This document shows positions 1-64,000 of a stretch of 64,000 nucleotides of DNA, piece after piece. Source of the DNA: Sulfuricurvum sp. PD_MW2 (lineage in GTDB: Bacteria; Campylobacterota; Campylobacteria; Campylobacterales; Sulfurimonadaceae); the NCBI RefSeq assembly GCF_002633015.1, contig NZ_NSIU01000003.1:62001-126000 (forward strand). The letters run 5' to 3'. A program made the translations under genes and the position numbers. How positions within the stretch are numbered: the first letter of the stretch is position 1; every line of letters starts with the position of its first letter. Below the pieces are notes generated by a model. It was not told where the DNA came from. It searched no databases and saw only the letters and a program-made list of their open reading frames with translations.

Positions 1-186
1 CGAGCTGATATGTTCACTTTGAAGTGAACTAAAATAACTATCTGCTTTCTCCAAATTTCCGTTGGAGACGGCTGTCACCATTTTTTCATACCAATACTCT
101 GCGGGTTTATTAAACTCTTCGATATCTTTACCGCATCCGCTTAGCAGAATCAGTGCCGTTACAGCGATCAACCATATTTTTATCAT
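1..186 (-). CDS. bamD: Outer membrane assembly lipoprotein BamD, N-terminal part (gene runs off the window)
   Basis: Only the first 62 codons are present; the gene continues beyond base 1. The protein opens with a short hydrophobic signal and a lipobox (LLSGC, Cys at about residue 18), so it should be lipidated in the periplasm. The mature start, GKDIEEFNKPAEYWYEKM, resembles the first TPR helices of BamD/ComL lipoproteins of Campylobacterota. BamD is a TPR component of the BAM machine that inserts beta-barrel proteins into the outer membrane. It is divergent from fliW; I recall the same bamD/fliW/proC order in C. jejuni, which supports the call. The repeat region lies outside the window and cannot be checked. 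Confidence 0.8.
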   Translation of the reverse strand, partial: MIKIWLIAVTALILLSGCGKDIEEFNKPAEYWYEKMVTAVSNGNLEKADSYFSSLQSEHISS

Positions 187-280
187 TGAAAAACCTACGC
201 TATTTTGAAATTATCAGCTATTTTACCGTAAAGAGATTAAACACCCCTGCATAAACTTGAAACTTTTTAGTTTGATGTGT

Positions 281-286
281 TAAAAT
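281..286 (+). promoter_or_regulatory. Putative -10 element for fliW-proC
   Basis: TAAAAT lies 29 bases before the fliW ATG, at a normal -10 distance for a short leader. It is followed by a purine-rich ribosome site (AGAAGG) about 5 bases before the start codon. No convincing -35 is visible, which is common in this phylum. Inference only. Confidence 0.35.
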
Positions 287-315
287 CAGACTATTAATGA
301 CAGAAGAAGGTAGTT

Positions 316-705
316 ATGCAGTTTGATTTAAAACTCCCCTTACTTGGGTTCGAAGCCGTATCCAAAATGGAACTTCAAAAGATTGATGATATATTCATGC
401 GTTTGGAGAGTGTGGGAGAAGGACCCTCTTTTACACTTGTGAACCCTTTTGCTCTTCGAGAATACTCTTTTGATATTCCCGCTTCCCTTCAAGCACTTAT
501 GGAGATCACCCCGGAGAGTAATCTGCTTATTTACAATATCATGATTTTGCAGCGTCCCATCGAAAAATCGACTATAAATTTTGTCGCACCGATCGTTTTT
601 AATACCGACAATCAAACAATGGCTCAAATCATCGTTGACAATCGCTCAGACTTTGGTATCTCTGAGCCTATCAGCAATTACCTAAAAGGTACCGATAATG
701 TCTAA
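316..705 (+). CDS. fliW: Flagellar assembly factor FliW
   Basis: FliW is a small cytoplasmic protein that binds flagellin and antagonises the translational repressor CsrA, coupling flagellin synthesis to export. The 129-residue length fits the family. The N-terminal LPLLGFE segment and the pattern of a PLLGF strand, acidic middle and NPF...Y motif (VNPFALREYSF) are family-like. The start is preceded by AGAAGG. Its stop lies inside proC (8-base overlap), so the two genes are probably co-transcribed. The fliW-proC order is shared with C. jejuni as I recall it. csrA is not in this window. Confidence 0.88.
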   Translation: MQFDLKLPLLGFEAVSKMELQKIDDIFMRLESVGEGPSFTLVNPFALREYSFDIPASLQALMEITPESNLLIYNIMILQRPIEKSTINFVAPIVFNTDNQTMAQIIVDNRSDFGISEPISNYLKGTDNV

Positions 706-1459
706 GACCATCACCTTTATCGGGAATGGTAAAATGGCATTTGCTCTTGCAAAAGGGCTTTGTTCTACTCATAAAATCGAAGTTGTCGGACGTACGATGC
801 ATGCACTCGAAGCATTTGAAATTCGTCTTGGTGCACCGATCAAAAAAACACTCTATGCTGATGCCGATATCAATGGAAAAACGATTGTTTTGTGTGTCAA
901 ACCGGCCAATCTTACCGAAATTGCCCCCTTCCTCAAAGGGAAAGCATCTGAGTTATATTCGGTTTTAGCAGGAACAACCCTCGAATCTCTTCGCATCGTA
1001 TCTGCACACACTTATTGCCGTGCTATGCCAAATCTTGCCGCAGAAACAGGTCATTCTATGACTTCATTGGTCGGAGATACGACAATCGCTTCAAACGCTA
1101 TCGCCTTGTTCGAGGCAATCGGACAAACGCTCTGGCTAAACAGTGAAAAAGAACTGGATATAGCAACCGCTCTGGCAGGTAGTGGTCCAGCTTATCTTGC
1201 ACTTATTGCAGAAGCGCTTTGTGATGGAGCAGTCAGAGAAGGTTTAAAACGCGATGATGCAATGGCTTTAATGCGTGGATTGTTTGATGGATTTGGTTCT
1301 TTAATCCAAACAATCCATCCAGCACTCCTCAAAGACAACGTCATGAGTCCTGGAGGCACAACCGCGGCCGGATACGGAGCACTTGAAAAAGGAAAAGTCC
1401 GAGAAGGGTGTATGGAAGCAATACATGCTGCCCATGAACGTGCCAAGGGGATGAAGTAA
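698..1459 (+). CDS. proC: Pyrroline-5-carboxylate reductase
   Basis: ProC catalyses the last step of proline synthesis, NAD(P)H-dependent reduction of 1-pyrroline-5-carboxylate, in the cytoplasm. The N-terminal Rossmann motif is GNGKMAFALAKGL (about residues 9-21). The C-terminal dimerisation domain carries the family signature GSGPAYLALIAEAL and the MSPGGTTAAGY active-site segment. The 253-residue length is slightly short (usual about 265-270) but complete. It overlaps fliW by 8 bases and converges on the PilO-like gene. Its TAA stop sits inside a hairpin shared with that gene (1453-1474). Confidence 0.94.
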   Translation: MSKTITFIGNGKMAFALAKGLCSTHKIEVVGRTMHALEAFEIRLGAPIKKTLYADADINGKTIVLCVKPANLTEIAPFLKGKASELYSVLAGTTLESLRIVSAHTYCRAMPNLAAETGHSMTSLVGDTTIASNAIALFEAIGQTLWLNSEKELDIATALAGSGPAYLALIAEALCDGAVREGLKRDDAMALMRGLFDGFGSLIQTIHPALLKDNVMSPGGTTAAGYGALEKGKVREGCMEAIHAAHERAKGMK

Positions 1460-1474
1460 ACCTTTTTTTACTTC
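1453..1474. terminator. Hairpin spanning both stop codons of convergent proC and the PilO-like gene
   Basis: GAAGTAAA (1453-1460) pairs perfectly with TTTACTTC (1467-1474) around a six-base loop. The proC TAA (1457-1459) and the complement of the opposing TAA (1468-1470) both lie in the stem. On the plus side a T-rich run (TCTTTTTT) follows, so it looks like an intrinsic terminator for fliW-proC. On the minus side no T run follows. Confidence 0.6.
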
Positions 1475-2127
1475 TCTTTTTTATGTTCTGAATCTGTTTT
1501 ATGCGGCGGAGTGAACGGTGAAATAATCTCCGGTTTTTCTTCTGCGGTCTTGTTTGTTTTCTCTACCGGTTTTTCCGAATGTTTAGTATTTTCATTTTTC
1601 TTTGCACCCTTCTCTTGTTCGGAAGGTTTATTATGCACTTTCATCGTAAAACTCGAACGGATTTTATCCCCGTCACGTTCAAAATGAATTGGGAAATTAA
1701 CCCCGATCACCCACTCACTCTTATTGATATTTTCTAAAAACTCATAGAAACTTGTAGGTGATGTAATCTTCGATGTTGCATTCACTTCGTATACTTTAAA
1801 TGACCCATTTGCCTCTGTACTGGTCATTTCCGTCAAATACAAATCGGTAAACTCTTTTTTATAAAGACGTTCAAAACGACCCGGATCAAATACTTTATCA
1901 AACGCACCGATCGTATGTTTATGCTGTTTTTTCAAATCATCCAGACGATTTTTCATGTTATCAAAACGATTTTGCGTAAGTTCAAACTCTTGAAACTCTT
2001 TTTTGCTATCCAAACGCAAAGAGCGATATTCTTTCCCTTTCGGAATCAAAAAGAAAAATGAAAATGCACTTACCCCAATCAATAAGAGAATAGACAAAAT
2101 AACTACAAAGAGCGTTTGACGTTTCAT
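1468..2127 (-). CDS. PilO-like single-span membrane protein, uncharacterised
   Basis: The 219-residue protein has a short cytoplasmic N terminus, one membrane span at about residues 8-29, then a coiled-coil-like stretch (about 35-75). A small alpha/beta domain follows, then a Lys/Glu/Pro-rich tail from about residue 168. That topology is like PilO/GspM proteins, which pair with PilN/GspL in the inner-membrane platform of type IV pili or type II secretion. It overlaps the preceding PilN-like gene by 4 bases and is last in the xerH operon. Sequence identity to PilO is not obvious, so the assignment rests on topology and neighbours. No pilQ, pilP or pilus ATPase is present here. Confidence 0.5.
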   Translation of the reverse strand: MKRQTLFVVILSILLLIGVSAFSFFFLIPKGKEYRSLRLDSKKEFQEFELTQNRFDNMKNRLDDLKKQHKHTIGAFDKVFDPGRFERLYKKEFTDLYLTEMTSTEANGSFKVYEVNATSKITSPTSFYEFLENINKSEWVIGVNFPIHFERDGDKIRSSFTMKVHNKPSEQEKGAKKNENTKHSEKPVEKTNKTAEEKPEIISPFTPPHKTDSEHKKEK

Positions 2128-2651
2128 TCTACTACCTCTTTTACCGTCTCTTCATCCAAATAATTGGAAGAAACAAACCGATACCACCCGTTTTCTGCCG
2201 GATAAAAGCTCGTATAGGTACGGTTAAAAATAGAGCGCAACGGTGCATGAAGCATATATTCATACGTATCTTTATTCGGGGTAATCCCATACAAAATCAA
2301 CGATTTTTCTTCCAATTCCGCACGCGTCAAAGTAATATCTTCAGGAACCAGATCAAAAAGGTTTTTTATACTCTCTTTCATCACCGTGTTATCGGTCGAT
2401 ATCTGCTCTACGATCTTGGCTTCCGTTTCGATCACTTTTATCTCTTCGTCCATGGCTTCAATAGAGTGTTGCAACTCTATACTTTTGCGAGCAACCTCTT
2501 TACGCTCATTGACGAAATCATACGTTTTATATTCTAGAAAGAGATACGTACCGACAACCATAGCAATCGTAACGGTAAAAAAGAAAAGCACTAATCTCAG
2601 CTCACCGCTGATGAGGCGTTTTCGTCGAGGGGTTATAAAACTATGCTTCAT
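2124..2651 (-). CDS. PilN-like single-span membrane protein, uncharacterised
   Basis: The 175-residue protein has a basic N terminus (TPRRKRLISGEL), a membrane span at about residues 18-37, a long charged coiled coil (about 45-90) and a compact C-terminal domain. This resembles PilN/GspL-type assembly proteins, whose cytoplasmic N terminus binds PilM. It overlaps both neighbours by 4 bases, so the three products are probably made in fixed ratio and work together. The function is inferred from architecture only; an uncharacterised envelope complex is the alternative. Confidence 0.5.
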   Translation of the reverse strand: MKHSFITPRRKRLISGELRLVLFFFTVTIAMVVGTYLFLEYKTYDFVNERKEVARKSIELQHSIEAMDEEIKVIETEAKIVEQISTDNTVMKESIKNLFDLVPEDITLTRAELEEKSLILYGITPNKDTYEYMLHAPLRSIFNRTYTSFYPAENGWYRFVSSNYLDEETVKEVVE

Positions 2652-3682
2652 AATCCCTCCTCTTCTATTTTTGAAAGCGCAATCACTTCATCAGCCAAAT
2701 CAATATTTCGAATCAATACGTTTAAAAAGAGTTCCTCTTCAAGGTAACGTTTTAAATCTATCCCGCTACCGTATGCATCTGCAATATAGATCGTTTCAAC
2801 AAAACGATTTTGACAGTGTGTTCCGCCGTAAAAGCGGGTTAATGTCCGTTGGATAAGCTCAAATCGATGATAATCGTTGTTAAAGCGATCCATTTGTACT
2901 TTTACATCATCAGGACGATAGGTTGTTTGACGTATCTCTTCGATAGTCGGTTCATCTTCACTGAACTCAACAATCTCTTCAATCGTATCCAAATCCTCGA
3001 TATGACTCAGATCATCCAATTCATCCAAAAGATCAAGATCATCCAACGACTCTATATCATCCAAACTAATATTTTTTTCATTCTCTTCAACCTCAGCGAT
3101 CCCCACACTAAATCCGCCAAGATTGGTATCATCTTCGATTATTTGCTGTTTTTCATGCGACGGATAATGATGGGCGTATTCAAGTTTTCCATTTTCAAAA
3201 ATAGCAACACTGAATGAATCTTTTTGTGCCAAGGCATACATTGCAAATCCGCCTTGAATCTTATCGGCAAAAAAATGTTCAATAATCGAAAAAGGGGAAA
3301 AAATAAAATCCAAACCGATTTTTTTGTACTCTTCTTGCAAGGCGTCCAATTCACGAAGAGAGGAGTATAAAATCCATTTGTTCTCACGGCAAAGGGTTTT
3401 AGCACCGCTCAACTCTTCCATATCTTCAATGGAATGATGAGAGCAACCTGTAAGTGCCCCCTGCTTTTGGTTAGGGTTTAAGAGGGCAATATAATGCAGC
3501 GGGGTCTCTTCCGTGTATTTTCGGATATACGTATTCATATCCCGTAAAGCAAACTCACCGTCAAAAGAGCGCTCTTTCGTATAGAGAAACTGCTTTTTCT
3601 TTTGCGCAACAATACGGACATTATATTTGCCACCATCTTGAACAATAGCGACGAAAATTTTTCGGTAAAACCGCTCTATCAC
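2648..3682 (-). CDS. PilM/GspL-like cytoplasmic protein with an acidic insert
   Basis: The 344-residue protein has no membrane span. It begins with beta-strands (IFVAIVQDGGKYNVRIV) like an actin-fold PilM or GspL cytoplasmic domain. A strongly acidic segment at about residues 190-245, rich in DDLDLLDELDDL-type repeats, interrupts it before a conserved-looking C-terminal part. It overlaps xerH upstream by 4 bases and the PilN-like gene downstream by 4 bases. I do not recognise a clear Walker or actin phosphate motif. The name therefore depends on gene order (M-N-O-like) and fold impression. Confidence 0.45.
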   Translation of the reverse strand: MIERFYRKIFVAIVQDGGKYNVRIVAQKKKQFLYTKERSFDGEFALRDMNTYIRKYTEETPLHYIALLNPNQKQGALTGCSHHSIEDMEELSGAKTLCRENKWILYSSLRELDALQEEYKKIGLDFIFSPFSIIEHFFADKIQGGFAMYALAQKDSFSVAIFENGKLEYAHHYPSHEKQQIIEDDTNLGGFSVGIAEVEENEKNISLDDIESLDDLDLLDELDDLSHIEDLDTIEEIVEFSEDEPTIEEIRQTTYRPDDVKVQMDRFNNDYHRFELIQRTLTRFYGGTHCQNRFVETIYIADAYGSGIDLKRYLEEELFLNVLIRNIDLADEVIALSKIEEEGL

Positions 3683-4524
3683 TTAGAGTCCTCATGATTT
3701 TGGCATAGGGGATGCGATTTCAGATAATGCTCCATTTTCAAAGCATTTCCTAATTTTGTATAAATCTGGGTGGTCGCCATACTGGCATGCCCCAATAATT
3801 CGCTAACATCGGCAATTCGAGCACCATTGTTTAACAGTTCCGTAGCATAGGTATGACGTAGCTGATGCGGAGTCACTTTGAGTCCAACCTTTGCGAATGC
3901 CTTAATAATGGTATATCTTAGACTATTTTCGCTTAATTTTTCACCTTTCTTCTCAAAAACATACTCTTGAGAAGGATGCTCGCGACGATAATTTTCAATC
4001 ATTTCGACTATCCCCTCTACCATTGGAATGTCTCTTTGTTTTGATCCCTTCCCCCTGATGCGTGACCAGTTATTATCCATATCACTTATACGCAAATGGG
4101 TTAATTCAGAAATACGCAAGCCCATGGTGTATAACAAAGAAATTGCCAAAGCTTCTTGCGGGTCAGCATACTCTAATGCATGGGCAATCTGCTCATGGGT
4201 AAGTGGTTTCGGAAGTGTTTTAGGGATCTTTATACTCTCATCCCCGCTGAGTTCAACAGCTCTGTTATTGTCTCGGAGATATTTAACAAAACTACGTATC
4301 GCACTCAATTTTGCTGCAATCGTTTTTGCTTTTAACGGAGCGATTTTAAGTCTTAGCGGCATTAAGTTAATAGATACAATACCGCTATGTTCAACGATTT
4401 CCGCATGCGAGAGCATCTCATCAACAGCATCGTTATAACTTCGGATGGTGAGAGCAGAATACCCCCTAAACCCATCCAGATGCTTTAAAAAAGCTTCTTT
4501 TTCACGATATAGTTCGTGCATCAT
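3679..4524 (-). CDS. xerH: Tyrosine site-specific recombinase XerH
   Basis: XerH is the single Xer recombinase of Campylobacterota. It resolves chromosome dimers at a difH site, at the septum and with FtsK. The catalytic set is visible: Arg137 (MGLRISELTHLR), Lys159 (RGKGSKQRDIP), His220 and Arg223 (PHQLRHTYATELL), His246 (LLGHASM) and Tyr255 (TTQIYTKL). An N-terminal SAM-like core-binding domain precedes them. At 281 residues it is slightly shorter than XerC/D. A second ATG lies one codon downstream. It sits 8 bases after the DUF374 gene and overlaps the PilM-like gene, an unusual partner. No difH site was identified in the window. Confidence 0.88.
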   Translation of the reverse strand: MMHELYREKEAFLKHLDGFRGYSALTIRSYNDAVDEMLSHAEIVEHSGIVSINLMPLRLKIAPLKAKTIAAKLSAIRSFVKYLRDNNRAVELSGDESIKIPKTLPKPLTHEQIAHALEYADPQEALAISLLYTMGLRISELTHLRISDMDNNWSRIRGKGSKQRDIPMVEGIVEMIENYRREHPSQEYVFEKKGEKLSENSLRYTIIKAFAKVGLKVTPHQLRHTYATELLNNGARIADVSELLGHASMATTQIYTKLGNALKMEHYLKSHPLCQNHEDSK

Positions 4525-4532
4525 GCCGCCCT

Positions 4533-5177
4533 TTAGAGTGCATGTTCCATCAATTTCATTTTAATGAGAGTCTTTGCCTCATCCATCTCAAGCCCCGAGA
4601 TATCGATCGGCTCCGATGCATAGAAATCAATGACCCCAAACGGCTTTGGAACAGTAAAGCGATCCCAGCTCGAGAGCTGCCAAAATTTGGAAGGGACACA
4701 ACTATAAACGATCACTTTCGTTTGTCGCTTTTGCGCCATAATCACCGCACCGTCGCTCATCTCATGGCGAGGCCCTTTCGGTCCATCAGGGGTAATCCCT
4801 ATATCATACCCTTCCGAGAGTGATTTAAGCCCTTGTATCAATACTTTTGCTCCACCGCGCGTTGTTGATCCATGTATTGTCCCGAGTTTAAAATAGCGCA
4901 TGATTCGGGCAATAATCTGACCGTCAAAATGATCACTTATCAGAACATTGGCTTTTGGAATCTTTCGAAATTGGTAATAAAGATACGGTTGCATCAGCAA
5001 ATCTCCATGCCAAAATGCAAAAATAACCGGCTCATTGGGAATGATAGAGGGGAGATGAAACCGTTTTCGATTCGTGAGATAGATACATCGGATCAAAAAT
5101 GCTCCGATCGGTGGAATCAGCCATAAAGCAAGTTTACGGAGGATCGTTTTACGCAATGATCTCACCGTATTGGACAT
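4533..5177 (-). CDS. DUF374 lysophospholipid acyltransferase-like protein
   Basis: This 214-residue protein belongs to the DUF374 group related to glycerophospholipid and lipid A acyltransferases. One hydrophobic N-terminal segment anchors it to the inner membrane. The catalytic HX4D-like motif appears as [12 protein letters not shown], followed by the conserved GSTTRGG segment and the [14 protein letters not shown] block typical of DUF374. The acceptor is unknown; a role in outer-membrane lipid synthesis is inference. The start overlaps the end of miaB by 29 bases, so it is translationally linked to miaB in the miaB-xerH operon. Confidence 0.82.
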
Positions 5178-6441
5178 TGCGTGAAACCTCGATAATCTTT
5201 ACTTTAGCGATTTTTCCCAGCCACTCTTCACTCCCTTTGACTTTGATCGAGAGATTATTGTCACTGCGACCCGCAACGTATCCATCACTGCGCAACTCTT
5301 CAAAATAGACTTCAACCATTTTTCCTAAATTGATCGATTTCATCTCATCGAGTATCTCATCGTGACGCGCTTGCAATCGATCCAAACGATCCGATCCGAC
5401 TTCTGAGTCGACCTCTTCCATTTTTTCTGCTTCTGTCAACGGACGAGGAGAGTATTTGAAACTAAAGAGCTGTTCGAAGCGAACCTGATTCAAAACATCC
5501 ATCGTATCTTCAAAATCTTCATCACTTTCACCCGGGAATGCGACGATGATGTCGGTACTGATACTTACATCCGGAACCAGTTCGCGCAATTTTTGAGCAC
5601 GATTCAAAAACCACTCTTTGCTGTATCCCCGTTTCATTGCTTTGAGAATATTCGTCGAACCGCTTTGGAGAGGCATATGCATCGATTTACAGATTTTTGG
5701 ATTACGGGCAAACTCTTCGATAAATTCATCGTCCATATGCAGCGGATGAGGAGAGGTAAAACGGATCCGCTCCAGCCCCTCTACCGCACTCACACGGCGG
5801 AGCAATTCGGTAAAATTAACCTTTTCGTTGGCTAAACGACGACCATAATTATTGACATTTTGACCCAGTAAAAAGACCTCTTTTGCACCGTTGTCAACTG
5901 CTTTTTTCACTTCCGCAACAATCAGCTCCGGCGGAATCGATACCTCTTCTCCGCGGGTTTTTGGAACAATACAAAAGGTGCATTGTTTGTCACATCCGAT
6001 AGAGATGTTGATAAATGCTTTGTAGGGGCTGCTGCGGAAATCTTTGAATGCAAACTGTGACTCATCATAATCGATATCCACCTCAACGGCACGATCTTTA
6101 TGAAGTACATCGGTAATTTTAGAGACATTGCGTGCACCGAGAACGAAATTCACATACGGAGCACGTTTGATAATCTCTTTTCCCAAATGGGACGCAGTAC
6201 AACCGCATACACCGATTTTGGCATCCGATTTTTTGAGTTTGTTAAAAACACCGAGTTCGGAAAAAAGCTTGTGTACCGGTTTTTCACGAACGGAGCAAGT
6301 ATTGATGAGGATTAGATCGGCAGCGGTCGCATCGTCGGTGAGTTCATACCCTTCATGTGCATTGAGTTCTGCGATCATATGCTCGGAATCGCGCACATTC
6401 ATGGCGCATCCGAGCGTTTCGATAAAGAGTTTTTTGGACAT
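5149..6441 (-). CDS. miaB: tRNA-2-methylthio-N6-dimethylallyladenosine synthase MiaB
   Basis: MiaB is a radical-SAM enzyme with two [4Fe-4S] clusters. It adds the methylthio group to i6A37 of tRNAs reading UNN codons. The N-terminal UPF0004 domain has cysteines in [15 protein letters not shown] and GVCGCTAS. The radical-SAM motif is [13 protein letters not shown], and a TRAM domain ends the protein. The 430-residue length is normal. The substrate-making enzyme MiaA is also encoded here (20398-21291). The stop codon of the HP0268-family gene and the miaB start share one base (6441). I recall miaB-HP0268-nusA being conserved in C. jejuni. Confidence 0.95.
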
Positions 6442-6683
6442 TAGAGAATATGAACTTCGTACATGTACTCATTAGCGGAAAGTCCATATTTAACTTCGCG
6501 CATATAAAAGCTTTTCCCTTCAGCTTCAAAATGGTCTTGAAGTGCAAGAAGATCTTTATGTGAATTTTCACGATCGAAATAGAGGATAGAAGAGTTGCTT
6601 TTTTCTACCATTTCGGTGATTTTTTTAAGATCGATTTTGCGTGGTTTTGTATCTTGTTCGCTGCGTGCGAGTTTGAGTTCCAT
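6441..6683 (-). CDS. HP0268-family small protein
   Basis: An 80-residue protein that closely follows the pattern of H. pylori HP0268 (ILYF, AHKD-like SHKDL, EVKYG, YEVHIL ending). HP0268 has been described as a small nuclease with nicking and ribonuclease activity; whether this protein keeps that activity is not visible from sequence. It is first in the miaB operon, with a likely TATAAT at 6722-6727 (minus strand) and a ribosome site AAAGGGA before the ATG. A role linked to RNA or DNA processing is plausible given miaB downstream and nusA divergent. Confidence 0.8.
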
Positions 6684-6721
6684 AATTTTCCCTTTTATAT
6701 AGAGTTCTTGATATTAGGGGG

Positions 6722-6727
6722 ATTATA
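6722..6727 (-). promoter_or_regulatory. Putative -10 for the HP0268-miaB-xerH operon
   Basis: On the minus strand this reads TATAAT, about 39 bases before the ATG at 6683. It lies back to back with the nusA -10 (6767-6772) in a 166-base divergent intergenic region. No clear -35. Confidence 0.5.
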
Positions 6728-6766
6728 GCTGTGAAAGGATAAATATCCCATTAAGAGAATTTCGTG

Positions 6767-6772
6767 TATAAT
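6767..6772 (+). promoter_or_regulatory. Putative -10 for nusA
   Basis: A perfect TATAAT preceded by TG (CGTGTATAAT) predicts a transcript start near 6780 and a leader of about 70 bases before the nusA GTG. The leader could bind the product, because NusA is often autoregulated, but no structure was established. Confidence 0.55.
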
Positions 6773-6849
6773 ACTTATCCTTCATAAAAAAGCTTTCCCA
6801 TACCAACCCTAATTTTTTATGAGTTACCCATTATCAAGAGGATAGTCCT

Positions 6850-7983
6850 GTGGAAAATATTATAGATATTATTACTTCAATCGCCAACGAAAAAGGTCTG
6901 AGTCCGGATCGTGTCCAAGAAGCGATCAAAACATCATTTATCCAAACTGCCAAACGTATTATTAATCCAACTTTTGCTTTTGAAGCGGATATTGACGACC
7001 GTACCAAACAAGTGAAATTACGCCAAATCATTACAGTAGTCACTGATGATGCCCCTGAATTAGAAGGTGAAGAAGCAGGTGCTTATATGAGTATCACCGC
7101 AGCACTCGAGATTGATGATGAAGCAGAAATCGGTGATCAACTCCAAATGGAACATGATATCGAGAGCTACGGACGCAGCGCATTCGCAGCTCTCCACAGA
7201 GAGATCGAATTTCATATCCAACGCCTTGTTGAAAATGAACTTTACGATAAATACAAAAGTAAAATCAACTCAATCGTCTCGGGGCGCGTTACCCGTGTAG
7301 ACGGAGATCAAAACACCACTATTGAAATTGATGAAATCCGTGCCGTATTGCCGATGAAAAGCCGTATTAAAGGGGAAAAATTCAAAGTCGGAGACGTTGT
7401 CAGTGCTATCGTACGACGTGTACACGTCGACAAAAGCAACGGTATCTCTATGGAGCTTTCCCGTACTGCACCGAAATTTCTCGAAGAGCTTTTGGCCCTT
7501 GAAGTTCCTGAAATCAAAGACGGTATCGTCGTCATCGAAAAATGTGCCCGCATCCCGGGTGAGCGTGCAAAAATCGCCCTCTATACCAACCGTCCTCAAA
7601 TCGATCCGATCGGGGCAACCGTCGGGGTACGCGGCGTACGTATTAATGCGGTAAGCGAAGAGCTATGCGGTGAAAATATCGACTGTGTCGAGTACAGTGC
7701 TTCTCCTGAGTTGTTTATCTCACGTGCAATGGCTCCTGCAATTATCAGTGCCGTTGTCCTCTCTGAGAATGAGGGTGAAGAGAAAAAAGCGATCGTTACC
7801 CTCCCAAGTGACCAAAAATCCAAAGCAATCGGAAAAAGCGGAATCAATATCCGTCTTGCATCGATGTTGACCGGATACACCATTGAGCTTAACGAAGTGG
7901 GCGGAACTATCCAAATGGGTGAAAAAGCTCAGGAAGAGAAAAAAGAGGGGCTTAGCTCACTCGAAGCGCTTTTCGGAAACTAA
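6850..7983 (+). CDS. nusA: Transcription termination/antitermination factor NusA
   Basis: NusA binds RNA polymerase and nascent RNA and modulates pausing, termination and antitermination. The order is an N-terminal polymerase-binding domain (MENIIDIITSIANEKGL), an S1 domain (about residues 130-195, VSGRVTRVDGD), and two KH domains (GERAKIAL; then SDQKSKAIGKSGINIRLASMLTG). The 377-residue length fits the short Campylobacterota form without C-terminal acidic repeats. The start is GTG, preceded by AAGAGGA at good spacing. It is monocistronic here and followed by a structured repeat at 7995-8158. Confidence 0.95.
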   Translation: MENIIDIITSIANEKGLSPDRVQEAIKTSFIQTAKRIINPTFAFEADIDDRTKQVKLRQIITVVTDDAPELEGEEAGAYMSITAALEIDDEAEIGDQLQMEHDIESYGRSAFAALHREIEFHIQRLVENELYDKYKSKINSIVSGRVTRVDGDQNTTIEIDEIRAVLPMKSRIKGEKFKVGDVVSAIVRRVHVDKSNGISMELSRTAPKFLEELLALEVPEIKDGIVVIEKCARIPGERAKIALYTNRPQIDPIGATVGVRGVRINAVSEELCGENIDCVEYSASPELFISRAMAPAIISAVVLSENEGEEKKAIVTLPSDQKSKAIGKSGINIRLASMLTGYTIELNEVGGTIQMGEKAQEEKKEGLSSLEALFGN

Positions 7984-7994
7984 TAATACTCTCA

Positions 7995-8158
7995 TACTTT
8001 TCTTTTTCATAAGAAAAGTACCGAAAGAAAATCATACAATTAAATTCCCGTAATCCAATACCAAGAGCCGTTCCAAAGGCAGTCGTGCCGAGAGGAACGT
8101 AGCGTTTTTGGATTACGGTATGCTCTTTTGCTACTTTTCTGGCTAAACAGAAAAGTAG
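7995..8158. repeat. Composite intergenic element with three inverted repeats
   Basis: Three dyads fill the space between convergent nusA and the permease gene. The first is TACTTTTCTT/AAGAAAAGTA (7995-8004/8011-8020). The second is CCGTAATCCAA/TTGGATTACGG (8048-8058/8108-8118), with nested CGTTCC/GGAACG and GGCA/TGCC pairings. The third is CTACTTTTCTG/CAGAAAAGTAG (8131-8141/8148-8158). The outer two share the ACTTTTCT core and could also pair with each other. This resembles mobile non-coding (MITE/REP-like) elements that carry ACTTTTCTTT...AAAGAAAAGT motifs in many Proteobacteria. It may also serve as a terminator, although no strong T run is present. No second copy occurs in this window. Confidence 0.6.
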
Positions 8159-8166
8159 ATCTAAAA

Positions 8167-9120
8167 TTATCTTTTCACAAACGGATTTAACTTCAATAAG
8201 ACTGCATCCGCAATCTGATTCCCTATCAACGTCAAAAATGCACTCATCATCAAAATCCCCATAATTACAGGATAATCCCGGCTCATCGCGGAGAGATAAA
8301 ACAACTGTCCCATCCCCTCTATACCAAAAATAGACTCCAAAATCACCGATCCGCCAATCAATCCCGGTAGAGACAATCCTAAAATCGTTACAATCGGCGG
8401 TAAAAGATTAGGCAATATGTAATGACGAATAATCTGTGATTGAGAAATTCCTCGTGCACGAGCAAAATAAATATAATCACTTTTGAGGATTTCGAGAGTC
8501 AGGGAGCGGATATAAAGAACCAAACTTCCTACTCCGACAAATACCATAACGATTATCGGCAACGTCAAATGCCATGCCATATCAAGATAATATCCGATAC
8601 CCTCAGGTGGTTCTAACGAATGCATCCCTGCGATTGGAAACCATCCCCATGTAACACTGAGCACCATCATTAAGACCAAAGCCAAATAGTAAGAAGGCAT
8701 GGCGAAGCTCAAAAGAGAGAACTGCGTGATAAACGAATCGGATTTTTTCCCATGATTTAGTGCTGATTGTATCCCCAACCAAAGCGATACAACAAAAGTT
8801 ATTACCATAGCAGTGATATTCATCCACAACGTTACGGGAAGTCGATCAGCAACAACAGTAGAGACCTCTGCTCCACTGACAAACGATACACCAAAATTTA
8901 GGCTGAGGAGATTGTGTACCCAATCGATGTATTGCTGCAAAAGCGGTTTATCCAGCCCGTAGATACTTTGAAGCTTTGCGATCGCTTCTTGTGTCATGTT
9001 CGGATTCAGTTCTCCCCCCATAAAGCTATTCGGTGCCATATGTATCGCTCCAAAAGAGAGGATTGAAATAAGTAACAGCATCAATAGCGTATAGAGAAAT
9101 GATCGAAATAAATAGTTCAT
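8167..9120 (-). CDS. Peptide/nickel-type ABC transporter permease (DppB/OppB family)
   Basis: A 317-residue inner-membrane permease with six predicted spans. The N-terminal RSFLYTLLMLLLISILSF segment and a large first periplasmic loop are typical of DppB/OppB. The BPD_transp_1 EAA-type loop ARARGISQSQIIRHYILPN (about residues 222-240) contacts the ATPase. It would work with a DppC-type partner, a binding protein and ATPases, yet none is adjacent: the flanking genes are convergent nusA and a porin. The substrate cannot be told from the sequence. It appears complete. Confidence 0.85.
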   Translation of the reverse strand: MNYLFRSFLYTLLMLLLISILSFGAIHMAPNSFMGGELNPNMTQEAIAKLQSIYGLDKPLLQQYIDWVHNLLSLNFGVSFVSGAEVSTVVADRLPVTLWMNITAMVITFVVSLWLGIQSALNHGKKSDSFITQFSLLSFAMPSYYLALVLMMVLSVTWGWFPIAGMHSLEPPEGIGYYLDMAWHLTLPIIVMVFVGVGSLVLYIRSLTLEILKSDYIYFARARGISQSQIIRHYILPNLLPPIVTILGLSLPGLIGGSVILESIFGIEGMGQLFYLSAMSRDYPVIMGILMMSAFLTLIGNQIADAVLLKLNPFVKR

Positions 9121-9162
9121 AGAATGATTATAGCAAAAGAAGAGTGTAAAAAGAGGAGTTCA

Positions 9163-9176
9163 TCCCCTAAAGGGGA
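9163..9176 (-). terminator. Hairpin downstream of the porin gene
   Basis: TCCCCT (9163-9168) and AGGGGA (9171-9176) form a short GC-rich hairpin 22 bases after the porin stop. It is followed on the minus strand by a pyrimidine-rich CTCCTCTTTTT. A plausible intrinsic terminator for the strongly expressed porin. Confidence 0.5.
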
Positions 9177-9197
9177 CGAAAGAGAAGCAAAAGAGTC

Positions 9198-10508
9198 TTA
9201 GAATTTAAGAGTCAAGTATGCTTGTACTGAATCGTAACGAGCACCATTTGCGTTAACAGCTGTATTTTGATCTGTTGCATCTGTTGAAATGTATGCCAAT
9301 GTTGCATCCAATGGTCCGAATGATTTAGTAGCAGTCAATGCAACTTCAGTCATATCTTCATTGCTAGCAGCACTCGTTGGGCGAACAGTTACATCAGTGT
9401 ATTGTGCAGCAAATTTTGCAATTCCAGCATCGTATTCAGCCAAAAGCATATAAGACTCTGCACCAGCGCGTCCTACATATCCATAGTTCCAGAAAGCTTC
9501 TGTATACAATTTAGATTGTGAATTGCCAAGATTGTTTGTAGCAACGTTAGCAATTTTTAATGTACCGTCTTTGTCTGCATTAGAATATGCTGCAGCAACA
9601 TTCAATTTATCTTTAGAATAACCAAGTTTGAATGCATAAGCTGATGAATCAGTAAATGTTTTTGCTACACCTTTTGTATCGATATCAGCATATTGAGCAC
9701 CGATTGTCAAACCTTTAACCAATTGGCAATTGATATCAGCTTGCAACCAGTATGCATCCGCAACATCAACTACGTTGTAGTACCATGCTTGGAAAGTAAG
9801 TGGTTTGTATGAGTTGTTAACCAATGCTGCTGCATAAGCACCACCTTTAACAAATGTTGTCATTTTAGCTCCAGTCGCCATAATGCCATCGATACCTAGT
9901 GGATTAGTTGCTCCACCTGGAACGATATCCTGACGATTATCTGTTACTCCACCTAAACTGTTAGCACCAAGAACGTTAACACCATTCGCTTTTCCAACCC
10001 ATGCACCTACCAATGTAGTATCCGGAAGATCTTGGTTCAACAATACTGCACCTTCGAATGTGTTAGCAGCAACTGACCATTTTTCAGAGAATGCAAGTGG
10101 TGTATCCAATTCCATACGTCCGATTTTTGCAGTTGTTTTACCAAGAGTAGCAGCAATCCATGCTTCACTTACCCATGCTTCATCATCAACTGCTCCACTA
10201 TGATAGTGTGCACCAGTCCAAGTATTTGCTACAAGGTTATTTTCCAAACCAAGTGTACTAACAGCAGTTGCTGTAACACCGAAAGATACACCTTTTGTCA
10301 AATCACCAGTTGCACCAATGCGGAGCGCAGTATCTGCATAACTGTTATCATACCCGAACAACGCATCTGACGTGCCAGCAGTTGTTTGATCTGTATTGCT
10401 TGTTCCATAGAAAAGTTTAGCATCACCACTTACTTTTACATTATCGATTGCGAATGCGCTCGCACCGAGCAACACTGCTGCTGCAAGACTCATTTTAACT
10501 AACTTCAT
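9198..10508 (-). CDS. Outer-membrane porin, Campylobacterota type
   Basis: The 436-residue protein starts with a Sec signal peptide (MKLVKMSLAAAVLLGASAFA, cleavage after about residue 20). A series of alternating amphipathic strands follows and it ends in YLTLKF, the terminal aromatic residue expected for BAM substrates. This matches the general porin family of Campylobacterota for diffusion of small solutes; the substrate is unknown. The ribosome site AAGGAG is strong, codon use is regular and the leader is AT-rich, consistent with high expression. It stands alone, 249 bases from the next gene. Confidence 0.8.
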   Translation of the reverse strand: MKLVKMSLAAAVLLGASAFAIDNVKVSGDAKLFYGTSNTDQTTAGTSDALFGYDNSYADTALRIGATGDLTKGVSFGVTATAVSTLGLENNLVANTWTGAHYHSGAVDDEAWVSEAWIAATLGKTTAKIGRMELDTPLAFSEKWSVAANTFEGAVLLNQDLPDTTLVGAWVGKANGVNVLGANSLGGVTDNRQDIVPGGATNPLGIDGIMATGAKMTTFVKGGAYAAALVNNSYKPLTFQAWYYNVVDVADAYWLQADINCQLVKGLTIGAQYADIDTKGVAKTFTDSSAYAFKLGYSKDKLNVAAAYSNADKDGTLKIANVATNNLGNSQSKLYTEAFWNYGYVGRAGAESYMLLAEYDAGIAKFAAQYTDVTVRPTSAASNEDMTEVALTATKSFGPLDATLAYISTDATDQNTAVNANGARYDSVQAYLTLKF

Positions 10509-10708
10509 TGATTCTCCTTAAGTTAAGCTTGACCTTATGTTTTTGTTTCGTCACCGTTAATTGTAACCCCCCTATTCTTAAACATTGCTGTTAAAATAAA
10601 ATTTGTTTTTTATTCCATACCTTTGAGGAAACCCCTATTTTGCGAATGTGACAATTTTGTAAGAATATATTTAAAGCAGTTTTTGTGACGATTATCCCAG
10701 TTCTATGA

Positions 10709-10714
10709 TATAGT
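10709..10714 (+). promoter_or_regulatory. Putative -10 for the small lipoprotein gene
   Basis: TATAGT lies 44 bases before the ATG at 10758, with TTGTGA about 20 bases upstream as a loose -35. The rest of the intergenic region (10509-10757) is AT-rich and holds a possible weak porin promoter (minus-strand TACAAT at 10560-10565). Confidence 0.35.
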
Positions 10715-10757
10715 ACGAATTAATCTAAAAACTTCAATCTAAATAGAGGAAAATCTT

Positions 10758-11177
10758 ATGCATCACTCTCTAACCCTTTCGATTGCATTACTCTTGTTTG
10801 GGGGCTGTGCAGCCAATACCACAGGAGTAACACCCTCACAAAATAAAAACCTAAATGTCGTCTCTCCTAGTGCTACTGTAGAAAGTGAAGATGGTGCTAT
10901 GCAACGTGCATTAGACCGTTGGTTAAAAGAGGAATGGACTCCGCTGACTCAGGACCAAAAAGTGACCACAACCAAAACAATGCCGGATGGAAAGGTCGTT
11001 GTTGAAGAAAAAATCGTGGAAGTGCCAAAAACAGATAGCAATGAAACATTTAAGTTGCAAAATTTTGTAGATAAATGGAAAGTGTATCAAGAAAACAAAG
11101 AGAAGATGAATGCAGGAAAACCAAAAGATCCTTCCCACATCGATATGCTCAATCGAATGCCGTTGATTGGAAAGTAA
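10758..11177 (+). CDS. Small lipoprotein of unknown function
   Basis: The 139-residue protein has a short signal peptide and a lipobox LFGGC (Cys at about residue 17). The mature part is hydrophilic and charged. A motif DRWLKEEWTPL precedes a Lys/Val-rich middle (PDGKVVVEEKIVEVP), and the C terminus reads DMLNRMPLIGK. I do not recognise the family. It is a single-gene unit between the porin (divergent) and fabI (convergent), with ribosome site GAGGA before the ATG. An outer-membrane-associated periplasmic role is inferred from the lipobox alone. Confidence 0.7.
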   Translation: MHHSLTLSIALLLFGGCAANTTGVTPSQNKNLNVVSPSATVESEDGAMQRALDRWLKEEWTPLTQDQKVTTTKTMPDGKVVVEEKIVEVPKTDSNETFKLQNFVDKWKVYQENKEKMNAGKPKDPSHIDMLNRMPLIGK

Positions 11178-11194
11178 CCTATCGTAACAGGGCG

Positions 11195-12025
<831 letters not shown>

Positions 12026-12028
12026 CTA

Positions 12029-12748
12029 TTATTCTCCTTTTTGTGTATTTAATTCTGCTGCTTGTGCGATCATATCGCAAAAATCATTGGCACTGAGTGC
12101 CGCTGAACCGACCAAAACACCGTCAACGTTTTCCAATGCCATAATCTCGCCTGCATTTTCTACTTTTACACTTCCTCCGTATAAGAGCGGGGCAGACGTT
12201 TTAGCTCTCAATGCATGATGCAACGCTTCGATATCTTGATTTGACGGTGTGAGTCCCGTACCGATTGCCCATACCGGCTCATACGCGATAATCAAATCAG
12301 GGTATGCAAGATCAATACCCTCAAATTGTCGCTCGATATAGGTCATCATAACATCCTCACCGGCTTCTCTCATTTCAAGAGGCTCCCCGACACAATAAAC
12401 AATCACAAATCCTTGCTCCGCAAAAAATTGAAATTTTTGCGCTATTTGTTCTTGGGTTTCACCGATAATATGGCGTCGTTCCGAATGCCCGATCAAAATT
12501 GTTTTGATTCCGAATTCTTCGAGCTGTTCCAATGCAATCTCTCCGGTAAATGCACCGTTTGCAACAGGATAGCCGTTTTGTACTCCGATCAATACATTGC
12601 GAGGATCGTGATCCAGCGCGGTAAACGGAGGAAATACGATCACCGTATCGCTAATGTCATTTGCACTGACGAACGACTCTACGACCGCCATATAGGCTCG
12701 TGTCTCTTGACGCGTTTTATTCGCTTTAAAATTGGCACAAATAATCAT
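12029..12748 (-). CDS. tpiA: Triosephosphate isomerase
   Basis: TpiA interconverts dihydroxyacetone phosphate and glyceraldehyde 3-phosphate. The TIM-barrel residues are visible: the N-terminal NFKANKT lysine, the electrophilic His in IGHSERR, and the catalytic Glu in YEPVWAIGTG. The phosphate-binding LLYGGSVK lies near the end. At 239 residues it is slightly shorter than the usual 250, typical for the phylum. It lies 16 bases after pgk and 3 bases before fabI. Confidence 0.95.
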   Translation of the reverse strand: MIICANFKANKTRQETRAYMAVVESFVSANDISDTVIVFPPFTALDHDPRNVLIGVQNGYPVANGAFTGEIALEQLEEFGIKTILIGHSERRHIIGETQEQIAQKFQFFAEQGFVIVYCVGEPLEMREAGEDVMMTYIERQFEGIDLAYPDLIIAYEPVWAIGTGLTPSNQDIEALHHALRAKTSAPLLYGGSVKVENAGEIMALENVDGVLVGSAALSANDFCDMIAQAAELNTQKGE

Positions 12749-12764
12749 GACGGTCTCCTTTGGT

Positions 12765-13955
12765 TTATTTTAATAACGGTTTTACGCCCGGAAGAATTTT
12801 ACCTTCGAGCAACTCCAGTGACGCGCCGCCACCGGTTGAAATAAATGTCATCTCTTCATCCAAACCGATACGCTGAACCAAATCCGCGGTATCTCCGCCA
12901 CCGACAACGGTTGTTGCGTATGAATCAGCTACGAAATGGGCAATTTTATTTGATCCGCGTGCAAAGCGATCCATCTCATAAACACCCATCGGACCATTCC
13001 AAAGAATCGTTTGAACATCGTTGAGTACTTGACGGTACAAGCGCACCGTTGCAGGCCCGATATCAAGTCCCATCCATCCATCCGGAATCTCCTGAACGGT
13101 ACATAGACGGCTCATCGCATCCGGAGCAAATTTCTCTGCCGCAACGACATCCACAGGAAGGTAAAATTTCACACCCAAACGCTTAGCCTCTTCCATAATT
13201 TTGATCGCATCATCGAGCAAATCATCTTCAACCAATGAGTTTCCGACATTGTGCCCCAATGCTTTGAGGAATGTAAACGCCATCCCTCCTCCGACCAAAA
13301 TCTTATCGACTTTCGGCAAAAGATTAATGAGTGCTTCAAGTTTTCCTGAAACTTTTGAACCTCCGACAATCGCTGCAAACGGACGGACAGGGCGTTCCAA
13401 CAATGTTCCGAAGAATTGGATCTCTTTTTGAAGCAAAAATCCTGCGGCTTTATGTTGTTCATCAAAATGCACTGTAATCCCCTCTACCGATGCGTGCGCA
13501 CGGTGGCTTACGCCAAATGCGTCATTAATGTAAATATCTGCCATGTGAGCCAACGTTGCGCTAAGCTCAGTATCGTTTTTCGTTTCACCTTTTTCAAAAC
13601 GCAAATTCTCGAGCAACAAAACCTCGCCCTCTTTGAGCTTCGATGCGCGTGCTTTAGCATCTTCACCTACGACATCTTCAGCCATTTGAACATCTACTTT
13701 TAAAAGTTGGTGCAATCGACGCGCGATCGGTGCTAACGAATATTTTTCATCCGGTTCCCCTTTAGGTCTTCCGAAATGGGACGCCAGAATAATCGCGCAC
13801 TTTTGATCGAGACAATAGTTGATCGTTGCAAGCGCCGAGCGGATACGGCGATCATCGGTAATATTGCCGTAATCATCCATCGGGACATTAAAGTCACAAC
13901 GGATAAATACTTTTTTCCCTTTGATATCACACTCTTTGATGTTCAATAATTCCAT
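12765..13955 (-). CDS. pgk: Phosphoglycerate kinase
   Basis: Pgk transfers phosphate between 1,3-bisphosphoglycerate and ADP. The 396-residue, two-domain protein shows the N-terminal RCDFNVPMD signature, substrate-site SHFGRPKGE, and the C-terminal nucleotide motifs [22 protein letters not shown] and GGGDTADLV with [12 protein letters not shown]. It follows gap by 29 bases and precedes tpiA. In an autotroph using the reductive TCA cycle the operon would run mainly in the gluconeogenic direction; that direction is inference. Confidence 0.96.
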
Positions 13956-13984
13956 TTTTTCCTCTTACTGTAAGATTTATAAAT

Positions 13985-14989
13985 TTATTTTTTACTGATA
14001 AACAGCGCCATTTCGATGAGGCGATTGGAATATCCCCATTCATTATCATACCATGCCATAATTTTAATCATATTTCCGCCGATTACTTGAATCAAATCAT
14101 CCGCCACTGTGGCACTGAATGATGATCCGACAAAGTCTTGGGAAACACGATACCGCTCATCCACTTCTAAAATCCCCGCCATTTTACCTTGTGCATGAGA
14201 TTTGAAAAGAGCACTGATCTCCTCTTTTGTAGTAGGAGAGTGAACCAAAACGTTCAAATCGACCATTGAAACATCGGGAGTTGGTACACGAACACTTTGT
14301 CCATGCAATTTTCCTTCCAAATTCGGCAACACGATACTGATCGCTTTTGCCGCACCCGTTGTTGTCGGAATCATATTGAGCGCTGCCGCACGGGAACGAC
14401 GCATATCGCTTCCATGTGCCGAATCGATGATCGCTTGACCATTGGTATACGCATGAACGGTTGTCATCAACCCTTTTTCAATCCCATACGCTTCATCGAT
14501 AATCTTCGCAATCGGCCCCAGACAGTTTGTCGTGCACGATGCATTGGAGATAATCGATTCACCGTTGTAAAGGTGTTCATTCACACCCAAAACAAATGTA
14601 GGGATGGCACTGTCTTGCGTCGGGGCAGAAAGAATGACTTTTTTCACCCCTTTCGCCAGATGATGCTGTGTCGACGCACCGGTCAAAAACAAACCGCTGC
14701 ATTCAAAAACGACATCTGCTCCCAGTACCCCGAAATCAAGTTTTTGCGGATCTTTTTCGCATAAGATACGCACTTTATTTTTTCCGATTTGAAGATAGTG
14801 ATCTTCGACAATCGCTACATCCATCTCAAATGACCCGTGAACCGAATCGTTTTGCAATAGATATAAAATCATATCAATCGATGCCATATCATTGATAGCG
14901 ACCAATTCCACATCTTGACGCATCGCGATGAGACGGGTAACACACCGTCCAATACGACCAAATCCGTTCAATGCAATCTTTAACGCCAT
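13985..14989 (-). CDS. gap: Glyceraldehyde-3-phosphate dehydrogenase
   Basis: GapA oxidises glyceraldehyde 3-phosphate with NAD(P) and phosphate. The Rossmann motif NGFGRIGRCVTRL is at the N terminus and the catalytic cysteine is in SNASCTTNCLGP. The C terminus carries the usual WYDNEWGYSNRL. The ATG at 14989 is preferred because AGGA then lies 7 bases upstream; an ATG one codon earlier (14992) is the alternative. It is the first gene of the gap-pgk-tpiA-fabI operon, divergent from nadD. Cofactor preference cannot be assigned safely. Confidence 0.95.
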   Translation of the reverse strand: MALKIALNGFGRIGRCVTRLIAMRQDVELVAINDMASIDMILYLLQNDSVHGSFEMDVAIVEDHYLQIGKNKVRILCEKDPQKLDFGVLGADVVFECSGLFLTGASTQHHLAKGVKKVILSAPTQDSAIPTFVLGVNEHLYNGESIISNASCTTNCLGPIAKIIDEAYGIEKGLMTTVHAYTNGQAIIDSAHGSDMRRSRAAALNMIPTTTGAAKAISIVLPNLEGKLHGQSVRVPTPDVSMVDLNVLVHSPTTKEEISALFKSHAQGKMAGILEVDERYRVSQDFVGSSFSATVADDLIQVIGGNMIKIMAWYDNEWGYSNRLIEMALFISKK

Positions 14990-15023
14990 CATCTAATCCT
15001 AAACCGACATAATATAGGGGATG

Positions 15024-15029
15024 ATTTTA
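15024..15029 (-). promoter_or_regulatory. Putative -10 for the gap operon
   Basis: Reads TAAAAT on the minus strand, about 35 bases before the gap start and only 13 bases from the oppositely oriented nadD -10. The two promoters overlap face to face, so the two units may compete for polymerase. Confidence 0.4.
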
Positions 15030-15041
15030 CCAAAAATCGGT

Positions 15042-15047
15042 TATAAT
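15042..15047 (+). promoter_or_regulatory. Putative -10 for nadD-rsfS
   Basis: A perfect TATAAT 25 bases before the nadD ATG (15073). The leader is short and contains TTGAGG close to the start. Confidence 0.5.
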
Positions 15048-15072
15048 TTCGATTAAAATAAAGTTGAGGCTT

Positions 15073-15606
15073 ATGAAGCTTGCACTCTATGGCGGAAGTT
15101 TTGATCCGCCTCATGCTGGGCACGTTGCTGTCGTTACCAAAGCATTAGAGATTTTACCCATTGATAAGCTTGTCATCATACCGGCATGGCGCAATCCGTT
15201 TAAATCTTCTGTTATTGCCGATGGTTCCGAACGATACAGTTGGCTCAAGCGTATTTTTTCTTCTTTTGAAAAAGTAGAAATCAGTGATTTTGAGATTGCT
15301 CAAAAACGAAGTGTTTTTACTATCGAAACGGTAAAGCATTTTGCTCCGTTATATGATGAAATTTACTTCATTATCGGTGCGGACAATCTCGAAGATTTAG
15401 AAAAATGGCACTCTTTTTCAGAGCTTGACACCCTGGTGACCTGGGTTATAGCATCACGAAACGGAATCACTATTCCCGACACGATGATTCAGCTTATCGT
15501 CGACGTGCCGATCTGTTCAACCGATATTCGCCAAAAGCTCACTTCACTGGGGTTGGAGGATGAAATCGAAACAACTATACTAACCTATTATAAGGAACAC
15601 CAATGA
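15073..15606 (+). CDS. nadD: Nicotinate-nucleotide adenylyltransferase
   Basis: NadD joins nicotinate mononucleotide and ATP to give deamido-NAD. The nucleotidyltransferase motif GGSFDPPHAGH is within the first 20 residues and the second motif STDIRQKL lies near the C terminus. The ATG at 15073 gives the canonical MKLALYGGSFDPPH start; an in-frame TTG nine bases upstream is less likely. The stop overlaps the rsfS start (ATGA), so the two are translationally coupled. nadD-rsfS is a widely conserved pair. Confidence 0.94.
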   Translation: MKLALYGGSFDPPHAGHVAVVTKALEILPIDKLVIIPAWRNPFKSSVIADGSERYSWLKRIFSSFEKVEISDFEIAQKRSVFTIETVKHFAPLYDEIYFIIGADNLEDLEKWHSFSELDTLVTWVIASRNGITIPDTMIQLIVDVPICSTDIRQKLTSLGLEDEIETTILTYYKEHQ

Positions 15607-15932
15607 ATTCACGAATTGAAAAAATCAGTGCTATTCTCGATCAAAATAAAGCCGAAGCGATCGAAGTATTCGATTTAAAAGAGGGTGATTATTTTGCCGA
15701 TTACGTTATTATCGCATCATCATTAGGGGAACGTCATACACTGGCATTGTTGGACCATCTCAAAAAAGGTCTTAAACCTGAAGAAGAATTCCTCTACGTA
15801 GATGAAAGCGGAGACTGGGTAGCAATCGATCTTGGAGATATCCTCATCCATATTCTAACACCGCAATATCGAGTTAAATACGATTTGGAAAGATTCTTGG
15901 GTGAAATTGCGGCACGAAAAAATAAAGCGTAA
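15603..15932 (+). CDS. rsfS: Ribosomal silencing factor RsfS
   Basis: RsfS binds uL14 on the 50S subunit and blocks subunit joining when nutrients are short. The 109-residue protein has the family motifs FADYVIIASSLGERHT and GDWVAIDLGDILIHILTPQYRVKYDLERFLG. It starts within the nadD stop codon (ATGA overlap). A membrane protein gene follows 19 bases later in the same direction. Confidence 0.93.
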   Translation: MNSRIEKISAILDQNKAEAIEVFDLKEGDYFADYVIIASSLGERHTLALLDHLKKGLKPEEEFLYVDESGDWVAIDLGDILIHILTPQYRVKYDLERFLGEIAARKNKA

Positions 15933-15951
15933 AGGGTAGTTCCCCTACGCT

Positions 15952-16701
15952 ATGTTTGCACTCAAAAAAATCATCTCCTCTTTTCTCGCTCCGTTTCCCC
16001 TGTTTTTAATTTTCATTTTGATCTCTTTTTTACTTTGGCACCGTGGAGATGAACGACGTGCAAAATCGATGTTCATCGTCTCGATTGTATGGATTTCACT
16101 ATTTTCCTATGCACCGTTTGCCGCCCTTTTGCTCAAACCGCTTGAGGGTATGTATCCAAAATTTGACTCCCTGACAGTAAATGCACACTATATTCATGTA
16201 TTGGGAAACGGCCATGTCTCCAATCCAAAACTCCCGCTCTCTTCAGAAATAGGGCTTGTTTCACTCGATCGTGTCGTTGAGGGGGTTCATATTTACAAAC
16301 GTTATCCGAACATGAAACTGATTTTTAGCGGCTATGGCGGCAATGATATCATCAGCAATGCACGCAAAAATGCCCAAGTAGCGATAACCCTGGGAGTATC
16401 CCCTGATGATATTGTTGTGCTGGAGAGACCAAAAGACACGTATGAAGAGGCACTAGCCGCTAAAAAATTAGTCGGTTCTGAACCTTTGGTTTTAGTCACC
16501 TCAGCATCGCATATGGTTCGTGCATCAGCACTTTTTCGAAAATGTGGTCTCAACATCATAGAAGCACCGACCGATTTTCAAGTCAAAAAAGCCGATACCC
16601 TCTGGCAATTCCCATCTGCAGAGGGGCTGTCTCGTTCGGAAGCAGCGTTTCATGAATATTTGGGATTGGCATGGAGCAAACTCCAAAAAAATATCGACTA
16701 A
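15952..16701 (+). CDS. ElyC/SanA/YdcF-family (DUF218) membrane protein
   Basis: The 249-residue protein has two N-terminal membrane spans (about residues 10-28 and 40-60) and a periplasmic DUF218 domain. The usual motifs are present: YIHVLGNGHVSN, LIFSGYGGND, ERPKDTYEEA and LVTSASHMVRASALFRKCG. This is the ElyC (YcbC) architecture, linked in E. coli to undecaprenyl-phosphate and peptidoglycan metabolism. The activity in this family is poorly defined. It may be co-transcribed with nadD-rsfS. It converges on and overlaps the transferase gene by 4 bases. Confidence 0.82.
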   Translation: MFALKKIISSFLAPFPLFLIFILISFLLWHRGDERRAKSMFIVSIVWISLFSYAPFAALLLKPLEGMYPKFDSLTVNAHYIHVLGNGHVSNPKLPLSSEIGLVSLDRVVEGVHIYKRYPNMKLIFSGYGGNDIISNARKNAQVAITLGVSPDDIVVLERPKDTYEEALAAKKLVGSEPLVLVTSASHMVRASALFRKCGLNIIEAPTDFQVKKADTLWQFPSAEGLSRSEAAFHEYLGLAWSKLQKNID

Positions 16702-18242
16702 AACGATTGTAACGTATCGAAATTATAAATATTGCTCGGCTCAACTGCCATAACGTCGTGAGAATAGGATAAGTTCTTATGGTTACTGATACCGCTGATA
16801 TACTGTACCATATAATCGAAATTCTCTAAATTGAAATACCCTTTTTTGTTGTCCTTATAAAGCTCACTCAAACGGGGATTTTTAACATTGCTGTAAATCA
16901 CAAAGGGAACGGTATATTCATCTTTGTACGGCGGTAAAAAGCCGTGTCCGTTATTTTCAAGATTGATGTTTTCTCCATGATCGGATAGGTAAATGAGAAG
17001 CAGTTTTTCATTTTTAAATTTTTCATAAATTTGGCCTAGAATATAATCACTGTAATGGATAGTATTATCGTATTCTTCGACCACATTTTTAGCACTTTTG
17101 AATAATGCTCTCTCTTTTGGATATCGGTTAATATAATCCGAATGTGATCCCATCAAATGCAGCACATACATCTCTTTTTTAGACGTTGATTGAAGCTTAT
17201 TTAGATACTCTAAAATCACTTCATCGGTTTTAGCATCGAGATAATTGACATTCGCATACAATGTAGTATTCGCTTCATAGGCAACTGAGGCAATAGAAGA
17301 GTCATTTTTTCCTACACTTCCTTGATTTGAAATCCAATATGTTTCATAGCGGTTGGCTTTGAAATTCGTTAATAATGAACAAGAATGCGCATATCGATTT
17401 TCATAATAGTGGACATTCGCTTCCGTCAAATCGATCGGGACAGAATAGCGCGTTTGATTGGTCGGTGCAATAGCATTAAATACATAGAGTTTATCCGTTT
17501 TACGAAGCGAATCCAAAAAAGGTGTCGTAGGAATTTTATATCCGTAAAGTGACATATGGCTCTTATTGACGCTCTCCCCCATGACAATGATGATTTTATC
17601 GTAGAGTTGATTTTTTGCACCGGCTTCCACAATTTTGATATGACGTATATATTCCGCTCTGGCTTTCATAACCTGATCAATTTTATTCTTATCCTCAATC
17701 ACGGTACAAATCTTACAAGGGACACTAAAAGGCTCAAACTCTCGAATCGGATTGATATAAAACGTCACACTCAAAAGAATCAAAACAAATACACCTGCGC
17801 CGATGATTCGAAAAACTTTATACGAATGGGTAAAGTGCCTCAAAAATTTAAACAAAAGAAAGAGAACAAAAAAGGAAAACGTGATCAGAGCATAGTCTCT
17901 GTAATCAACATAATGGGTAAGATACTCTTTCGATTCATATACCGGTGATAAAAAAGCGACTTCGATACGCGGCCTGATATCGGCTAATGTGTATCCCCAG
18001 TGAAGAGCGATGTGACCGATCAGAATATTGCTCAAGTTGATAAAAATGACAAAAACCGAAAAGAGTATCTTACTGAATTTAGGAATCGTGATTAACAAAA
18101 CAAGCGTAATGCTCAAAAATAGAGAATGCGTAGAATTAGGGGAGAAGATTAACTGAGGCAACATCGTTAAGATGGATATCAACGTACCGAAATAAAAATA
18201 GGATTTATTGGTATGGAATTCGATTTGAATATTTTTTTTCAC
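16698..18242 (-). CDS. Phosphoethanolamine transferase-like membrane enzyme (sulfatase fold)
   Basis: The 514-residue protein has about five membrane spans in the first 165 residues, then a periplasmic alkaline-phosphatase/sulfatase-type domain. Motifs match the EptA/CptA family: MGESVNKSHMSLYGY (metal Glu), TNQTRYSVP (likely nucleophile Thr), HLMGSHSDY and LSDHGENINLENNGHG (metal Asp/His). Such enzymes move phosphoethanolamine from phosphatidylethanolamine to lipid A, core sugars or, in C. jejuni EptC, also the flagellar rod protein. The acceptor here is unknown. It is downstream of tRNA-Arg in the same direction and overlaps the ElyC-like gene end by 4 bases. Confidence 0.85.
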   Translation of the reverse strand: MKKNIQIEFHTNKSYFYFGTLISILTMLPQLIFSPNSTHSLFLSITLVLLITIPKFSKILFSVFVIFINLSNILIGHIALHWGYTLADIRPRIEVAFLSPVYESKEYLTHYVDYRDYALITFSFFVLFLLFKFLRHFTHSYKVFRIIGAGVFVLILLSVTFYINPIREFEPFSVPCKICTVIEDKNKIDQVMKARAEYIRHIKIVEAGAKNQLYDKIIIVMGESVNKSHMSLYGYKIPTTPFLDSLRKTDKLYVFNAIAPTNQTRYSVPIDLTEANVHYYENRYAHSCSLLTNFKANRYETYWISNQGSVGKNDSSIASVAYEANTTLYANVNYLDAKTDEVILEYLNKLQSTSKKEMYVLHLMGSHSDYINRYPKERALFKSAKNVVEEYDNTIHYSDYILGQIYEKFKNEKLLLIYLSDHGENINLENNGHGFLPPYKDEYTVPFVIYSNVKNPRLSELYKDNKKGYFNLENFDYMVQYISGISNHKNLSYSHDVMAVEPSNIYNFDTLQSF

Positions 18243-18287
18243 GTATCACTTTTCAATGTTGAAAGATTAAAGGTGAATGAAAGAAGA

Positions 18288-18364
18288 TGGTGCGCCCGAA
18301 GGAATTCGAATCCCTGACCGCCGGTACCGCAAACCGGTGCTCTATCCAGCTGAGCTACGGACGC
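18288..18364 (-). tRNA. tRNA-Arg (anticodon GCG)
   Basis: A full cloverleaf reads on the minus strand. The acceptor GCGTCCG pairs with CGGGCGC (one G-U). The D arm is GCTC/GAGC with A in the Arg-type D loop. The anticodon stem CCGGT/ACCGG encloses loop TTGCGGT, so the anticodon is GCG and reads CGC and CGU. The T loop is TTCGAAT. CCA is encoded at 18288-18290. It sits between the 18408 gene and the transferase gene, both on the same strand. Confidence 0.95.
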
Positions 18365-18407
18365 ATCTTTTTAAAGAGAACGAAATTATAGCCTATAAAG
18401 CTTATAA

Positions 18408-18923
18408 CTATCTGAGTTGATTTATTTTTAGTACAAATTCAACTTCTGCTTTTGACAAACGGAGCTCTTTTGCGATCGTATCGATATCAACGCCCTGATT
18501 GTATCGGCTAATCACTTTCTCATCATCCAGACCGCTGATCGATGTAGGGAGAGAAAGATTACGGATACGCTCCTCCAAATAACGGAGACGATTTTCCGTC
18601 TTCTCTTTATAACTCCCGAAACTCTCTTCGATCGTTGTTAAAGATTCCAAAATAGGAACGGATAGTTCATTGACTTCACGCCCCAGTTCAGCATGCAATG
18701 AGTTTTGTTCACGTGGGACACTCTCTTGCAACGACGTTACAATTTCCAACTCCTGTTTTAGCCGTTTATCCATGGCAAAGAGCTCACGATGCAAATCATC
18801 CACAGCTTTAGCGATTGAACGAATCTGAGAAGAAACTTCCCCCTCTTTATTGATCACATAATAGATCAAACCGACGACGACAACGGTCAGTGCTACTAGC
18901 GCTATCTCTATGGAGTGATTCAT
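18408..18923 (-). CDS. Membrane-anchored coiled-coil protein (DUF6115-like)
   Basis: The 171-residue protein has an N-terminal membrane span (about residues 6-24), a long coiled coil (about 30-125) and a C-terminal helix-turn-helix-like segment (VISRYNQGVDIDTIAKELRLSK, about 137-158) that ends in FVLKINQLR. This architecture is seen in small conserved proteins of the Campylobacterota. The C-terminal motif looks like a sigma-region-4 or resolvase-type HTH and might be a protein interaction module. It overlaps the next upstream gene by 4 bases. Function unknown. Confidence 0.6.
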   Translation of the reverse strand: MNHSIEIALVALTVVVVGLIYYVINKEGEVSSQIRSIAKAVDDLHRELFAMDKRLKQELEIVTSLQESVPREQNSLHAELGREVNELSVPILESLTTIEESFGSYKEKTENRLRYLEERIRNLSLPTSISGLDDEKVISRYNQGVDIDTIAKELRLSKAEVEFVLKINQLR

Positions 18924-19441
18924 TCATTCCCTTTCATCTGACGAATCATAATACGTTCACATGCGGTCATAAAATAGCCCCACGCCTCTTTATCCCTCAC
19001 ATGAATTTTTTCTATCTTAGCAATGGAAGGTTCAATCCCTTCGAAATAAAATGCAATTTCACGTTTTGGAAATGTAGTCAGTTCAAGTCGTCCGTAGTAA
19101 TGTTTTCCTACTTCTAAAATATCCTCAGTGAGTTTGAAATGCTCCAACCCGATACTCTCAATGTACCCCTCGCACGCGAGCGAAAGACGTTTCGAATTTC
19201 CATGCATTAGCAATTGTTCGATTTTATCCATCTTCCGATAAAGCTCTGAGAGAATATTGAGCATCAAAAGGTTTGTTTCATCACTTTCTCCCCGCATTTT
19301 GACATGTTTTATCCCCTGAGTAATCGAGTTCTCTTCCGACTCACTGATAACATTAAATTCTCGTTCAAATTTTTCTACACTCTCACCTACTTCTTCATAG
19401 GCTAAGTCCAATACTGCGGGAACCAATCGAATATTACTCAT
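18920..19441 (-). CDS. Conserved hypothetical protein
   Basis: The 173-residue soluble protein has no signal peptide or membrane span. A helical N-terminal half (acidic, with NLLMLNILSELYRKMDKIEQLL) is followed by a beta-rich part (LSLACEGYIESIGLEHFKL; YGRLELTTFPKREIAFYFEGIE) that loosely suggests a PilZ-like barrel. The RxxxR and D/NxSxxG residues needed for cyclic-di-GMP are not evident. It is locked between the coiled-coil protein and the prenyltransferase by 4-base overlaps on each side. I do not recognise a function. Confidence 0.6.
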   Translation of the reverse strand: MSNIRLVPAVLDLAYEEVGESVEKFEREFNVISESEENSITQGIKHVKMRGESDETNLLMLNILSELYRKMDKIEQLLMHGNSKRLSLACEGYIESIGLEHFKLTEDILEVGKHYYGRLELTTFPKREIAFYFEGIEPSIAKIEKIHVRDKEAWGYFMTACERIMIRQMKGNE

Positions 19442-20298
19442 ATCAACACCTCATCTAAAATAATCAACCCGATAAACACAAATCCCAAATAACCGTTGAC
19501 GGTAAAAAAAGCTTTGTCAATTTTCGTAAAATCTTTACGAACCAAATAGTGCTCATACATCAGCATTCCTGCAGAAAAAATCACTGCTAATTCGGCAAAA
19601 ACACCCAATGCCGCTAGATGGACAAACCATCCCCAAAATACGACGGTTATCATATGAAAAAAAGCAGAAATTTTGAGTGTCGCAGCACTGCCGTACCGAG
19701 ACGGGATCGAATGAAGACCGTTGCTTTTATCAAATTCCATATCCTGCAGTGAATAAAGCAGATCAAAACCGGCTACCCAAAACACAACTCCGATGCTCAA
19801 AAATACTGACCACAGTGGAATATTTCCCAGAACGGCAATCGCCCCTGCCATAGGTGCAAATCCTAAAGAGATTCCCAATACGATATGCGCCATCGAGCTG
19901 AATCGCTTAAAATAAGAGTAGCTGAGCAATACGATCAAAACCGGCAAGCTCAAATAAAAAGCCATCTCATTTATAAAATATGCCACAGCCATAAAAACAA
20001 ATGCATTGACTACGGTAAAGATCGCAATGGACATTCCATCCAATCGTCCATCGACACTTGGTCTGCTGGCGGTTCGAGGATTTTTCGCGTCAAAAATACG
20101 ATCGACATAGCGGTTGAATCCCATTGCGGCATTTCGAGCACTCATCGCGGCCAATGTCCCTAAAATCAATAGTTTGAGACCAAACCAACCGTTAGCGGCT
20201 ACAATCATAGCAATGAAAATAAAAGGGAGAGAAAAGATACTGTGTTGAAACATAACCAACTCATTAAAATCTTGCAACCTTTTTCTCAACCGCTTCAC
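19438..20298 (-). CDS. mqnP: UbiA-family prenyltransferase, probably menaquinone pathway MqnP
   Basis: This integral membrane aromatic prenyltransferase has eight or so spans and both Asp-rich motifs: NRYVDRIFDAKNPRTASRP and DLLYSLQDMEFDKSNGLHSIP. In this phylum menaquinone is made by the futalosine route, in which MqnP prenylates the naphthoate precursor; the assignment follows from that, not from unique residues. The GTG at 20298 is preferred because AAGGG lies 5 bases upstream; a TTG seven codons earlier (20319) has no ribosome site. Divergent from miaA. The product would supply the quinone reduced by complex I. Confidence 0.82.
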   Translation of the reverse strand: MKRLRKRLQDFNELVMFQHSIFSLPFIFIAMIVAANGWFGLKLLILGTLAAMSARNAAMGFNRYVDRIFDAKNPRTASRPSVDGRLDGMSIAIFTVVNAFVFMAVAYFINEMAFYLSLPVLIVLLSYSYFKRFSSMAHIVLGISLGFAPMAGAIAVLGNIPLWSVFLSIGVVFWVAGFDLLYSLQDMEFDKSNGLHSIPSRYGSAATLKISAFFHMITVVFWGWFVHLAALGVFAELAVIFSAGMLMYEHYLVRKDFTKIDKAFFTVNGYLGFVFIGLIILDEVLI

Positions 20299-20385
20299 GC
20301 TCGCCCTTATTTTTATCAAATTGCTTTTATTTTATCGTAAAAACTCTTTAAGGGTGCCTTATCAAAAGTTCTTCCGCCCCTTTGG

Positions 20386-20391
20386 TATAAT
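20386..20391 (+). promoter_or_regulatory. -10 box directly before miaA, predicting a leaderless mRNA
   Basis: A perfect TATAAT ends 6 bases before the miaA ATG (20398). Transcription normally starts about 6-8 bases after the -10, that is at or next to the A of the ATG. No ribosome site fits between. A leaderless transcript is predicted. Confidence 0.6.
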
Positions 20392-20397
20392 ATCACC

Positions 20398-21291
20398 ATG
20401 AAACAATTAGCAATAATCGGCTCCACAGCATCTGGAAAGAGTGATTTGGCTCTTAGACTCGCTGATGAATTTAATGCGCTTATTTTATCGATCGATTCGT
20501 TGAGTATTTACAAAGAGATCGATATAGCCTCTGCAAAACCTTCCAAGCAAGAACTCGGTCAAGTGGAGCACTTTGGAATCAATCGATTATCTCCTAACGA
20601 AACGGCGAATGTTTTTACCTTTATCGACGAATATCGTCGCATACACGCAGCCGCACTCGAAAACAGAAAAAACATTATCATTGTAGGTGGGAGCAGTTTT
20701 TATCTCAAAAGCATGATTGATGGCTTATCCAAAATCCCCGAATATTCCAAACTGACCCTCGAAACTGCCAAAGAGATGCTCAATGATTTGGATCAATGTT
20801 ATCGCCTTTTAAGCACTATCGATCCCGAGAGTATGGAAAAAATCGCTCCCAATGATCGTTATCGGATTGAAAAGCTGCTGCTGATCTATCTTGAATCCTC
20901 CATCCCCCCCTCAAAATGGTTTGCAGCTCATCCTCCACAACCTATTATTACCGAGTGTCCCATCCTCAATCTCCATATCGATCGAGAACGCCTACGGGAG
21001 AAGATTGCACTTCGTACCCATACAATGATCACTATGGGGCTTATCGATGAAGTTGCAGAGTTGGAACGGCTTTATGGAAGGTCCCCAAACAGTATGAAAG
21101 CCATCGGGGTTATCGAAGTTTTAGATTATCTAGACGGAAAAACTACCAAAGATGAGATGACTCAACTCATCGCCACGCATACCGGACAACTTGCTAAACG
21201 GCAACAAACGTTTAACGCGCATCAATTCATAGTGGACAAAAGCGGTACGGCTGATGAACTCTATACGCATGCAAAGATGCTTCTAGAATAG
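20398..21291 (+). CDS. miaA: tRNA dimethylallyltransferase MiaA
   Basis: MiaA transfers the dimethylallyl group to A37 of tRNAs reading UNN codons, making the substrate of MiaB (encoded at 5149-6441). The P-loop GSTASGKSDLALR is at residues 8-20, followed by the conserved DSLSIYKEIDIASAKPS and IIVGGSSFYLKSMI. The C-terminal MKAIGVIEVLDYL and KRQQTF segments are typical. The 297-residue length is usual for the phylum. Seven C residues in a row occur near 20906, close to the length at which slippage becomes likely. Its end overlaps pflA by 9 bases in the convergent direction. Confidence 0.94.
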   Translation: MKQLAIIGSTASGKSDLALRLADEFNALILSIDSLSIYKEIDIASAKPSKQELGQVEHFGINRLSPNETANVFTFIDEYRRIHAAALENRKNIIIVGGSSFYLKSMIDGLSKIPEYSKLTLETAKEMLNDLDQCYRLLSTIDPESMEKIAPNDRYRIEKLLLIYLESSIPPSKWFAAHPPQPIITECPILNLHIDRERLREKIALRTHTMITMGLIDEVAELERLYGRSPNSMKAIGVIEVLDYLDGKTTKDEMTQLIATHTGQLAKRQQTFNAHQFIVDKSGTADELYTHAKMLLE

Positions 21292-21306
21292 CGCTAGAGC
21301 ATCTTT
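21273..21306. terminator. Bidirectional hairpin over the overlapping ends of miaA and pflA
   Basis: AAAGATGCTTCTAG (21273-21286) pairs with CTAGAGCATCTTT (21294-21306), 13 base pairs with one bulged T and loop AATAGCG. Both stop codons (miaA TAG 21289-21291, pflA TAG complement 21283-21285) lie within it. A-tract/T-tract ends on both sides favour termination in both directions. Confidence 0.65.
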
Positions 21307-23643
21307 AGCGAGTTTCCCCCATGCCGATTTCGGGTCAGCTTTAATACTGCCGTTAAAAGCATCTCTTGCCTCTTTTTTGTGTCCTAAACGCTGTTCTATC
21401 GCTCCGATGAGATACTGTTGACGAGAACGTTTTTCATTCGTCAATTTTTGCTTGTTCAATGACTTCAAGGTATTCAACGCATCCGCATCTTTGCCTACAT
21501 TCTGATACGATTGTGCCAAGGTAAACTCTATAAACGGGCTTTGCGTATAAGTTTTTGTTCTCTCTTGCAGCGCCATTACTTTTCGCGCATAGTTTTGCGT
21601 CATCGCTTCATCTTTGCGTTTTAGTCCTAAACTCACCATCTGGTTATAGCGTTCAATATCTTTAAAATCATTTGCGTACACGGACTCAATCGACTTAATA
21701 TGTCGAATCATTCCATCGTTATCATTAACACGCTGCGCTGCATCAAACATGATTCGATAGATATCATTTAACGGCGGATTTTTCTGAACTCCTAAAAGAG
21801 TTATCAGCTCATTTCCTCCTTTGATCGCATCCTTGTATTCACCCAATTCAAACTGTGTTTTGACTAAACGGTACAGCCATAATTCCCGCTCACCAATAGA
21901 CGGCGCTCTAAGATGTCGTTGTGCAATCGCTTTTGCGACAGGATATTGCGTTGTTTTCAACGCACAGTTAAATAACGATTCATCCCATTCGACTAGCAAT
22001 TTCACTTTGTACATTTTTTGAAGTTTCATCGCTTCGCTGCATTTACCCTCTTGGAGGTAATTTTTCGTCATACCGATTGCACTTTTCGCTATCAGAGTGG
22101 TAGTATCCGGATATTCATCCGAATTGAGGCGATAGAGTTCACTTTCAAGATCTAAAATTTCTTTGTATTTTTTCTCTTCCAATAAAAGCTGTGCTTTTTT
22201 ATAAAGTGCTTTTTTTCCAACAGCATCGTTTCCGTAACGTTCGATCAAATCGTTATATTTTTTGATCGATTTGGTTGTATTGCGATCTCCCTCATCAAAA
22301 AAGAGTCCGTCTTTCGCATGGCGGATCTCTTCTACAAACTCTCCGTATTTAAATGTCTCCAGATATTCATTGAAACGTTTTAATGCTTCATTACGTTTTC
22401 CGGCCTTTGCAAGTTGAAGTCCAAGGTTTCGGAGCAAAATCTGATAGTCATCCGATTTTTTATCTGTCTTATTTAACAATGCTTCCGTAATACGCGCAGC
22501 TGTTTTAGGATCTTTACGGTCCACAAACGTATTGGCCATTGTAATCGCATCACTGCGCACTTCACTAAAATAATTAGGGTTGACACTCGCAATTTTATCG
22601 ACGTATTCAGCCGCCTTTTTCAGATCTGTACCGCCGATAAGTTCCAATTTTGCGAGATTAAAGGCAGCTTTAGAAGCGATGGCAACATCCGAAGTGGAGT
22701 TAAGGGCTCTCTCATAAAAATTTCTCGCTTTTTTAGGATCACCGGTTGTTTCAGCTTGTTCGGCTTTGAAAATCATACCCATTGCTGCAAATGGGCTCTC
22801 TGCTTGCTCGTCAAAAAGGCGGTCAAAATAGTAATCCGCATCATTGATCTGACCCATTTTGCTATAAGCATTCGCCGTATAGGTGAGGACTTCCGCCACA
22901 TTGCTGTCCCCGGAATATTCTCTCATAAATTTCTTCGACGTCGCGATCACTTTTTCGTAATCACCCAATTGATGATACGCCCGAATCTGATAGAGCATCA
23001 ACTCATTTTTAAAAACGGTATTTGGATATTCTTTTAACGTATCTTGTGCTTTTTCCAAAACTTTGTCATATTTTTTTGCCGCATACGCTTTTTTCATATC
23101 CATATAATCGGTTACGTCTTGAACCCGTCGGATCTTTATCGGATTCCCTTTGAGATCCAGTCCGCCGACATAAGGAGGAGTATTTTTTACTACTTTGACC
23201 GGAAAATTGATCGCTGTATCGGAAGAGGATCCTTTATCGATTAACGGGAGTGAGTTTTTATATCCGACAACGCTCCAGTGAGCAGAACTCTTTACATCAT
23301 TTTGATACGTTTGGCTCTCTTTGGTAAGATCAAAATTGATCGGAATGAGTTTCATTTTCCCTTTTGGAAGGACGGTTATAACATACCCTTTTGAAGACGA
23401 GGAAGCGCTGATTTTGAGTTGTTCGTTATCGATTGGAGAAAAACTTTGTTTCGGAGAAGTAGTAAACCGACAGTCAACCCGGCGGGTTTCACCGAACTCA
23501 TCGATAGTGGGTTGACAAGAAAAAGGGGAAGAGTGTCTTAAATGAAATACACTAAATTTCTCTCCACCCTCTTTACCGCTTTGAATGGAGAGTTCTAAAC
23601 CAAATAAGGGGAGGCATAAGGATACTATAATCCAAAATCGCAA
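21283..23643 (-). CDS. pflA: Paralysed-flagella protein PflA, periplasmic TPR protein
   Basis: The 786-residue protein has a signal peptide (LCLPLFGLELSIQSGKEGG region), a beta-rich N-terminal domain of about 150 residues, then many TPR-type helical repeats to the C terminus. In C. jejuni and H. pylori, PflA has this size and lies directly after nuoN as here. There it forms, with PflB, periplasmic scaffold structures that hold extra stator units around the flagellar motor. Its start is 22 bases past the nuoN stop, so it may be transcribed from the nuo operon. The TPR part is easy to see; the name depends mainly on length, N-terminal features and position. Confidence 0.8.
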   Translation of the reverse strand: MRFWIIVSLCLPLFGLELSIQSGKEGGEKFSVFHLRHSSPFSCQPTIDEFGETRRVDCRFTTSPKQSFSPIDNEQLKISASSSSKGYVITVLPKGKMKLIPINFDLTKESQTYQNDVKSSAHWSVVGYKNSLPLIDKGSSSDTAINFPVKVVKNTPPYVGGLDLKGNPIKIRRVQDVTDYMDMKKAYAAKKYDKVLEKAQDTLKEYPNTVFKNELMLYQIRAYHQLGDYEKVIATSKKFMREYSGDSNVAEVLTYTANAYSKMGQINDADYYFDRLFDEQAESPFAAMGMIFKAEQAETTGDPKKARNFYERALNSTSDVAIASKAAFNLAKLELIGGTDLKKAAEYVDKIASVNPNYFSEVRSDAITMANTFVDRKDPKTAARITEALLNKTDKKSDDYQILLRNLGLQLAKAGKRNEALKRFNEYLETFKYGEFVEEIRHAKDGLFFDEGDRNTTKSIKKYNDLIERYGNDAVGKKALYKKAQLLLEEKKYKEILDLESELYRLNSDEYPDTTTLIAKSAIGMTKNYLQEGKCSEAMKLQKMYKVKLLVEWDESLFNCALKTTQYPVAKAIAQRHLRAPSIGERELWLYRLVKTQFELGEYKDAIKGGNELITLLGVQKNPPLNDIYRIMFDAAQRVNDNDGMIRHIKSIESVYANDFKDIERYNQMVSLGLKRKDEAMTQNYARKVMALQERTKTYTQSPFIEFTLAQSYQNVGKDADALNTLKSLNKQKLTNEKRSRQQYLIGAIEQRLGHKKEARDAFNGSIKADPKSAWGKLAKDALALF

Positions 23644-23664
23644 TATCTCCCCCTTGATTTCCTT

Positions 23665-25170
23665 TTAATAGCCGCTATTATACACGAATAGAGTAATAAC
23701 TTTCAACAACGGATTGACGGCGAAAACGGCAAATATCGTTCCGACGGCTGCAATCCCGATGATCGTTTTAAGTGATAACGACGCATTCATAAAATAGTAT
23801 TGATCGTATCCGACGATCGGCTCTTTCATGAACATAAACACGATCAATTTGAGATAATAATATCCTGCGATAGCAGAGTTGAGCGCCATAATAAGCGCTA
23901 GTACAGTATATCCTGATGATACAGCTGAACCGATCAAGTACATTTTACCCCAGAATAGACCAAACGGCGGGATCCCTGCGAGAGAAAGCATAAACAATCC
24001 CATCATCACGGCTGCCATTGGCATAGTTTTCACCATACCTGAAAATTTTTCATACGGATGGTCTGAACTTTGTCCGGCAATTAGATTTTTTTGACGGTTT
24101 ACCCATAGCATTGTAAATGCTCCGAGGTTTGTAAAGCTAAACAATGCCCAATACAAGAATAACCCTGTATTCGATTGCGTTGTACCGATCAAAATAGCAG
24201 CCATAACAAAACCGGCATGACTGATAGAGCTGTATGCCAACATACGTTTAACATCACTTTGAACCAAAGCCCAAATATTCGATGCTGTCATTGTTACAAC
24301 AACCCCGATATACAAAATGACTTGTAGCCATGCAACACCGCTATGGACCAAGAATTCAAATAAGCGCATCGCAACAACGAATGCCGCGATTTTAGGAACG
24401 ATTGACATATATCCTGCAAGTGCCGCAGATGATCCCTCATACACATCCGGAGTCCATGTATGAAACGGAACCATTGAAAGTTTGAATCCGAATGCGGCAA
24501 TCATAAATGCCATCGATAAAAGAACATAACCGATATTTCTATAATGATCTTCCGCCATGATGGTAGCGATTTGATTAATCTCAACCGAACCGCTGATTGC
24601 ATACAAAATCATTGATCCGAATGCATAAAAACCGGCTGCCAAAGCTCCCATCGTAAAATATTTGACAGCTGCCTCAAATGATTTTGAACGGTTGTGCAAT
24701 GCAATAAGGGTATACAACGCCAATGACGCCGTCTCAAGACCGATAAAAATCATGATAAGGTTATCGGTTGCAACCATAAATTGGAACCCTGCAATCATAA
24801 ACATGAAAAGGGCAAAGTATTCCGGATAATCGTATTCATGGAACCGCTTAGAAGTAAGTGCCAATGGAATGAAAAGCATCGAACCTACAACAATAATGAT
24901 CTGTGAAAGGATCGCAATACCGTCCATCAACATCACATCAAAAAATCCTAAGATCGTCCCGTTTTTGAGAAATACTCCCCCAAAATCGACCAATGCACCC
25001 AAATCGAGCAATAAAAACAAAAGAGCAATCATGACATAAAGCGATTTATGCAGACCCCCTTTTGCCAAGTCAATAATTAATATCGATAATGCACCGACGA
25101 TCGCTATAAGCATCGGAGCCAGAGTCGCTATATTTAGCGATCCTAATGCAACATGTATAGGCTCTAACAT
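23665..25170 (-). CDS. nuoN: Complex I subunit NuoN
   Basis: NuoN is an antiporter-like proton-pumping subunit in the membrane arm of complex I. The 501-residue protein has about 14 membrane spans. It shows the family core [20 protein letters not shown], the discontinuous-helix segment [20 protein letters not shown] with key Lys/His, and [16 protein letters not shown]. It overlaps nuoM by 1 base and is the last nuo gene before pflA. Confidence 0.96.
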
Positions 25171-26720
25171 TAGTTCGCCTCCTGCATAGTATTTGTTCCA
25201 TTTTTACCTGACAAATCAGGGATACGAAGTTTTGCTTCTTCGCTTTGAGCTTTATCATGCATTAGTTGAATAACCGATTCAACACTGTTATTGATAGGCT
25301 CTAGAACCGGTTTTGGATAGACACCGAGCCAAATAGCAACGATAGTAAGCGGAATCAATCCGACAAGCTCTGTTTTATTGAGGTCTTTGAGGTTTTTATT
25401 CTCTTCATTCGTTACGTTACCGAAAAATGCTTTTTTATACGCGCTGAGCATATAGATTGCACCGACGATAATCGCCGTTCCGGCTGTCAACGTTAACATA
25501 TGCGATTGTTTGTAAAAGCCAAGCAAGCTCAAAAATTCACCGACAAAGTTGATGGTCAGCGGCAAGCCGACAGATGCCATCATCATAATCCCAAAAATTG
25601 CCGCATAACGAGGCATAACTGATGCAAGTCCGCCAAACTCACTCATAAGTTTTGTATGACGACGATCATAAATCACTCCGACGAGTAAGAACAGCGCCCC
25701 TGAAACGACACCATGCGCTAACATCAAAAATACAGAACCGCTCACCCCTTCAACGTTCAAAGCAAACGTTCCGAGGATAATAACCCCCATGTGTGAGATC
25801 GAGCTGTACGCAACGACTTGTTTGATATCTTCTTGTGCATACGCTACCATCGCCGTGTAGACGATCATGATGATAGAAATAATAGCAATCGGCATCATAA
25901 AATATACGGACGCATCCGGGAATAACGGCAATGAAAAACGGACAAACGCGTACGTTCCCATTTTAAGCAAAATTGCCGCCAAAATAACCGAACCGATGGT
26001 CGGTGCTTGTCCGTGTGCGTACGGAAGCCATGTATGAAACGGAAACATCGGTACTTTAATCGCGAATCCAAGGAAAAATGCGACAAATAACCACAATTGG
26101 AAATTCTCAGGAAGAATCAGACGATACCACTCTAAGATTGAGAAACTCCACTGACCTGTTGCTTGGTAATAAAAATACGCCATGAAAAGCATACCGACCA
26201 ACATCACCAACGATCCCGTAAAGGTATACAAGAAAAATTTGACCGATGCGTAAATACGAAGCGGTCCACCCCATGCTCCGATGATATAAAGCATTGGTAC
26301 CAATGAGAGTTCCCAAAATACGTAGAACACAATCGCATCCAACGCTGCAAAAACACCTACCATCGTCATTTCAAGGAATAACAATGTAATGATCAAATCT
26401 TTGATACGGCGCTTTTCAGTCAATGACGCAATACCGATCAACGTAAAGAATGTCGATAGGATGATAATAAAGAGTGAAATACCATCAACCCCAAGGAGAT
26501 AATTAACCCCAAACGCCGGAATCAACGGAGCCGATTCCATAAACTGCATACCTGAAACCATTGGATCATACGCATACCATAACCACAATGAGAGAAGAAA
26601 CTCGATCCCTGCAACCGCAATACCGTATGCGCGCATACTGTCTTTGGTAACGACAAATCCGAGCATTGCCGCCAATGCAGGGAAGAAAATTAAAAGTGTT
26701 AAAATATGATCTATCATCAT
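25170..26720 (-). CDS. nuoM: Complex I subunit NuoM
   Basis: NuoM is another antiporter-like membrane-arm subunit. The 516-residue protein has about 14 spans, with [25 protein letters not shown] and [16 protein letters not shown] as signature segments. The pumping Glu is in the first conserved helix ([17 protein letters not shown]). Two ATGs are adjacent; the second has better spacing to AAGGAG. It is 6 bases after nuoL. Confidence 0.96.
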
Positions 26721-26726
26721 TACTCC

Positions 26727-28613
26727 TTAAGCGCCGACAGCGTTGTAACCAACGGTAAAGGCCACGGCAAGAATCGAAAGAACGACCAAGCCGACAACCA
26801 TCCAACGAAGCATTGTTGAAAGGTTCCCGTTTTGGATATCACGCGTATTCTCTCCCGTTTTATAAATCCCGTTTGCAATAGCATCAACCGTTGCATCGAC
26901 AATTTTAAGATCGATCTGTTTCCATGCAATGCGTGAAAGCTCCGCATACGGTTTAGCGAAAATTTCTTCGTACATTTTAGGGATGTAGTATTGGTTCCAC
27001 AACAATTTGTAAAAGAAACTTCTTTCCATTGCGGATGATCCATCCGGCACATTGCTCCAGTTAGCGTATTTTTTGTACGCGAACAAAATCGCAGCAATAA
27101 CAAAAAGCTGCGTGCCGATTGTCATGATCCAATAGGTTGTTTGATCATGTACATGGTACTGCGTTGCTGGAAGCAAGTTCATAACCAATTGGAAATAGGT
27201 CATTTTGAATGAGCCGGCGATAATCGCCAATACCAACAACGGTGACATCGCGACAAGCATAAATTTGTACGCTTCATGCGGATGGATACCAAAAAGTTTA
27301 TAACGCTCTTCTCCATGGAAAATAAGCGCTACAAGGCGGAATGAATAAAATGCTGTAAGACCGGCTGTCAACAACAATACGGTATAAATAACATAATGAT
27401 GTTCTACAAACCCTACTTCCAAAATCAAATCTTTTGAGAAGAATCCGGCAAACGGATAGATACCTGCCAACGCAACCGATGCAAGAGTCATCATAACAAA
27501 TGTCCCTTTCATCACTTTGCGCAATCCCCCCATCTTGAACGGATCGAGTTCATCGTGCATCGCGTGCATAACGTTACCCGCACCCAAGAACAAGAGTGCT
27601 TTAAAGAATGCGTGTGCCATCAGGTGGAACAATGCTACCCAATACGCTCCCAAACCGGCAGCAACGAACATGTAACCAAGCTGTGAAAGGGTAGAGTACG
27701 CAATAATACGTTTCATATCACGGTTTACTAATGCCATAGATGCCGCAAAAAGAGCGACGAATGCACCAAGGCTTGCGATGAAGATACCGACATTCGGGAT
27801 CAGATCATAAATCGCATTGGAACGAACTACTAAATAAACCCCTGCAGTAACCATCGTCGCAGCGTGGATCAATGCAGAAACCGGAGTCGGACCTTCCATT
27901 GCATCCGCAAGCCAAGTATGAAGTGGAAACTGTGCCGATTTACCCATCGCCCCGATAAAGAGGAAAATTCCGATCCACGTAATAATCACAGGTTGAAGGT
28001 TACCGATCTCAGCAAATACGACATCATATTGAAGTGATCCGACATTCCAGTAGATCAAGAAAATACCGATCAACATACCAAGGTCAGCGATACGGTTCAT
28101 GATAAATGCTTCATTAGCTGCCCACGTTGCCGATTCTTTGTGATACCAGAATCCGATAAGACCCCATGAACACAAACCGACCCCTTCCCATCCGATGAAA
28201 AGACCGGCGAAGTTATCGCTCATAACCAAAACCATCATCGAGAACACGAATGCTGAGAGCCATGCGAAGAAACGGTTAAACCCTTTATCATGATCCATGT
28301 ATCCGATTGAATATACATGAACAACGGTGGAGACGATAGTAACAACCATCATCATCACGACGCTCACTTGATCAACGACAAAACCAAACGGGATATACAA
28401 ATCACCCGTTGCCATCCATGTCATCATCTCGACATGTACTGTATGTCCGCTCATCACGTATGTAAGCAAAATCGCACTGCTCAAAAAGGATGTAAATAAC
28501 AATCCCGATGCGACAATACCGACCTGTTGCGATTTAGGCGATCCGCTAAAAAGCGCTGAATAAAGCGATCCTACCAGCGGAGCAAACAGCGCAATATATA
28601 AATAAAGTTCCAT
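26727..28613 (-). CDS. nuoL: Complex I subunit NuoL
   Basis: NuoL is the distal antiporter-like subunit with the long lateral helix. The 628-residue protein shows the N-terminal LFIGWEGVGLCSWGLIGFW, the pump segment MGKSAQFPLHTWLADAMEGPTPVSAL, and RDMKRIIAYSTLSQLGYM. The C-terminal amphipathic lateral helix and last span (MLRWMVVGLVVLSILAVAF) are present. Nearest neighbours are nuoK (3 bases upstream) and nuoM. Confidence 0.96.
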   Translation of the reverse strand: MELYLYIALFAPLVGSLYSALFSGSPKSQQVGIVASGLLFTSFLSSAILLTYVMSGHTVHVEMMTWMATGDLYIPFGFVVDQVSVVMMMVVTIVSTVVHVYSIGYMDHDKGFNRFFAWLSAFVFSMMVLVMSDNFAGLFIGWEGVGLCSWGLIGFWYHKESATWAANEAFIMNRIADLGMLIGIFLIYWNVGSLQYDVVFAEIGNLQPVIITWIGIFLFIGAMGKSAQFPLHTWLADAMEGPTPVSALIHAATMVTAGVYLVVRSNAIYDLIPNVGIFIASLGAFVALFAASMALVNRDMKRIIAYSTLSQLGYMFVAAGLGAYWVALFHLMAHAFFKALLFLGAGNVMHAMHDELDPFKMGGLRKVMKGTFVMMTLASVALAGIYPFAGFFSKDLILEVGFVEHHYVIYTVLLLTAGLTAFYSFRLVALIFHGEERYKLFGIHPHEAYKFMLVAMSPLLVLAIIAGSFKMTYFQLVMNLLPATQYHVHDQTTYWIMTIGTQLFVIAAILFAYKKYANWSNVPDGSSAMERSFFYKLLWNQYYIPKMYEEIFAKPYAELSRIAWKQIDLKIVDATVDAIANGIYKTGENTRDIQNGNLSTMLRWMVVGLVVLSILAVAFTVGYNAVGA

Positions 28614-28616
28614 ACC

Positions 28617-28922
28617 CTATCCTCGCATTGAATTCATTTGATCTAAATCGATCTTACCGGTACGTTTGTACCATACGATGAGAAGCCCAAGTCCGATTGC
28701 TACTTCCGATGCGGCAATCGCGATAATAAAAAAGGCAAACATTTGCCCGCTCAAGTCGCCGATATAATGAGAAATTGCTGCAAAAGCAATATTCGTTGCA
28801 TTCAATAAAATCTCTGTTGCGAAAAAGAGCATCAAAAGGTTCTTACGGCGCATTACACCGATCAAACCGATTACAAATAATACACTTGCTAGCACAAGAT
28901 AATGGGTCAGTGTAATTGCCAT
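28617..28922 (-). CDS. nuoK: Complex I subunit NuoK
   Basis: NuoK is a 101-residue protein with three membrane spans near the quinone site. The conserved glutamates are in LLMLFFATEILLNATNIAF and the EVAIGLGLLIVWYK segment. Its start overlaps the nuoJ stop by one base. Confidence 0.96.
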   Translation of the reverse strand: MAITLTHYLVLASVLFVIGLIGVMRRKNLLMLFFATEILLNATNIAFAAISHYIGDLSGQMFAFFIIAIAASEVAIGLGLLIVWYKRTGKIDLDQMNSMRG

Positions 28923-29500
28923 CAGTGTCCTCCTGCTTCTGGTTCAAAACCTTCGTCCAAACCATCAATCTCTTCTTCTTTCATCAATGTCAACGATTTG
29001 TCCATTTTCTTACCGGCCAAAACGATCCCTCCGATCATTGCAACAAGTAACATTACGGCTGCAAGTTCAAACGGAACCAAATATTTGGTGAATAACACCA
29101 TACCGACGGCTTGTGAATTTCCAACGTTTTCTTGGATCGGATAAAGCGCTTGAATATTGTTAGAGACGATAGGAGCTACGAAAATCGCAACAACCATAAC
29201 GGCTGCCAATACGCCTAAAACAAAAACGATACGCGGGTTCGTCCGTTTTTCAACAACATTACGTGTTGTATCGAAAAACATCATCCCAAAAGCGTACAAT
29301 GCCATAACCGCACCGGTATAGACGATAATTTGGATTGCACCCAAAAAGTCGGCACCCAATATAAAGAAAAATGCCGAGATAAAAATCATCCCTGCCGCCA
29401 TTGCGGTAATCGCATATAGCGCTTGACTCGTCATAACGGTGATAGTAAACATCACGATCGTGAGAGCCGCAAATAGATAAAAAGCAATTGCTTCAAACAT
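28922..29500 (-). CDS. nuoJ: Complex I subunit NuoJ
   Basis: NuoJ is a membrane-arm subunit of 192 residues with five spans. The third helix carries the conserved GADFLGAIQIIVYTGAVMAL segment thought to couple quinone chemistry to pumping. The acidic C-terminal tail (MKEEEIDGLDEGFEPEAGGH) is an extension after the last span. It lies 9 bases after nuoI. Confidence 0.95.
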   Translation of the reverse strand: MFEAIAFYLFAALTIVMFTITVMTSQALYAITAMAAGMIFISAFFFILGADFLGAIQIIVYTGAVMALYAFGMMFFDTTRNVVEKRTNPRIVFVLGVLAAVMVVAIFVAPIVSNNIQALYPIQENVGNSQAVGMVLFTKYLVPFELAAVMLLVAMIGGIVLAGKKMDKSLTLMKEEEIDGLDEGFEPEAGGH

Positions 29501-29509
29501 TCCTACTCC

Positions 29510-30133
29510 TTAATATGCCAACGGGGTCTTTTTGACCGACTCGTCGCTTCCTGGGATGATGGCACCGAAGCCCGGATACTCGGCTTGCTGCCCTGCTTTT
29601 AACATATCAAGCGGTGTAAGCATGTCATCTTTGATGACGAAATGTGCACGCTGTTCCGATGCATTTTCATAACGCTGTCCATGAACAATCGCAAGTTCCG
29701 GACATACCTCTGCACAATAACCGCAGAAAATACAGCGCCCAAGATTGATGCTGTATTCGGTTACCTCTTTACGGCTGTTCTCGTCGATGCGTGTGTCCAT
29801 TCGGATACAATCGGAGATGCAGATTTTTTCGCACAATCCGCATCCGATACAACGCTCATACCCCGATTCCCATAAGCGTAAAAGCTTATGTACGGCACGG
29901 TAACGCGGTCCGATCGGGAGCTTTTCCATTGGGTATTGGACTGTATGGATGTCAAACTTGATCATCTCTCTCATAACAACCCATAGTCCGACAAAAAGTT
30001 CACCGCTAAACGTACGTTTAACCACTTGTTTAAATTTATCCCATCCCGTGGTTGGATAGTTTTCTATATCGACGTAATAATACGCCGATGATTCATTTAC
30101 ATTACGGTCCGTAAATACTTCTTCATGGTGCAT
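29510..30133 (-). CDS. nuoI: Complex I subunit NuoI (two [4Fe-4S] clusters)
   Basis: NuoI passes electrons from NuoG to the terminal cluster in NuoB through clusters N6a and N6b. The 207-residue protein has CIGCGLCEKICISDC and CIFCGYCAEVCPELA; the first lacks the usual Pro after the fourth Cys but keeps all ligands. An N-terminal region of about 60 residues precedes the ferredoxin domain. It is 12 bases downstream of nuoH. Confidence 0.95.
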   Translation of the reverse strand: MHHEEVFTDRNVNESSAYYYVDIENYPTTGWDKFKQVVKRTFSGELFVGLWVVMREMIKFDIHTVQYPMEKLPIGPRYRAVHKLLRLWESGYERCIGCGLCEKICISDCIRMDTRIDENSRKEVTEYSINLGRCIFCGYCAEVCPELAIVHGQRYENASEQRAHFVIKDDMLTPLDMLKAGQQAEYPGFGAIIPGSDESVKKTPLAY

Positions 30134-30145
30134 AATCCAACCTCC

Positions 30146-31135
30146 TTAGAACATCATCACGATACCGGTGGCAACAACGTTGAGCACCGCGATCGGCATT
30201 AAAACTTTCCAACACAACCACATCAACTGGTCAGGTCGAATATCCGGCCAGGCAGCACGTGTCCAGAGGAAAAAGAAAAAGAAAAAAGACACTTTCAACA
30301 AGAGCTGAACCGCACCCGCGATCGTACCGTCACCGAAGCCACCCAAAAAGACGATGGAAATGACAAACGAGATAAAGAACATATTCGCGTATTCACCGAT
30401 GAAAAACATCCCCCAACGCATACCTGAATACTCCGTCCCAAAACCGTCAATAATCTCGTGATCGTTTGCAACGAGGTGAAACGGTGTACGCCCTGTTTCC
30501 GCAAATGCCGCAATCCAGAACAATACGAACGCAACCGGTTGTGACCATACGATCCAATGGGTTATTCCGCCTGCTTGATAGTTATTGATATCGATCAAGG
30601 ATAATGATCCCACCATCATGAGCGGTGCCAATAATGCAAGACCCGTAATAACTTCATACGAAATAAAAATTGCCGCACTACGTGCCGCAGAGATCAATGA
30701 CCATTTATTTGCTGATGCCATCCCCCCAAGGAGTGGTCCATACAATCCGATTGCCATAATTCCAAGAACGTACAAAATACCGACATTGATATCCGCAACG
30801 ATCGGATGAACGGTATAGCCGAACGCCGTAAATTGCGGCCAGAACGGAATCGCTGCTGATGCCATAAAAGCCGTTGCTGCAGTGATAACCGGTGCAATTT
30901 TAAAGATCGGTTTAACAACATTTTGGGGAACGATATCCTCTTTGGTAAAAAGTTTGATCCCATCGGCAGCTACTTGAAGCAATCCGTATGGTCCTACGTG
31001 CATAGGCCCAAGACGGCGTTGCATGAACGCCAATACTTTACGCTCAAAATAGGTCCCAAGACCCGCAAGCGCTGAGAAGATTAACAAGATTACAACGATT
31101 TTTGCAATCGTCTCGATAATGAATGCTACATCCAT
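30146..31135 (-). CDS. nuoH: Complex I subunit NuoH
   Basis: NuoH forms the quinone tunnel at the joint between the arms. The 329-residue protein with eight spans carries ERKVLAFMQRRLGPMHVGPYGLLQ, then AETGRTPFHLVANDHEIIDGF, and the GMRWGMFFIGEYANMF loop. A run of six phenylalanines (SFFFFFFLW) near the C terminus comes from an A/G-rich stretch on the plus strand. It follows the first NuoG gene by 3 bases. Confidence 0.96.
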   Translation of the reverse strand: MDVAFIIETIAKIVVILLIFSALAGLGTYFERKVLAFMQRRLGPMHVGPYGLLQVAADGIKLFTKEDIVPQNVVKPIFKIAPVITAATAFMASAAIPFWPQFTAFGYTVHPIVADINVGILYVLGIMAIGLYGPLLGGMASANKWSLISAARSAAIFISYEVITGLALLAPLMMVGSLSLIDINNYQAGGITHWIVWSQPVAFVLFWIAAFAETGRTPFHLVANDHEIIDGFGTEYSGMRWGMFFIGEYANMFFISFVISIVFLGGFGDGTIAGAVQLLLKVSFFFFFFLWTRAAWPDIRPDQLMWLCWKVLMPIAVLNVVATGIVMMF

Positions 31136-31138
31136 GCT

Positions 31139-33625
31139 TTACACCTTTTGAATTGATACACTGGCAAAACGGTAACCGTCAAACAGTGCTTCAGAATTAA
31201 TCTCAGTATCAAATGTCGGAAGATACGCTATATCTCCCTCAATTTTACCGTCTTTGATAACCGCCACATTCATTTCACCTCGAGAGGTTTTAACGTTAAC
31301 ACGGTCTCCTTCGCTCCAGCCTGACGCTTCCATTGCAGAGGCAGATACGTACAATCCGCCTTTGCTCTGAAGTTGATGTGCACGTGCGGTAAACGGAGAA
31401 AATTGAAGTACCGGATTAGCCAAATAGACCACTTTTTCGTTCATCGCTTTAGCAGCATCGAATGTCTTAACACTCTCATCGCCACTTGTAGCAACATCTT
31501 GAATATCGAGCATATAACCGCGAACCTCTTCACCCGCATTGGTGTAATGATTTGGAAGTGCATCAAAATCAAGCGCTTTAAATCCTGCACTACGAGGAAG
31601 CTGAGCGGTATACTCAACCGTATATTTTGCATTCATTCCAAGTGCGTTGGCAATATCATTCAAGACATATCCGCCATACGGCAATGCCGCATTGGTTGGA
31701 TTAACCTGCTTGTCAATCCCGGTAAATGTCCCCTCTTGTTGATTCAATGATGGCATATCCAAATCGCCCTCGCCGAGTGCGCTAAGGGTGAAATTACCTA
31801 CGGTGTTATACCCAATAGTATAGTTTCCGCATTCTGCGTCAAGATCACAAATCATTGCTACACCGAGTGTGTTAGAGAGATTTGGAATCATCGTCACGTT
31901 AAACGATGTGTATTTTTCGATCAAAGCAACCAAACGGGCACAATTTGCCGAATTCGGGTGAGTATAGAGATCCGGACCGACCATCAATGCGAAGCTCTCT
32001 TTTTTCGCCAAATATTTGGTTAATGTATCGGCGAAACCAGCCGGCGCATTCAAAAGGGCAAAAAGGGCATTGTCATCTACTTCAACCTCTTTCGAGATTT
32101 TTTTCTTGATGGTTTTCGTAACCTCTTCGCTCACCTCTTCTTCGACGCCGGTCTCTTCGTTGAGCACTTTTTTCACAACTGTTTCGGTCACTTTTTCATC
32201 AACGCTCTCTTCAACAGTCACGGTTTTTGACGAATGGAAGGTTGCAAGGTACTCAACTACCGATGCAGGCATGTGATCTTTATCTCCGAAAAGATCGAGC
32301 AATAAATAAAGTGCAGCCTCTTCCATCATCGGTGCATGGTTGAACTGAGTGATATTTTTGGACATCCCCTCAACGACCGGATCGTTGATCGGGTGGAAAT
32401 AAAGTCCTGCTCCTTTGTTCATCGAGAGGGCATTATTCATTGCAAAACGGGCATTCGGGTTATCGGTTTTGAGTGCACTTCCGATTGAGACGACAAAATC
32501 CGCTGCATGAACCGCTTTAAGATCTCCGCTGTACAGTGACTTTCCGCTGATTGCACTGTAATCACTCAAGAACGTTTTGAATGCCAATGCTTCATTGTTT
32601 ACCAAACGATAACCGAATTTATCTTTCAGACGTTGAAGGATCAATGCCTCTTCATTGGTAATCGTCGAGGTGAATTTGATCGTATCGGCTTTTTTGAATG
32701 CATCCAGCGCTTTAATAAATGCTGCAGCATCTTTACTCACATTGCGATTTTCAAAATCATATCCGTAACGCCCCGCACCACAAAGAGAGACATAATTCCA
32801 TTCGTTTTTAACACGATAAATTTTTGGCTCCGTATCAACAATACTGGTGTGCTTGATGTCGTAACTGATTTGGCATCCCGCTGAACAATGGGCACACGTA
32901 GCCGGGATTTGTTTGTGTTCCCATGCATTTGAGGTGTATTGGTAATCACTGCTGACAAGAGCCCCTACCGGACAAACCGCGCTACATTCTCCACAGTTTG
33001 TACAATCAAGTTTGTCTCCGGCGTTCGGCGCAATAAGCGATTTATTGAGCTTATTCCACATTGCATAGGCATCTTTCGGCATTGTCTCTTTGAATGTTGC
33101 CTCAATCGCGTCACTTCCGCGTGCTACGGTAGAGAGTGCAGCGTCTCCGATCATATCTTTACAAACCGTAATACAACGCTCACACATGATACACAATGCA
33201 GGGTCATAGTGAATCAATCCCCAATCTTGTGCCGGTTTATGGGTATCTTTGATCGAATACGTTTGTGAATCAACTCCCACTTCAAGAGTGTAATTTTGAA
33301 GTTCACATTCACCTGATTGATCACATACACCACACTCTAATGGATGGTTGACATCGTAAACTTCCATAATGGCACGACGCTCTGCAAGAATGTTAGGAGT
33401 GGTTGTCGTAATATCCATCCCCTCTTTTGCTTTAGCATTACACGCGTAAACCTGTTTTCCGTCCGCTTCCACCAGACAGATACGGCATGCCAAAGTTGGC
33501 GAACAACGTGTCAAATAACAAATAGCCGGAATAAAGATACCATTCGCACGTGCCGCATTGAGGATGTATTCACCCTCTTGCGTTTTAATAGCACGACCGT
33601 CTATGGTAATCGTGATTTCATTCAT
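31139..33625 (-). CDS. nuoG: Complex I subunit NuoG, paralogue 2 (longer copy)
   Basis: NuoG carries the iron-sulfur chain between the electron input module and NuoI. In this 828-residue copy, cysteines for the N1b [2Fe-2S] cluster lie at about 36, 47, 50 and 62. N5 is HPLECGVCDQSGEC (His94 to Cys107). The ferredoxin pairs are CIMCERCITVC (145-155) and CTNCGECSAVCP (208-218). Cysteines 244, 247, 251 and 282 fit the extra N7 cluster. A molybdopterin-oxidoreductase-like domain follows, interrupted at about 468-518 by a Lys/Glu/Val-rich insert absent from the other copy. The start overlaps the other nuoG stop by 4 bases. Confidence 0.93.
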   Translation of the reverse strand: MNEITITIDGRAIKTQEGEYILNAARANGIFIPAICYLTRCSPTLACRICLVEADGKQVYACNAKAKEGMDITTTTPNILAERRAIMEVYDVNHPLECGVCDQSGECELQNYTLEVGVDSQTYSIKDTHKPAQDWGLIHYDPALCIMCERCITVCKDMIGDAALSTVARGSDAIEATFKETMPKDAYAMWNKLNKSLIAPNAGDKLDCTNCGECSAVCPVGALVSSDYQYTSNAWEHKQIPATCAHCSAGCQISYDIKHTSIVDTEPKIYRVKNEWNYVSLCGAGRYGYDFENRNVSKDAAAFIKALDAFKKADTIKFTSTITNEEALILQRLKDKFGYRLVNNEALAFKTFLSDYSAISGKSLYSGDLKAVHAADFVVSIGSALKTDNPNARFAMNNALSMNKGAGLYFHPINDPVVEGMSKNITQFNHAPMMEEAALYLLLDLFGDKDHMPASVVEYLATFHSSKTVTVEESVDEKVTETVVKKVLNEETGVEEEVSEEVTKTIKKKISKEVEVDDNALFALLNAPAGFADTLTKYLAKKESFALMVGPDLYTHPNSANCARLVALIEKYTSFNVTMIPNLSNTLGVAMICDLDAECGNYTIGYNTVGNFTLSALGEGDLDMPSLNQQEGTFTGIDKQVNPTNAALPYGGYVLNDIANALGMNAKYTVEYTAQLPRSAGFKALDFDALPNHYTNAGEEVRGYMLDIQDVATSGDESVKTFDAAKAMNEKVVYLANPVLQFSPFTARAHQLQSKGGLYVSASAMEASGWSEGDRVNVKTSRGEMNVAVIKDGKIEGDIAYLPTFDTEINSEALFDGYRFASVSIQKV

Positions 33626-35877
33626 GATTCACTCCCTACCCTCATAATTTTCACCTTTTCAAAACGGTATTGTTCATTTAAGCCGCCAAATCCGACATCA
33701 TATGTCGGAACCAGAGCAATCGTCCCTTTTAACGTGGAATCGAGTTTAAAAATCCGTTCTTGAGTGCTTTGAGGAAATTCAAGGCGAATTTTATCACCAT
33801 CGCTAATTTTTGCGGCAGCTGCAAATTGAGCTGAACCACTCAATACTGCCTCTTTTTCAAGCTGTTGAGCTTGAGCGGTATAACTGTTGAATTGATTGAT
33901 CGGATTACAGCGATAGACAACCGTTCCGTTAAATTCCGGCAAATCATCAATTTCGTCTAATACACCGTTTGCTTCGACATCGCAGTTTTCCAACAAGTAC
34001 CCTCGATTATCTTCTCCAAGAGTACTAAAGAAATTGCCGAGTTCATCGAATTCCATACCGTTGAACCCTTTTTCTTTCGGAAGCTTAGCCGTATAATCAA
34101 TCGTATTTTCTGCAACTACGCCAAGTGAGGAAGCGATCTCGTTCAACGTATATCCCTCAAACGAAACTGCAACGTTTGTCGGCAATACCTGATAGTTAAG
34201 GCTAACAAACGTCCCTTCTTGTTGATTAAGCGCCGGGAGTTTGAACATGGTATCGCTGAGTGAACCCATTGTATAATCACCTGCTGCGTTGTACCCGATG
34301 ACATTGCCACCGCCGTTATCAACATCCAAATCACAGATCAATGATACGCCTACGGTATTTATACTCGTCGGAACTACTACCACCGAAAACTCGCTATAGG
34401 TTTCGATCATGGCACACAAACGGGCGATATTGGCTGCACGTTTATGGGTTAATACATCGCTGCCGATCACAAGAGTTTTGCGTTTTGTGCGAACGAATGT
34501 TTTTGCAATGCGTGCCAATTCTTCATCTCCGACATTCGATTCGGCGCACAAATACCCCTCATCAAGATTATCAAAATAGCGTTGATTTTCATCACTCAAG
34601 TCTGAACCGCTGAGAAGTGTTTTAGCAAGCATTGCGACAACACCCTCTTCCGTGCCCACTTCGTATTTTACAAACTGCGTTACCACATTTTGCAAAAGAT
34701 CATCTTCCATCGGATGCATATAGACCACTTTTGCACCGTTATGACGAGCTGCAGTAGTCATAGCATAACGGAGAACCGGATTATCACTCGATACACGTCC
34801 GCCAATAACAATAATGCCATCGCTTTGTCGTAACGCGTCGATGCTTCCGCCAAAACCGCTTTTGCCGCTAATAGAGCTAAACGCGTTCATAAAATTCTGA
34901 TACGTTCTGGCTTCTTCGTTGTAGAGTTTGAGTCCCAATTTCTCTTTGAGCAATTGAAGAATCATTGCCTCTTCATTGGTAATCAATGAGCTAAATCGGA
35001 GTCCATCAGCATTTTTGATTGCTTCTAAAACCTTAGCAAATTCTGCTTCGTCTTTTGATCCCTCTATTGCGAAATCAAACCCAAAGCGTCCTGCTCCACA
35101 CAATGTCGTGTGTTCAAAATCATTCGTAACACGATAAATTTTCTCTTTGGCACCGAGTGAATTGGAAGTATGACGCACTTCGTACATCAATGAACATCCT
35201 GCCGAACAATGAGCACACGTTGCCGGAATTTTAGTAAGTTCCCAAGCATTTGCACTGTATTGAAACTGCGAACTGACCAATGCTCCAACCGGACATACCG
35301 CGATACACTCTCCACAGAACGTACAATCAAGCGTTTCGCTGTTTTTCGGAATCACAGACGATTTGTATCCACCGAATTGAAGTTCAATCGCATCATCTCC
35401 GATAATCTCATTACAGACATGGACACATTTTTCGCACAAAATACACAAAGAGGGATCATAATTGATCAATCCCCAGTGCTCAATCTTGCGATGTTGATCT
35501 TTTGCGCTGAAGTGTTGTGCCGAAACACCGAATTCCAAAGTTTTATTTTGTAAATCACATGCTCCGGATTTGTCACATACACCGCATTCTAACGGATGAT
35601 TGACATCATAAAGACGCATGATATTGGTGCGCTCCGCTTTCAATCTATCCGACTCAATCGTTACGGCAAGTCCTTCCGTCGGAGGGGTTTGACAGCTGAG
35701 AATCAGACCATCAGTTTTGTCGGTTTCAACGACACACAATCGGCACGATGCACACGGAGTTGTTTTTTCCAAATAACACATGGTCGGAATATAAAACCCT
35801 GCTTTTCGCGCCGCTTGAAGGATAGTTTCCCCTTTGAGAGCGGTGACATTTTGACCGTTAATCGTAAAATTAATCAT
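33622..35877 (-). CDS. nuoG: Complex I subunit NuoG, paralogue 1 (shorter copy)
   Basis: This second NuoG-type protein of 751 residues also holds a complete set of cluster ligands. They are the N-terminal [2Fe-2S] cysteines (TMCYLEKTTPCASCRLC), HPLECGVCDKSGAC, CILCEKCVHVC, CTFCGECIAVCP and the N7-type CAHCSAGC with a distal Cys in LCGAGRFGFDF. A molybdopterin-like domain without obvious cofactor residues follows. It is closest to the NuoF-like gene (10 bases). The sequence is clearly paralogous to the downstream copy yet only moderately similar, so this is not a recent duplication. Confidence 0.93.
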   Translation of the reverse strand: MINFTINGQNVTALKGETILQAARKAGFYIPTMCYLEKTTPCASCRLCVVETDKTDGLILSCQTPPTEGLAVTIESDRLKAERTNIMRLYDVNHPLECGVCDKSGACDLQNKTLEFGVSAQHFSAKDQHRKIEHWGLINYDPSLCILCEKCVHVCNEIIGDDAIELQFGGYKSSVIPKNSETLDCTFCGECIAVCPVGALVSSQFQYSANAWELTKIPATCAHCSAGCSLMYEVRHTSNSLGAKEKIYRVTNDFEHTTLCGAGRFGFDFAIEGSKDEAEFAKVLEAIKNADGLRFSSLITNEEAMILQLLKEKLGLKLYNEEARTYQNFMNAFSSISGKSGFGGSIDALRQSDGIIVIGGRVSSDNPVLRYAMTTAARHNGAKVVYMHPMEDDLLQNVVTQFVKYEVGTEEGVVAMLAKTLLSGSDLSDENQRYFDNLDEGYLCAESNVGDEELARIAKTFVRTKRKTLVIGSDVLTHKRAANIARLCAMIETYSEFSVVVVPTSINTVGVSLICDLDVDNGGGNVIGYNAAGDYTMGSLSDTMFKLPALNQQEGTFVSLNYQVLPTNVAVSFEGYTLNEIASSLGVVAENTIDYTAKLPKEKGFNGMEFDELGNFFSTLGEDNRGYLLENCDVEANGVLDEIDDLPEFNGTVVYRCNPINQFNSYTAQAQQLEKEAVLSGSAQFAAAAKISDGDKIRLEFPQSTQERIFKLDSTLKGTIALVPTYDVGFGGLNEQYRFEKVKIMRVGSES

Positions 35878-35887
35878 CCATCCCTCC

Positions 35888-37924
35888 TTAGTGCGCGATC
35901 ATCGCGATATAGTAACAACGCATACAGCGCTCTGCTTCTGAGAGCGCCTCTTCTTGCGTAAAGCCGTATTTGACTTCTCGGTTATTGTCGCGCCGCTCAT
36001 CCACGGTGAGTACCTCACTGTGTTGACGCGGCAATCCAGGAAGCCACCCTTGTATTTTCTCTTTTTTATTATAGACTTTGAATTTACGGAGATGATCTTC
36101 CATAATCTCTTCATCGGTTAGTTTAATTTCGTCGTTCACGACATAACGGCTGATAACCGATGCCGCACGTTTGGCTTGTCCGACTGCATTGACGATCGTC
36201 ATCGGGCCGTATTCACAATCCCCCGCCGCAAAGATCCCTTTGCGTGAAGTCATATAGTCTTTCCCGTTGGTTTTGATCGTTGCCCATGAGGTACGTTCGA
36301 TCTCCCACTCTTCCGGAAGAAGTTTTAAATCAGCACTTTGAGAAACGGCTGGAATAAGGTAATCACACTCCATCTCAAAGCTTGCTCCTTCGATTTTCTC
36401 CAACGTCGGACGTCCGCCGTTTGGATCAGGGACGAGCTCAAAACGATCCACTACAAGCGATTTAAGGACATCGTTCTCATCTTTCATCGCCGCAACCGCC
36501 GAGTGAAAAATAAATTCAACACCCTCTTCAACCGCTTCGTGGTACTCTTCATACGTCGTATTTTTAATAATCGTCGCTTCATCACGTCGATAGAGCATCA
36601 CCACTTTTTTGGCGTTAGCACGGATCGCACAACGGACAACGTCCATCGAGGTAAATCCTCCCCCGACACACACGAGCGTTTTACCGGTTAAATCGACAAA
36701 GTCTGTCGGCAGCATATGACGTTTTTGATCGGCTTCTGGAACCATGATGTCGTATTTGACTTGGAGATTGACTTTATCCAAAAAGTCGATTGCTCCCCAA
36801 TACCCCTGAATCTCGGCGCGTTCATTGTCACAATAGACTTTTTTCGAGATACGAGTACCCGTCGCCACCAACGTCGCGTCATACTCATTCTCGAACTGAC
36901 GCATCATATCAGCGGTCACTTTGGTATTGGTGATAAAATTCACCCCCAAAGAGCGAACCGCTTCTATGTCTTGGTTGTATTTATCAATCGGCATACGGTA
37001 TTCAGGAACACCGACCGCAACCTCACCGCCGAGAACCGGAAGCTCTTCGTAAACATCAACGTCAATACCGTCCAAGGCTAAATAGTACGCACCCGTCAAT
37101 CCCGCAGGCCCGGCACCGATAATCGCCACTTTTTTCCCGATGGAAGGTTTTTTCTCACTCGGATGGAAAAATCCGAAACCGTGATCAGTTTCATAATCGG
37201 CACCGAGACGTTTGAGTTCCATAATCGAAATCGGCTCATCGAGATTCGTACGGCGGCACTCTGTCTCACACGGATGAGGACAAACACGTCCGCACGTATG
37301 CGCTAACGGCATTGTTTGACGCGTCGCCATCAATGAATCATCAAAACGCAAATCGCGAACACCTTCGATATATGCCGGAATATCGACGTGTGCAGGACAA
37401 GCATCCATACACGGAGCAGTGATTTTAGCGATATAGCTGGTATCTTCCAAATGGTAGTGTTTGGACGCTTTTTGGTTCTCGATACACGCCATAAACTCCG
37501 ACTCAAAATGAGTCATAAGGTCCAATAGCGGATTGGGAACCGTTTTGCCGATTTCGCATTTAGAGGTCTCTTGCATCGTGCGAGACACCTCTTTAAGGTG
37601 CTCCATATCCGATACAGATCCCTCTCCGCGAGCGATTTTGTCAAGCAAGTCGTACAAAATACGTCCGCCCCATCGCCCCGGTGCACATCGTCCGCACGCT
37701 TCAGAATAAACCTGATACTGCGCCGCATACTCGGTTGCGAGACGAACGACGTCTACATCCGGGTTAAATAAAGCGACACCGTCCCATCCGATAAACGCTT
37801 TGGATGATGCGTGCTCGTTATATTCCAACGGAAGGTTGTAAGCAGAGTTTTCCCAACTATCTTCATTCTTGCCGATGTTGTTGATCTGCTCGCCCCGCCA
37901 TGTGGAGAAATAGACTTTACTCAC
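35888..37924 (-). CDS. NuoF substitute: NuoF [4Fe-4S] domain fused to a GltD-like FAD/NAD(P) oxidoreductase
   Basis: Residues 1-150 resemble only the C-terminal iron-sulfur domain of NuoF (ACGRCAPGRWGG and CEIGKTVPNPLL). The FMN/NADH-binding and SLBB parts are missing. Of the four N3 ligands, Cys77, Cys80 and Cys123 are kept but the third (position 83) is Gly. Residues 165-678 are a GltD-type flavoprotein: PCMDACPAHVDIPAY and CGRVCPHPCETECRR (further [4Fe-4S] ligands), FAD motif GAGPAGLTGAYYL (270-), NAD(P) motif VGGGFTSMDVV and GDCEYGPMTIVNAVGQAKRAA. It sits where nuoF should be, between the small NuoE-like gene and nuoG. It probably feeds electrons to complex I from NADPH, ferredoxin or another donor; the donor is inference. 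Confidence 0.88.
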   Translation of the reverse strand: MSKVYFSTWRGEQINNIGKNEDSWENSAYNLPLEYNEHASSKAFIGWDGVALFNPDVDVVRLATEYAAQYQVYSEACGRCAPGRWGGRILYDLLDKIARGEGSVSDMEHLKEVSRTMQETSKCEIGKTVPNPLLDLMTHFESEFMACIENQKASKHYHLEDTSYIAKITAPCMDACPAHVDIPAYIEGVRDLRFDDSLMATRQTMPLAHTCGRVCPHPCETECRRTNLDEPISIMELKRLGADYETDHGFGFFHPSEKKPSIGKKVAIIGAGPAGLTGAYYLALDGIDVDVYEELPVLGGEVAVGVPEYRMPIDKYNQDIEAVRSLGVNFITNTKVTADMMRQFENEYDATLVATGTRISKKVYCDNERAEIQGYWGAIDFLDKVNLQVKYDIMVPEADQKRHMLPTDFVDLTGKTLVCVGGGFTSMDVVRCAIRANAKKVVMLYRRDEATIIKNTTYEEYHEAVEEGVEFIFHSAVAAMKDENDVLKSLVVDRFELVPDPNGGRPTLEKIEGASFEMECDYLIPAVSQSADLKLLPEEWEIERTSWATIKTNGKDYMTSRKGIFAAGDCEYGPMTIVNAVGQAKRAASVISRYVVNDEIKLTDEEIMEDHLRKFKVYNKKEKIQGWLPGLPRQHSEVLTVDERRDNNREVKYGFTQEEALSEAERCMRCYYIAMIAH

Positions 37925-37933
37925 AAGGTTTCC

Positions 37934-38158
37934 TTATTTCTTGACCACAATGGTCCAGTCAGCTTCGTTGAATTTCAACGAGTTCATGAGTTCACACCCA
38001 AGATCTTTAACCAAATCTGCCGATTGTTGTACCGGAGTAAAATCACCGATCTCAAATAAGAAAATCAATACTTCGCCGTTCACCGCTTCGTTTTTGATAA
38101 TCTCGGACATGCGGCCTGCAAAATTTTCTTTTAAATGACGTAAATCGTAACGTTTCAC
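37934..38158 (-). CDS. Small NuoE-position protein of complex I
   Basis: The 74-residue protein sits exactly where nuoE is found in other operons but has no cysteine cluster motif of the [2Fe-2S] NuoE. Its sequence (MKRYDLRHLK; FEIGDFTPV; LNFNEADWT-like FNEADWTIVVKK ending) matches the short proteins of C. jejuni and H. pylori in the same operon slot. It is probably a structural adaptor for the altered input module. It is 12 bases after nuoD and 9 before the NuoF substitute. Confidence 0.82.
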   Translation of the reverse strand: MKRYDLRHLKENFAGRMSEIIKNEAVNGEVLIFLFEIGDFTPVQQSADLVKDLGCELMNSLKFNEADWTIVVKK

Positions 38159-38170
38159 TGCATGCTCCTT

Positions 38171-39397
38171 TTAGCGGTCTACTTCACCGAAGACGATATT
38201 GGTCGTCCCGATGATCGATACAACGTCCGGAATATAGTGACCCGGCAATAAGTCGGTCAAAATTCCAGTATGCCAGAATGACGGCGCACGTAGTTTAAGA
38301 CGGTACGGATACGCACCCCCTTGGCTGTTGATGTAGTAACCGAGTTCCCCTTTCGGTGATTCAGTCGCTACGTAGACTTCTCCCACTGGAGGACGCATAC
38401 CTTGTGTCACAAGGACAAAGTGTTGCATCAACGAGTAGTTTTGAGTCATGATATCAATTTTCGGAGCTGAAATATATTGCGGCGCATGTGCCATCAACTC
38501 CGGCGTCGTATCGGCGTACATATCGAGTACTTGGTACAAGATTTTTGCCGATTCGCGCATCTCTGCCATGTAAAGTTTATAGCGAGCGTAGTTGTCCCCT
38601 TTGTCCGAAACCGGAACACTGAACTCTACTTCGTCATAAAGTTCATATGGCTCTTCTTTACGGATATCCCACTCGACGCCCGACGCACGGAGCATTACCC
38701 CTGAACAACCCCAGCTCAAAGCCATCTCTTTTGAGATAACCCCGACGTTTTCCATACGCATTTTCCAAATACGGTTAGAGTCCAAAAGGTCTTCGTAATC
38801 TTTGATATTTTCCGGCAGTTTATCGAGGAATTTACGCAAATCCGCGATGAAGTTATCCGGTAAATCGAGCGGAACTCCACCGATACGAACGGCAGCGTGA
38901 GTCAAACGGGCACCGCAGTAATCTTCGATCAAATCCATTAAATATTCGCGTTCACGGAATGCGAACAAGAAGACCGTCATCGCACCGATATCAAGTGCGG
39001 TGGTCGCCAACCAAAATAGGTGCGACATCAAACGGTTCGTTTCAAGAAGCATCATACGGATCACTTTAGCACGACGCGGTACTTCAAGACCAATCAATTT
39101 CTCTACCGCAAGAGCAAAGCCGTAGTTGTTTGAACTCGATGCGATATAGTCCATACGATCCGTCGTCGGCATGAACTCGTTATAGATCATATTCTCCGCC
39201 ATCTTTTCCATACCCCGGTGGAGATACCCGATATCCGGATGTGCTTTAGTGATCTGTTCTTGTTGCAAATGAAGCATCAAACGCAACTGTCCGTGCGCCG
39301 ATGGATGCTGCGGACCGAAGTTGAGAATCAGTTCATTGTCATCACGATCAAAGGTGATGTTTTCAAAAAAAGGTCGTAATCTATTGGCTTGTTGCAT
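38171..39397 (-). CDS. nuoD: Complex I subunit NuoD (49 kDa)
   Basis: NuoD forms the quinone pocket with NuoB. The 408-residue protein carries [16 protein letters not shown] and [15 protein letters not shown], including the quinone-site His, and the C-terminal [18 protein letters not shown]-type ending ([19 protein letters not shown]). It is separate from NuoC, unlike the fused NuoCD of enterobacteria. It starts 11 bases after nuoC. Confidence 0.96.
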
Positions 39398-39408
39398 ACT
39401 GTAATTCC

Positions 39409-40215
39409 TTAACGATCGCGATCAGAGATCACAACGCTTTTTTCTGCGTCAAATTTTTGAATCATGAATACACCCTCAGACTCTTGATATACAAGAGGTG
39501 TATCCGGTTCACCCTGGCTGATATCGGCACCGCGAGGTACTTCGTGACCCAAACGGGCGAAACGTTCGGTGTCATAACGATCCACGCGTGCAGAATCACG
39601 GTTTTCAGGCCCGATAATGTCACGTGCCTCTTTTCCGAAAATACGATCAACTTCATACCATTGCGCAAACTCATCCCCTTGGAGCGGATAGCTTTTACGA
39701 AGCGGGAATCCTTCCCAGTCATCCGGCATCAAAATACGTTTCATGTACGGATGATTGTTGATGACCACACCAAACATATCGTACATTTCACGCTCCGACC
39801 AATCAGCCGAACGGAAGAGTTTTTCAACACTTTGAATCGACTCTTTTTCACTAATTTTACATTTTACACGGATACGTTTGCGTTTGCTCATGCTGAGCAT
39901 TTGATAGAAAATTTCAAATTTTCCTTCAGATGAGAGCCAATCGATTGCCGAGAGTTCAGAGAGCTGATTGTACTCAAGTTCATTTTTGAGCAATTCAATC
40001 ACGCCGTAGTTGTCGTGAGCATTGATCACAACCACCATTTGTCCTACTTGGATGTAGGCATCCAAAACCTCAAACTTTGATTTGATCGCTTCAAGGTCGC
40101 TTGCAAATACTGCATCCTCGGAAACATCAGTTTTTGCTACTTGAGGAGCAACCCAATAACGGTCGGTGTAATAGGGTTTTTTCTGTACATCGTCTTTAGG
40201 GGTGTAAGATCTCAT
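39409..40215 (-). CDS. nuoC: Complex I subunit NuoC (30 kDa)
   Basis: The 268-residue NuoC has its signature [18 protein letters not shown] and [18 protein letters not shown]. An N-terminal extension of about 70 residues and a C-terminal tail of about 60 residues (from about residue 205) make it longer than the core family domain. It shares one base with nuoB. Confidence 0.95.
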
Positions 40216-40724
40216 TACATCAGCCTTTTTGGTTTTTGAGCACGTGATGCGCTCTCACGTCGAATTTTTTGTTGAAGCAGCAATACCGCATATTGCAATG
40301 TTTCAGGACGTGGAGCACATCCTGGAAGATACAAATCAACAGGGATGACACGATCCACACCTTGAACCGTCGCATACGTGTTAAACATACCACCGGTATT
40401 CGCACAAGAGCCCATTGAGATAACCCATTTTGGCTCAGTCATTTGATCGTACAAACGACGAATAAACTCAGCATGTTTTTTGGTCAGTGTACCCGCAACA
40501 ACCATGAGTTCTGCCTGACGCGGTGAAGCACGGAAAATAGTTCCGAAACGGTCAAAATCGTAACGTGATGCACCCGATGCCATCATCTCAATACCACAAC
40601 ACGCCAATCCATACGTCAGTGCCCAAAGGGAGTTTGAACGACCCCAATTGACCACTTTGTCGATTGTCGTCAATGCGACGGGAAGCCCGCCGTCTTTCAG
40701 ATAATTTACTTGATGTTGTGCCAT
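40215..40724 (-). CDS. nuoB: Complex I subunit NuoB (N2 cluster)
   Basis: NuoB holds the N2 [4Fe-4S] cluster that reduces quinone. Ligands appear as [20 protein letters not shown] and [11 protein letters not shown]. The ATG at 40724 (MAQHQVNYL) is chosen since AGAAAGGGG lies at a suitable distance; an in-frame TTG at 40745 would add seven residues and lacks support. The start overlaps nuoA by 19 bases. Confidence 0.95.
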
Positions 40725-41095
40725 TCGAGCGCCCCTTTCTTCCAAGCGTAAACAAAACCGATAGCGAGTAGCAAGATGAACATCATCATCTCAGCAAAAC
40801 CGAACCAACCGAGCAATTTAAAATCGATTGCCCATGGAAACATGAAAACAATCTCGACATCAAACAATAAAAACAGTAATGCGAAGAGATAAAACTGTGT
40901 CGAAATACGGTTAGGTTGTTTCGTCACTTCCGGTCCACACTCGTAAACCGTCAACTTTATCTTTTCAGTATCTTTGGCCGCCAATGCCCGACTGGCAAGG
41001 CGTGCAATCACGGTAGTCGCGTAAAACGCGCCAAACGTTAACACAAACAGTACAAATACCCCAAAATAGGGATTTGCTACGTTGTAATGCTCCAT
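40706..41095 (-). CDS. nuoA: Complex I subunit NuoA
   Basis: NuoA is a small three-span membrane subunit. The 129-residue protein carries the signature [18 protein letters not shown] followed by [15 protein letters not shown]. It is the first gene of the operon, with AAAGG before the ATG and a leader of about 80 bases from the likely promoter. Confidence 0.95.
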
Positions 41096-41408
41096 AGTTC
41101 CGACCTTTTTATGGTTGATGGCATATCCCGCAGTTGAGCAAAGCTCCCCTACGATCTACGTTTTTAATAAAAACAGTTGTTGCACTATAACAAAAAGAGA
41201 ATTAAACGAACCCTTATACACCCAATTTTTTTATTGCAATGTCACGATAAGAAACATATCATTTTTCATTTTTAGATCTTAATGTTAAAATTCGTAACAC
41301 ATACAATGGAAGATTATTATATTCGTATCAAATCGGAACAAGTACTAAGCAATTATGGGGATTTAACTGGTGGGAAGCAGCACAAAATGTGCTACTTTGG
41401 GAAGCAAT
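41096..41408. other. 313-base intergenic region upstream of the nuo operon
   Basis: This region holds the presumed nuo promoter and leader (41096-41190), including a small dyad GAGC/GCTC at 41134-41144. Beyond that are AT-rich sequence, a weak dyad AGCACA/TGTGCT (41379-41384/41388-41393) and a direct repeat GGGAAGCA (41372-41379, 41399-41406) after the chemoreceptor stop. A 53-codon open frame (from 41283, plus strand) runs into the antisense of the chemoreceptor gene and has no ribosome site. I see no RNA gene with clear structure. Confidence 0.5.
41184..41189 (-). promoter_or_regulatory. Putative -10 for the nuo operon
   Basis: Reads TATAGT on the minus strand, about 90 bases before the nuoA ATG. 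A TATAAG about 30 bases further upstream is an alternative. No clear -35 or operator. Confidence 0.4.
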
Positions 41409-42503
41409 TTAGTGTTTTTCTTGAAGCATTCGGTCTAATGTATTAAAAACACTGTCGCTCGCGTGCTCCATCTCTTCAAAGATTTTAACAAAACGATCCG
41501 ATCCGATCTCATCGGTTTTCATCAAATCGAAAATTTTATGGGTCGAGTTATGAACAATCGAGTGCGGAGATTCGAGAGAAGAGTAGCTTGGTGTTTTCTT
41601 GAAAAAATCAGCCCCTTCACCCTCATAATACCATTTACCTAAACGGCAGTTATGGTGATCGACAAATGCAAACTGCTCTTTTTTCGTGATTGCTGAAAGA
41701 TAAGTATTCACTTTCCAAATGACATGATCGAGTTTGGCCAAACTCATAAATACACGTTCTGCGGTATGTTCCGTTTGAGTAAATGTCACACGCATCATTT
41801 GGGCATTATGTTCCATATTGTCATTAAAGCTGCTGATCGATTCATTGGATTCGTGTATGTTCTCTTGAACTTGTTCGAATTTTTCACCGATTGTCGTAAC
41901 GTCTTGCTTCATCGATTGCAGCGATATATTGATTTCACTGATCGCTTTATCGGTACGGTCGGCAAGTTTGCGCACTTCATCCGCAACGACGGCAAAGCCC
42001 CGCCCATGCTCACCGGCACGCGCTGCTTCGATAGCTGCATTCAATGCCAAAAGATTGGTTTGATCTGAGATATCTTTGATCAATACTAAAATACTTGCGA
42101 CATCTTGGGCACGATCAGAGAGTGCTTTGACCGTATCCATCGACTCTAATGCCAAACCGTTCAACCCCTCTAACGTACTCGAAATACCCGATGCTCTTTG
42201 TCCGAGTTCGACGATGTTTCCAAGTAATTCATTGGATTTGATAATATTTTCTTTTGATGAAGAAACCGATGATGCCATATTCCCCTGAATATCCACCAAA
42301 TTTTTCTTCAATTGTTCATTTTGATATTTCATCATGATGGAAGCATTCACGAAATGTTCGTGATCTGATTCTTGAGCACTTTGCGATTCGTACTCATACA
42401 CTTTTTGGGATAATTCCCGATTTTGATCTCGAAGTTCCCTGTTCTCTTTTTGAAGAGCTGCAATTTCCTCTTTTAATGCGGTATCATCACTAAACCAACC
42501 CAT
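41409..42503 (-). CDS. Soluble methyl-accepting chemotaxis protein with C-terminal CZB domain
   Basis: The 364-residue receptor has no membrane span and no N-terminal ligand domain, only a coiled coil (about residues 8-60). The signalling hairpin contains [40 protein letters not shown] (split here: [20 protein letters not shown], then [20 protein letters not shown]). The C terminus is a chemoreceptor zinc-binding domain: [31 protein letters not shown] and [11 protein letters not shown] supply the three His and one Cys. CZB receptors such as TlpD sense oxidants or zinc in the cytoplasm; the ligand here is inferred by family. Single-gene unit. Confidence 0.9.
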
Positions 42504-42533
42504 ATTACGCTCCGTTTTTAGCTTCTCGCGGAG

Positions 42534-42539
42534 ATTATA
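42534..42539 (-). promoter_or_regulatory. Putative -10 for the chemoreceptor gene
   Basis: Perfect TATAAT on the minus strand, about 30 bases before the ATG at 42503. No sigma-28 or sigma-54 type element was seen, so this receptor may not be in the flagellar regulon. Confidence 0.5.
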
Positions 42540-42605
42540 CCAGTCGTTTGTCGCAAAACTATTTCATTTGTTAATTTTTAGTTATTTTGAGATATTTTTT
42601 TGATA

Positions 42606-44342
42606 TTAATGGTTCAAGAAGCCTACGGATTTTTCATTCTCAAAACTTCCCGAACGCTCCTTTTGGATTTCGGCAATAAAATCATCAAGTCTAAAAACGC
42701 CCTCTTTTCGCGCTGCAACGTTATACGCGGTATTTTTGATGATCAAATTGATTTGACCTCCGGTGAGCGTATACGAGGCTAATTTTTCAACATCAAATCC
42801 GTTTTCAAACGGTGCATTTTTCGGAAGCATCATTTTCCACAACATTAGACGCTGCTTTTGGTCCGGTTTTTTGAACTCAATTTTGTAATTAAACCGGCGC
42901 GAAAACGCCTGATCGATATTTTCGAGCAGATTGGTCGTTGCGATCAAGATCCCCTGAAATTTTTCGATCTGCTCCAAAAAGATATTTTGCATCTGATTGT
43001 GCATCTGATCCGCAGACGAACCGATCCCTGATGAGCGGGAAGATAAGAATTGATCGGCTTCATTCAAAAGCAAAATCGGCTCTGTTTTTGTCTGATGGGT
43101 CAAATCGGCATAGGTATCGAAAATTTTACGAACATTTTTTTCCGATTCACCCACGTACATTGAGAGGATCTTCGAACAGTCAAAACTGAGTATCTGCCGT
43201 TTCAAAGAGCGTGCCAATGAGTGTGCTGTCAATGTTTTTCCAGTCCCCGGAGGGCCGTAAAAAATGATTCGTGCATCGATCCCCGCTTTTTTATCTTTCA
43301 CCCCCCATTCATGAAGACGTGCGATCACTTCACGATCCAGCTGACGCATCAAATTTGAGAGAGTTTGTTCAGTCGAAGGGTTGAGTACTACGTTTTCAAG
43401 CGATGTTGTCGGTTCGATCAATTCAAAAATTTCCTGCTCTTTGATGAGCATATCGAGTTTGAGTTTGCGTACTTTTTTCTTTTTCTGCGGGTGCATAATC
43501 GATTGCAATACTTCATCAACGATATAGAAAGCACGGCTGATACCCCCAAACGGATTGAGCATCTCCTCATAGTCGATTACTTCATCACTGATGAGTCGTG
43601 AGCCGTCTTCAAGAAGAGCGCGGTTTTTGATCCGCTCATAATCATCGAAACTGATCAAATCGATGAGGGTATTCATCTCACGCAGATTTCCCTCGGTCGC
43701 GCTGTACTCCTCTTTGAGAAGTGCCAAAAAGATCACCTGCTCTTTTGGTTCAAGCTTTTTTTGTTTGAAAAAGCGATCGAGCACCACATCGAGTGAGGTT
43801 TGGGCAATCCGCTCATCGATACGTTTTTCGAGGAGATCGAGTTTGTTTTGGATACGGTTGATTCCAAGGGAGTGCTCATTGCCGTTATGGCGGATAATCG
43901 ACATTTTTTGGTACAGCTCAATACGAAAAAACTGATCTTGGAGGTACTCCAAATGATCGGCGTAGGGTTTGATATCCGGAAGCGTCATCTCCAATGACCC
44001 CTCTTCGAGGAGCTTCATAAAAATTGAGGTCAATGCCACCGGTGTATTGTAAAGCTCCAAATGGGATAACTCACTGATTTTGAGAGGGGTAAAAGAGTGG
44101 TGAGTGATCCATCCCAATTCCAAAAGGGTTTTGACCTCACCGAAATGTTCCAAATAGGTATAATCATCCGCACCATACAACTCTTGTAGGAGTTCGGCGA
44201 CGATAACGTCTTCTTGAGATTGCAAAAATTTTCGGGTCAGAAGCTGTAAAATTTTCGCTTCCTCTACCGTACATTTAAGCTGCGAAAAAATACCCGTTTT
44301 TTCAATCGTTTTGTTTTCTAAAAAATCAACTAAAAATTTCAA
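42606..44342 (-). CDS. AAA-family ATPase of unknown role
   Basis: The 578-residue protein has a helical N-terminal region of about 310 residues and one C-terminal AAA module. Walker A is GPPGTGKT (363-370); the Walker B position is ILLLNEAD (423-430), with Asn427 in place of the usual Asp before the catalytic Glu. The pore-like segment is SMYVGESEKNVR and the sensor/arginine-finger region is ATTNLLENIDQAFSRRF. This is the FtsH/CDC48-like classic AAA group, used for remodelling or unfolding proteins. The start is TTG with AAGGA five bases upstream. Substrate unknown; neighbours (chemoreceptor, nfo) give no clear hint. Confidence 0.8.
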   Translation of the reverse strand: MKFLVDFLENKTIEKTGIFSQLKCTVEEAKILQLLTRKFLQSQEDVIVAELLQELYGADDYTYLEHFGEVKTLLELGWITHHSFTPLKISELSHLELYNTPVALTSIFMKLLEEGSLEMTLPDIKPYADHLEYLQDQFFRIELYQKMSIIRHNGNEHSLGINRIQNKLDLLEKRIDERIAQTSLDVVLDRFFKQKKLEPKEQVIFLALLKEEYSATEGNLREMNTLIDLISFDDYERIKNRALLEDGSRLISDEVIDYEEMLNPFGGISRAFYIVDEVLQSIMHPQKKKKVRKLKLDMLIKEQEIFELIEPTTSLENVVLNPSTEQTLSNLMRQLDREVIARLHEWGVKDKKAGIDARIIFYGPPGTGKTLTAHSLARSLKRQILSFDCSKILSMYVGESEKNVRKIFDTYADLTHQTKTEPILLLNEADQFLSSRSSGIGSSADQMHNQMQNIFLEQIEKFQGILIATTNLLENIDQAFSRRFNYKIEFKKPDQKQRLMLWKMMLPKNAPFENGFDVEKLASYTLTGGQINLIIKNTAYNVAARKEGVFRLDDFIAEIQKERSGSFENEKSVGFLNH

Positions 44343-44397
44343 TGCTGTCCTTGTGTGAATCCGTTTTGTATTTTATCTCGTAGGAGAGATTCTATCC

Positions 44398-45246
44398 TTA
44401 AATAGACTGGAATGAATAGAGTAATTCAATCTCCTGAGCCCATATCGCCTCATCGATCGTTTCCAATACCAATGGGATATTGTCCATCCTCGGATCGTTC
44501 ATAATGAAGCCGAAAGCATCGAGACCAATTTTACCTTTTCCAATCGAATCGTGTCGATCGACGTGACTGCCAAGATCAGGTTTAGAATCGTTGATATGCA
44601 TTCCACGCAAATAATTGAATCCTACAATCCTCTCAAATTCCGACCATGTTGCATCATAGGCCTCTCGGGTTCGAATATCGTATCCTGCAGTGAACATATG
44701 ACACGTATCGATACAAACACCTACTCGTGATTTATCCTCAATTCGCTCGATGATCGCGGCTAGCTGTTCAAACGAATATCCCAGATTGCTTCCCTGTCCT
44801 GCAGTATTCTCTATCACCAATGTAACTCCCTCGGTGACACTCAGCGCTTCGTTCATGCTCATCGCGATCCGATCGATGCACTCCTCTTCGCTGATCTGTT
44901 TGAGGTGACTCCCCGGATGAAAATTGAGCCGATCAAGCCCAAGCTGCATACAGCGACGTGTTTCATCGATAAACGCTTCGAGCGATTTTTGCCGTTTGTC
45001 CTCTTCAGGGTGTCCGAGATTGATCAGATACGAATCGTGCGGCAGCACGTGACATGGCAAAATACCGCTTTTGACAAGATTGTCTTTAAAAAGTCCGATG
45101 GTCTCATCATCCAGTGGCTTCGCTGCCCATTGTTTTTGGTTTTTCGTAAAAAGGGCAAACGCCTTTGCCCCGATCGCCATTGCATTAAGCGGGGCATTAA
45201 AAACACCCCCCGACGCCGAAACGTGAGCACCGACAAATTTAGCCAT
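44398..45246 (-). CDS. nfo: Endonuclease IV (AP endonuclease)
   Basis: Nfo cuts at abasic sites during base excision repair, using three zinc ions. The 282-residue TIM barrel shows the metal ligands in [34 protein letters not shown] and [20 protein letters not shown]. It follows the aminotransferase gene by 30 bases in the same direction and is probably co-transcribed with it. Confidence 0.95.
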
Positions 45247-45276
45247 GTATATTCCTGATAATTGATTAATCGTATT

Positions 45277-46425
45277 TTAGCGAAGTTTTCGTATTCTCTT
45301 CGCCGCCTCTTCGAGTACATCAAGGGGTTTAGAATAGCAAAAGCGAACCAGGTTGCATCCCGCATCATCGTGATAAAATGCCCGTCCCGGAACAGATGCA
45401 ACCCCAGTTTTTTCCAAAATCGCCATCGCTTTGTCAAAATCATCGCTTCCTCTAACACTGCTCACATCGGTCATGACATAATATGCGCCATTTGGAATAC
45501 TCGGATTCAATCCTGCATCACGGAGTGCTCCGCAAAAGAGATCGCGTTTGTGTTCATGGAGTCGGGCAAGCTCGTTGTAGTACTCATCCCCAAGTTCTTC
45601 CAATCCTATTGCCGCACCGATCTGCAACGGTGCAGGGGCACAAACGTAAATTAGATCGTTGAGCTGTGCCATCGCTTCGATAACACTCACGGGAGCAATC
45701 GCATATCCCAATCGCCATCCGGTGATACTAAACACTTTGGAAAATCCGCTCAGCACAACGCATCGGTCTTTGAGACTTGGGACACTCAGTGCCGTGATAT
45801 GAACTGCGTCACCGTACAAAAAGTGCTCGTACATCTCATCCGCAAACACGATCAGATCGTGTTTTTCGGCAAACGCTCCGATGTGCTCCAACTCTTCATG
45901 CGTATAAACTTTTCCGCTCGGGTTGGCGGGGTTGCAAATCACCATTGCTCTCGTTTTAGGAGTCACGACGGCTTCGAGTGCATCCATATCGAGATTCCAC
46001 TCCGGAGCTTCCAGCCGTACAAAGGTAGGAACCGCACCAAGAGAGGTCAGGGTGGAGCGATGATACCCATAATAAGGTTCAAATAAAATCACCTCATCAC
46101 CGGGGTTGAGCAGAGCCATACACGCCGTATAAAACGCCCCCGTCGCACCATCAGAGACCAAAACCTGCTCCGACTCAATCTCAACCTCATAAAAACGTTT
46201 CATTTTCGCGGCGATAGCATTGCGCAATCGTGGCAATCCCTCGGTCGGAGTATAGATATTTACGCCAGCGTTCATCGCAGCATACGCCCCTTCAATGACG
46301 ATGCGGGGAACTTCAAGATCGCAGACCCCTTGTGCCATATTGATCCCGTTTCGTGCATTGCATGCCCGCGTCATAGATCGGATATGGGATTGTTCGACCG
46401 TTCCGCTGCGTTGACTGAGTTTCAT
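45277..46425 (-). CDS. PLP-dependent aminotransferase, class I
   Basis: A fold-type I aminotransferase of 382 residues. The PLP lysine is in LSGFSKVFSITGWRLGY, the pyridine-binding region is in NPANPSGKVYTHEEL, and the C-terminal RFCYSKP Arg binds the substrate carboxylate. The amino donor is not clear: aspartate, methionine or kynurenine-type (MalY/PatA-like) use are all possible. It is preceded by TATAAT (46454-46459) and ribosome site GGGAG. nfo follows. Confidence 0.85.
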   Translation of the reverse strand: MKLSQRSGTVEQSHIRSMTRACNARNGINMAQGVCDLEVPRIVIEGAYAAMNAGVNIYTPTEGLPRLRNAIAAKMKRFYEVEIESEQVLVSDGATGAFYTACMALLNPGDEVILFEPYYGYHRSTLTSLGAVPTFVRLEAPEWNLDMDALEAVVTPKTRAMVICNPANPSGKVYTHEELEHIGAFAEKHDLIVFADEMYEHFLYGDAVHITALSVPSLKDRCVVLSGFSKVFSITGWRLGYAIAPVSVIEAMAQLNDLIYVCAPAPLQIGAAIGLEELGDEYYNELARLHEHKRDLFCGALRDAGLNPSIPNGAYYVMTDVSSVRGSDDFDKAMAILEKTGVASVPGRAFYHDDAGCNLVRFCYSKPLDVLEEAAKRIRKLR

Positions 46426-46453
46426 CTGTAATTGCTCCCGAATAAAAGAGAGA

Positions 46454-46459
46454 ATTATA
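46454..46459 (-). promoter_or_regulatory. Putative -10 for aminotransferase-nfo
   Basis: TATAAT on the minus strand, about 29 bases before the ATG, overlapping the end of the upstream membrane-protein gene. It suggests separate transcription of this pair. Confidence 0.45.
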
Positions 46460-47687
46460 ACTTATCGCGCAAAAGCTTGATCACAATCGCTAACAAAACA
46501 CCGCCTGAGGCAATGAGGCTTAACGAACCTATCTTCCAAAGGATCGGATTATTCATCGCTATCGCCAGAGCGATACTCAACACACCGACCACTCCAAAGC
46601 CCCACTGCACATTTGCCCAACGTGTCGGAAGCAGCTGATGGAGCATCGGAACCTCCCGCTCATCGATATAGGGGGCATAACGTTCAAACCAGACCAAAAA
46701 AGGGACAATTTTATACAGATGCGCCGAAATCAAAAACCCTAAAAATCCAGCCGTCAAAAACCAAAATGACAAAATTACCACCGTCTCATCGCTGCATACT
46801 AGTGCATAGATCCCCAAACCGATCGAAAGGACCAACGCGATAAACGCTATGAGGACTGATCTCTCCCAGATATCGCTATAACCCCTTTTTTTCGTAGTAA
46901 AGATGCGATACACCTGTATCATATAATAGAGCACGGATCCGATTCCGATCCATAAGGCACTCTTTTGCAGCCACACCATTTGGAACATCGATGCAATAAT
47001 CATTGCACTGACAGAAGCGATCATCGTATAAAAACTGATTGTATGGTCTCGATCTGAGGGACGATTACATGCACCAAACATCGGAAGGACAACAGTGCTT
47101 ACTCCCATAATATTGAGCATCACGTATCCCCCAAACACAGCAAAAACATGTCCCATTCGCCATTGCGTCGGATCGGTATTGATAATCCCCGAATACGATA
47201 AAGCCATCCAGACTCCGACCCCCAGCCCAAATCCCAAAAAGAGAGTACTCCACTGCATCGAGCGGGTCACACTGGTTCGACGACGACTGCTACGAAGACT
47301 GATAAACAGATTGAACGCAAAAAGGCCCAACGCCAAAAATATGATCCCTCCTCCGATCGGAAGATATAGAGAAGATACAAAGAATCCAAACAAAAGAGTA
47401 CAAATTCCAATGAGGAGGAGAGGAAAAATCCAGCGAAATACAGAGGGATAGCGATGATAGACCTCGGCAACAACGACCGACATCTGCCCCATCGCACCGA
47501 TGATCACCATCATGACAAAACCGATCATATAGGAATGAACCCATCCGATCACGTTAAAATCGTGGAGACTCACACGTGATGAGAAGAAAAACAAAAAACT
47601 CATCGCCACGATATAAAAGAAAACAGCACTGATAAAATAGGGAGCAATCAGCCGAAGCGGAAGGGAAAAATTAGGGGAAACGTTCAT
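46455..47687 (-). CDS. Polytopic membrane protein resembling heme-copper oxidase subunit I / NnrS-type proteins
   Basis: The 410-residue protein has about twelve membrane spans and no other domain. Conserved-looking histidines lie in WVHSYMIGFVMMVIIGAMGQ, AEVYHRYP and RMGHVFAVFGGYVMLNIMGV, with a late HLYKIVPFLVWFERY. This spacing recalls subunit I-like proteins that bind haem but lack the full active-site set; NnrS-type proteins of nitrosative metabolism are the other candidates. It is a single-gene unit with a good promoter (47709-47714). Substrate and cofactor content unknown. Confidence 0.55.
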   Translation of the reverse strand: MNVSPNFSLPLRLIAPYFISAVFFYIVAMSFLFFFSSRVSLHDFNVIGWVHSYMIGFVMMVIIGAMGQMSVVVAEVYHRYPSVFRWIFPLLLIGICTLLFGFFVSSLYLPIGGGIIFLALGLFAFNLFISLRSSRRRTSVTRSMQWSTLFLGFGLGVGVWMALSYSGIINTDPTQWRMGHVFAVFGGYVMLNIMGVSTVVLPMFGACNRPSDRDHTISFYTMIASVSAMIIASMFQMVWLQKSALWIGIGSVLYYMIQVYRIFTTKKRGYSDIWERSVLIAFIALVLSIGLGIYALVCSDETVVILSFWFLTAGFLGFLISAHLYKIVPFLVWFERYAPYIDEREVPMLHQLLPTRWANVQWGFGVVGVLSIALAIAMNNPILWKIGSLSLIASGGVLLAIVIKLLRDKL

Positions 47688-47708
47688 TCTTACCCTTTTT
47701 TTCTATTG

Positions 47709-47714
47709 ATTATA
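47709..47714 (-). promoter_or_regulatory. Putative -10 for the 410-residue membrane protein
   Basis: TATAAT on the minus strand 21 bases before the ATG (47687), with AAAGGG as the ribosome site in the short leader. Confidence 0.5.
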
Positions 47715-47727
47715 CTCTATCAAAAAC

Positions 47728-48225
47728 TTAACGGGATTGATTGTCGTCAAGATTTTCAATTCTGATGATCAATCCATTGTTTCGGTCTTTGAAATAGCTC
47801 AGACCGGGTTTGAGCCGATATACAATGTCCATTTTTTCATTGCGAATGTATTGAGTCTTTGCACCGCCGCACTGTTCACTCGTATTGATCCCCTGAAAAA
47901 TCGGCTCACCGAGCAGTATTCGGCGAAGCGTATCGGTAGGGTACTCGGCAGATAGATACTCACGGATGAAGTCTTGCTCGCTCATGCACCCTGCACTTAC
48001 GCACACCTTCTCATCAATAGAAATCTTTTCTACTGCAACTCCTGCCGTAAAGAGTTCGGCCTCCACCGATTCTCCTTCATGACGGATATACCCCGTATCG
48101 GCAAACTTGAGCTTCGGTGATTTGATCGTGATGATTTTGGGTTCACTAATGCTGTAGTGTTTGCCCGTACACCCTCCGATCATGAGCGCGAGGAGACTAA
48201 CCCATAGGATAAAGAATTTTTGCAT
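47728..48225 (-). CDS. Lipoprotein of unknown function
   Basis: The protein of about 165 residues has a signal peptide and lipobox MIGGC (Cys near residue 19). The mature part is small, with two paired-cysteine sites (VCVSAGCMSE and EQCGGAK) that may form disulfides, and a beta-rich C terminus. The type occurs in Campylobacterota without known function. The ATG at 48225 is preferred (TGAGG five bases upstream); another ATG lies three codons earlier. It overlaps the end of the aldo/keto reductase gene by 29 bases, so the two are likely co-transcribed. Confidence 0.72.
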   Translation of the reverse strand: MQKFFILWVSLLALMIGGCTGKHYSISEPKIITIKSPKLKFADTGYIRHEGESVEAELFTAGVAVEKISIDEKVCVSAGCMSEQDFIREYLSAEYPTDTLRRILLGEPIFQGINTSEQCGGAKTQYIRNEKMDIVYRLKPGLSYFKDRNNGLIIRIENLDDNQSR

Positions 48226-49213
48226 GTACCTCATCCAATTTTTGGAGTAGTTCGGAGCTAAGCGTCACATCCATTGCAGAGAGACTCGCATCGAGCTGTT
48301 CAGGGCTCGTCGCTCCGATAATCGTCGAAGCGACAAAATCAAACTGCTTGCTCCAGGCTATCGCCATCGTCACCGGATGAATCCCGGTTTCATGCGCGAT
48401 ACGAAGATATTCTTGCGTCGAAGCAAGAGTTTTATCGTTCATAAAGCGCGCCGCCATCAAACGTTGACGCTTATTAGCCGATTTGACGTAATCACTGAAC
48501 CGTCCTTGTGCATTGATGTCTTGGTTGTATTTTCCGCTCAGTACCCCTCCGGCCAACGGAGAATACGGCAACAGTGAAATCTTCTCTTCACGGCAAAGTG
48601 CTCCGATTTCGGTCAAATCCCGACGGTTGAGAAGCGAGAAATTGTTTTGGATCGACTCGAAACGGGCTAATTTTTCGTATTTGGAAACCATCAATGATTT
48701 CATCGTCCCCCGCGCCGTATCATTGGAGGTTCCGATATAGCGGACTTTGCCGCTTTGCACCAAAGCATCAAAAGCTCGCATTGACTCTTCGATAGGAACA
48801 ATCGTATCGGGCCAATGCATCTGATAGAGATCAATATACTCTGTTCCCAAACGTTTGAGTGATCCTTCAATTGCCCGCTCGATATGAAACCGATCAATTG
48901 CCGTATACCCATGACGAATCGGAGGGACGAACCATCCCGATGCGGCTCCCGCCACTTTGGAAGCCAAAATAATCGAATCGCGCGGCTTTGTTTTGAGCCA
49001 GCGTCCTACCATCTCTTCAGTTAAACCGACAAGTTTCTCTTCGGGAGGGACGGGATAGAGTTCGGCAGTATCGAAAAAATTGACCCCAGCATCGTACGCT
49101 TTATCCATGATTTTAAATGCCGCTGTCTCATCACATTGGCTTCCAAAGGTCATTGTCCCCATACAAATCGGTGATACGCGCAGTCCACTTCGGCCTATAT
49201 AGCGGTAATTCAT
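48197..49213 (-). CDS. Aldo/keto reductase
   Basis: This NADP(H)-dependent TIM-barrel oxidoreductase of 338 residues has the catalytic tetrad visible: Asp/Tyr in NFFDTAELYPVP, Lys in ILASKVAG and His in YQMHWPD. The C-terminal STIIGATSPEQLDASL binds the cofactor phosphate. It is of the Tas/YghZ type acting on a range of carbonyls; no specific substrate can be named. Divergent from the DUF234 gene; upstream of the lipoprotein gene. Confidence 0.9.
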   Translation of the reverse strand: MNYRYIGRSGLRVSPICMGTMTFGSQCDETAAFKIMDKAYDAGVNFFDTAELYPVPPEEKLVGLTEEMVGRWLKTKPRDSIILASKVAGAASGWFVPPIRHGYTAIDRFHIERAIEGSLKRLGTEYIDLYQMHWPDTIVPIEESMRAFDALVQSGKVRYIGTSNDTARGTMKSLMVSKYEKLARFESIQNNFSLLNRRDLTEIGALCREEKISLLPYSPLAGGVLSGKYNQDINAQGRFSDYVKSANKRQRLMAARFMNDKTLASTQEYLRIAHETGIHPVTMAIAWSKQFDFVASTIIGATSPEQLDASLSAMDVTLSSELLQKLDEVHAKILYPMG

Positions 49214-49307
49214 GCAATCTCATTTCACAGTAACAAAATTTATAATGCTATTTTAGCGTTTTTGAACCACAACTGTCTTCGCAAATGGATGCGATACAAT
49301 TATTCGT

Positions 49308-49313
49308 TATAAT
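49308..49313 (+). promoter_or_regulatory. -10 box directly before the DUF234 gene, predicting a leaderless mRNA
   Basis: Perfect TATAAT ending 7 bases before the ATG at 49321. The intervening CTCCGCC offers no ribosome site. Same layout as at miaA. Confidence 0.6.
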
Positions 49314-49320
49314 CTCCGCC

Positions 49321-50226
49321 ATGGATAGAAAACTGATAAGCGATTTTTTTCATCTCAATCTTCCAAGCGATATGGAACAGTGCATTGAGTTATTCGCCAT
49401 TTTCGGTGGCTACAATCAACCAATCGATACCGATCAGCCGATTGAAACACTCATCTTTGAGCATATCATTTCCCCTTTTGAATCTCATCGTGAGAATATA
49501 CTTCTACCTCTCAACGATAATCCTCTGTATATTAATTTGCTCCATGCTATTGCAGTTGGAGATCGCAGGCAACGTTCAGCCTACCGTCGCGCCCGCATCG
49601 GTAAAGAACGGGGGAGCGAGGCGTTTGCATTTTTGCGTCATAGCGGTTATCTCAGCCTTGAACGTTCACGGGAAATACCTTTGCAGCGGGCCTATCCGAA
49701 ACAGCGGTTCAAAAAAGAGATAGAACACCATGTCATTTCTCATAAATACCGATTTATTACCCCATTTTTACGTTTTTGGTTTGCCTTTGTCGAGCCGTTT
49801 TCCCAATCGATCCGTGAGGAAAATTATCAATTCTTTTTAGAGCATTTTCGAGAGCATTTCAATGCTTTTGTCGGATTTACGTTTGAAGAGCTGTGCGACC
49901 TCTATATCCGAGAGATTTTAGCTCCGACATTTGGAGGTGATATTTTGGATTCAGGGAGTTATTGGAATCGTGAAGTAGAGATCGATCTTTTCACTGAGAC
50001 GATGGAAGGGGAAATTTGGGTCGGGGAGTGCAAGTGGACAAACCATAAAGTCAACAAAAAAGAGTTTCACAAACTTGAAGAAAAATGTTCTAAACTCTCG
50101 ATAACACCCGATAAAATATTTTTGTTCACAAAACGGGGATTTTCAAATGAGCTGAACGATATAAAAGACAAACGTCTCTATCGTATTGATGCAGAAGAGC
50201 TGAGTGTATTAACTAACCGCTCTTAG
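49321..50226 (+). CDS. Stand-alone DUF234 protein with a PD-(D/E)XK nuclease-like motif
   Basis: DUF234 normally forms the C-terminal part of archaeal/bacterial AAA-type ATPases. Here the 301-residue protein lacks any P-loop. An N-terminal winged-helix-like region (about residues 40-130) leads to the DUF234 core (FITPFLRFWFAFVEP; GFTFEELCDLYI) and the motif VEIDLFTETMEGEIWVGECKW, a D...ExK arrangement as in PD-(D/E)XK nucleases. An in-frame ATG 36 bases upstream is less likely because TATAAT lies between it and this start. It converges on the J-domain gene with an 18-base overlap. Nuclease activity is inference. Confidence 0.75.
   Translation: MDRKLISDFFHLNLPSDMEQCIELFAIFGGYNQPIDTDQPIETLIFEHIISPFESHRENILLPLNDNPLYINLLHAIAVGDRRQRSAYRRARIGKERGSEAFAFLRHSGYLSLERSREIPLQRAYPKQRFKKEIEHHVISHKYRFITPFLRFWFAFVEPFSQSIREENYQFFLEHFREHFNAFVGFTFEELCDLYIREILAPTFGGDILDSGSYWNREVEIDLFTETMEGEIWVGECKWTNHKVNKKEFHKLEEKCSKLSITPDKIFLFTKRGFSNELNDIKDKRLYRIDAEELSVLTNRS
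50195..50224. terminator. Weak hairpin at the overlapping ends of the DUF234 and J-domain genes
   Basis: AAGAGC (50195-50200) and GCTCTT (50219-50224) flank an 18-base loop; the complement of the J-domain stop (50209-50211) is in the loop and the DUF234 TAG (50224-50226) begins in the stem. The long loop makes this a weak case. Confidence 0.3.
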
Positions 50227-50997
50227 TGCCCCGTATGCCTCTTGAAGAAGCTGAAATTTCTCCGTATATTTATTGATGATTTTCGGGCTTTTATTTTGTA
50301 CACGATCAGGATGATACCGTTTAGCCAGTGTACGATACCGTTTTTTCAAATCTTCCGGCGAAGACCCCATCGGAATTTCAAAAATCGCATGATAGCGGAT
50401 CATTTTATCGATTGCATCATTGCTTTGTCCCCATCCGCGATAGTTGCCATACAATCGGCTCATAAACATATCATCATATTGGTAGTTGATCGTAAAATGG
50501 AGAACTTCACGGCGATTGAGTGTTTTCTCCAAACGTGCCCGTGATTGCTGCGTCGTTACGTCGATAAACAATGCATCGTTTGTCGAGCTGGTCACCATAC
50601 TGGAGAGCTGCTGTTTGAGATAGCGCATCACCCAACGATTTGGCGTTAGAACACTCAGTTTTACACGATCCGGTCCGAACGCATACACTTCGACATCGAC
50701 TTTTTCACTCTCACGAAACGGTACTTCGATACGGACAGCCGCTGTTTTGCACCGTTTTAACGAACGGGTATAAAACGGGCTGGAGAGTTCATTGGCTTTG
50801 GTGAAACGCTCACTGAGCGTCTCTAAAAATTCCTCTTTTTGATCTGCGGAGTTTTCATTATTGAGAACCAATACCCCATTATCCAAAAACAGCGTGTTAT
50901 GGATGTGATGATCGAAAAACTCCTCCATCCACGACTCTTCGAGCGTGTTGGAACTTCCTTGAACAAAGATAGCGTTATTGCGTAAAACAACTCTCAC
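50209..50997 (-). CDS. J-domain protein with C-terminal DnaJ domain
   Basis: The 262-residue protein has an uncharacterised N-terminal region of about 185 residues without membrane spans. A C-terminal J-domain follows (about 195-262; YHAIFEIPMGSSPEDLKKRYR, KRYHPDRVQ with the HPD tripeptide). J-domains stimulate Hsp70 ATPase, so this is likely a co-chaperone that brings a specific client to DnaK; the client is unknown. A C-terminal rather than N-terminal J-domain recalls DjlA, but that protein is membrane-anchored. Confidence 0.85.
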   Translation of the reverse strand: MRVVLRNNAIFVQGSSNTLEESWMEEFFDHHIHNTLFLDNGVLVLNNENSADQKEEFLETLSERFTKANELSSPFYTRSLKRCKTAAVRIEVPFRESEKVDVEVYAFGPDRVKLSVLTPNRWVMRYLKQQLSSMVTSSTNDALFIDVTTQQSRARLEKTLNRREVLHFTINYQYDDMFMSRLYGNYRGWGQSNDAIDKMIRYHAIFEIPMGSSPEDLKKRYRTLAKRYHPDRVQNKSPKIINKYTEKFQLLQEAYGALRAVS

Positions 50998-51115
50998 GGC
51001 AGCCCCCGTTTAGTGATTCTTTTCTCATCTAAAGCAAAATGAGTTCCACTCTTGTGCCACCAAAAGGACACTTTATTTTTTTAGAGTTCTCCATTCCATA
51101 TTCCAAGGGGTCTTT

Positions 51116-52444
51116 ATGTCATACGCGACGAAACGATATTGGTTTTATGCCTTCGTCACCGTCATCACTTTTGTCATGCCGTTTATCACGGTCAATCAAA
51201 ACCATCTTTTACTCCTCTCCTTTGAAAAATTACAGTTTCATTTCATGGGATTGGCGTACGATGTCAATGAGTTTTATATCATGCCGTTTTTATTGATGTT
51301 TTTCTTCATCGGAATTTTCGCCCTTACGTCCATTATGGGCAGAGCGTGGTGCGGATGGGGCTGCCCGCAGACAATTTTCCGCACCCTCTACCGTGATCTC
51401 ATCCAAGGCTCTCTCCTCGATCTGCGCACAATCGCCAATAAACAAAAACGGATGAATACGTCACCACTGGAAAATAAGCTCAAAATCGTTGTTGGTTTTT
51501 TACTGTGGACATTAATAGCTATAACTGCATCAACCAATTTCATCTGGTACTTCGTCCCTCCGGAAGATTTTTTTGTCTACATGCAACACCCGCAAGAGCA
51601 TCTGTTTATCGTTACTTTTATCCTCTCATCCGCCGCATTTTTAGTTTATGATATTGTTTGGATGCAGGAGAGTTTTTGTACCTATCTTTGCCCCTATTCA
51701 CGTATTCAAACCGTCCTTTATGATGATGATACCAAACACGTCCTGTATAACACCCATCGCGGCGGTGTGATTTATACGGACAACCAAAAACAGATTACCG
51801 ATGCCAAGCAATGGATCAACAGCGAAGAGTGCACCACCTGTGAAGCATGCGTCAAAGTATGTCCGACCCATATCGATATTCGAAAAGGGCTACAACTAGA
51901 GTGTATTAACTGTCTGGGATGTGCCGATGTGTGCAGCACCGTCATGGGAAAACTGGGGAAAAAATCGTTGATTGAATGGAGTAGCCCAAAGTCGCTCTTG
52001 CATCATGGTAAGCGCACTATCTTTTCAAAACGCAATCTTATGTATTTTGCCGCCATGATCGGATCCTTGATCTTTGCTGCGGCATTAGCATCAGAACAAG
52101 AGCAAGTATTGGTCAATATCAATAAACCAAATGAACTTTACAAAATACACGATGGCATCGTTAGCAACAACTATATTGTGAACATCCACAATACCCAAAA
52201 ACAAACCTATACTTACGATGTAAAAGTAGCTGACAAAAACTTTCGCATCGATCGATTTGAATCTCTCACCCTTAAACCCGATGGGATGAGAAAACGGATT
52301 TTGGTCATCTCGACACCTCAAAATCTCTCTCGCTCAACCCGACGGGACACCCCATTGAGACTCAAACTAACCATCTTCGCACAAGAAGATCCGAAAATCT
52401 CCATCACCAAAGAGATTTCGTTTATCTATCCGCGGATCCCGTGA
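51116..52444 (+). CDS. ccoG: Cytochrome c oxidase accessory protein CcoG
   Basis: CcoG (FixG/RdxA) is a polyferredoxin-like membrane protein involved in copper reduction for cbb3-type oxidase assembly. The 442-residue protein shows an N-terminal span, [36 protein letters not shown], and CTTCEACVKVCPTHIDIRKGL with CINCLGCADVC. A final span precedes a C-terminal immunoglobulin-like periplasmic domain. Ribosome site AAGGGG. No other cco genes are adjacent. The end overlaps the kinase gene by 19 bases. Confidence 0.93.
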   Translation: MSYATKRYWFYAFVTVITFVMPFITVNQNHLLLLSFEKLQFHFMGLAYDVNEFYIMPFLLMFFFIGIFALTSIMGRAWCGWGCPQTIFRTLYRDLIQGSLLDLRTIANKQKRMNTSPLENKLKIVVGFLLWTLIAITASTNFIWYFVPPEDFFVYMQHPQEHLFIVTFILSSAAFLVYDIVWMQESFCTYLCPYSRIQTVLYDDDTKHVLYNTHRGGVIYTDNQKQITDAKQWINSEECTTCEACVKVCPTHIDIRKGLQLECINCLGCADVCSTVMGKLGKKSLIEWSSPKSLLHHGKRTIFSKRNLMYFAAMIGSLIFAAALASEQEQVLVNINKPNELYKIHDGIVSNNYIVNIHNTQKQTYTYDVKVADKNFRIDRFESLTLKPDGMRKRILVISTPQNLSRSTRRDTPLRLKLTIFAQEDPKISITKEISFIYPRIP

Positions 52445-52451
52445 TGGATAG
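52426..52451. terminator. Hairpin at the overlapping ends of ccoG and the kinase gene
   Basis: CTATCC (52426-52431) pairs with GGATAG (52446-52451) around a 14-base loop. The ccoG TGA (52442-52444) is in the loop and the kinase stop (complement of 52426-52428) opens the stem. No T run; moderate support only. Confidence 0.35.
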
Positions 52452-53757
52452 CTATGGAGAGGGTGAAAACACTCCCCTCTCGAAGCTTGCTTTGAACTGC
52501 AATGGTTCCACCAAAGCTTTTCTCGACAATCATTTTCGCCAGATAAAGCCCTATACCGCTCCCCTCTGATTTCGTCGTGAAATAAGGATCGAAAATCTTG
52601 CCAAGCGTCTCATTGCCTATCCCCTCTCCATTATCCTCGATCACAATAATCACATTATCCTCTGAGCACTCCGTACGAATACTAATCTTGGGTTCACTCA
52701 CTCCGCTCAGCGCATCGGAGGCATTGGAAACCAATGCTAAAATCACATGTGAGAGTTCATTTCTTTTCCCAAACAGCATAATTTCTTGATCGCAAGAGAG
52801 CCACACCAATGCAATCCCTTTGCTCTTCAAATCAGGAGCGATCACGGCAATGCTATTTTCAATTGCCTCGGTGAGTGAAAAAGGTTCTTTGATTTTAGCA
52901 GGGGTATAAAACTCTTTGAAATCATCGATCGTTTTGGATAAATATTGCAACTGTTCTTGTGCAGATACGATTTTTTTTTGAAAATATGCCTCTTCCAGCG
53001 TCTTGGATTCATAACGGTTTTTTAGATTTATCAACATATACGACAAATTGTTAAGGGGTTGACGAAACTGATGCGTTATCGTAGCAATCATCTCTCCGCT
53101 CTTCGCCATTTTGGATTGCTGAAACAGCATATTTTGATGATCGATCGCCTGATTTTTAAAAAGATTGTATTTATACGAAATGGAGATCGTGAACAGCACC
53201 GCTTCTACCGCAAAAGCGATCAAGACAATATCGACATACCCTCGATCGACGTATACGTGTTTGAGCTGAAATACAAACAGCAACACACATAACAACGACC
53301 ACCCTATGACATAGACAATGGTCGGTTTAAATCCCGATCGGAGATTAAACACCACCGAGAGAAACAAAATGGCATACACCACCGTATAGGGAAGATATTC
53401 AAATAAAACATAGTGATAAAAAGCGGTCAATATAACCACATTGAGCAGCACCGTATTGATGATCAGTTCTTTAAAGTTCGAAATTTTTGGGATCAGATTC
53501 CCTTCATGAAATGTTATAGCGAAAACTACCGCACTGAGTGTTGAGAATAGAAGAAAAATCCCCTGTAAAACAGAAGAAATGGCAAAAAGATGGCTATAAG
53601 AAAGGATGTATCCGAGTGAAAAAACCTGCATGGCGCAATAGCTGATGTACATCATCTCTTTGGAGTACATGTACCTCACCAGCGTATAGACGATACTCAT
53701 CAATAAAATGCCGAATGTCGCTCCATAGGCCAAAAGAGTGAATGTTTCAGCACTCAA
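52426..53757 (-). CDS. Sensor histidine kinase with 7TMR-DISM-type membrane domain
   Basis: The 443-residue protein has about seven N-terminal membrane spans (residues 5-200) and no large periplasmic domain. The phosphoacceptor region THQFRQPLNNLSY follows, then the N box LVSNASDALSG, G1 IEDNGEGIG and G2 EGSGIGLYLAKMIVEKSFGG. It should phosphorylate the adjacent response regulator; the two overlap by 11 bases. The signal may be membrane-related or sensed by the spans themselves. A run of nine A residues (T on the plus strand, 52971-52979) in the coding part could cause slippage. Confidence 0.9.
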   Translation of the reverse strand: MSAETFTLLAYGATFGILLMSIVYTLVRYMYSKEMMYISYCAMQVFSLGYILSYSHLFAISSVLQGIFLLFSTLSAVVFAITFHEGNLIPKISNFKELIINTVLLNVVILTAFYHYVLFEYLPYTVVYAILFLSVVFNLRSGFKPTIVYVIGWSLLCVLLFVFQLKHVYVDRGYVDIVLIAFAVEAVLFTISISYKYNLFKNQAIDHQNMLFQQSKMAKSGEMIATITHQFRQPLNNLSYMLINLKNRYESKTLEEAYFQKKIVSAQEQLQYLSKTIDDFKEFYTPAKIKEPFSLTEAIENSIAVIAPDLKSKGIALVWLSCDQEIMLFGKRNELSHVILALVSNASDALSGVSEPKISIRTECSEDNVIIVIEDNGEGIGNETLGKIFDPYFTTKSEGSGIGLYLAKMIVEKSFGGTIAVQSKLREGSVFTLSIAIHHGIRG

Positions 53758-54427
53758 TTTTATATCCTGTGCCCGAAAGATTCGAAATGAGATTCGCCGG
53801 CAGTTTCGCTTTGAGATTTTTGATCAGTGTTTTGAGTGCATCGGGGCTCATCACACTCTCATGCCACACGTGATTTTCAATCTCGCTATAGGTGACATAA
53901 CGATTTTTGTATTTCAGGAGCAAATTTAGTAGCAAAAGCTCTTTCGTACGCAATGCAACCATCTCACCTTGATCAAAGAGTGTTTGGTTATAGCGGTCAA
54001 AAAAGACGTTTTCTGCGATTTCAATTACATTCGAATCTTTGTTACGGATACTATCGACACAAAGTTGCAAAGCTTCTTTAAATGCACTCTCCTGCACCGG
54101 TTTGATTAAATATTTGATCAATTGCAGCTCAATCGCCTGTAACAGATAGCTTGTATCGCTAAATGCCGTGATCACGATGATATGAGTCTCTTTGTTCTCT
54201 TTGCGGATCTGTTTGATAAACTCCAGTCCATTGAGTTTCGGCATCTGGATATCGGTAATGATAATCTCAGGATGATGTTCGCGGTAAAGTTTTAATCCCT
54301 CAAAAGCATCAGAAGCGGCATAAATGTAATCAAAATAGTTTTCGAGATACTCAATACCGTTTTCACGCGCCACATCATCATCTTCGACATACAAAATACG
54401 AAGATTTTTAGTGGCTGACGTTTCCAT
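53747..54427 (-). CDS. OmpR-type response regulator
   Basis: The product of about 226 residues has a receiver domain (RILYVEDDDVARENG; phospho-Asp in IIITDIQMPKLNGLEF; Lys in LIKPVQ). A C-terminal winged-helix DNA-binding domain follows (RTKELLLLNLLL; DALKTLIKNLKAKLP; LSGTGYKI). The ATG at 54427 is used since it lies 4 bases after the aguB stop; the open frame continues upstream into aguB without a plausible start. Partner of the downstream kinase. Target genes unknown; the adjacent divergent flagellin, aguB and ccoG are candidates. Confidence 0.9.
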   Translation of the reverse strand: METSATKNLRILYVEDDDVARENGIEYLENYFDYIYAASDAFEGLKLYREHHPEIIITDIQMPKLNGLEFIKQIRKENKETHIIVITAFSDTSYLLQAIELQLIKYLIKPVQESAFKEALQLCVDSIRNKDSNVIEIAENVFFDRYNQTLFDQGEMVALRTKELLLLNLLLKYKNRYVTYSEIENHVWHESVMSPDALKTLIKNLKAKLPANLISNLSGTGYKIEC

Positions 54428-54431
54428 ACCG

Positions 54432-55280
54432 TTAGTGTTTAACGATCTCTCCGTAACACTCCGGTCGTCGATCACGTACAAGCCCCCAGTAGTGACGATG
54501 TTCACGGATCGCAACCGGATCAAATTCGCTGTAAAGAATTTCTTCTTTATCGCGGGAGGCTTCGGCAACTTTTTCTCCTGTATAATCGGTAATAAACGAA
54601 GAGCCGTAAAACGTCAGAGTACAACTCTCTCCAACCTCTTCACCAATACGGTTGGCAGCGATAACTGGGATGATGTTCGCAGCAGAGTGCCCCATTTGTA
54701 CCCGCTGCCAATGTGATGCCGAATCAACACCGATCTCCGGTTCGCTTCCGATTGCCGTCGGATAAAAAATCATATCCGCTCCCATCAGCGTCAAAGAACG
54801 CGCTGTCTCCGGAAACCACTGATCCCAGCAAATACCGACACCGATGTTTCCAAATGCTGTTTTCCAGACTTTAAAGCCGGTATCTCCCGGTTCAAAATAA
54901 AATTTTTCCTCGTATCCCGGCCCATCAGGAATGTGGGTTTTTCGGTAGTTTTCCATAACACTCCCATCCGAATCAATCATCACAAGAGAGTTAAAATAAC
55001 GCTCCCCGTCACGCTCGAAATAACTGATCGGCAGTACAACACCAAGCTCTTTTGCCAAAGCACTAAAATGGGCTATAAGCGGATTGTTCTCACGCGGTTG
55101 CGCCCACTCAAAATACTTTTTGTCCATGTCTTTACAAAAATAGTACCCCTCAAACAGTTCAGGGATCAAAATAATATTCGCTCCGTTACGTGCCGCTTCA
55201 CGTACCATCGATTCGGCTTTGAGAATATTTGCGCTTTTATCTTCGCTCATCTGCATTTGCACTGCCGCAACTTTGATCAT
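54432..55280 (-). CDS. aguB: N-carbamoylputrescine amidase
   Basis: AguB hydrolyses N-carbamoylputrescine to putrescine, CO2 and ammonia, the last step of the agmatine route. The nitrilase-fold triad is Glu41 (LIPELFEGYYF), Lys114 (NYRKTHIPDGPGYEEKFYF) and Cys151 (GVGICWDQWFPE), all as in the family. The 282-residue length is normal. No agmatine deiminase gene is in this window. Only 4 bases separate it from the response regulator, suggesting co-transcription. Confidence 0.92.
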   Translation of the reverse strand: MIKVAAVQMQMSEDKSANILKAESMVREAARNGANIILIPELFEGYYFCKDMDKKYFEWAQPRENNPLIAHFSALAKELGVVLPISYFERDGERYFNSLVMIDSDGSVMENYRKTHIPDGPGYEEKFYFEPGDTGFKVWKTAFGNIGVGICWDQWFPETARSLTLMGADMIFYPTAIGSEPEIGVDSASHWQRVQMGHSAANIIPVIAANRIGEEVGESCTLTFYGSSFITDYTGEKVAEASRDKEEILYSEFDPVAIREHRHYWGLVRDRRPECYGEIVKH

Positions 55281-55417
55281 CTTTGCTCCTACAACTGTAT
55301 TCCATTACCGCAATTATAGCATTGCTCGGATACAGAATCTTTACTCTAAAATTATTATTATTTTTTAATATGTACCGTGATATTCTATACTAAATATGAG
55401 ATGTGAAAGGAGACACG

Positions 55418-56167
55418 ATGGCTACTATAAATACTCAGTACAATCCTCTTCCGCAAATGAATACGGAAACAGCTAAACGCGATAAAACACTTGAAAAGAT
55501 TGCCTCGGCTATTGAACTGGGGATGGAAGATAGTGCTTCGCGCTCCATTTCGGATATGCTGCAAAATGAGATTTCTACAGCATCTCAAGGAATCATAAAC
55601 GCAAACGACGGTATCTCGATGATGCAGATTGTCGGCGGAACACTCAATTCGCTCTCCGATCAGACCCAAACACTCAATGATCTGAGTGTCCGATATAATA
55701 ATGCGTCTTTGGATGATTCCCAAAAACAAATGCTCCAAGGAGAGTTCAACCGTACCGTTGCATCCATGCAGCAAAGCATAGATAGCACGAGCTTCAATGG
55801 AAAACCTCTATTTGGAAACTCCATGAATTTCTCATTAGGTGATAGTACCATCTCGGCAACTGTGCCCTCACTTTCACCTTCATCGCTTGCCATTGACAAT
55901 CAAGACTCGATTAAAGCCTATAGCGATGCTATTTCTCAAGCGAATTCAGAGGTAGGATCAACAACCAATAATTTTGTAAGTGCCTCAACAGCTCTTTTGG
56001 ACAAAATTACTTCCACATCAGCAGCAAAAAGTCAGATCGCCGATACTGATATGGCCAATGCGATCAAAGAGTTTCAACAAACTAACCTGAAATTGGATAT
56101 GACGCAAATCGCCATTGCACATCAAAATGATATTTTACGCCAAAACGTAACACGGTTATTGGGATAA
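55418..56167 (+). CDS. flaC: FlaC-type flagellin-like protein
   Basis: The 249-residue protein has the conserved D0/D1 ends of flagellin (SASRSISDMLQNEISTASQG; LDMTQIAIAHQNDILRQNVTRLLG) and a short middle without D2/D3. This is the size and layout of FlaC in C. jejuni (249 residues), a secreted, non-filament flagellin homologue. Shared segments include the LNDLSVRYNNASLDDSQK and LAIDNQDSIKAYSDA regions. The ATG at 55418 is supported by AAGGAG at 7 bases; a GTG upstream is less likely. No clear sigma-28 or sigma-54 promoter was found; a TATACT occurs about 30 bases before the start. Confidence 0.85.
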   Translation: MATINTQYNPLPQMNTETAKRDKTLEKIASAIELGMEDSASRSISDMLQNEISTASQGIINANDGISMMQIVGGTLNSLSDQTQTLNDLSVRYNNASLDDSQKQMLQGEFNRTVASMQQSIDSTSFNGKPLFGNSMNFSLGDSTISATVPSLSPSSLAIDNQDSIKAYSDAISQANSEVGSTTNNFVSASTALLDKITSTSAAKSQIADTDMANAIKEFQQTNLKLDMTQIAIAHQNDILRQNVTRLLG

Positions 56168-56176
56168 AAGAAGAAG

Positions 56177-56204
56177 AAAGATCGAATGATTACATTCGAT
56201 CTTT
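56177..56204. terminator. Strong bidirectional hairpin with the argS stop codon in its loop
   Basis: AAAGATCGAATG (56177-56188) pairs perfectly with CATTCGATCTTT (56193-56204) around the four-base loop ATTA, which contains the complement of the argS TAA (56190-56192). The last codons of argS (Lys-Asp-Arg-Met) form one arm. T-rich sequence follows on both strands (TTTTG plus; CTTCTTCTTTT minus). Confidence 0.8.
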
Positions 56205-57770
56205 TGCTTGGATTCCAAGAAGAGAGAGTCCCGTTTTAATTGAGAGTGCAACGACAAGAAGGAGCTTAAGCAGCGCTGCTTCGTCTTCACTTCCGATGAT
56301 ACGGGTATCGTAATAAAATTTATGCAATCTTCCCGCTAACACTTTGAGGTAATCAGGAAGTTTTTGTGCTTGACGCGATTCAAAAGCATCATCGATAATT
56401 TCCGGCAGTAACAGCGCCTCAAACAACAATCCATCCGCATCTGCACTTAAATTGTACAAACGGGCATTCATGATCTCATCCATACTTTTTTCGCTTTTTG
56501 CGATTAACGTTTGGATACGTGCATGCGCGTATTGGATATAATAGATCGGATTTGAGCTGTCTTGGCGTTTAAGTTCTTCGATATCAAATTCAAGTGCCGT
56601 ATCACACTTTTTAGAGGCGAACATAAAACGTAACGCTTCTGCACCGATCTCCTCAACCACGTCACTCATCAAAATAACCGTTCCGGCACGTTTCGACATC
56701 TTGAACGGTTCACCGTCTTTGAGCAAACTCACCATTTGAGAGAGGAGTACTTCGAGTTTAGATGAATCGTACCCCAAGAAAGTGACTGCCGCTTTTACAC
56801 GAGCGATATATCCGTGGTGATCTGCGCCCCAGATATTGATGTAATCTTCATAGCCGCGCTCAAACTTTTGGTTATGATAAATAATATCACCTGCAAGATA
56901 CGTAGGACGGCCATCTTCACGCACTACAACACGGTCATGATCATCACCCAGTTCGGAAGAGCGGATAAAGGTTTTACCTTCATTAACGTAAACACCCTCA
57001 CCCATTTTTGCCATCACTCGATCCCACTCGCTGTACAACGACGCTTCACTGACAAAGGTATCGAAATGGATATTGATCGCTTTTAGGTCCTCAACAATGA
57101 GGACTAAAATCTTATCTTTTGCCCATAAAGCAAGCTCTTTTTGGCGACTCTCATCGCGAAGTGCTTCTTCACCAAATTTTGCTACCGCTTCACGCGCCAA
57201 ATCACTTAGATACTCGCCGCGATAATATTTCTCCGGCCACTCGACTTCTTCTCCGAGGAGACTAGAACGTCCTTCAAGTTGTAAAGAAACCCCAAGCAAA
57301 TCGATTTGATTTCCCGCATCATTGACGTAATACTCTGCCGTAATGTCATAACCTAGATGACGACCGAGACGGAGCATCGTATCACCGTATACGGCACCGC
57401 GTGCATGTCCGATATGAAGCGGTCCGGTTGGATTGGCACTGACAAATTCCAAAAGGATTGTCCCTTTTTTATCACTGCTTCCAAACTGTTCACCGTGGCT
57501 TAATGCCCACGATGCATACTCATCGAGAAATGATTCAGAGAGACGAAAATTGATATATCCTTTGACCGATTCAACAGCACCAAACATCTCATGATCGTTG
57601 AACGATGTAGCAATCTCTTCAGCAATAGCCATAGGAGATTTTCGAAGCTCTTTTGCTAGGGAAAAGACAATAGGGGTAGCGAAGTGACCGAAAGAGCGAT
57701 CTTTCGGCTTTTCGAGGATTACATCACAATTAAATTTCTCGCGCAACAGCGCACTCACTCGCTGCTTCAA
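56190..57770 (-). CDS. argS: Arginyl-tRNA synthetase
   Basis: ArgS charges tRNA-Arg. The class I motifs are NPTGPLHIGHARGAVYGD (HIGH) and FKMSKRAGT (KMSKS-like). The N-terminal Add-1 domain begins FNCDVILEKPKDRSFGHFATP. A DALR anticodon-binding domain ends the protein. The 526-residue length is usual for the phylum. It is 3 bases after tatA. The argS-tatA-gmk order matches C. jejuni and H. pylori as I recall it. A tRNA-Arg is encoded at 18288-18364. Confidence 0.95.
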   Translation of the reverse strand: MKQRVSALLREKFNCDVILEKPKDRSFGHFATPIVFSLAKELRKSPMAIAEEIATSFNDHEMFGAVESVKGYINFRLSESFLDEYASWALSHGEQFGSSDKKGTILLEFVSANPTGPLHIGHARGAVYGDTMLRLGRHLGYDITAEYYVNDAGNQIDLLGVSLQLEGRSSLLGEEVEWPEKYYRGEYLSDLAREAVAKFGEEALRDESRQKELALWAKDKILVLIVEDLKAINIHFDTFVSEASLYSEWDRVMAKMGEGVYVNEGKTFIRSSELGDDHDRVVVREDGRPTYLAGDIIYHNQKFERGYEDYINIWGADHHGYIARVKAAVTFLGYDSSKLEVLLSQMVSLLKDGEPFKMSKRAGTVILMSDVVEEIGAEALRFMFASKKCDTALEFDIEELKRQDSSNPIYYIQYAHARIQTLIAKSEKSMDEIMNARLYNLSADADGLLFEALLLPEIIDDAFESRQAQKLPDYLKVLAGRLHKFYYDTRIIGSEDEAALLKLLLVVALSIKTGLSLLGIQAKDRM

Positions 57771-57773
57771 GGC

Positions 57774-58016
57774 TTACGCTTGTGGTGTAGTTTTTGGAGT
57801 TTCTACCGTTGTAGTTGCAGTAGCATCAACTTGTTTCGGTGCTTCGCTTGCTGTCGGTGCAGGTGCTGCAGGTTCTTCTTCTTTCATCTCTTTTTTGAAA
57901 TTACGGATCCCTTGTCCGAAACCTTTTGCAAGCTCAGGAATTTTTTTCGCTCCGAACAAAAGAATAACGATTCCAAAAACTATTAACCAATGACTTCCGC
58001 TTGTAAAACCACCCAT
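57774..58016 (-). CDS. tatA: Twin-arginine translocase subunit TatA
   Basis: TatA forms the variable pore of the Tat system, which exports folded proteins with cofactors. The 80-residue protein has the membrane helix HWLIVFGIVILLFGAKKIPEL, the amphipathic helix GFGQGIRNFKKEM and an Ala/Pro/Thr-rich unstructured tail. tatB and tatC are not in this window. A palindromic -10 region lies upstream (58051-58065). Confidence 0.92.
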   Translation of the reverse strand: MGGFTSGSHWLIVFGIVILLFGAKKIPELAKGFGQGIRNFKKEMKEEEPAAPAPTASEAPKQVDATATTTVETPKTTPQA

Positions 58017-58050
58017 AGGTATTTCCTTTTATGCATTAAAAATAGATTGA

Positions 58051-58065
58051 AGCAGTATAACTGCT
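58051..58065 (-). promoter_or_regulatory. Palindrome over a putative tatA-argS -10
   Basis: AGCAGT (58051-58056) and ACTGCT (58060-58065) form a dyad around ATA. On the minus strand it contains TATACT (58059-58054), a plausible -10 38 bases before tatA. A second dyad GTAATC/GATTAC (58073-58078/58089-58094) lies upstream, between gmk and the promoter. A repressor site or an attenuated gmk terminator would fit; unproven. Confidence 0.35.
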
Positions 58066-58115
58066 GATTGCTGTAATCGTCCTTATGAGATTACGGATAT
58101 CTTTTTGTTATATCT

Positions 58116-58739
58116 TTAACTTTGTTCTTCCCATTTTTGGACGAACTCGTTGATTTGTAACGTCGGGATTTTCATCCGTGCCGCTTTGGCGATAGAGACC
58201 AGAATCTCAGCCGCTTCATCGAGATTGTCATTTACCACTAAAAAATCGTATTCACTGATACGCTGTACTTCCCGCTTTGCCATCTCGATTCTTCCGGCAA
58301 TGACGGCTTCACTGTCTGTGGAGCGGTTATGCAACCGTTTTGTCAATTCTTCGAGTGTCGGTGTCGTAATGAAAACCGATGTCGTAATATCGCCCAAACG
58401 GTTTTGAACGGCATCATGCCCCTGAACATCAATATCAAAAATAACGAGTTTTCCCTCTTTTAATGCCTGTTTCACAGGACCAAGCGATGTCCCGTAGTAG
58501 TTTCCATGAACCACGGCATACTCCAAAAACATCTCTTGTTCGATATCTTTTTTAAACTCATCGATACTCACGAAATGGTAATGGACACCGTCCACTTCCC
58601 CTTCACGCATCCCTCTGGTCGTTGTGGAAATAGAAAAATATATCGGACCGATCTGATCTTTTATTTTATTGATAATTGAACTCTTGCCCGCTCCGCTAGG
58701 ACCGGATAAGACTAAAATGGCACCGCTGTTTCGATTCAC
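58116..58739 (-). CDS. gmk: Guanylate kinase
   Basis: Gmk phosphorylates GMP to GDP. The P-loop GPSGAGKSSIINK is near the N terminus, the GMP-binding TTTRGMREGEVDGVHYHFV follows, and a lid region is present. The 207-residue length is normal. Its start overlaps the acidic protein gene by 4 bases. tatA follows after 99 bases. Confidence 0.95.
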   Translation of the reverse strand: MNRNSGAILVLSGPSGAGKSSIINKIKDQIGPIYFSISTTTRGMREGEVDGVHYHFVSIDEFKKDIEQEMFLEYAVVHGNYYGTSLGPVKQALKEGKLVIFDIDVQGHDAVQNRLGDITTSVFITTPTLEELTKRLHNRSTDSEAVIAGRIEMAKREVQRISEYDFLVVNDNLDEAAEILVSIAKAARMKIPTLQINEFVQKWEEQS

Positions 58740-60133
58740 TTGTCATTTCCGAAATTGATATTAATGCTGATGTTCATCCCTTTCAGAGATTTTGCAACAT
58801 CTTCATTAGAGAGTGCTTTGAGCAATGCTTGCAATGCCTCAACACCATCCGTATGTGCAGCAGCTGTCTCATTGCTGATAGGCTGTACAACTTCAGATAG
58901 CTCTTCTGATTCATCCATCACAACTTCATCAAGATCGTCGATATCAATGATCTGATCATTTTGTGAATCCTCGTCTTCTATCTCTTCACCGATAGCACGT
59001 TTTAATTCCAGTTCATCCAACATATCCAATTCGTCAAATCCGCTCAATGGTTCTTTTTCTCCCTCAACTGTTTCATCTAAATTCAAATCTGCCATTAAAC
59101 TCTCATCGAGGTCTTCCGGCGATAATTCTTGATCGAGTTCATCACTGTCCAGGCTATTAACCGCATCATTGATTTTCGCTTCTAAACTATCCAAATAATT
59201 TTCATCATCTTCGAGTCCAGAGATATCCATATCTTCAAGCATGCTCTCATCTAACACTAAATCATCGATTGCTCCAGCCGGTTCTTCTATCAACTCTTCA
59301 TCAAAATCAATCGCCTCTTCGAGTGGAGCGCCAAGCGGTTCTTCATTCTCTGATTGCTCAGTAAATTCAATATCCCCAAATGCACCTTCATCGAGTATCT
59401 CTTTATCTGAGACATCACCGTTTTTCAAAAGATCATCGTCTAGCAGATCATCAAATTTCAGATCTTCATCAATCGAATCTTCCAGTGATAGATCATCAAG
59501 TTTCATCCCTTCACTCTCGTCCATTAAAAGATCTTCATCGTCGTGAATACCTTGAACAACGATATCATCATCCATAAACTCTTCGGTATCCTCCAAAAGG
59601 TCTCGAACCTCTTGTACCTCTTCTTGATCCAATACGTTCGTTTCCGGAAGTTTTTCATCCAGATCCTCTAAATTCCCAAAGTCAAACTCTTCATCATCCA
59701 AACCTTCCATTTCTGAAAGCTCCATATCACTTGATTCGAGTTCCGGTAGACTCTCTTCAAGATTGATAGAATATACGGGAGTATCAACAGTTTTGGTCTC
59801 TACGGAGGAATCCGTAGTTTTCTTCTCTATTCGAACCAGTAAATCAACTAAATCGGTCGGTAAAAACGGCTTATTGATTACATGCTCAAAGCCCTCAGGA
59901 ACATCGTTTCCACGTGTTGCCATCAATAATGTGCTTTTGACATTTATTTTGTTATTCAACGATTCAAACGTCTCATCATTGTACAGTGCATCATCCATAA
60001 TGAGTAAATCGTAGTCAGTCCCCTCGATCTCATCTACAGACCATACAACACTCAAATCATCTTTTGTCTTCTGTGCACTGAGAGCGACCAGTTTGCGAAC
60101 TACCGGATTATCGTTAAACAGCAAAATCTTCAT
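58736..60133 (-). CDS. Highly acidic protein with an N-terminal receiver-like domain
   Basis: The 465-residue protein is extremely rich in Asp and Glu from about residue 105 to 420, with repeated DDLDE- and LEDLD-type units. The first 100 residues look like a receiver domain: acidic pocket FNDNP (7-10), candidate phospho-Asp in IMDDAL (47/48), Thr73 and Lys88-Pro89 in INKPF. A conserved-looking non-acidic C terminus follows (VEALQALLKALSNEDVAKSL, then KGMNISININFG). The slot upstream of gmk is filled in C. jejuni by the 'highly acidic protein' and in H. pylori by the poly-E-rich protein. Function unknown here. Confidence 0.78.
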   Translation of the reverse strand: MKILLFNDNPVVRKLVALSAQKTKDDLSVVWSVDEIEGTDYDLLIMDDALYNDETFESLNNKINVKSTLLMATRGNDVPEGFEHVINKPFLPTDLVDLLVRIEKKTTDSSVETKTVDTPVYSINLEESLPELESSDMELSEMEGLDDEEFDFGNLEDLDEKLPETNVLDQEEVQEVRDLLEDTEEFMDDDIVVQGIHDDEDLLMDESEGMKLDDLSLEDSIDEDLKFDDLLDDDLLKNGDVSDKEILDEGAFGDIEFTEQSENEEPLGAPLEEAIDFDEELIEEPAGAIDDLVLDESMLEDMDISGLEDDENYLDSLEAKINDAVNSLDSDELDQELSPEDLDESLMADLNLDETVEGEKEPLSGFDELDMLDELELKRAIGEEIEDEDSQNDQIIDIDDLDEVVMDESEELSEVVQPISNETAAAHTDGVEALQALLKALSNEDVAKSLKGMNISININFGNDK

Positions 60134-60207
60134 TGCTACCCCTCTTCAAAGTATCTTCTTGTTCAATTATACGCTAAGTGGTATCATTGTAACTAAAAAA
60201 CCGTTAA

Positions 60208-60684
60208 ATGATAAAACTTCTACTTCCTCTTTTTATAGTTGTTTCCCTTTATTCACACGAAAACATCTATATCTTTCCAGATAATCACACCCGTTGTATT
60301 CATGAAATCAGTGATTTGATTAAAAAAAGTTCTTCTGTTTTAATCGTTAGTGAACATTATCACCATCCCGCACTCTCAAAAGCATTGATCCTTTCAGCCA
60401 AAAAAGGTACTCAAATAAAACTGATTCTCAATGATCTCCAAGGTGAGCCTTTATCATTAGTTCAATATCGCCATATCAGTCTTTATAAAACTTCCGCAGC
60501 ATTAAAGCAAAGTTATATTTTGATCGATAACACATTACTCTACACTGCGAAGACTGCTATTGATGAAGATCATTTCAGTAGACACCATCTCACAATGCAA
60601 TGCAGTGATTCGCCGCAAAAAATGAAGATGCAACATCACTTTTTGTCCCCTATTTTAAGCTCTTCTCATCCCTATTTAGAATAG
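60208..60684 (+). CDS. Periplasmic PLD-fold protein with a degenerate catalytic motif
   Basis: The 158-residue protein has a signal-like N terminus (LLPLFIVVSLYSH). The body follows one phospholipase D/Nuc half (SSVLIVSEHYHHPALSKAL; KGTQIKLILND; SYILIDNTLLYT). The HxKx4D catalytic motif should lie at residues 100-107 but reads Lys-Gln-Ser...Asp, so His and Lys are both missing. In H. pylori a Nuc-type PLD protein sits at this position. It is divergent from the acidic protein gene and its end overlaps fliR by 9 bases. Probably inactive as a nuclease. Confidence 0.65.
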   Translation: MIKLLLPLFIVVSLYSHENIYIFPDNHTRCIHEISDLIKKSSSVLIVSEHYHHPALSKALILSAKKGTQIKLILNDLQGEPLSLVQYRHISLYKTSAALKQSYILIDNTLLYTAKTAIDEDHFSRHHLTMQCSDSPQKMKMQHHFLSPILSSSHPYLE

Positions 60685-60689
60685 TTTTT
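60672..60689. terminator. Hairpin over the overlapping ends of the PLD-like gene and fliR
   Basis: CTATT (60672-60676) pairs with AATAG (60680-60684) around TAG, followed on the plus strand by TTTTT (60685-60689). The plus-strand stop (60682-60684) is in the stem; the fliR stop complement (60676-60678) spans stem and loop. The stem is short and AT-rich, so efficiency is uncertain. Confidence 0.45.
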
Positions 60690-61440
60690 CCAAGAAATTA
60701 TACGCACTTTGCGTCTGTGAAGTCACAATCATTAGCGTAGCTCCTAATGTCACCATCAATACTACGAATGAAACGGCGATTTTTATCGGTGTTCCGATAA
60801 CCAAAAGGTTGAACTGAGGCATCGTTTTCATCAACATCCCAAATATCAAATCGGCCATCATAGAGAGTGCCGTAATCGGAAATGCAATCATGAATCCTAC
60901 AACAAACATATTGCTCATAGCATGCATAATATATTGAAATAACGAAGGTGTAATCATAAATCCCCCTAAAGGGATAGATGAGATAGAAGCCGACGCATAG
61001 AGTAATATCCAATGATGTAAATCAAAAATGAGCAGTACCATCAACGCCAATAGCGCTAAAAACTGATTGATAATCGGCATCGATACTCCCGATTGAGGAT
61101 CAATAGCTGAAGCGAGAGAAAATCCCATCATAAACGATATTTGCCCCCCTGCAAACGTAATCACATGATACGCAAGTTGCAATACTACACCAACGGCAAG
61201 GCCAAATAGCATTTCACCCAAAATCGCTACGGTCAGACTAAGACCATCGGTAGGAATGTGCAGCGGGGGTACAACTCCGAAAAAGAAAATGGTAAAGAAA
61301 AAGGCCATCGCCGCTTTGACCGAAATAGGGATATTCATGTGGGAAAAAATCGGAACCGCCATAAACAAAGCGGTAAATCGCGTAAAGAGCAAAATGAATG
61401 CTATTGTTCGCCCTTCGCTAAATATTTCCGCCCACTCCAT
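60676..61440 (-). CDS. fliR: Flagellar biosynthetic protein FliR
   Basis: FliR is a core membrane component of the flagellar type III export gate together with FliP and FliQ. The 254-residue protein has about six spans. Family segments include SEGRTIAFILLFTRFTALFM, YHVITFAGGQISFMMGFSLA and DPQSGVSMPIINQFL. It is one base after the ABC ATPase gene. The fliR-ABC-tsf-rpsB order is shared with C. jejuni as I recall it. Confidence 0.92.
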   Translation of the reverse strand: MEWAEIFSEGRTIAFILLFTRFTALFMAVPIFSHMNIPISVKAAMAFFFTIFFFGVVPPLHIPTDGLSLTVAILGEMLFGLAVGVVLQLAYHVITFAGGQISFMMGFSLASAIDPQSGVSMPIINQFLALLALMVLLIFDLHHWILLYASASISSIPLGGFMITPSLFQYIMHAMSNMFVVGFMIAFPITALSMMADLIFGMLMKTMPQFNLLVIGTPIKIAVSFVVLMVTLGATLMIVTSQTQSAYNFLEKLF

Positions 61441-61441
61441 A

Positions 61442-62083
61442 TTATGACTCTTTTAAATTCCCGTTTTGCATTCGATAAATATGATTGCATTGCGCCGCTA
61501 ATGATTCATCGTGAGTGACTAAAATCATCCCCGCTTTATGTTCGCGCAAATAATCGTTGAATATTTGCATCACTTCCAATGCCGTAGCATGATCAAGATT
61601 GCCGGTCGGCTCATCCGCAAAAATCAATCGCGGTTTTTTCGACATAACCCGTGCTATGGATACCCGTTGTTGCTGCCCTCCGGAGAGTTCAGTCACTTTT
61701 TGATGGATGACATGCTCTATCCCTAAACGCTGAATCAATACCGGATCAATCGTTTCACCGGAGAGTAACGTTGCCACCTCGAGATTTTCATAGGCACTAA
61801 ACCCTTTGAACAAATAATGGCTTTGATATATCATCCCCAAATCATTACGCCGTAATTTCACCAGGGATTTGTCATCCATCCGATATACATCTTCTCCGAA
61901 AAGTTCTACGTCTCCATGAAGTGGATGCAACAGTGAAGAGAGTATATGCATTAACGTTGATTTACCACTTCCACTCACACCGACGATCGCGATCGATTCA
62001 CCGGCATTAAGTGTCAATGAGATATCCTCAAAAAGCGGATAATCAAAGGCATGAGAAAGTGAAGTTGCTTTTAATAGTGTCAT
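61442..62083 (-). CDS. LolD/FtsE-type ABC transporter ATP-binding protein
   Basis: The 213-residue ATPase carries Walker [13 protein letters not shown], the signature [15 protein letters not shown], Walker [20 protein letters not shown] and the switch His in VTHDESLA. It is of the LolD/MacB/FtsE group that powers mechanotransmission without transport across the inner membrane. The membrane partner is not adjacent. Lipoprotein release is the likely role, but substrate assignment is inference. Located between tsf and fliR. Confidence 0.85.
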
Positions 62084-62156
62084 AAAAGAATTATAGAGGA
62101 TTTTAAATTAATAAAGAGGAAAAGAAGTTCTCCCGCACATGCGGGAAAGACGAAAA

Positions 62157-62174
62157 CGAAAGATAAAACTTTCG
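62157..62174 (-). terminator. Terminator-like hairpin after tsf
   Basis: CGAAAG (62157-62162) and CTTTCG (62169-62174) form a hairpin just past the tsf stop, followed on the minus strand by TTTTCG. A second GC-rich hairpin, TCCCGC/GCGGGA (62131-62136/62141-62146), lies beyond. Together they probably reduce read-through into the ABC ATPase and fliR. Confidence 0.55.
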
Positions 62175-62175
62175 A

Positions 62176-63243
62176 TTACGCCATTTGTGCAGCGACTTCA
62201 GCAGCGAAATCGTTGACTTGTTTTTCGATACCTTCACCCACTTCGTACTTGATGAACTCTACAAGTTCAGCAGTTCCGCCGTGTTTTGCCGCTTCTTTCG
62301 TGATCGCTTCTGCAACCGTCATAGAATCGTCCATAACGTAGTTTTGATCCAAAAGTGCAAGCTCTTTATCCAAAGTTGTATTGTCCGCTACGAAGCGAGC
62401 CAATTTACCAGGGATGATGTTTGCCCAGATTTTTTCCGGTTTACCCTCGCTAGCCAATTCCGCTTTGATCGCATCTTCAGCCGCAGCCATAACTTCCGGA
62501 GTCAATTGACAAGCAGAAATGTATTGTGGAACGTTTTTCAATGGTTTTTTCAAACGTGCCAACTCTTCGTTTTCCGTTTTGATCGCTTCGATACGGCCGA
62601 TAGTTTCTGCCTCTACGAACGCTGGATCAAAATCTTTTGACGTAAGAGTTGTCGGCTTCATCGCCGCAGCGTGCATTGCAACGTTTTTAAGCATTCCAGC
62701 CATTGCTGCCGCTACTTTTGCATCTGAACATTTTGCCGCTACCAATACACCTACACGTCCGTTAGAGTGAACATAACCGTTAACAACACCGTTTTCAGCC
62801 GCATTAAGGGTTACAAAACGACGTGTAACGATTTTTTCACCGATACGTGCAACTTGAGATGTAAAATACTCAGAGAACGTACCAGTCTCATACGAAGATT
62901 CGTTAAGCTCTTCAAGCGTGCTAACACCTGTAGAGAATACGTGCGCTGCAGTGTTACCTACAAGTGCGATGAACCCGTCGTTTTTCGCAACGAAATCGGT
63001 TTCAGAGTTGATCTCTACCAAAGAAGCAGACGTAAATGTCTCAGAAACTTTAAGACCCAAAAGTCCTTCAGCCGCAACACGATCCGCTTTTTTAGCGCTC
63101 TGCGCCATACCGCGATCGCGCAACCAATCTTTTGCTTTTTCCATGTCACCATCACACTCAGTGAGGGCTTTTTTACAATCCATCATAGGCGCATCAGTCG
63201 CCGTGCGGAGGTCTTTTACCATTGCTGCTGTGATTTCTGCCAT
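62176..63243 (-). CDS. tsf: Translation elongation factor Ts
   Basis: EF-Ts exchanges GDP for GTP on EF-Tu. The N-terminal UBA-like domain ([20 protein letters not shown]) is followed by the TDF motif [14 protein letters not shown]. At 355 residues it is longer than the E. coli protein (283) because of an expanded core, as usual in this phylum. It starts 2 bases after rpsB; the rpsB-tsf pair is almost universal. Confidence 0.96.
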
Positions 63244-63245
63244 GA

Positions 63246-64000
63246 TTACGCTTCCTCTGCTACAACTTCTTCAGCAGCCGCTTCTACCGCTACTTCTTCA
63301 GTCGCTGCTTCTTCTGCTACCGCTTCGTCGTTTCCGCCGTTGCGAAGTGCTTTACCTTCATTGATCGCTTCTGCCATTTCTTTACAGAAAAGTTGAATAG
63401 AACGGATCGCATCGTCGTTTCCAGGGATTGGAATATCGATAACGTCTGGATCACAGTTAGTATCAAGTGGAGCAACAACACGGATACCGAGGTTACGCGC
63501 TTCTTGAACCGCGATGTGTTCTTTAACCGCATCGATAACGAACATCATATCCGGCAATGTTTTCATATGACGGATACCACCAAGGTAATCGATCAATTTT
63601 TGTTTTTGACGTTCCATCATCAACGCTTCTTTTTTAGTCAAAAGGTTGATTTGGCCATTTGCTTGCATCTCTTCAATGATGTCAAGTTTACGGATTGATT
63701 TTTGGATTGTTGGGAAGTTTGTCAACATTCCACCCAACCAGCGGTTGTCAACGTATGGCATACCACATGCAACAGCAGCATCACGGATCGCTACGCGAGC
63801 TTGTTTTTTTGTTCCAACGAAAAGAACAGTTTGTCCTTCAGCAGCTGCATCAACAACTTGTTGATATGCATTGCGGAAATAACGCAATGTTTTTTGAAGG
63901 TCGATGATATAAATATTTTTACGAACACCGAAAATGTATTTTTTCATTTTTGGGTTCCAACGGCGTGTTTGGTGACCAAAGTGTACACCACATTCGAGAA
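63246..64000 (-). CDS. rpsB: 30S ribosomal protein S2, 5' end outside the window
   Basis: The reading frame stays open to the window edge. Upstream of the internal Met at 63947 it encodes the conserved S2 start [17 protein letters not shown], so only about eight N-terminal residues are missing. Further S2 motifs are [38 protein letters not shown] and DTNCDPD. The C-terminal tail is Ala/Glu/Val-rich ([13 protein letters not shown] type), longer than in E. coli and rich in acidic residues. Confidence 0.96.

Follow-up and report, generated by a model that had tools for sequence, protein, structure and literature searches.

The complex I operon of Sulfuricurvum sp. PD_MW2 carries two genes for the NuoG subunit in tandem, which raises the question of what a second NuoG does there. 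The window, i.e., the whole stretch of DNA analysed, is 64,000 nucleotides long (contig NZ_NSIU01000003.1, positions 62,001 to 126,000), and all genes named here lie on its minus strand. The operon reads nuoA-B-C-D, NuoX, GltDF, NuoG2, NuoG1, then nuoH to nuoN. The first block (38171..41095) holds nuoA (40706-41095), nuoB (40215-40745), nuoC (39409-40215) and nuoD (38171-39397). The last block (23665..31135) holds nuoH (30146-31135), nuoI (29510-30133), nuoJ (28922-29500), nuoK (28617-28922), nuoL (26727-28613), nuoM (25170-26720) and nuoN (23665-25170). The nuoI gene is named from NCBIfam; the other genes of both blocks are presumably those that their operon position and family features indicate. 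NuoX (74 aa, 37934..38158) belongs to PF16514 and is a homologue of the solved NuoE-like protein 2lxr. It is followed by GltDF (678 aa, 35888..37924), besides which the ORF list of the window holds no NuoF-like frame between nuoA and nuoN. Two genes serve as landmarks of the locus: an AAA ATPase gene 5′ of nuoA (42606..44342) and a DUF7494-TPR gene 3′ of nuoN (21283..23643). The locus was compared with an even draw of 397 Campylobacterota genomes. Their families are coded f1-f13 here, with f2 taken to be Helicobacteraceae, f3 Campylobacteraceae, f5 Nautiliaceae, f7 Arcobacteraceae and f10 Sulfurospirillaceae.

The two diverged NuoG genes of 751 and 828 residues that the preliminary description reported are confirmed, as is their 4-base overlap. 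NuoG2 (751 aa) occupies 33622..35877 and NuoG1 (828 aa), the NuoG common to both kinds of epsilon-type operon, occupies 31139..33625. The copies are 47% identical over 428 aligned positions in the N-terminal part and 39% identical over 295 in the C-terminal part. Complete ligand sets had been claimed for N1b, N5, N4 and N7 in both copies, and these stand. N1b is ligated by C36/47/50/62 in NuoG1 and C34/45/48/62 in NuoG2, N5 by H94 and C98/101/107 in either, and N7 by C244/247/251/282 and C221/224/228/260, respectively. In place of the four-cysteine N4 site, each copy has a stretch of eight cysteines (C145/148/151/155/208/211/214/218 in NuoG1, C145/148/151/155/185/188/191/195 in NuoG2). Compared with HydA and HoxU, both of which are matched by the two copies, this stretch is taken to hold N4 and an additional [4Fe-4S] cluster of the kind found in hydrogenases and HoxU. 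Each copy would thus have one more cluster site than first listed, a four-cysteine set that had been missed.

The N1b, N5 and N4 ligands are invariant across 96 aligned NuoG1 rows, as are N1b, N5 and C145/148/151/195 across 113 rows of NuoG2. The extra-cluster ligands are complete in all 96 NuoG1 rows from two-NuoG operons, and the extra cluster is lost in 7/113 NuoG2 rows. Such a loss, which leaves a canonical N4 set, is seen in L126, L127, L128, L123, L124, L203 and L200 (f4 and f9). The curated NCBIfam model for NuoG, NF006305, gives NuoG2 897.6 bits and NuoG1 1178.6 bits (cut-off 591), and both copies fall under the cut-off of the general TIGR01973 model. The AF2 model of NuoG2 (pLDDT 89, pTM 0.89) matches the folds of NuoG and FdhA over its whole length. 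The match to 3i9v_3 has a Z of 25.6 (rmsd 3.1, 648 aligned), and alpha chains of formate dehydrogenase score slightly above NuoG (8j83_A, Z 27.8). Within the genus, dN/dS is about 0.06-0.08 for NuoG1 and NuoG2 alike (three comparisons each); both are under purifying selection. In most of 12 rows NuoG1 has a Lys/Glu-rich insertion at about residues 465-520, which is not found in L198 (f6). In genome G166 (L187:10681-13051), NuoG1 is split into two overlapping frames of 309 and 537 aa, with GltDF and NuoG2 intact.

The age of the pair was read from a NuoG tree built by a quick method, with E. coli NuoG (a long branch) and four short NuoG as the outgroup. The 61 NuoG1 rows and the 35 NuoG2 rows fall into separate clades with SH-aLRT values of 98 and 89, and in the rooted tree each clade covers the families that have the protein. 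As each clade spans the sampled families, the duplication is placed by this tree before the split of those that have the epsilon-type complex, and is thus older than the radiation of the sampled Campylobacterota families. The phylogeny that had been proposed to distinguish one ancient duplication from separate origins points to the former. The suggestion that both paralogues have been kept for a long time also holds, given clades that extend across families and conserved ligands.

The gene preceding NuoG2 encodes an unusual composite. In GltDF, the N3 domain from the C-terminus of NuoF (PF10589, residues 73-146) is fused to a complete GltD (PF14691 and PF07992, residues 169-584), and a Pfam domain search gave no hit for the NuoF 51K flavin domain. 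The window has CGRCAPG as the N3 motif. Its third cysteine is a glycine in 114/114 GltDF sequences, all of which have the remaining three N3 cysteines. The N3-type cluster is thus altered or absent, and the connection from GltDF to NuoG2 may not run through this domain. The solved structures nearest to GltDF are NfnB and the long NfnABC and Stn subunits. Two residues are present in all 114 sequences: K238, the counterpart of the lysine ligand K170 of StnC (placed by counting along the alignment of GltDF to the solved relative), and R310, the equivalent of NfnB R201. PMC10482914 describes the FAD of StnC as non-bifurcating and K170 as binding the adjacent cluster. GltDF is lengthened to 724-732 aa in L189 and L190 (f2 g43 and g23), where additional residues separate the N3 stub from GltD. 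A GltDF at 74% identity on a 3.1-kb contig assigned to Acidimicrobiia (L085) most likely reflects a binning error.

A two-NuoG operon had been expected to be unusual, which is not the case within the phylum: GltDF, its marker, occurs in 126/397 genomes (E up to 1e-100). NuoG1 occurs in 353/397 (E up to 1e-20, a count that includes short canonical NuoG in some genomes). Operons were read from 95 stretches and 80 named loci. After omission of L157-L186 (short stretches duplicating other loci), L072 (on the contig of L109) and L085 and L207 (stretches without NuoD, NuoH or NuoI), 174 loci were classified. These comprise the E. coli outgroup (L214) and 173 loci from Campylobacterota, the window included, with some species counted twice through two collections (e.g., L059 and L096). 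GltDF, full NuoG2 and NuoG1 occur together at 114 of the 173, where the NuoG2 of L109 was assigned by hand as its best score was to NuoG1. A further 36 hold NuoY and NuoG1 (Y-type operons), four hold canonical NuoEFG, and the last 19 are incomplete or disrupted, in most cases by a contig end. Among the classified loci there is no GltDF without full NuoG2 and no full NuoG2 without GltDF, and full NuoG2 is always accompanied by NuoG1. In independent pairs on the tree, GltDF tracks full NuoG2 in 4/4, too few for significance. It had been proposed that one copy may pair with the GltD-like protein; the operon survey and the tree pairs indicate that this copy is NuoG2. At L208, L209, L210 and L212, from some f7, f3 and f2 genomes, NuoEFG comes with a NuoG of 459-486 aa and a NuoD-type protein of 543-561 aa. 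Genome G317 has a canonical NuoEFG complex I and an epsilon-type operon together.

NuoY, the protein that stands between NuoX and NuoG1 in Y-type operons, has 215-351 aa. For every NuoY the NuoG2 profile beats the NuoG1 profile, with E values of 4e-12 to 6e-68 (L166, L186 and L201 in the profile list are contig-cut NuoG2 and were excluded as NuoY). Two pieces of NuoG2 are kept in 36/36 NuoY. The first is residues about 350-509 (34351..34830), which resemble domain III of FdhF in fold comparison. The second is residues 635-750 (33628..33975), a barrel-like domain at the C-terminus in which most NuoY have a small gap at 661-673. Residues 1 to about 345 and 510-632 are missing from all 36, and the Fe-S part (residues 1-265, 35083..35877) is absent from every NuoY examined. 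By these alignments, NuoY is NuoG2 minus all of the Fe-S domain and one internal domain. None of five NuoY tested has a Pfam match above cut-off. The model of one NuoY (pLDDT 90, pTM 0.88) aligns with formate dehydrogenase 7vw6_A (Z 23.5, rmsd 3.0, 268 aligned) over a span far exceeding its own length, i.e., with two separated parts. These parts are presumably FdhF domains III and IV, going by the domain limits of FdhF. As no cysteine ligand set is left, NuoY is unlikely to carry electrons.

This reduction took place more than once. A tree built from eight other Nuo proteins (61 loci) requires 6 changes of the Y state, of which well-supported branches force 4. In the tree of the NuoG2/NuoY core, f7 NuoY group with f7 NuoG2, and f2 NuoY lie among f2 NuoG2. 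Topology tests reject the monophyly of NuoY as a whole (p-AU 0.007) and, weakly, that of f2 NuoY (p-AU 0.039), but not a grouping of f7 with f3/f10 NuoY (p-AU 0.153). The trees firmly indicate at least two origins from the local NuoG2, and there were probably four or more. A tree alone does not tell the direction of a change, but an Fe-S domain with all of its ligands can plausibly only have been lost. The same boundaries in separate reductions suggest a core that must be kept. At L205, NuoX and NuoY are fused, with NuoX residues 1-73 at 54% identity, which places the NuoG2-derived module next to NuoX.

N7 was considered as a link between the two NuoG and rejected, as it followed families on the tree and not operon type. 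It is kept in NuoG1 in 91/97 two-NuoG rows versus 7/36 Y-type rows. The trait changes only 3 times on the tree: f7, f3, f9 and f10 lost it regardless of operon type and f2 kept it. Of about 4 independent pairs, 0.3 go the same way as operon type versus 0.2 the other way. The NuoG1 of L204 (f3 g54) is without all four N7 cysteines, like those of other f3, f7, f9 and f10 genomes.

NuoY also persists outside complex I. It is present in 30/36 tested genomes without epsilon-type NuoG1 (17/17 and 13/19), the six negatives being five f2 g26 genomes and G050. Orphan NuoY was confirmed by profile in the genomes read as loci, with G071 outside those. A scan for PF00346 (NuoD) in 24 genomes matched 11, where the proteins in f5 and several other genomes belong to other complexes or hydrogenases. 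There was no PF00346 match in seven NuoY carriers (G016, G018, G071, G072, G087, G103 and G119), nor in the six NuoY-negative genomes. In 25 control genomes with epsilon-type operons, the NuoY module is confined to the operon, where it is either part of NuoG2 or a NuoY; apart from NuoG1, the search hit nothing else but two marginal sequences (E 0.003 and 0.007). A NuoX protein query matched 4/4 epsilon-type genomes versus 0/6 with orphan NuoY. Orphan NuoY arose at least 9 times on well-supported branches of the gene tree, and a dN/dS of 0.04-0.39 in 11 pairs indicates that it is under constraint. The retention of NuoY in Y-type operons is thus no sure sign that it has a structural place in complex I. 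The repeated reduction of the second NuoG to a protein that persists without the epsilon-type operon goes beyond what the preliminary description claimed.

Neighbouring genes were tried as a clue to the function of orphan NuoY, and none was inferred from them. In f7 and most f2 genomes they are the old nuo flanks; in the others they are unrelated genes. The AAA ATPase gene adjoins orphan NuoY in 11/11 f7 genomes (L215-L225). The DUF7494-TPR gene lies beside or near it in seven f2 and f3 genomes (L226/L228, L231, L243, L244, L246, L247 and L248). In f3 g16, f5 and G087 the orphan lies away from the old nuo locus. A tie of NuoY to molybdopterin enzymes is likewise unsupported, PF00384 being present in 22/22 genomes, including six without NuoY.

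From these findings, a scheme can be proposed in which GltDF, NuoG2 and NuoG1 work in one NADPH-linked complex I, which in autotrophs would run mainly in reverse and of which NuoY is a remnant. The scheme as a whole is judged slightly more probable than its negation. The GltDF/NuoG2/NuoG1 operon would be the ancestral form of the Campylobacterota, or epsilon-type, complex I, in which NuoX, GltDF and a second NuoG have taken the place of the NADH module NuoE/NuoF. NADP(H) would react at the FAD of GltDF. Electrons would then pass through two [4Fe-4S] clusters of the GltD part to the clusters of NuoG2, on to NuoG1, and by way of NuoI and NuoB to menaquinone, with the membrane arm coupling this transfer to ion pumping. 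NuoG2 is read as the wire from GltDF mainly because GltDF and the NuoG2 Fe-S half occur and vanish jointly. In sulfur- and hydrogen-oxidising autotrophs, the enzyme would probably work mostly backwards and use menaquinol and the proton motive force to make NADPH. Across the 397 genomes, with kinship ignored, GltDF and ATP-citrate lyase are both present in 103, GltDF alone in 23, the lyase alone in 16 and neither in 255. Six weak lyase matches, three of them just over the Pfam cut-off, were scored as absent. The association fits NADPH production by reverse electron flow in reductive-TCA autotrophs. GltDF without the lyase in f2 and f6 genomes, and the lyase without GltDF in six f10 genomes, mean that autotrophy is no strict rule for GltDF.

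Lineages that lose the NADPH input would drop GltDF along with the Fe-S part of NuoG2 and retain domains III and IV of the latter as NuoY, with electrons entering from flavodoxin or ferredoxin. NuoY has no visible cofactor site and would dock or scaffold rather than conduct. It is an even call whether NuoG2 has a dual role, with the Fe-S half as the NADPH wire and domains III and IV in a separate, non-electron-transfer job that is rarely given up; such a job would leave NuoY standing when the operon is lost. PMC10482914 states that the FdhF-like domain of StnC is needed for assembly. In C. jejuni, flavodoxin or ferredoxin is reported as the electron donor of the epsilon-type complex I, and Cj1574c (NuoY) is said to mediate the flow of electrons from flavodoxin into complex I, probably jointly with Cj1575c (PMC4178425). 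Cj1575c (NuoX) is listed as essential in transposon screens of C. jejuni and C. coli (PMC10077673).

One complex with two NuoG is favoured over two alternative complexes on one membrane arm, in which a flavodoxin/ferredoxin version with NuoG1 and an NADPH version with NuoG2 and GltDF would exchange on the NuoI/NuoCD seat. Full ligand sets in both copies and the sufficiency of NuoG1 in Y-type operons would suit such an exchange, but full NuoG2 always travels with NuoG1 among the classified loci, and the L205 fusion fits an add-on beside NuoX better than a replacement of NuoG1; this reading is unlikely. It is similarly doubtful that GltDF and NuoG2 form a separate soluble NADPH enzyme of the Stn/NfnABC type (e.g., an NADPH:ferredoxin oxidoreductase) that is merely co-transcribed. 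The nearest solved relatives of GltDF are indeed soluble transhydrogenases and the NuoG2 remnant outlasts complex I, yet GltDF is never found outside a nuo operon among the classified loci. Lineages that lost the nuo operon also lost GltDF, the 126 GltDF genomes including none from f2 g18/g26, f3 g16 or f7 g14. Least probable, and improbable in its own right, is a bifurcating or confurcating complex in which the GltDF FAD splits NADPH electrons between quinone (via NuoG1) and ferredoxin (via the extra cluster of one NuoG): the invariant R310, the complete extra-cluster ligands of NuoG1, and the need of autotrophs of this group for reduced ferredoxin, together with the lyase association, speak for it, but the same arginine is found in the non-bifurcating StnC, GltDF has the StnC-type lysine and not the NfnB residue, and NuoG2 has lost the extra cluster in some rows.

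On the one-complex reading, major autotrophs of vents and sediments should possess a complex I that is linked to NADPH and contains two NuoG subunits. The survey explains where NuoY, which belongs to complex I in Campylobacter and Helicobacter, comes from, and provides a case of one protein repeatedly cut to the same core, with a remnant that outlives its machine. In open-licence full text, no paper was recognised that reports two NuoG in Campylobacterota or identifies their NuoY as a shortened NuoG; Sievert et al. 2008 and Finel 1998 may bear on these subjects.

Among known systems, the canonical NuoEFG complex I at L208, L209, L210 and L212 has NuoA-D, NuoH-N and a NuoG-like subunit in common with the window. 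It differs in having NuoE and NuoF and in being without GltDF, NuoX and NuoG2. The Stn/NfnABC enzymes (StnC; PDB 8oh5, 9bov and 9n5u) are alike in that a GltD-type NADPH/FAD domain feeds a NuoG-type domain, and StnC shares with GltDF the conserved lysine at the cluster next to the FAD, where NfnB has a non-lysine ligand. However, these enzymes are soluble, with GltD and NuoG domains on one chain, whereas the window has separate genes and a membrane arm. They also have an FMN-bearing NuoF-like subunit, of which the operon retains only the PF10589 N3 part in GltDF. The closest likeness is to the epsilon-type complex I of C. jejuni, in which NuoXY is described as replacing NuoEF (PMC6682613); the passages on it do not describe NuoY as a truncated NuoG. 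The epsilon-type mark, NuoX (PF16514) in place of NuoE, is present in the window, and the operon order and the NuoX and NuoG1 orthologues agree. In both, the slot between NuoX and NuoG1 holds a NuoG2-type protein. In C. jejuni this is the NuoG2-derived NuoY (called nuoF/nuoY in Campylobacter), which has neither a GltDF partner nor Fe-S ligands, whereas in Sulfuricurvum it is GltDF followed by a full NuoG2 with all Fe-S ligands.

Follow-up and report, generated by a model that had tools for sequence, protein, structure and literature searches.

The closest described counterparts of the protein analysed here are the ChePep proteins of Helicobacter pylori and Campylobacter jejuni, whose name reportedly dates from a 2011 paper. 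According to the available parts of the papers cited in this paragraph, HP0322 of H. pylori was first annotated as a 'poly E-rich protein' and was then renamed ChePep (PMC3561388), and ChePep is described as a Campylobacterota-only protein that is important for the polar localisation and the function of CheZ (PMC11237671). Its importance for the polar localisation of CheZ is also given in PMC7750401, and in H. pylori ChePep and CheZ depend on each other for localisation (PMC5447363). A chePep deletion in C. jejuni hyper-reverses (120 vs. 95 reversals per min; PMC9665402), and ChePep matters for colonisation of the gastric glands (PMC6497225) and of the mouse gut (PMC5438104).

The N-terminal domain of ChePep can also be set beside ordinary receivers (CheY and OmpR-type; PF00072), with which it shares the fold, Asp47 and Lys88-Pro, and from which it differs in that its acidic pair is incomplete, helix 4 is not predicted and PF00072 is blind to the domain. 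A further relative in fold is HP1043 of H. pylori, an atypical response regulator that works without phosphorylation; 2pln, which we take to be the structure of HP1043, was in our Foldseek list with an E value of 7.6e-4. HP1043 is a DNA-binding regulator, whereas the ChePep model has a disordered linker and a small tail.

Identity and neighbourhood of the window's ChePep homologue

The window is the whole stretch of DNA that was analysed, 64,000 nucleotides from Sulfuricurvum sp. PD_MW2. The ORF singled out in the initial annotation exists and lies on the minus strand, which had not been given at the time (Table 1). It is the single match to the chePep homologue in the whole genome of 2.26 Mb and encodes the most acidic protein among the 57 window ORFs of at least 150 aa (32% D/E; next 21%). 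Since it also has homologues throughout the phylum, the acidic ORF is not a product of chance.

The receiver part of the protein has homologues in 55 of 61 genomes sampled from its own family. Of 298 phylum genomes (completeness at least 90%), 286 were matched by a receiver profile built from 38 own-family sequences, a count that includes some weak profile matches taken on score alone. A broader profile recovered 10 of the 12 genomes that the receiver profile had missed, with E values no higher than 8.7e-10; its matches in the remaining two, G140 and G329, were false. In a profile-profile comparison, the window's family matched a Helicobacter set (genus g30 and relatives) with an E value of 2.3e-20, the window receiver being 29-34% identical to this set. 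A scan of named genomes, fetched with patterns containing KPFLPT and N[QN][ND], returned 77 loci whose titles are of Campylobacterota groups save for one 'bacterium'; many were Helicobacter, including H. cetorum, and H. pylori itself was not among the 77. The receiver-type N terminus, acidic middle and conserved tail are common to the window protein and to the described proteins HP0322 and C. jejuni CJJ81176_1193, and the window tail is alignable with Helicobacter tails. In addition, the gmk-tatA-argS neighbourhood is the same in the Helicobacter- and Campylobacter-like genomes compared, HP0322 being presumably the position of chePep in the H. pylori gene order. The window protein keeps D8 and no tandem repeats were found in its linker DNA, whereas a Helicobacter linker shows protein repeats. 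Judged by homology, the gene is the local chePep and belongs to a known family; thus the 'new kind of scaffold' that had been proposed for it, and with it a new scaffold family, was rejected, ChePep having been known since 2011. The proposed link to motility held up, in that the available parts of PMC11237671 and PMC9665402 place flagellar reversals under the control of the homologue ChePep. Neither Pfam nor NCBIfam gave a name for the protein at E 0.001. In the Sulfurimonas literature, the available part of PMC9321776 has ChePep only in a reference, and that of PMC5447363 is on H. pylori.

The genes around chePep are ordered argS-tatA-gmk-chePep-fliR-ABC-tsf-rpsB, where argS, tsf and rpsB are the names that we assume for these neighbours, and the stop of chePep and the GTG start of gmk overlap by four bases (GTGA), as read from the sequence. 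Among 20 loci from 13 families, gmk lay downstream of chePep every time, with FliR detected nearby in 10, the position of chePep being taken from the profile match in the four loci where the receiver was too divergent for tblastn; this agrees with the old, conserved gmk/fliR locus suggested in the initial annotation. A short ORF divergent from chePep (60208-60684, plus strand) has weak similarity to a NucT nuclease (E 7e-5, far below the curated cut-off) and is possibly degenerate. Beside argS, a short flagellin-domain protein of 254 aa is encoded at 55403-56167 (plus strand).

Table 1. Features of the chePep locus, in window positions
Feature	Position	Strand	Remarks
chePep homologue	58736..60133	minus	465 aa from ATG; ORF confirmed
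Atypical receiver, residues 1-108	59810..60133	minus	N7/D8 replace the acidic pair; D47, T73, K88-PFLPT
Acidic linker, residues 109-429	58847..59809	minus	mostly predicted disordered
Linker motif 1, residues 167-180, VLDQEEVQEVRDLL	59594..59635	minus	predicted helix 170-181
Linker motif 2, residues 372-386, LDELELKRAIGEEIE	58976..59020	minus	predicted short helix 374-380
Conserved tail, residues 430-465	58739..58846	minus	two predicted helices, then ISININFG segment
gmk (guanylate kinase)	58116..58739	minus	GTG start
tatA	57774..58016	minus	
argS	56190..57770	minus	kept in place in most of 20 relatives compared
fliR	60676..61440	minus	
ABC transporter ATPase, LolD/FtsE-like	61442..62083	minus	scores below curated cut-offs of those models

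Receiver domain, acidic linker and tail

Residues 1-108 were modelled by AlphaFold2 (53 sequences) with a pLDDT of 92.7 and a pTM of 0.86, and the model has the strand and helix order of a receiver, with helix 2 as a stub and helix 4 absent. Each of the 50 matches listed by Foldseek was a receiver or a response regulator, or contained one in a complex or fusion, matches with silent titles (e.g., 4euk and 6oec) being presumed to be of receiver type. VIA-align reached a Z score of 14.4 (rmsd of 2.2 across 107 residues). The receiver-like domain read from the sequence in the initial annotation was thus supported by the predicted fold. Profile-profile alignment with 29 receivers of the same genome gave a probability of 97.2% and an E value of 3.6e-11, and placed N7/D8 opposite the acidic pair, D47 opposite the phospho-acceptor and K88 opposite the conserved lysine. 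Six receiver-domain queries of Pfam brought up no receiver match, even with the threshold relaxed to E 10, NCBIfam did not call the domain a receiver, the domain was not among the 69 matches of PF00072 in its own genome, and a sequence search of the PDB gave nothing beyond one weak receiver-like match (E 0.24).

D47, D48, T73, K88 and P89 are present at the positions given in the initial annotation; the 'acidic pocket' described along with them is not, the pocket being formed by N7 and D8, i.e., by one acid here and by neither in most homologues. A set of 157 distinct homologues was compared, for which the run [KR]P.[LI]P was required (receiver L106, without that run, was left out) and the named loci had been fetched with the patterns given above, so that the conservation of K88-P92 and of N7 is inflated. 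No protein of this set had an acid at position 7 (Asn in 141), and 39 had one at position 8, 37 of them from the window's own family. Both pocket acids were present in all 29 ordinary receivers of the same genome that served as a control, these being the readable ones among the 30 best-scoring of the 69 matches. Given this loss of the acidic pair relative to the control receivers, we read the domain as non-switching and probably a module for docking; control by phosphorylation is unlikely for most homologues and may persist in the window protein. The alternative, which is what had been proposed initially, is that Asp47 still becomes phosphorylated and the receiver thereby switches the scaffold. 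The retention of Asp47 (155 of 157) and of Lys88 (151 of 157, within the selected set; K88 to P92 were also invariant in a 38-row family alignment that was not selected on this run) would be easily explained if phosphorylation persists, and the receiver fold as well as D8, kept in 34 of the 50 rows of the own family, point in the same direction. Against this, the first pocket acid is lost in all 157 homologues and the second is so rarely acidic, helix 4, which is part of the usual receiver output face, is not predicted, and position 73 holds S or T in only 65 of 157. A loss of the receiver residues in most homologues, which by the initial annotation would speak against its reading, was thus observed by half: it holds for the acidic pair and not for Asp47 and Lys88. 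With this metal-binding pair incomplete family-wide the proposed phosphorylation control was not borne out; we consider it unlikely. Still, that D47 and K88 persist, as does D8 in the window's genus, counts against reading the docking module as a non-switch.

The long Asp/Glu tract noted earlier was confirmed in the linker, which has 61 D and 63 E among 321 residues (39%), 11 K/R and a pI of 4.05. In a full-length model (33 sequences), pLDDT was below 50 for 239 residues, linker helices were predicted at 170-181, 313-325 and 374-380, and block means in the tail were 71-88. Two short motifs recur in the linkers: motif 1, roughly [VIL]LDxx[DE][VI]xx[VI][KR]x[LI]L, was found in 61 of 153 linkers vs. 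a shuffled mean of 0.02, and motif 2, A[LIMF]G[DE], in 72 of 153 vs. a shuffled mean of 6.9, both patterns having been written after viewing the alignment and linkers from close relatives not being independent of one another. The tail is, as had been stated, conserved and non-acidic (D/E 4 of 36), and in an alignment of 33 sequences one of its glycines is invariant and its I.I.F end nearly so. A tail profile matched chePep of the own genome at E 1.8e-13 and the homologue in G135 at E 1.2e-5. At E < 1e-3 it matched no non-ChePep protein, only ChePep tails, and these in five of the 11 genomes searched; for the remaining six even ChePep's own tail fell short of that level, and distant tails could escape the profile. 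The two recurrent linker motifs and the folded tail of about 36 aa are new. In the Helicobacter loci L134, L138, L140, L152 and L191, the usual tail is missing from the end of the chePep ORF, through either frameshift, phase variation or assembly error.

ChePep in genomes without flagellar and chemotaxis genes

The Pfam CheZ model (PF04344) was rejected as a detector for being too insensitive (107 of 298 genomes, with only two over the cut-off), and a CheZ profile built from 20 of the PF04344-matched loci gave a match in 250 of 298 genomes. The 48 CheZ-negative genomes, 28 of which were obtained as the difference between the ChePep and CheZ match lists, were searched for FlhA and CheW, absence of any of the three being defined as no match at E 0.001. 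The results showed that 15 genomes were positive for both and 33 were without both, and in 10 control genomes FlhA and CheW were both found in every case. Among the 33 genomes lacking all three are every sampled member of family f4 (19 genomes) and every one of genus g32 (nine); the others are three of f1 and one each of f7 and f5. ChePep was present as a receiver-bearing ORF in 31 of these 33, hereafter the non-flagellate genomes, 12 of which are one-contig assemblies; reading of the ORFs required the [KR]P.[LI]P run (29 of 31), and G063 and G257 were added by hand. The first profile match in G063 was spurious, and the true gene was found with the broader profile and read. No true ChePep match was obtained in the other two of the 33 genomes, G140 and G329, where the profile matches proved on reading to be a glycosyltransferase-like ORF and an ordinary response regulator, respectively; both assemblies are fragmented (110 and 240 contigs), and chePep may be absent from the assembly only. 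The 15 genomes with FlhA and CheW and no CheZ match (eight of f8, five of g29, G220 and G258) were all ChePep profile-positive, and CheZ in them may be too divergent or truly absent.

The linkers in the non-flagellate genomes are less acidic and also short, with a median of 103 aa vs. 342.5 aa in CheZ-bearing genomes outside f7. The median was, however, also low in the CheZ-bearing f7 (129) and in five flagellate genomes without CheZ (168), so that short linkers do not go with flagellum loss alone. gmk adjoins chePep in 29 of the 31 non-flagellate genomes, the exceptions being G250 and G263; in G250 (locus L294), chePep ends soon after the receiver and has no gmk beside it. Simple NG86 estimates of dN/dS for ten non-flagellate pairs, which share genomes and two of which use G036 (from the same genus, g11, and outside the flagellar search), were 0.09-0.28 for the receiver (estimable in nine pairs) and 0-0.19 for the tail (all ten), dS being saturated or not estimable in some pairs (L302/L304 and L290/L291); five flagellate pairs gave 0.09-0.41 for the receiver.

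Two explanations would do without a function of the protein in these genomes. The copies could be relics of flagellum loss on their way out, as the shorter and less acidic linkers, the truncated copy in G250 and the two genomes without a true match would suggest, together with the tail, which scored above the best of 620 shuffled proteins in only 22 of the 31 and was not recognised in nine, seven of them in g32. Loss of the flagellum, however, spans all the sampled genomes of f4 and of g32 and dN/dS is still low, in the receiver range of the flagellate pairs, and short linkers occur in flagellate f7 too; we regard decay as quite improbable. Alternatively, chePep could be retained only through coupling of its end to the translation of gmk and not for its protein. 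Such coupling would fit the GTGA overlap in the window and the position of the chePep stop: at 27 of the 29 non-flagellate loci measured, it falls between -6 and +74 bases relative to where the gmk match begins. Selection on the end of the gene alone is hard to square with the low dN/dS of both receiver and tail or with the retention of Asp47 in 27 and Lys88 in 30 of the 31 proteins, and we give this explanation very little credence.

Instead, the retention of ChePep in genomes without flagellar and chemotaxis genes suggests that the function of its core is older than, or separate from, chemotaxis, and since ChePep is kept without flagella, placing CheZ cannot be the whole story. The core of receiver and tail probably has a second, flagellum-independent role. 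No report of ChePep being retained without flagella or chemotaxis genes, nor of a link between ChePep and guanylate kinase, was found in print in a search outside which lay most of the subscription literature and both primary ChePep papers.

Linker motifs, CheZ and the proposed function

The distribution of the motifs, determined with patterns slightly looser than in the shuffling test, was compared across 47 of the 250 CheZ-bearing genomes, excluding L274 of f7, which had no ORF read, and across 5 of the 15 CheZ-negative flagellate and 29 of the 31 non-flagellate genomes, with kinship ignored. Motif 2 was found in 25 of 32 CheZ-bearing genomes outside f7 and in 1 of 34 without CheZ (0 of 5 flagellate and 1 of 29 non-flagellate). 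Motif 1 was found in 14 of the same 32 CheZ-bearing genomes, in none of the five flagellate genomes without CheZ and in 15 of 29 non-flagellate genomes, 14 of these 15 being from family f4. In f7, CheZ is present, ChePep is divergent with a short linker, and each motif occurred in 1 of 15 genomes. Based on the counts across these four groups, motif 2 accompanies CheZ outside f7 and motif 1 does not, and we propose motif 2 as a candidate CheZ-binding part of ChePep.

The genome that contains the window encodes CheZ (C45:27923-28639), FlhA and CheW, and so the window protein most likely does what ChePep does elsewhere. The protein consists of an atypical receiver whose metal pocket is lost or half lost and which probably acts as a docking module and not as a switch, of a long disordered acidic linker with short predicted helices and of a small folded tail. 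It most likely keeps CheZ, a phosphatase of the remote type, at the flagellated pole for the removal of CheY-P there, and a cell without ChePep would be expected to reverse too often. That the gene is the local chePep and encodes a docking scaffold that places CheZ at the flagellated pole is a reading in which we place high confidence. Counting against it are the divergent, motif-poor ChePep of the CheZ-bearing f7, the domain models that do not call the N terminus a receiver, and the retention of Asp47 and Lys88.

A wider reading, which we regard as evenly poised between right and wrong, is that chemotaxis is not at the heart of what ChePep does. Its phosphate-blind core of receiver and tail, often with motif 1, would have an older function independent of flagellum and chemotaxis, perhaps polar or with guanylate kinase, and motif 2 in the acidic linker would be a module added for recruiting CheZ and lost with the flagella. 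If ChePep is under selection without flagella, CheA/CheW or CheZ, its primary role could be sought in species that are non-motile. Pocket loss combined with the retention of Asp47 and Lys88 offers a sharp mutational test, and the distribution of the motifs predicts which segment would serve chemotaxis.

The CheZ proteins of the Campylobacterota (L241-L260) start with MTQEELDALM or a near variant and in most cases finish with a DDIEALIASFG-like sequence; both ends resemble what we take to be the EIDALL-type motif of FliM/FliN.
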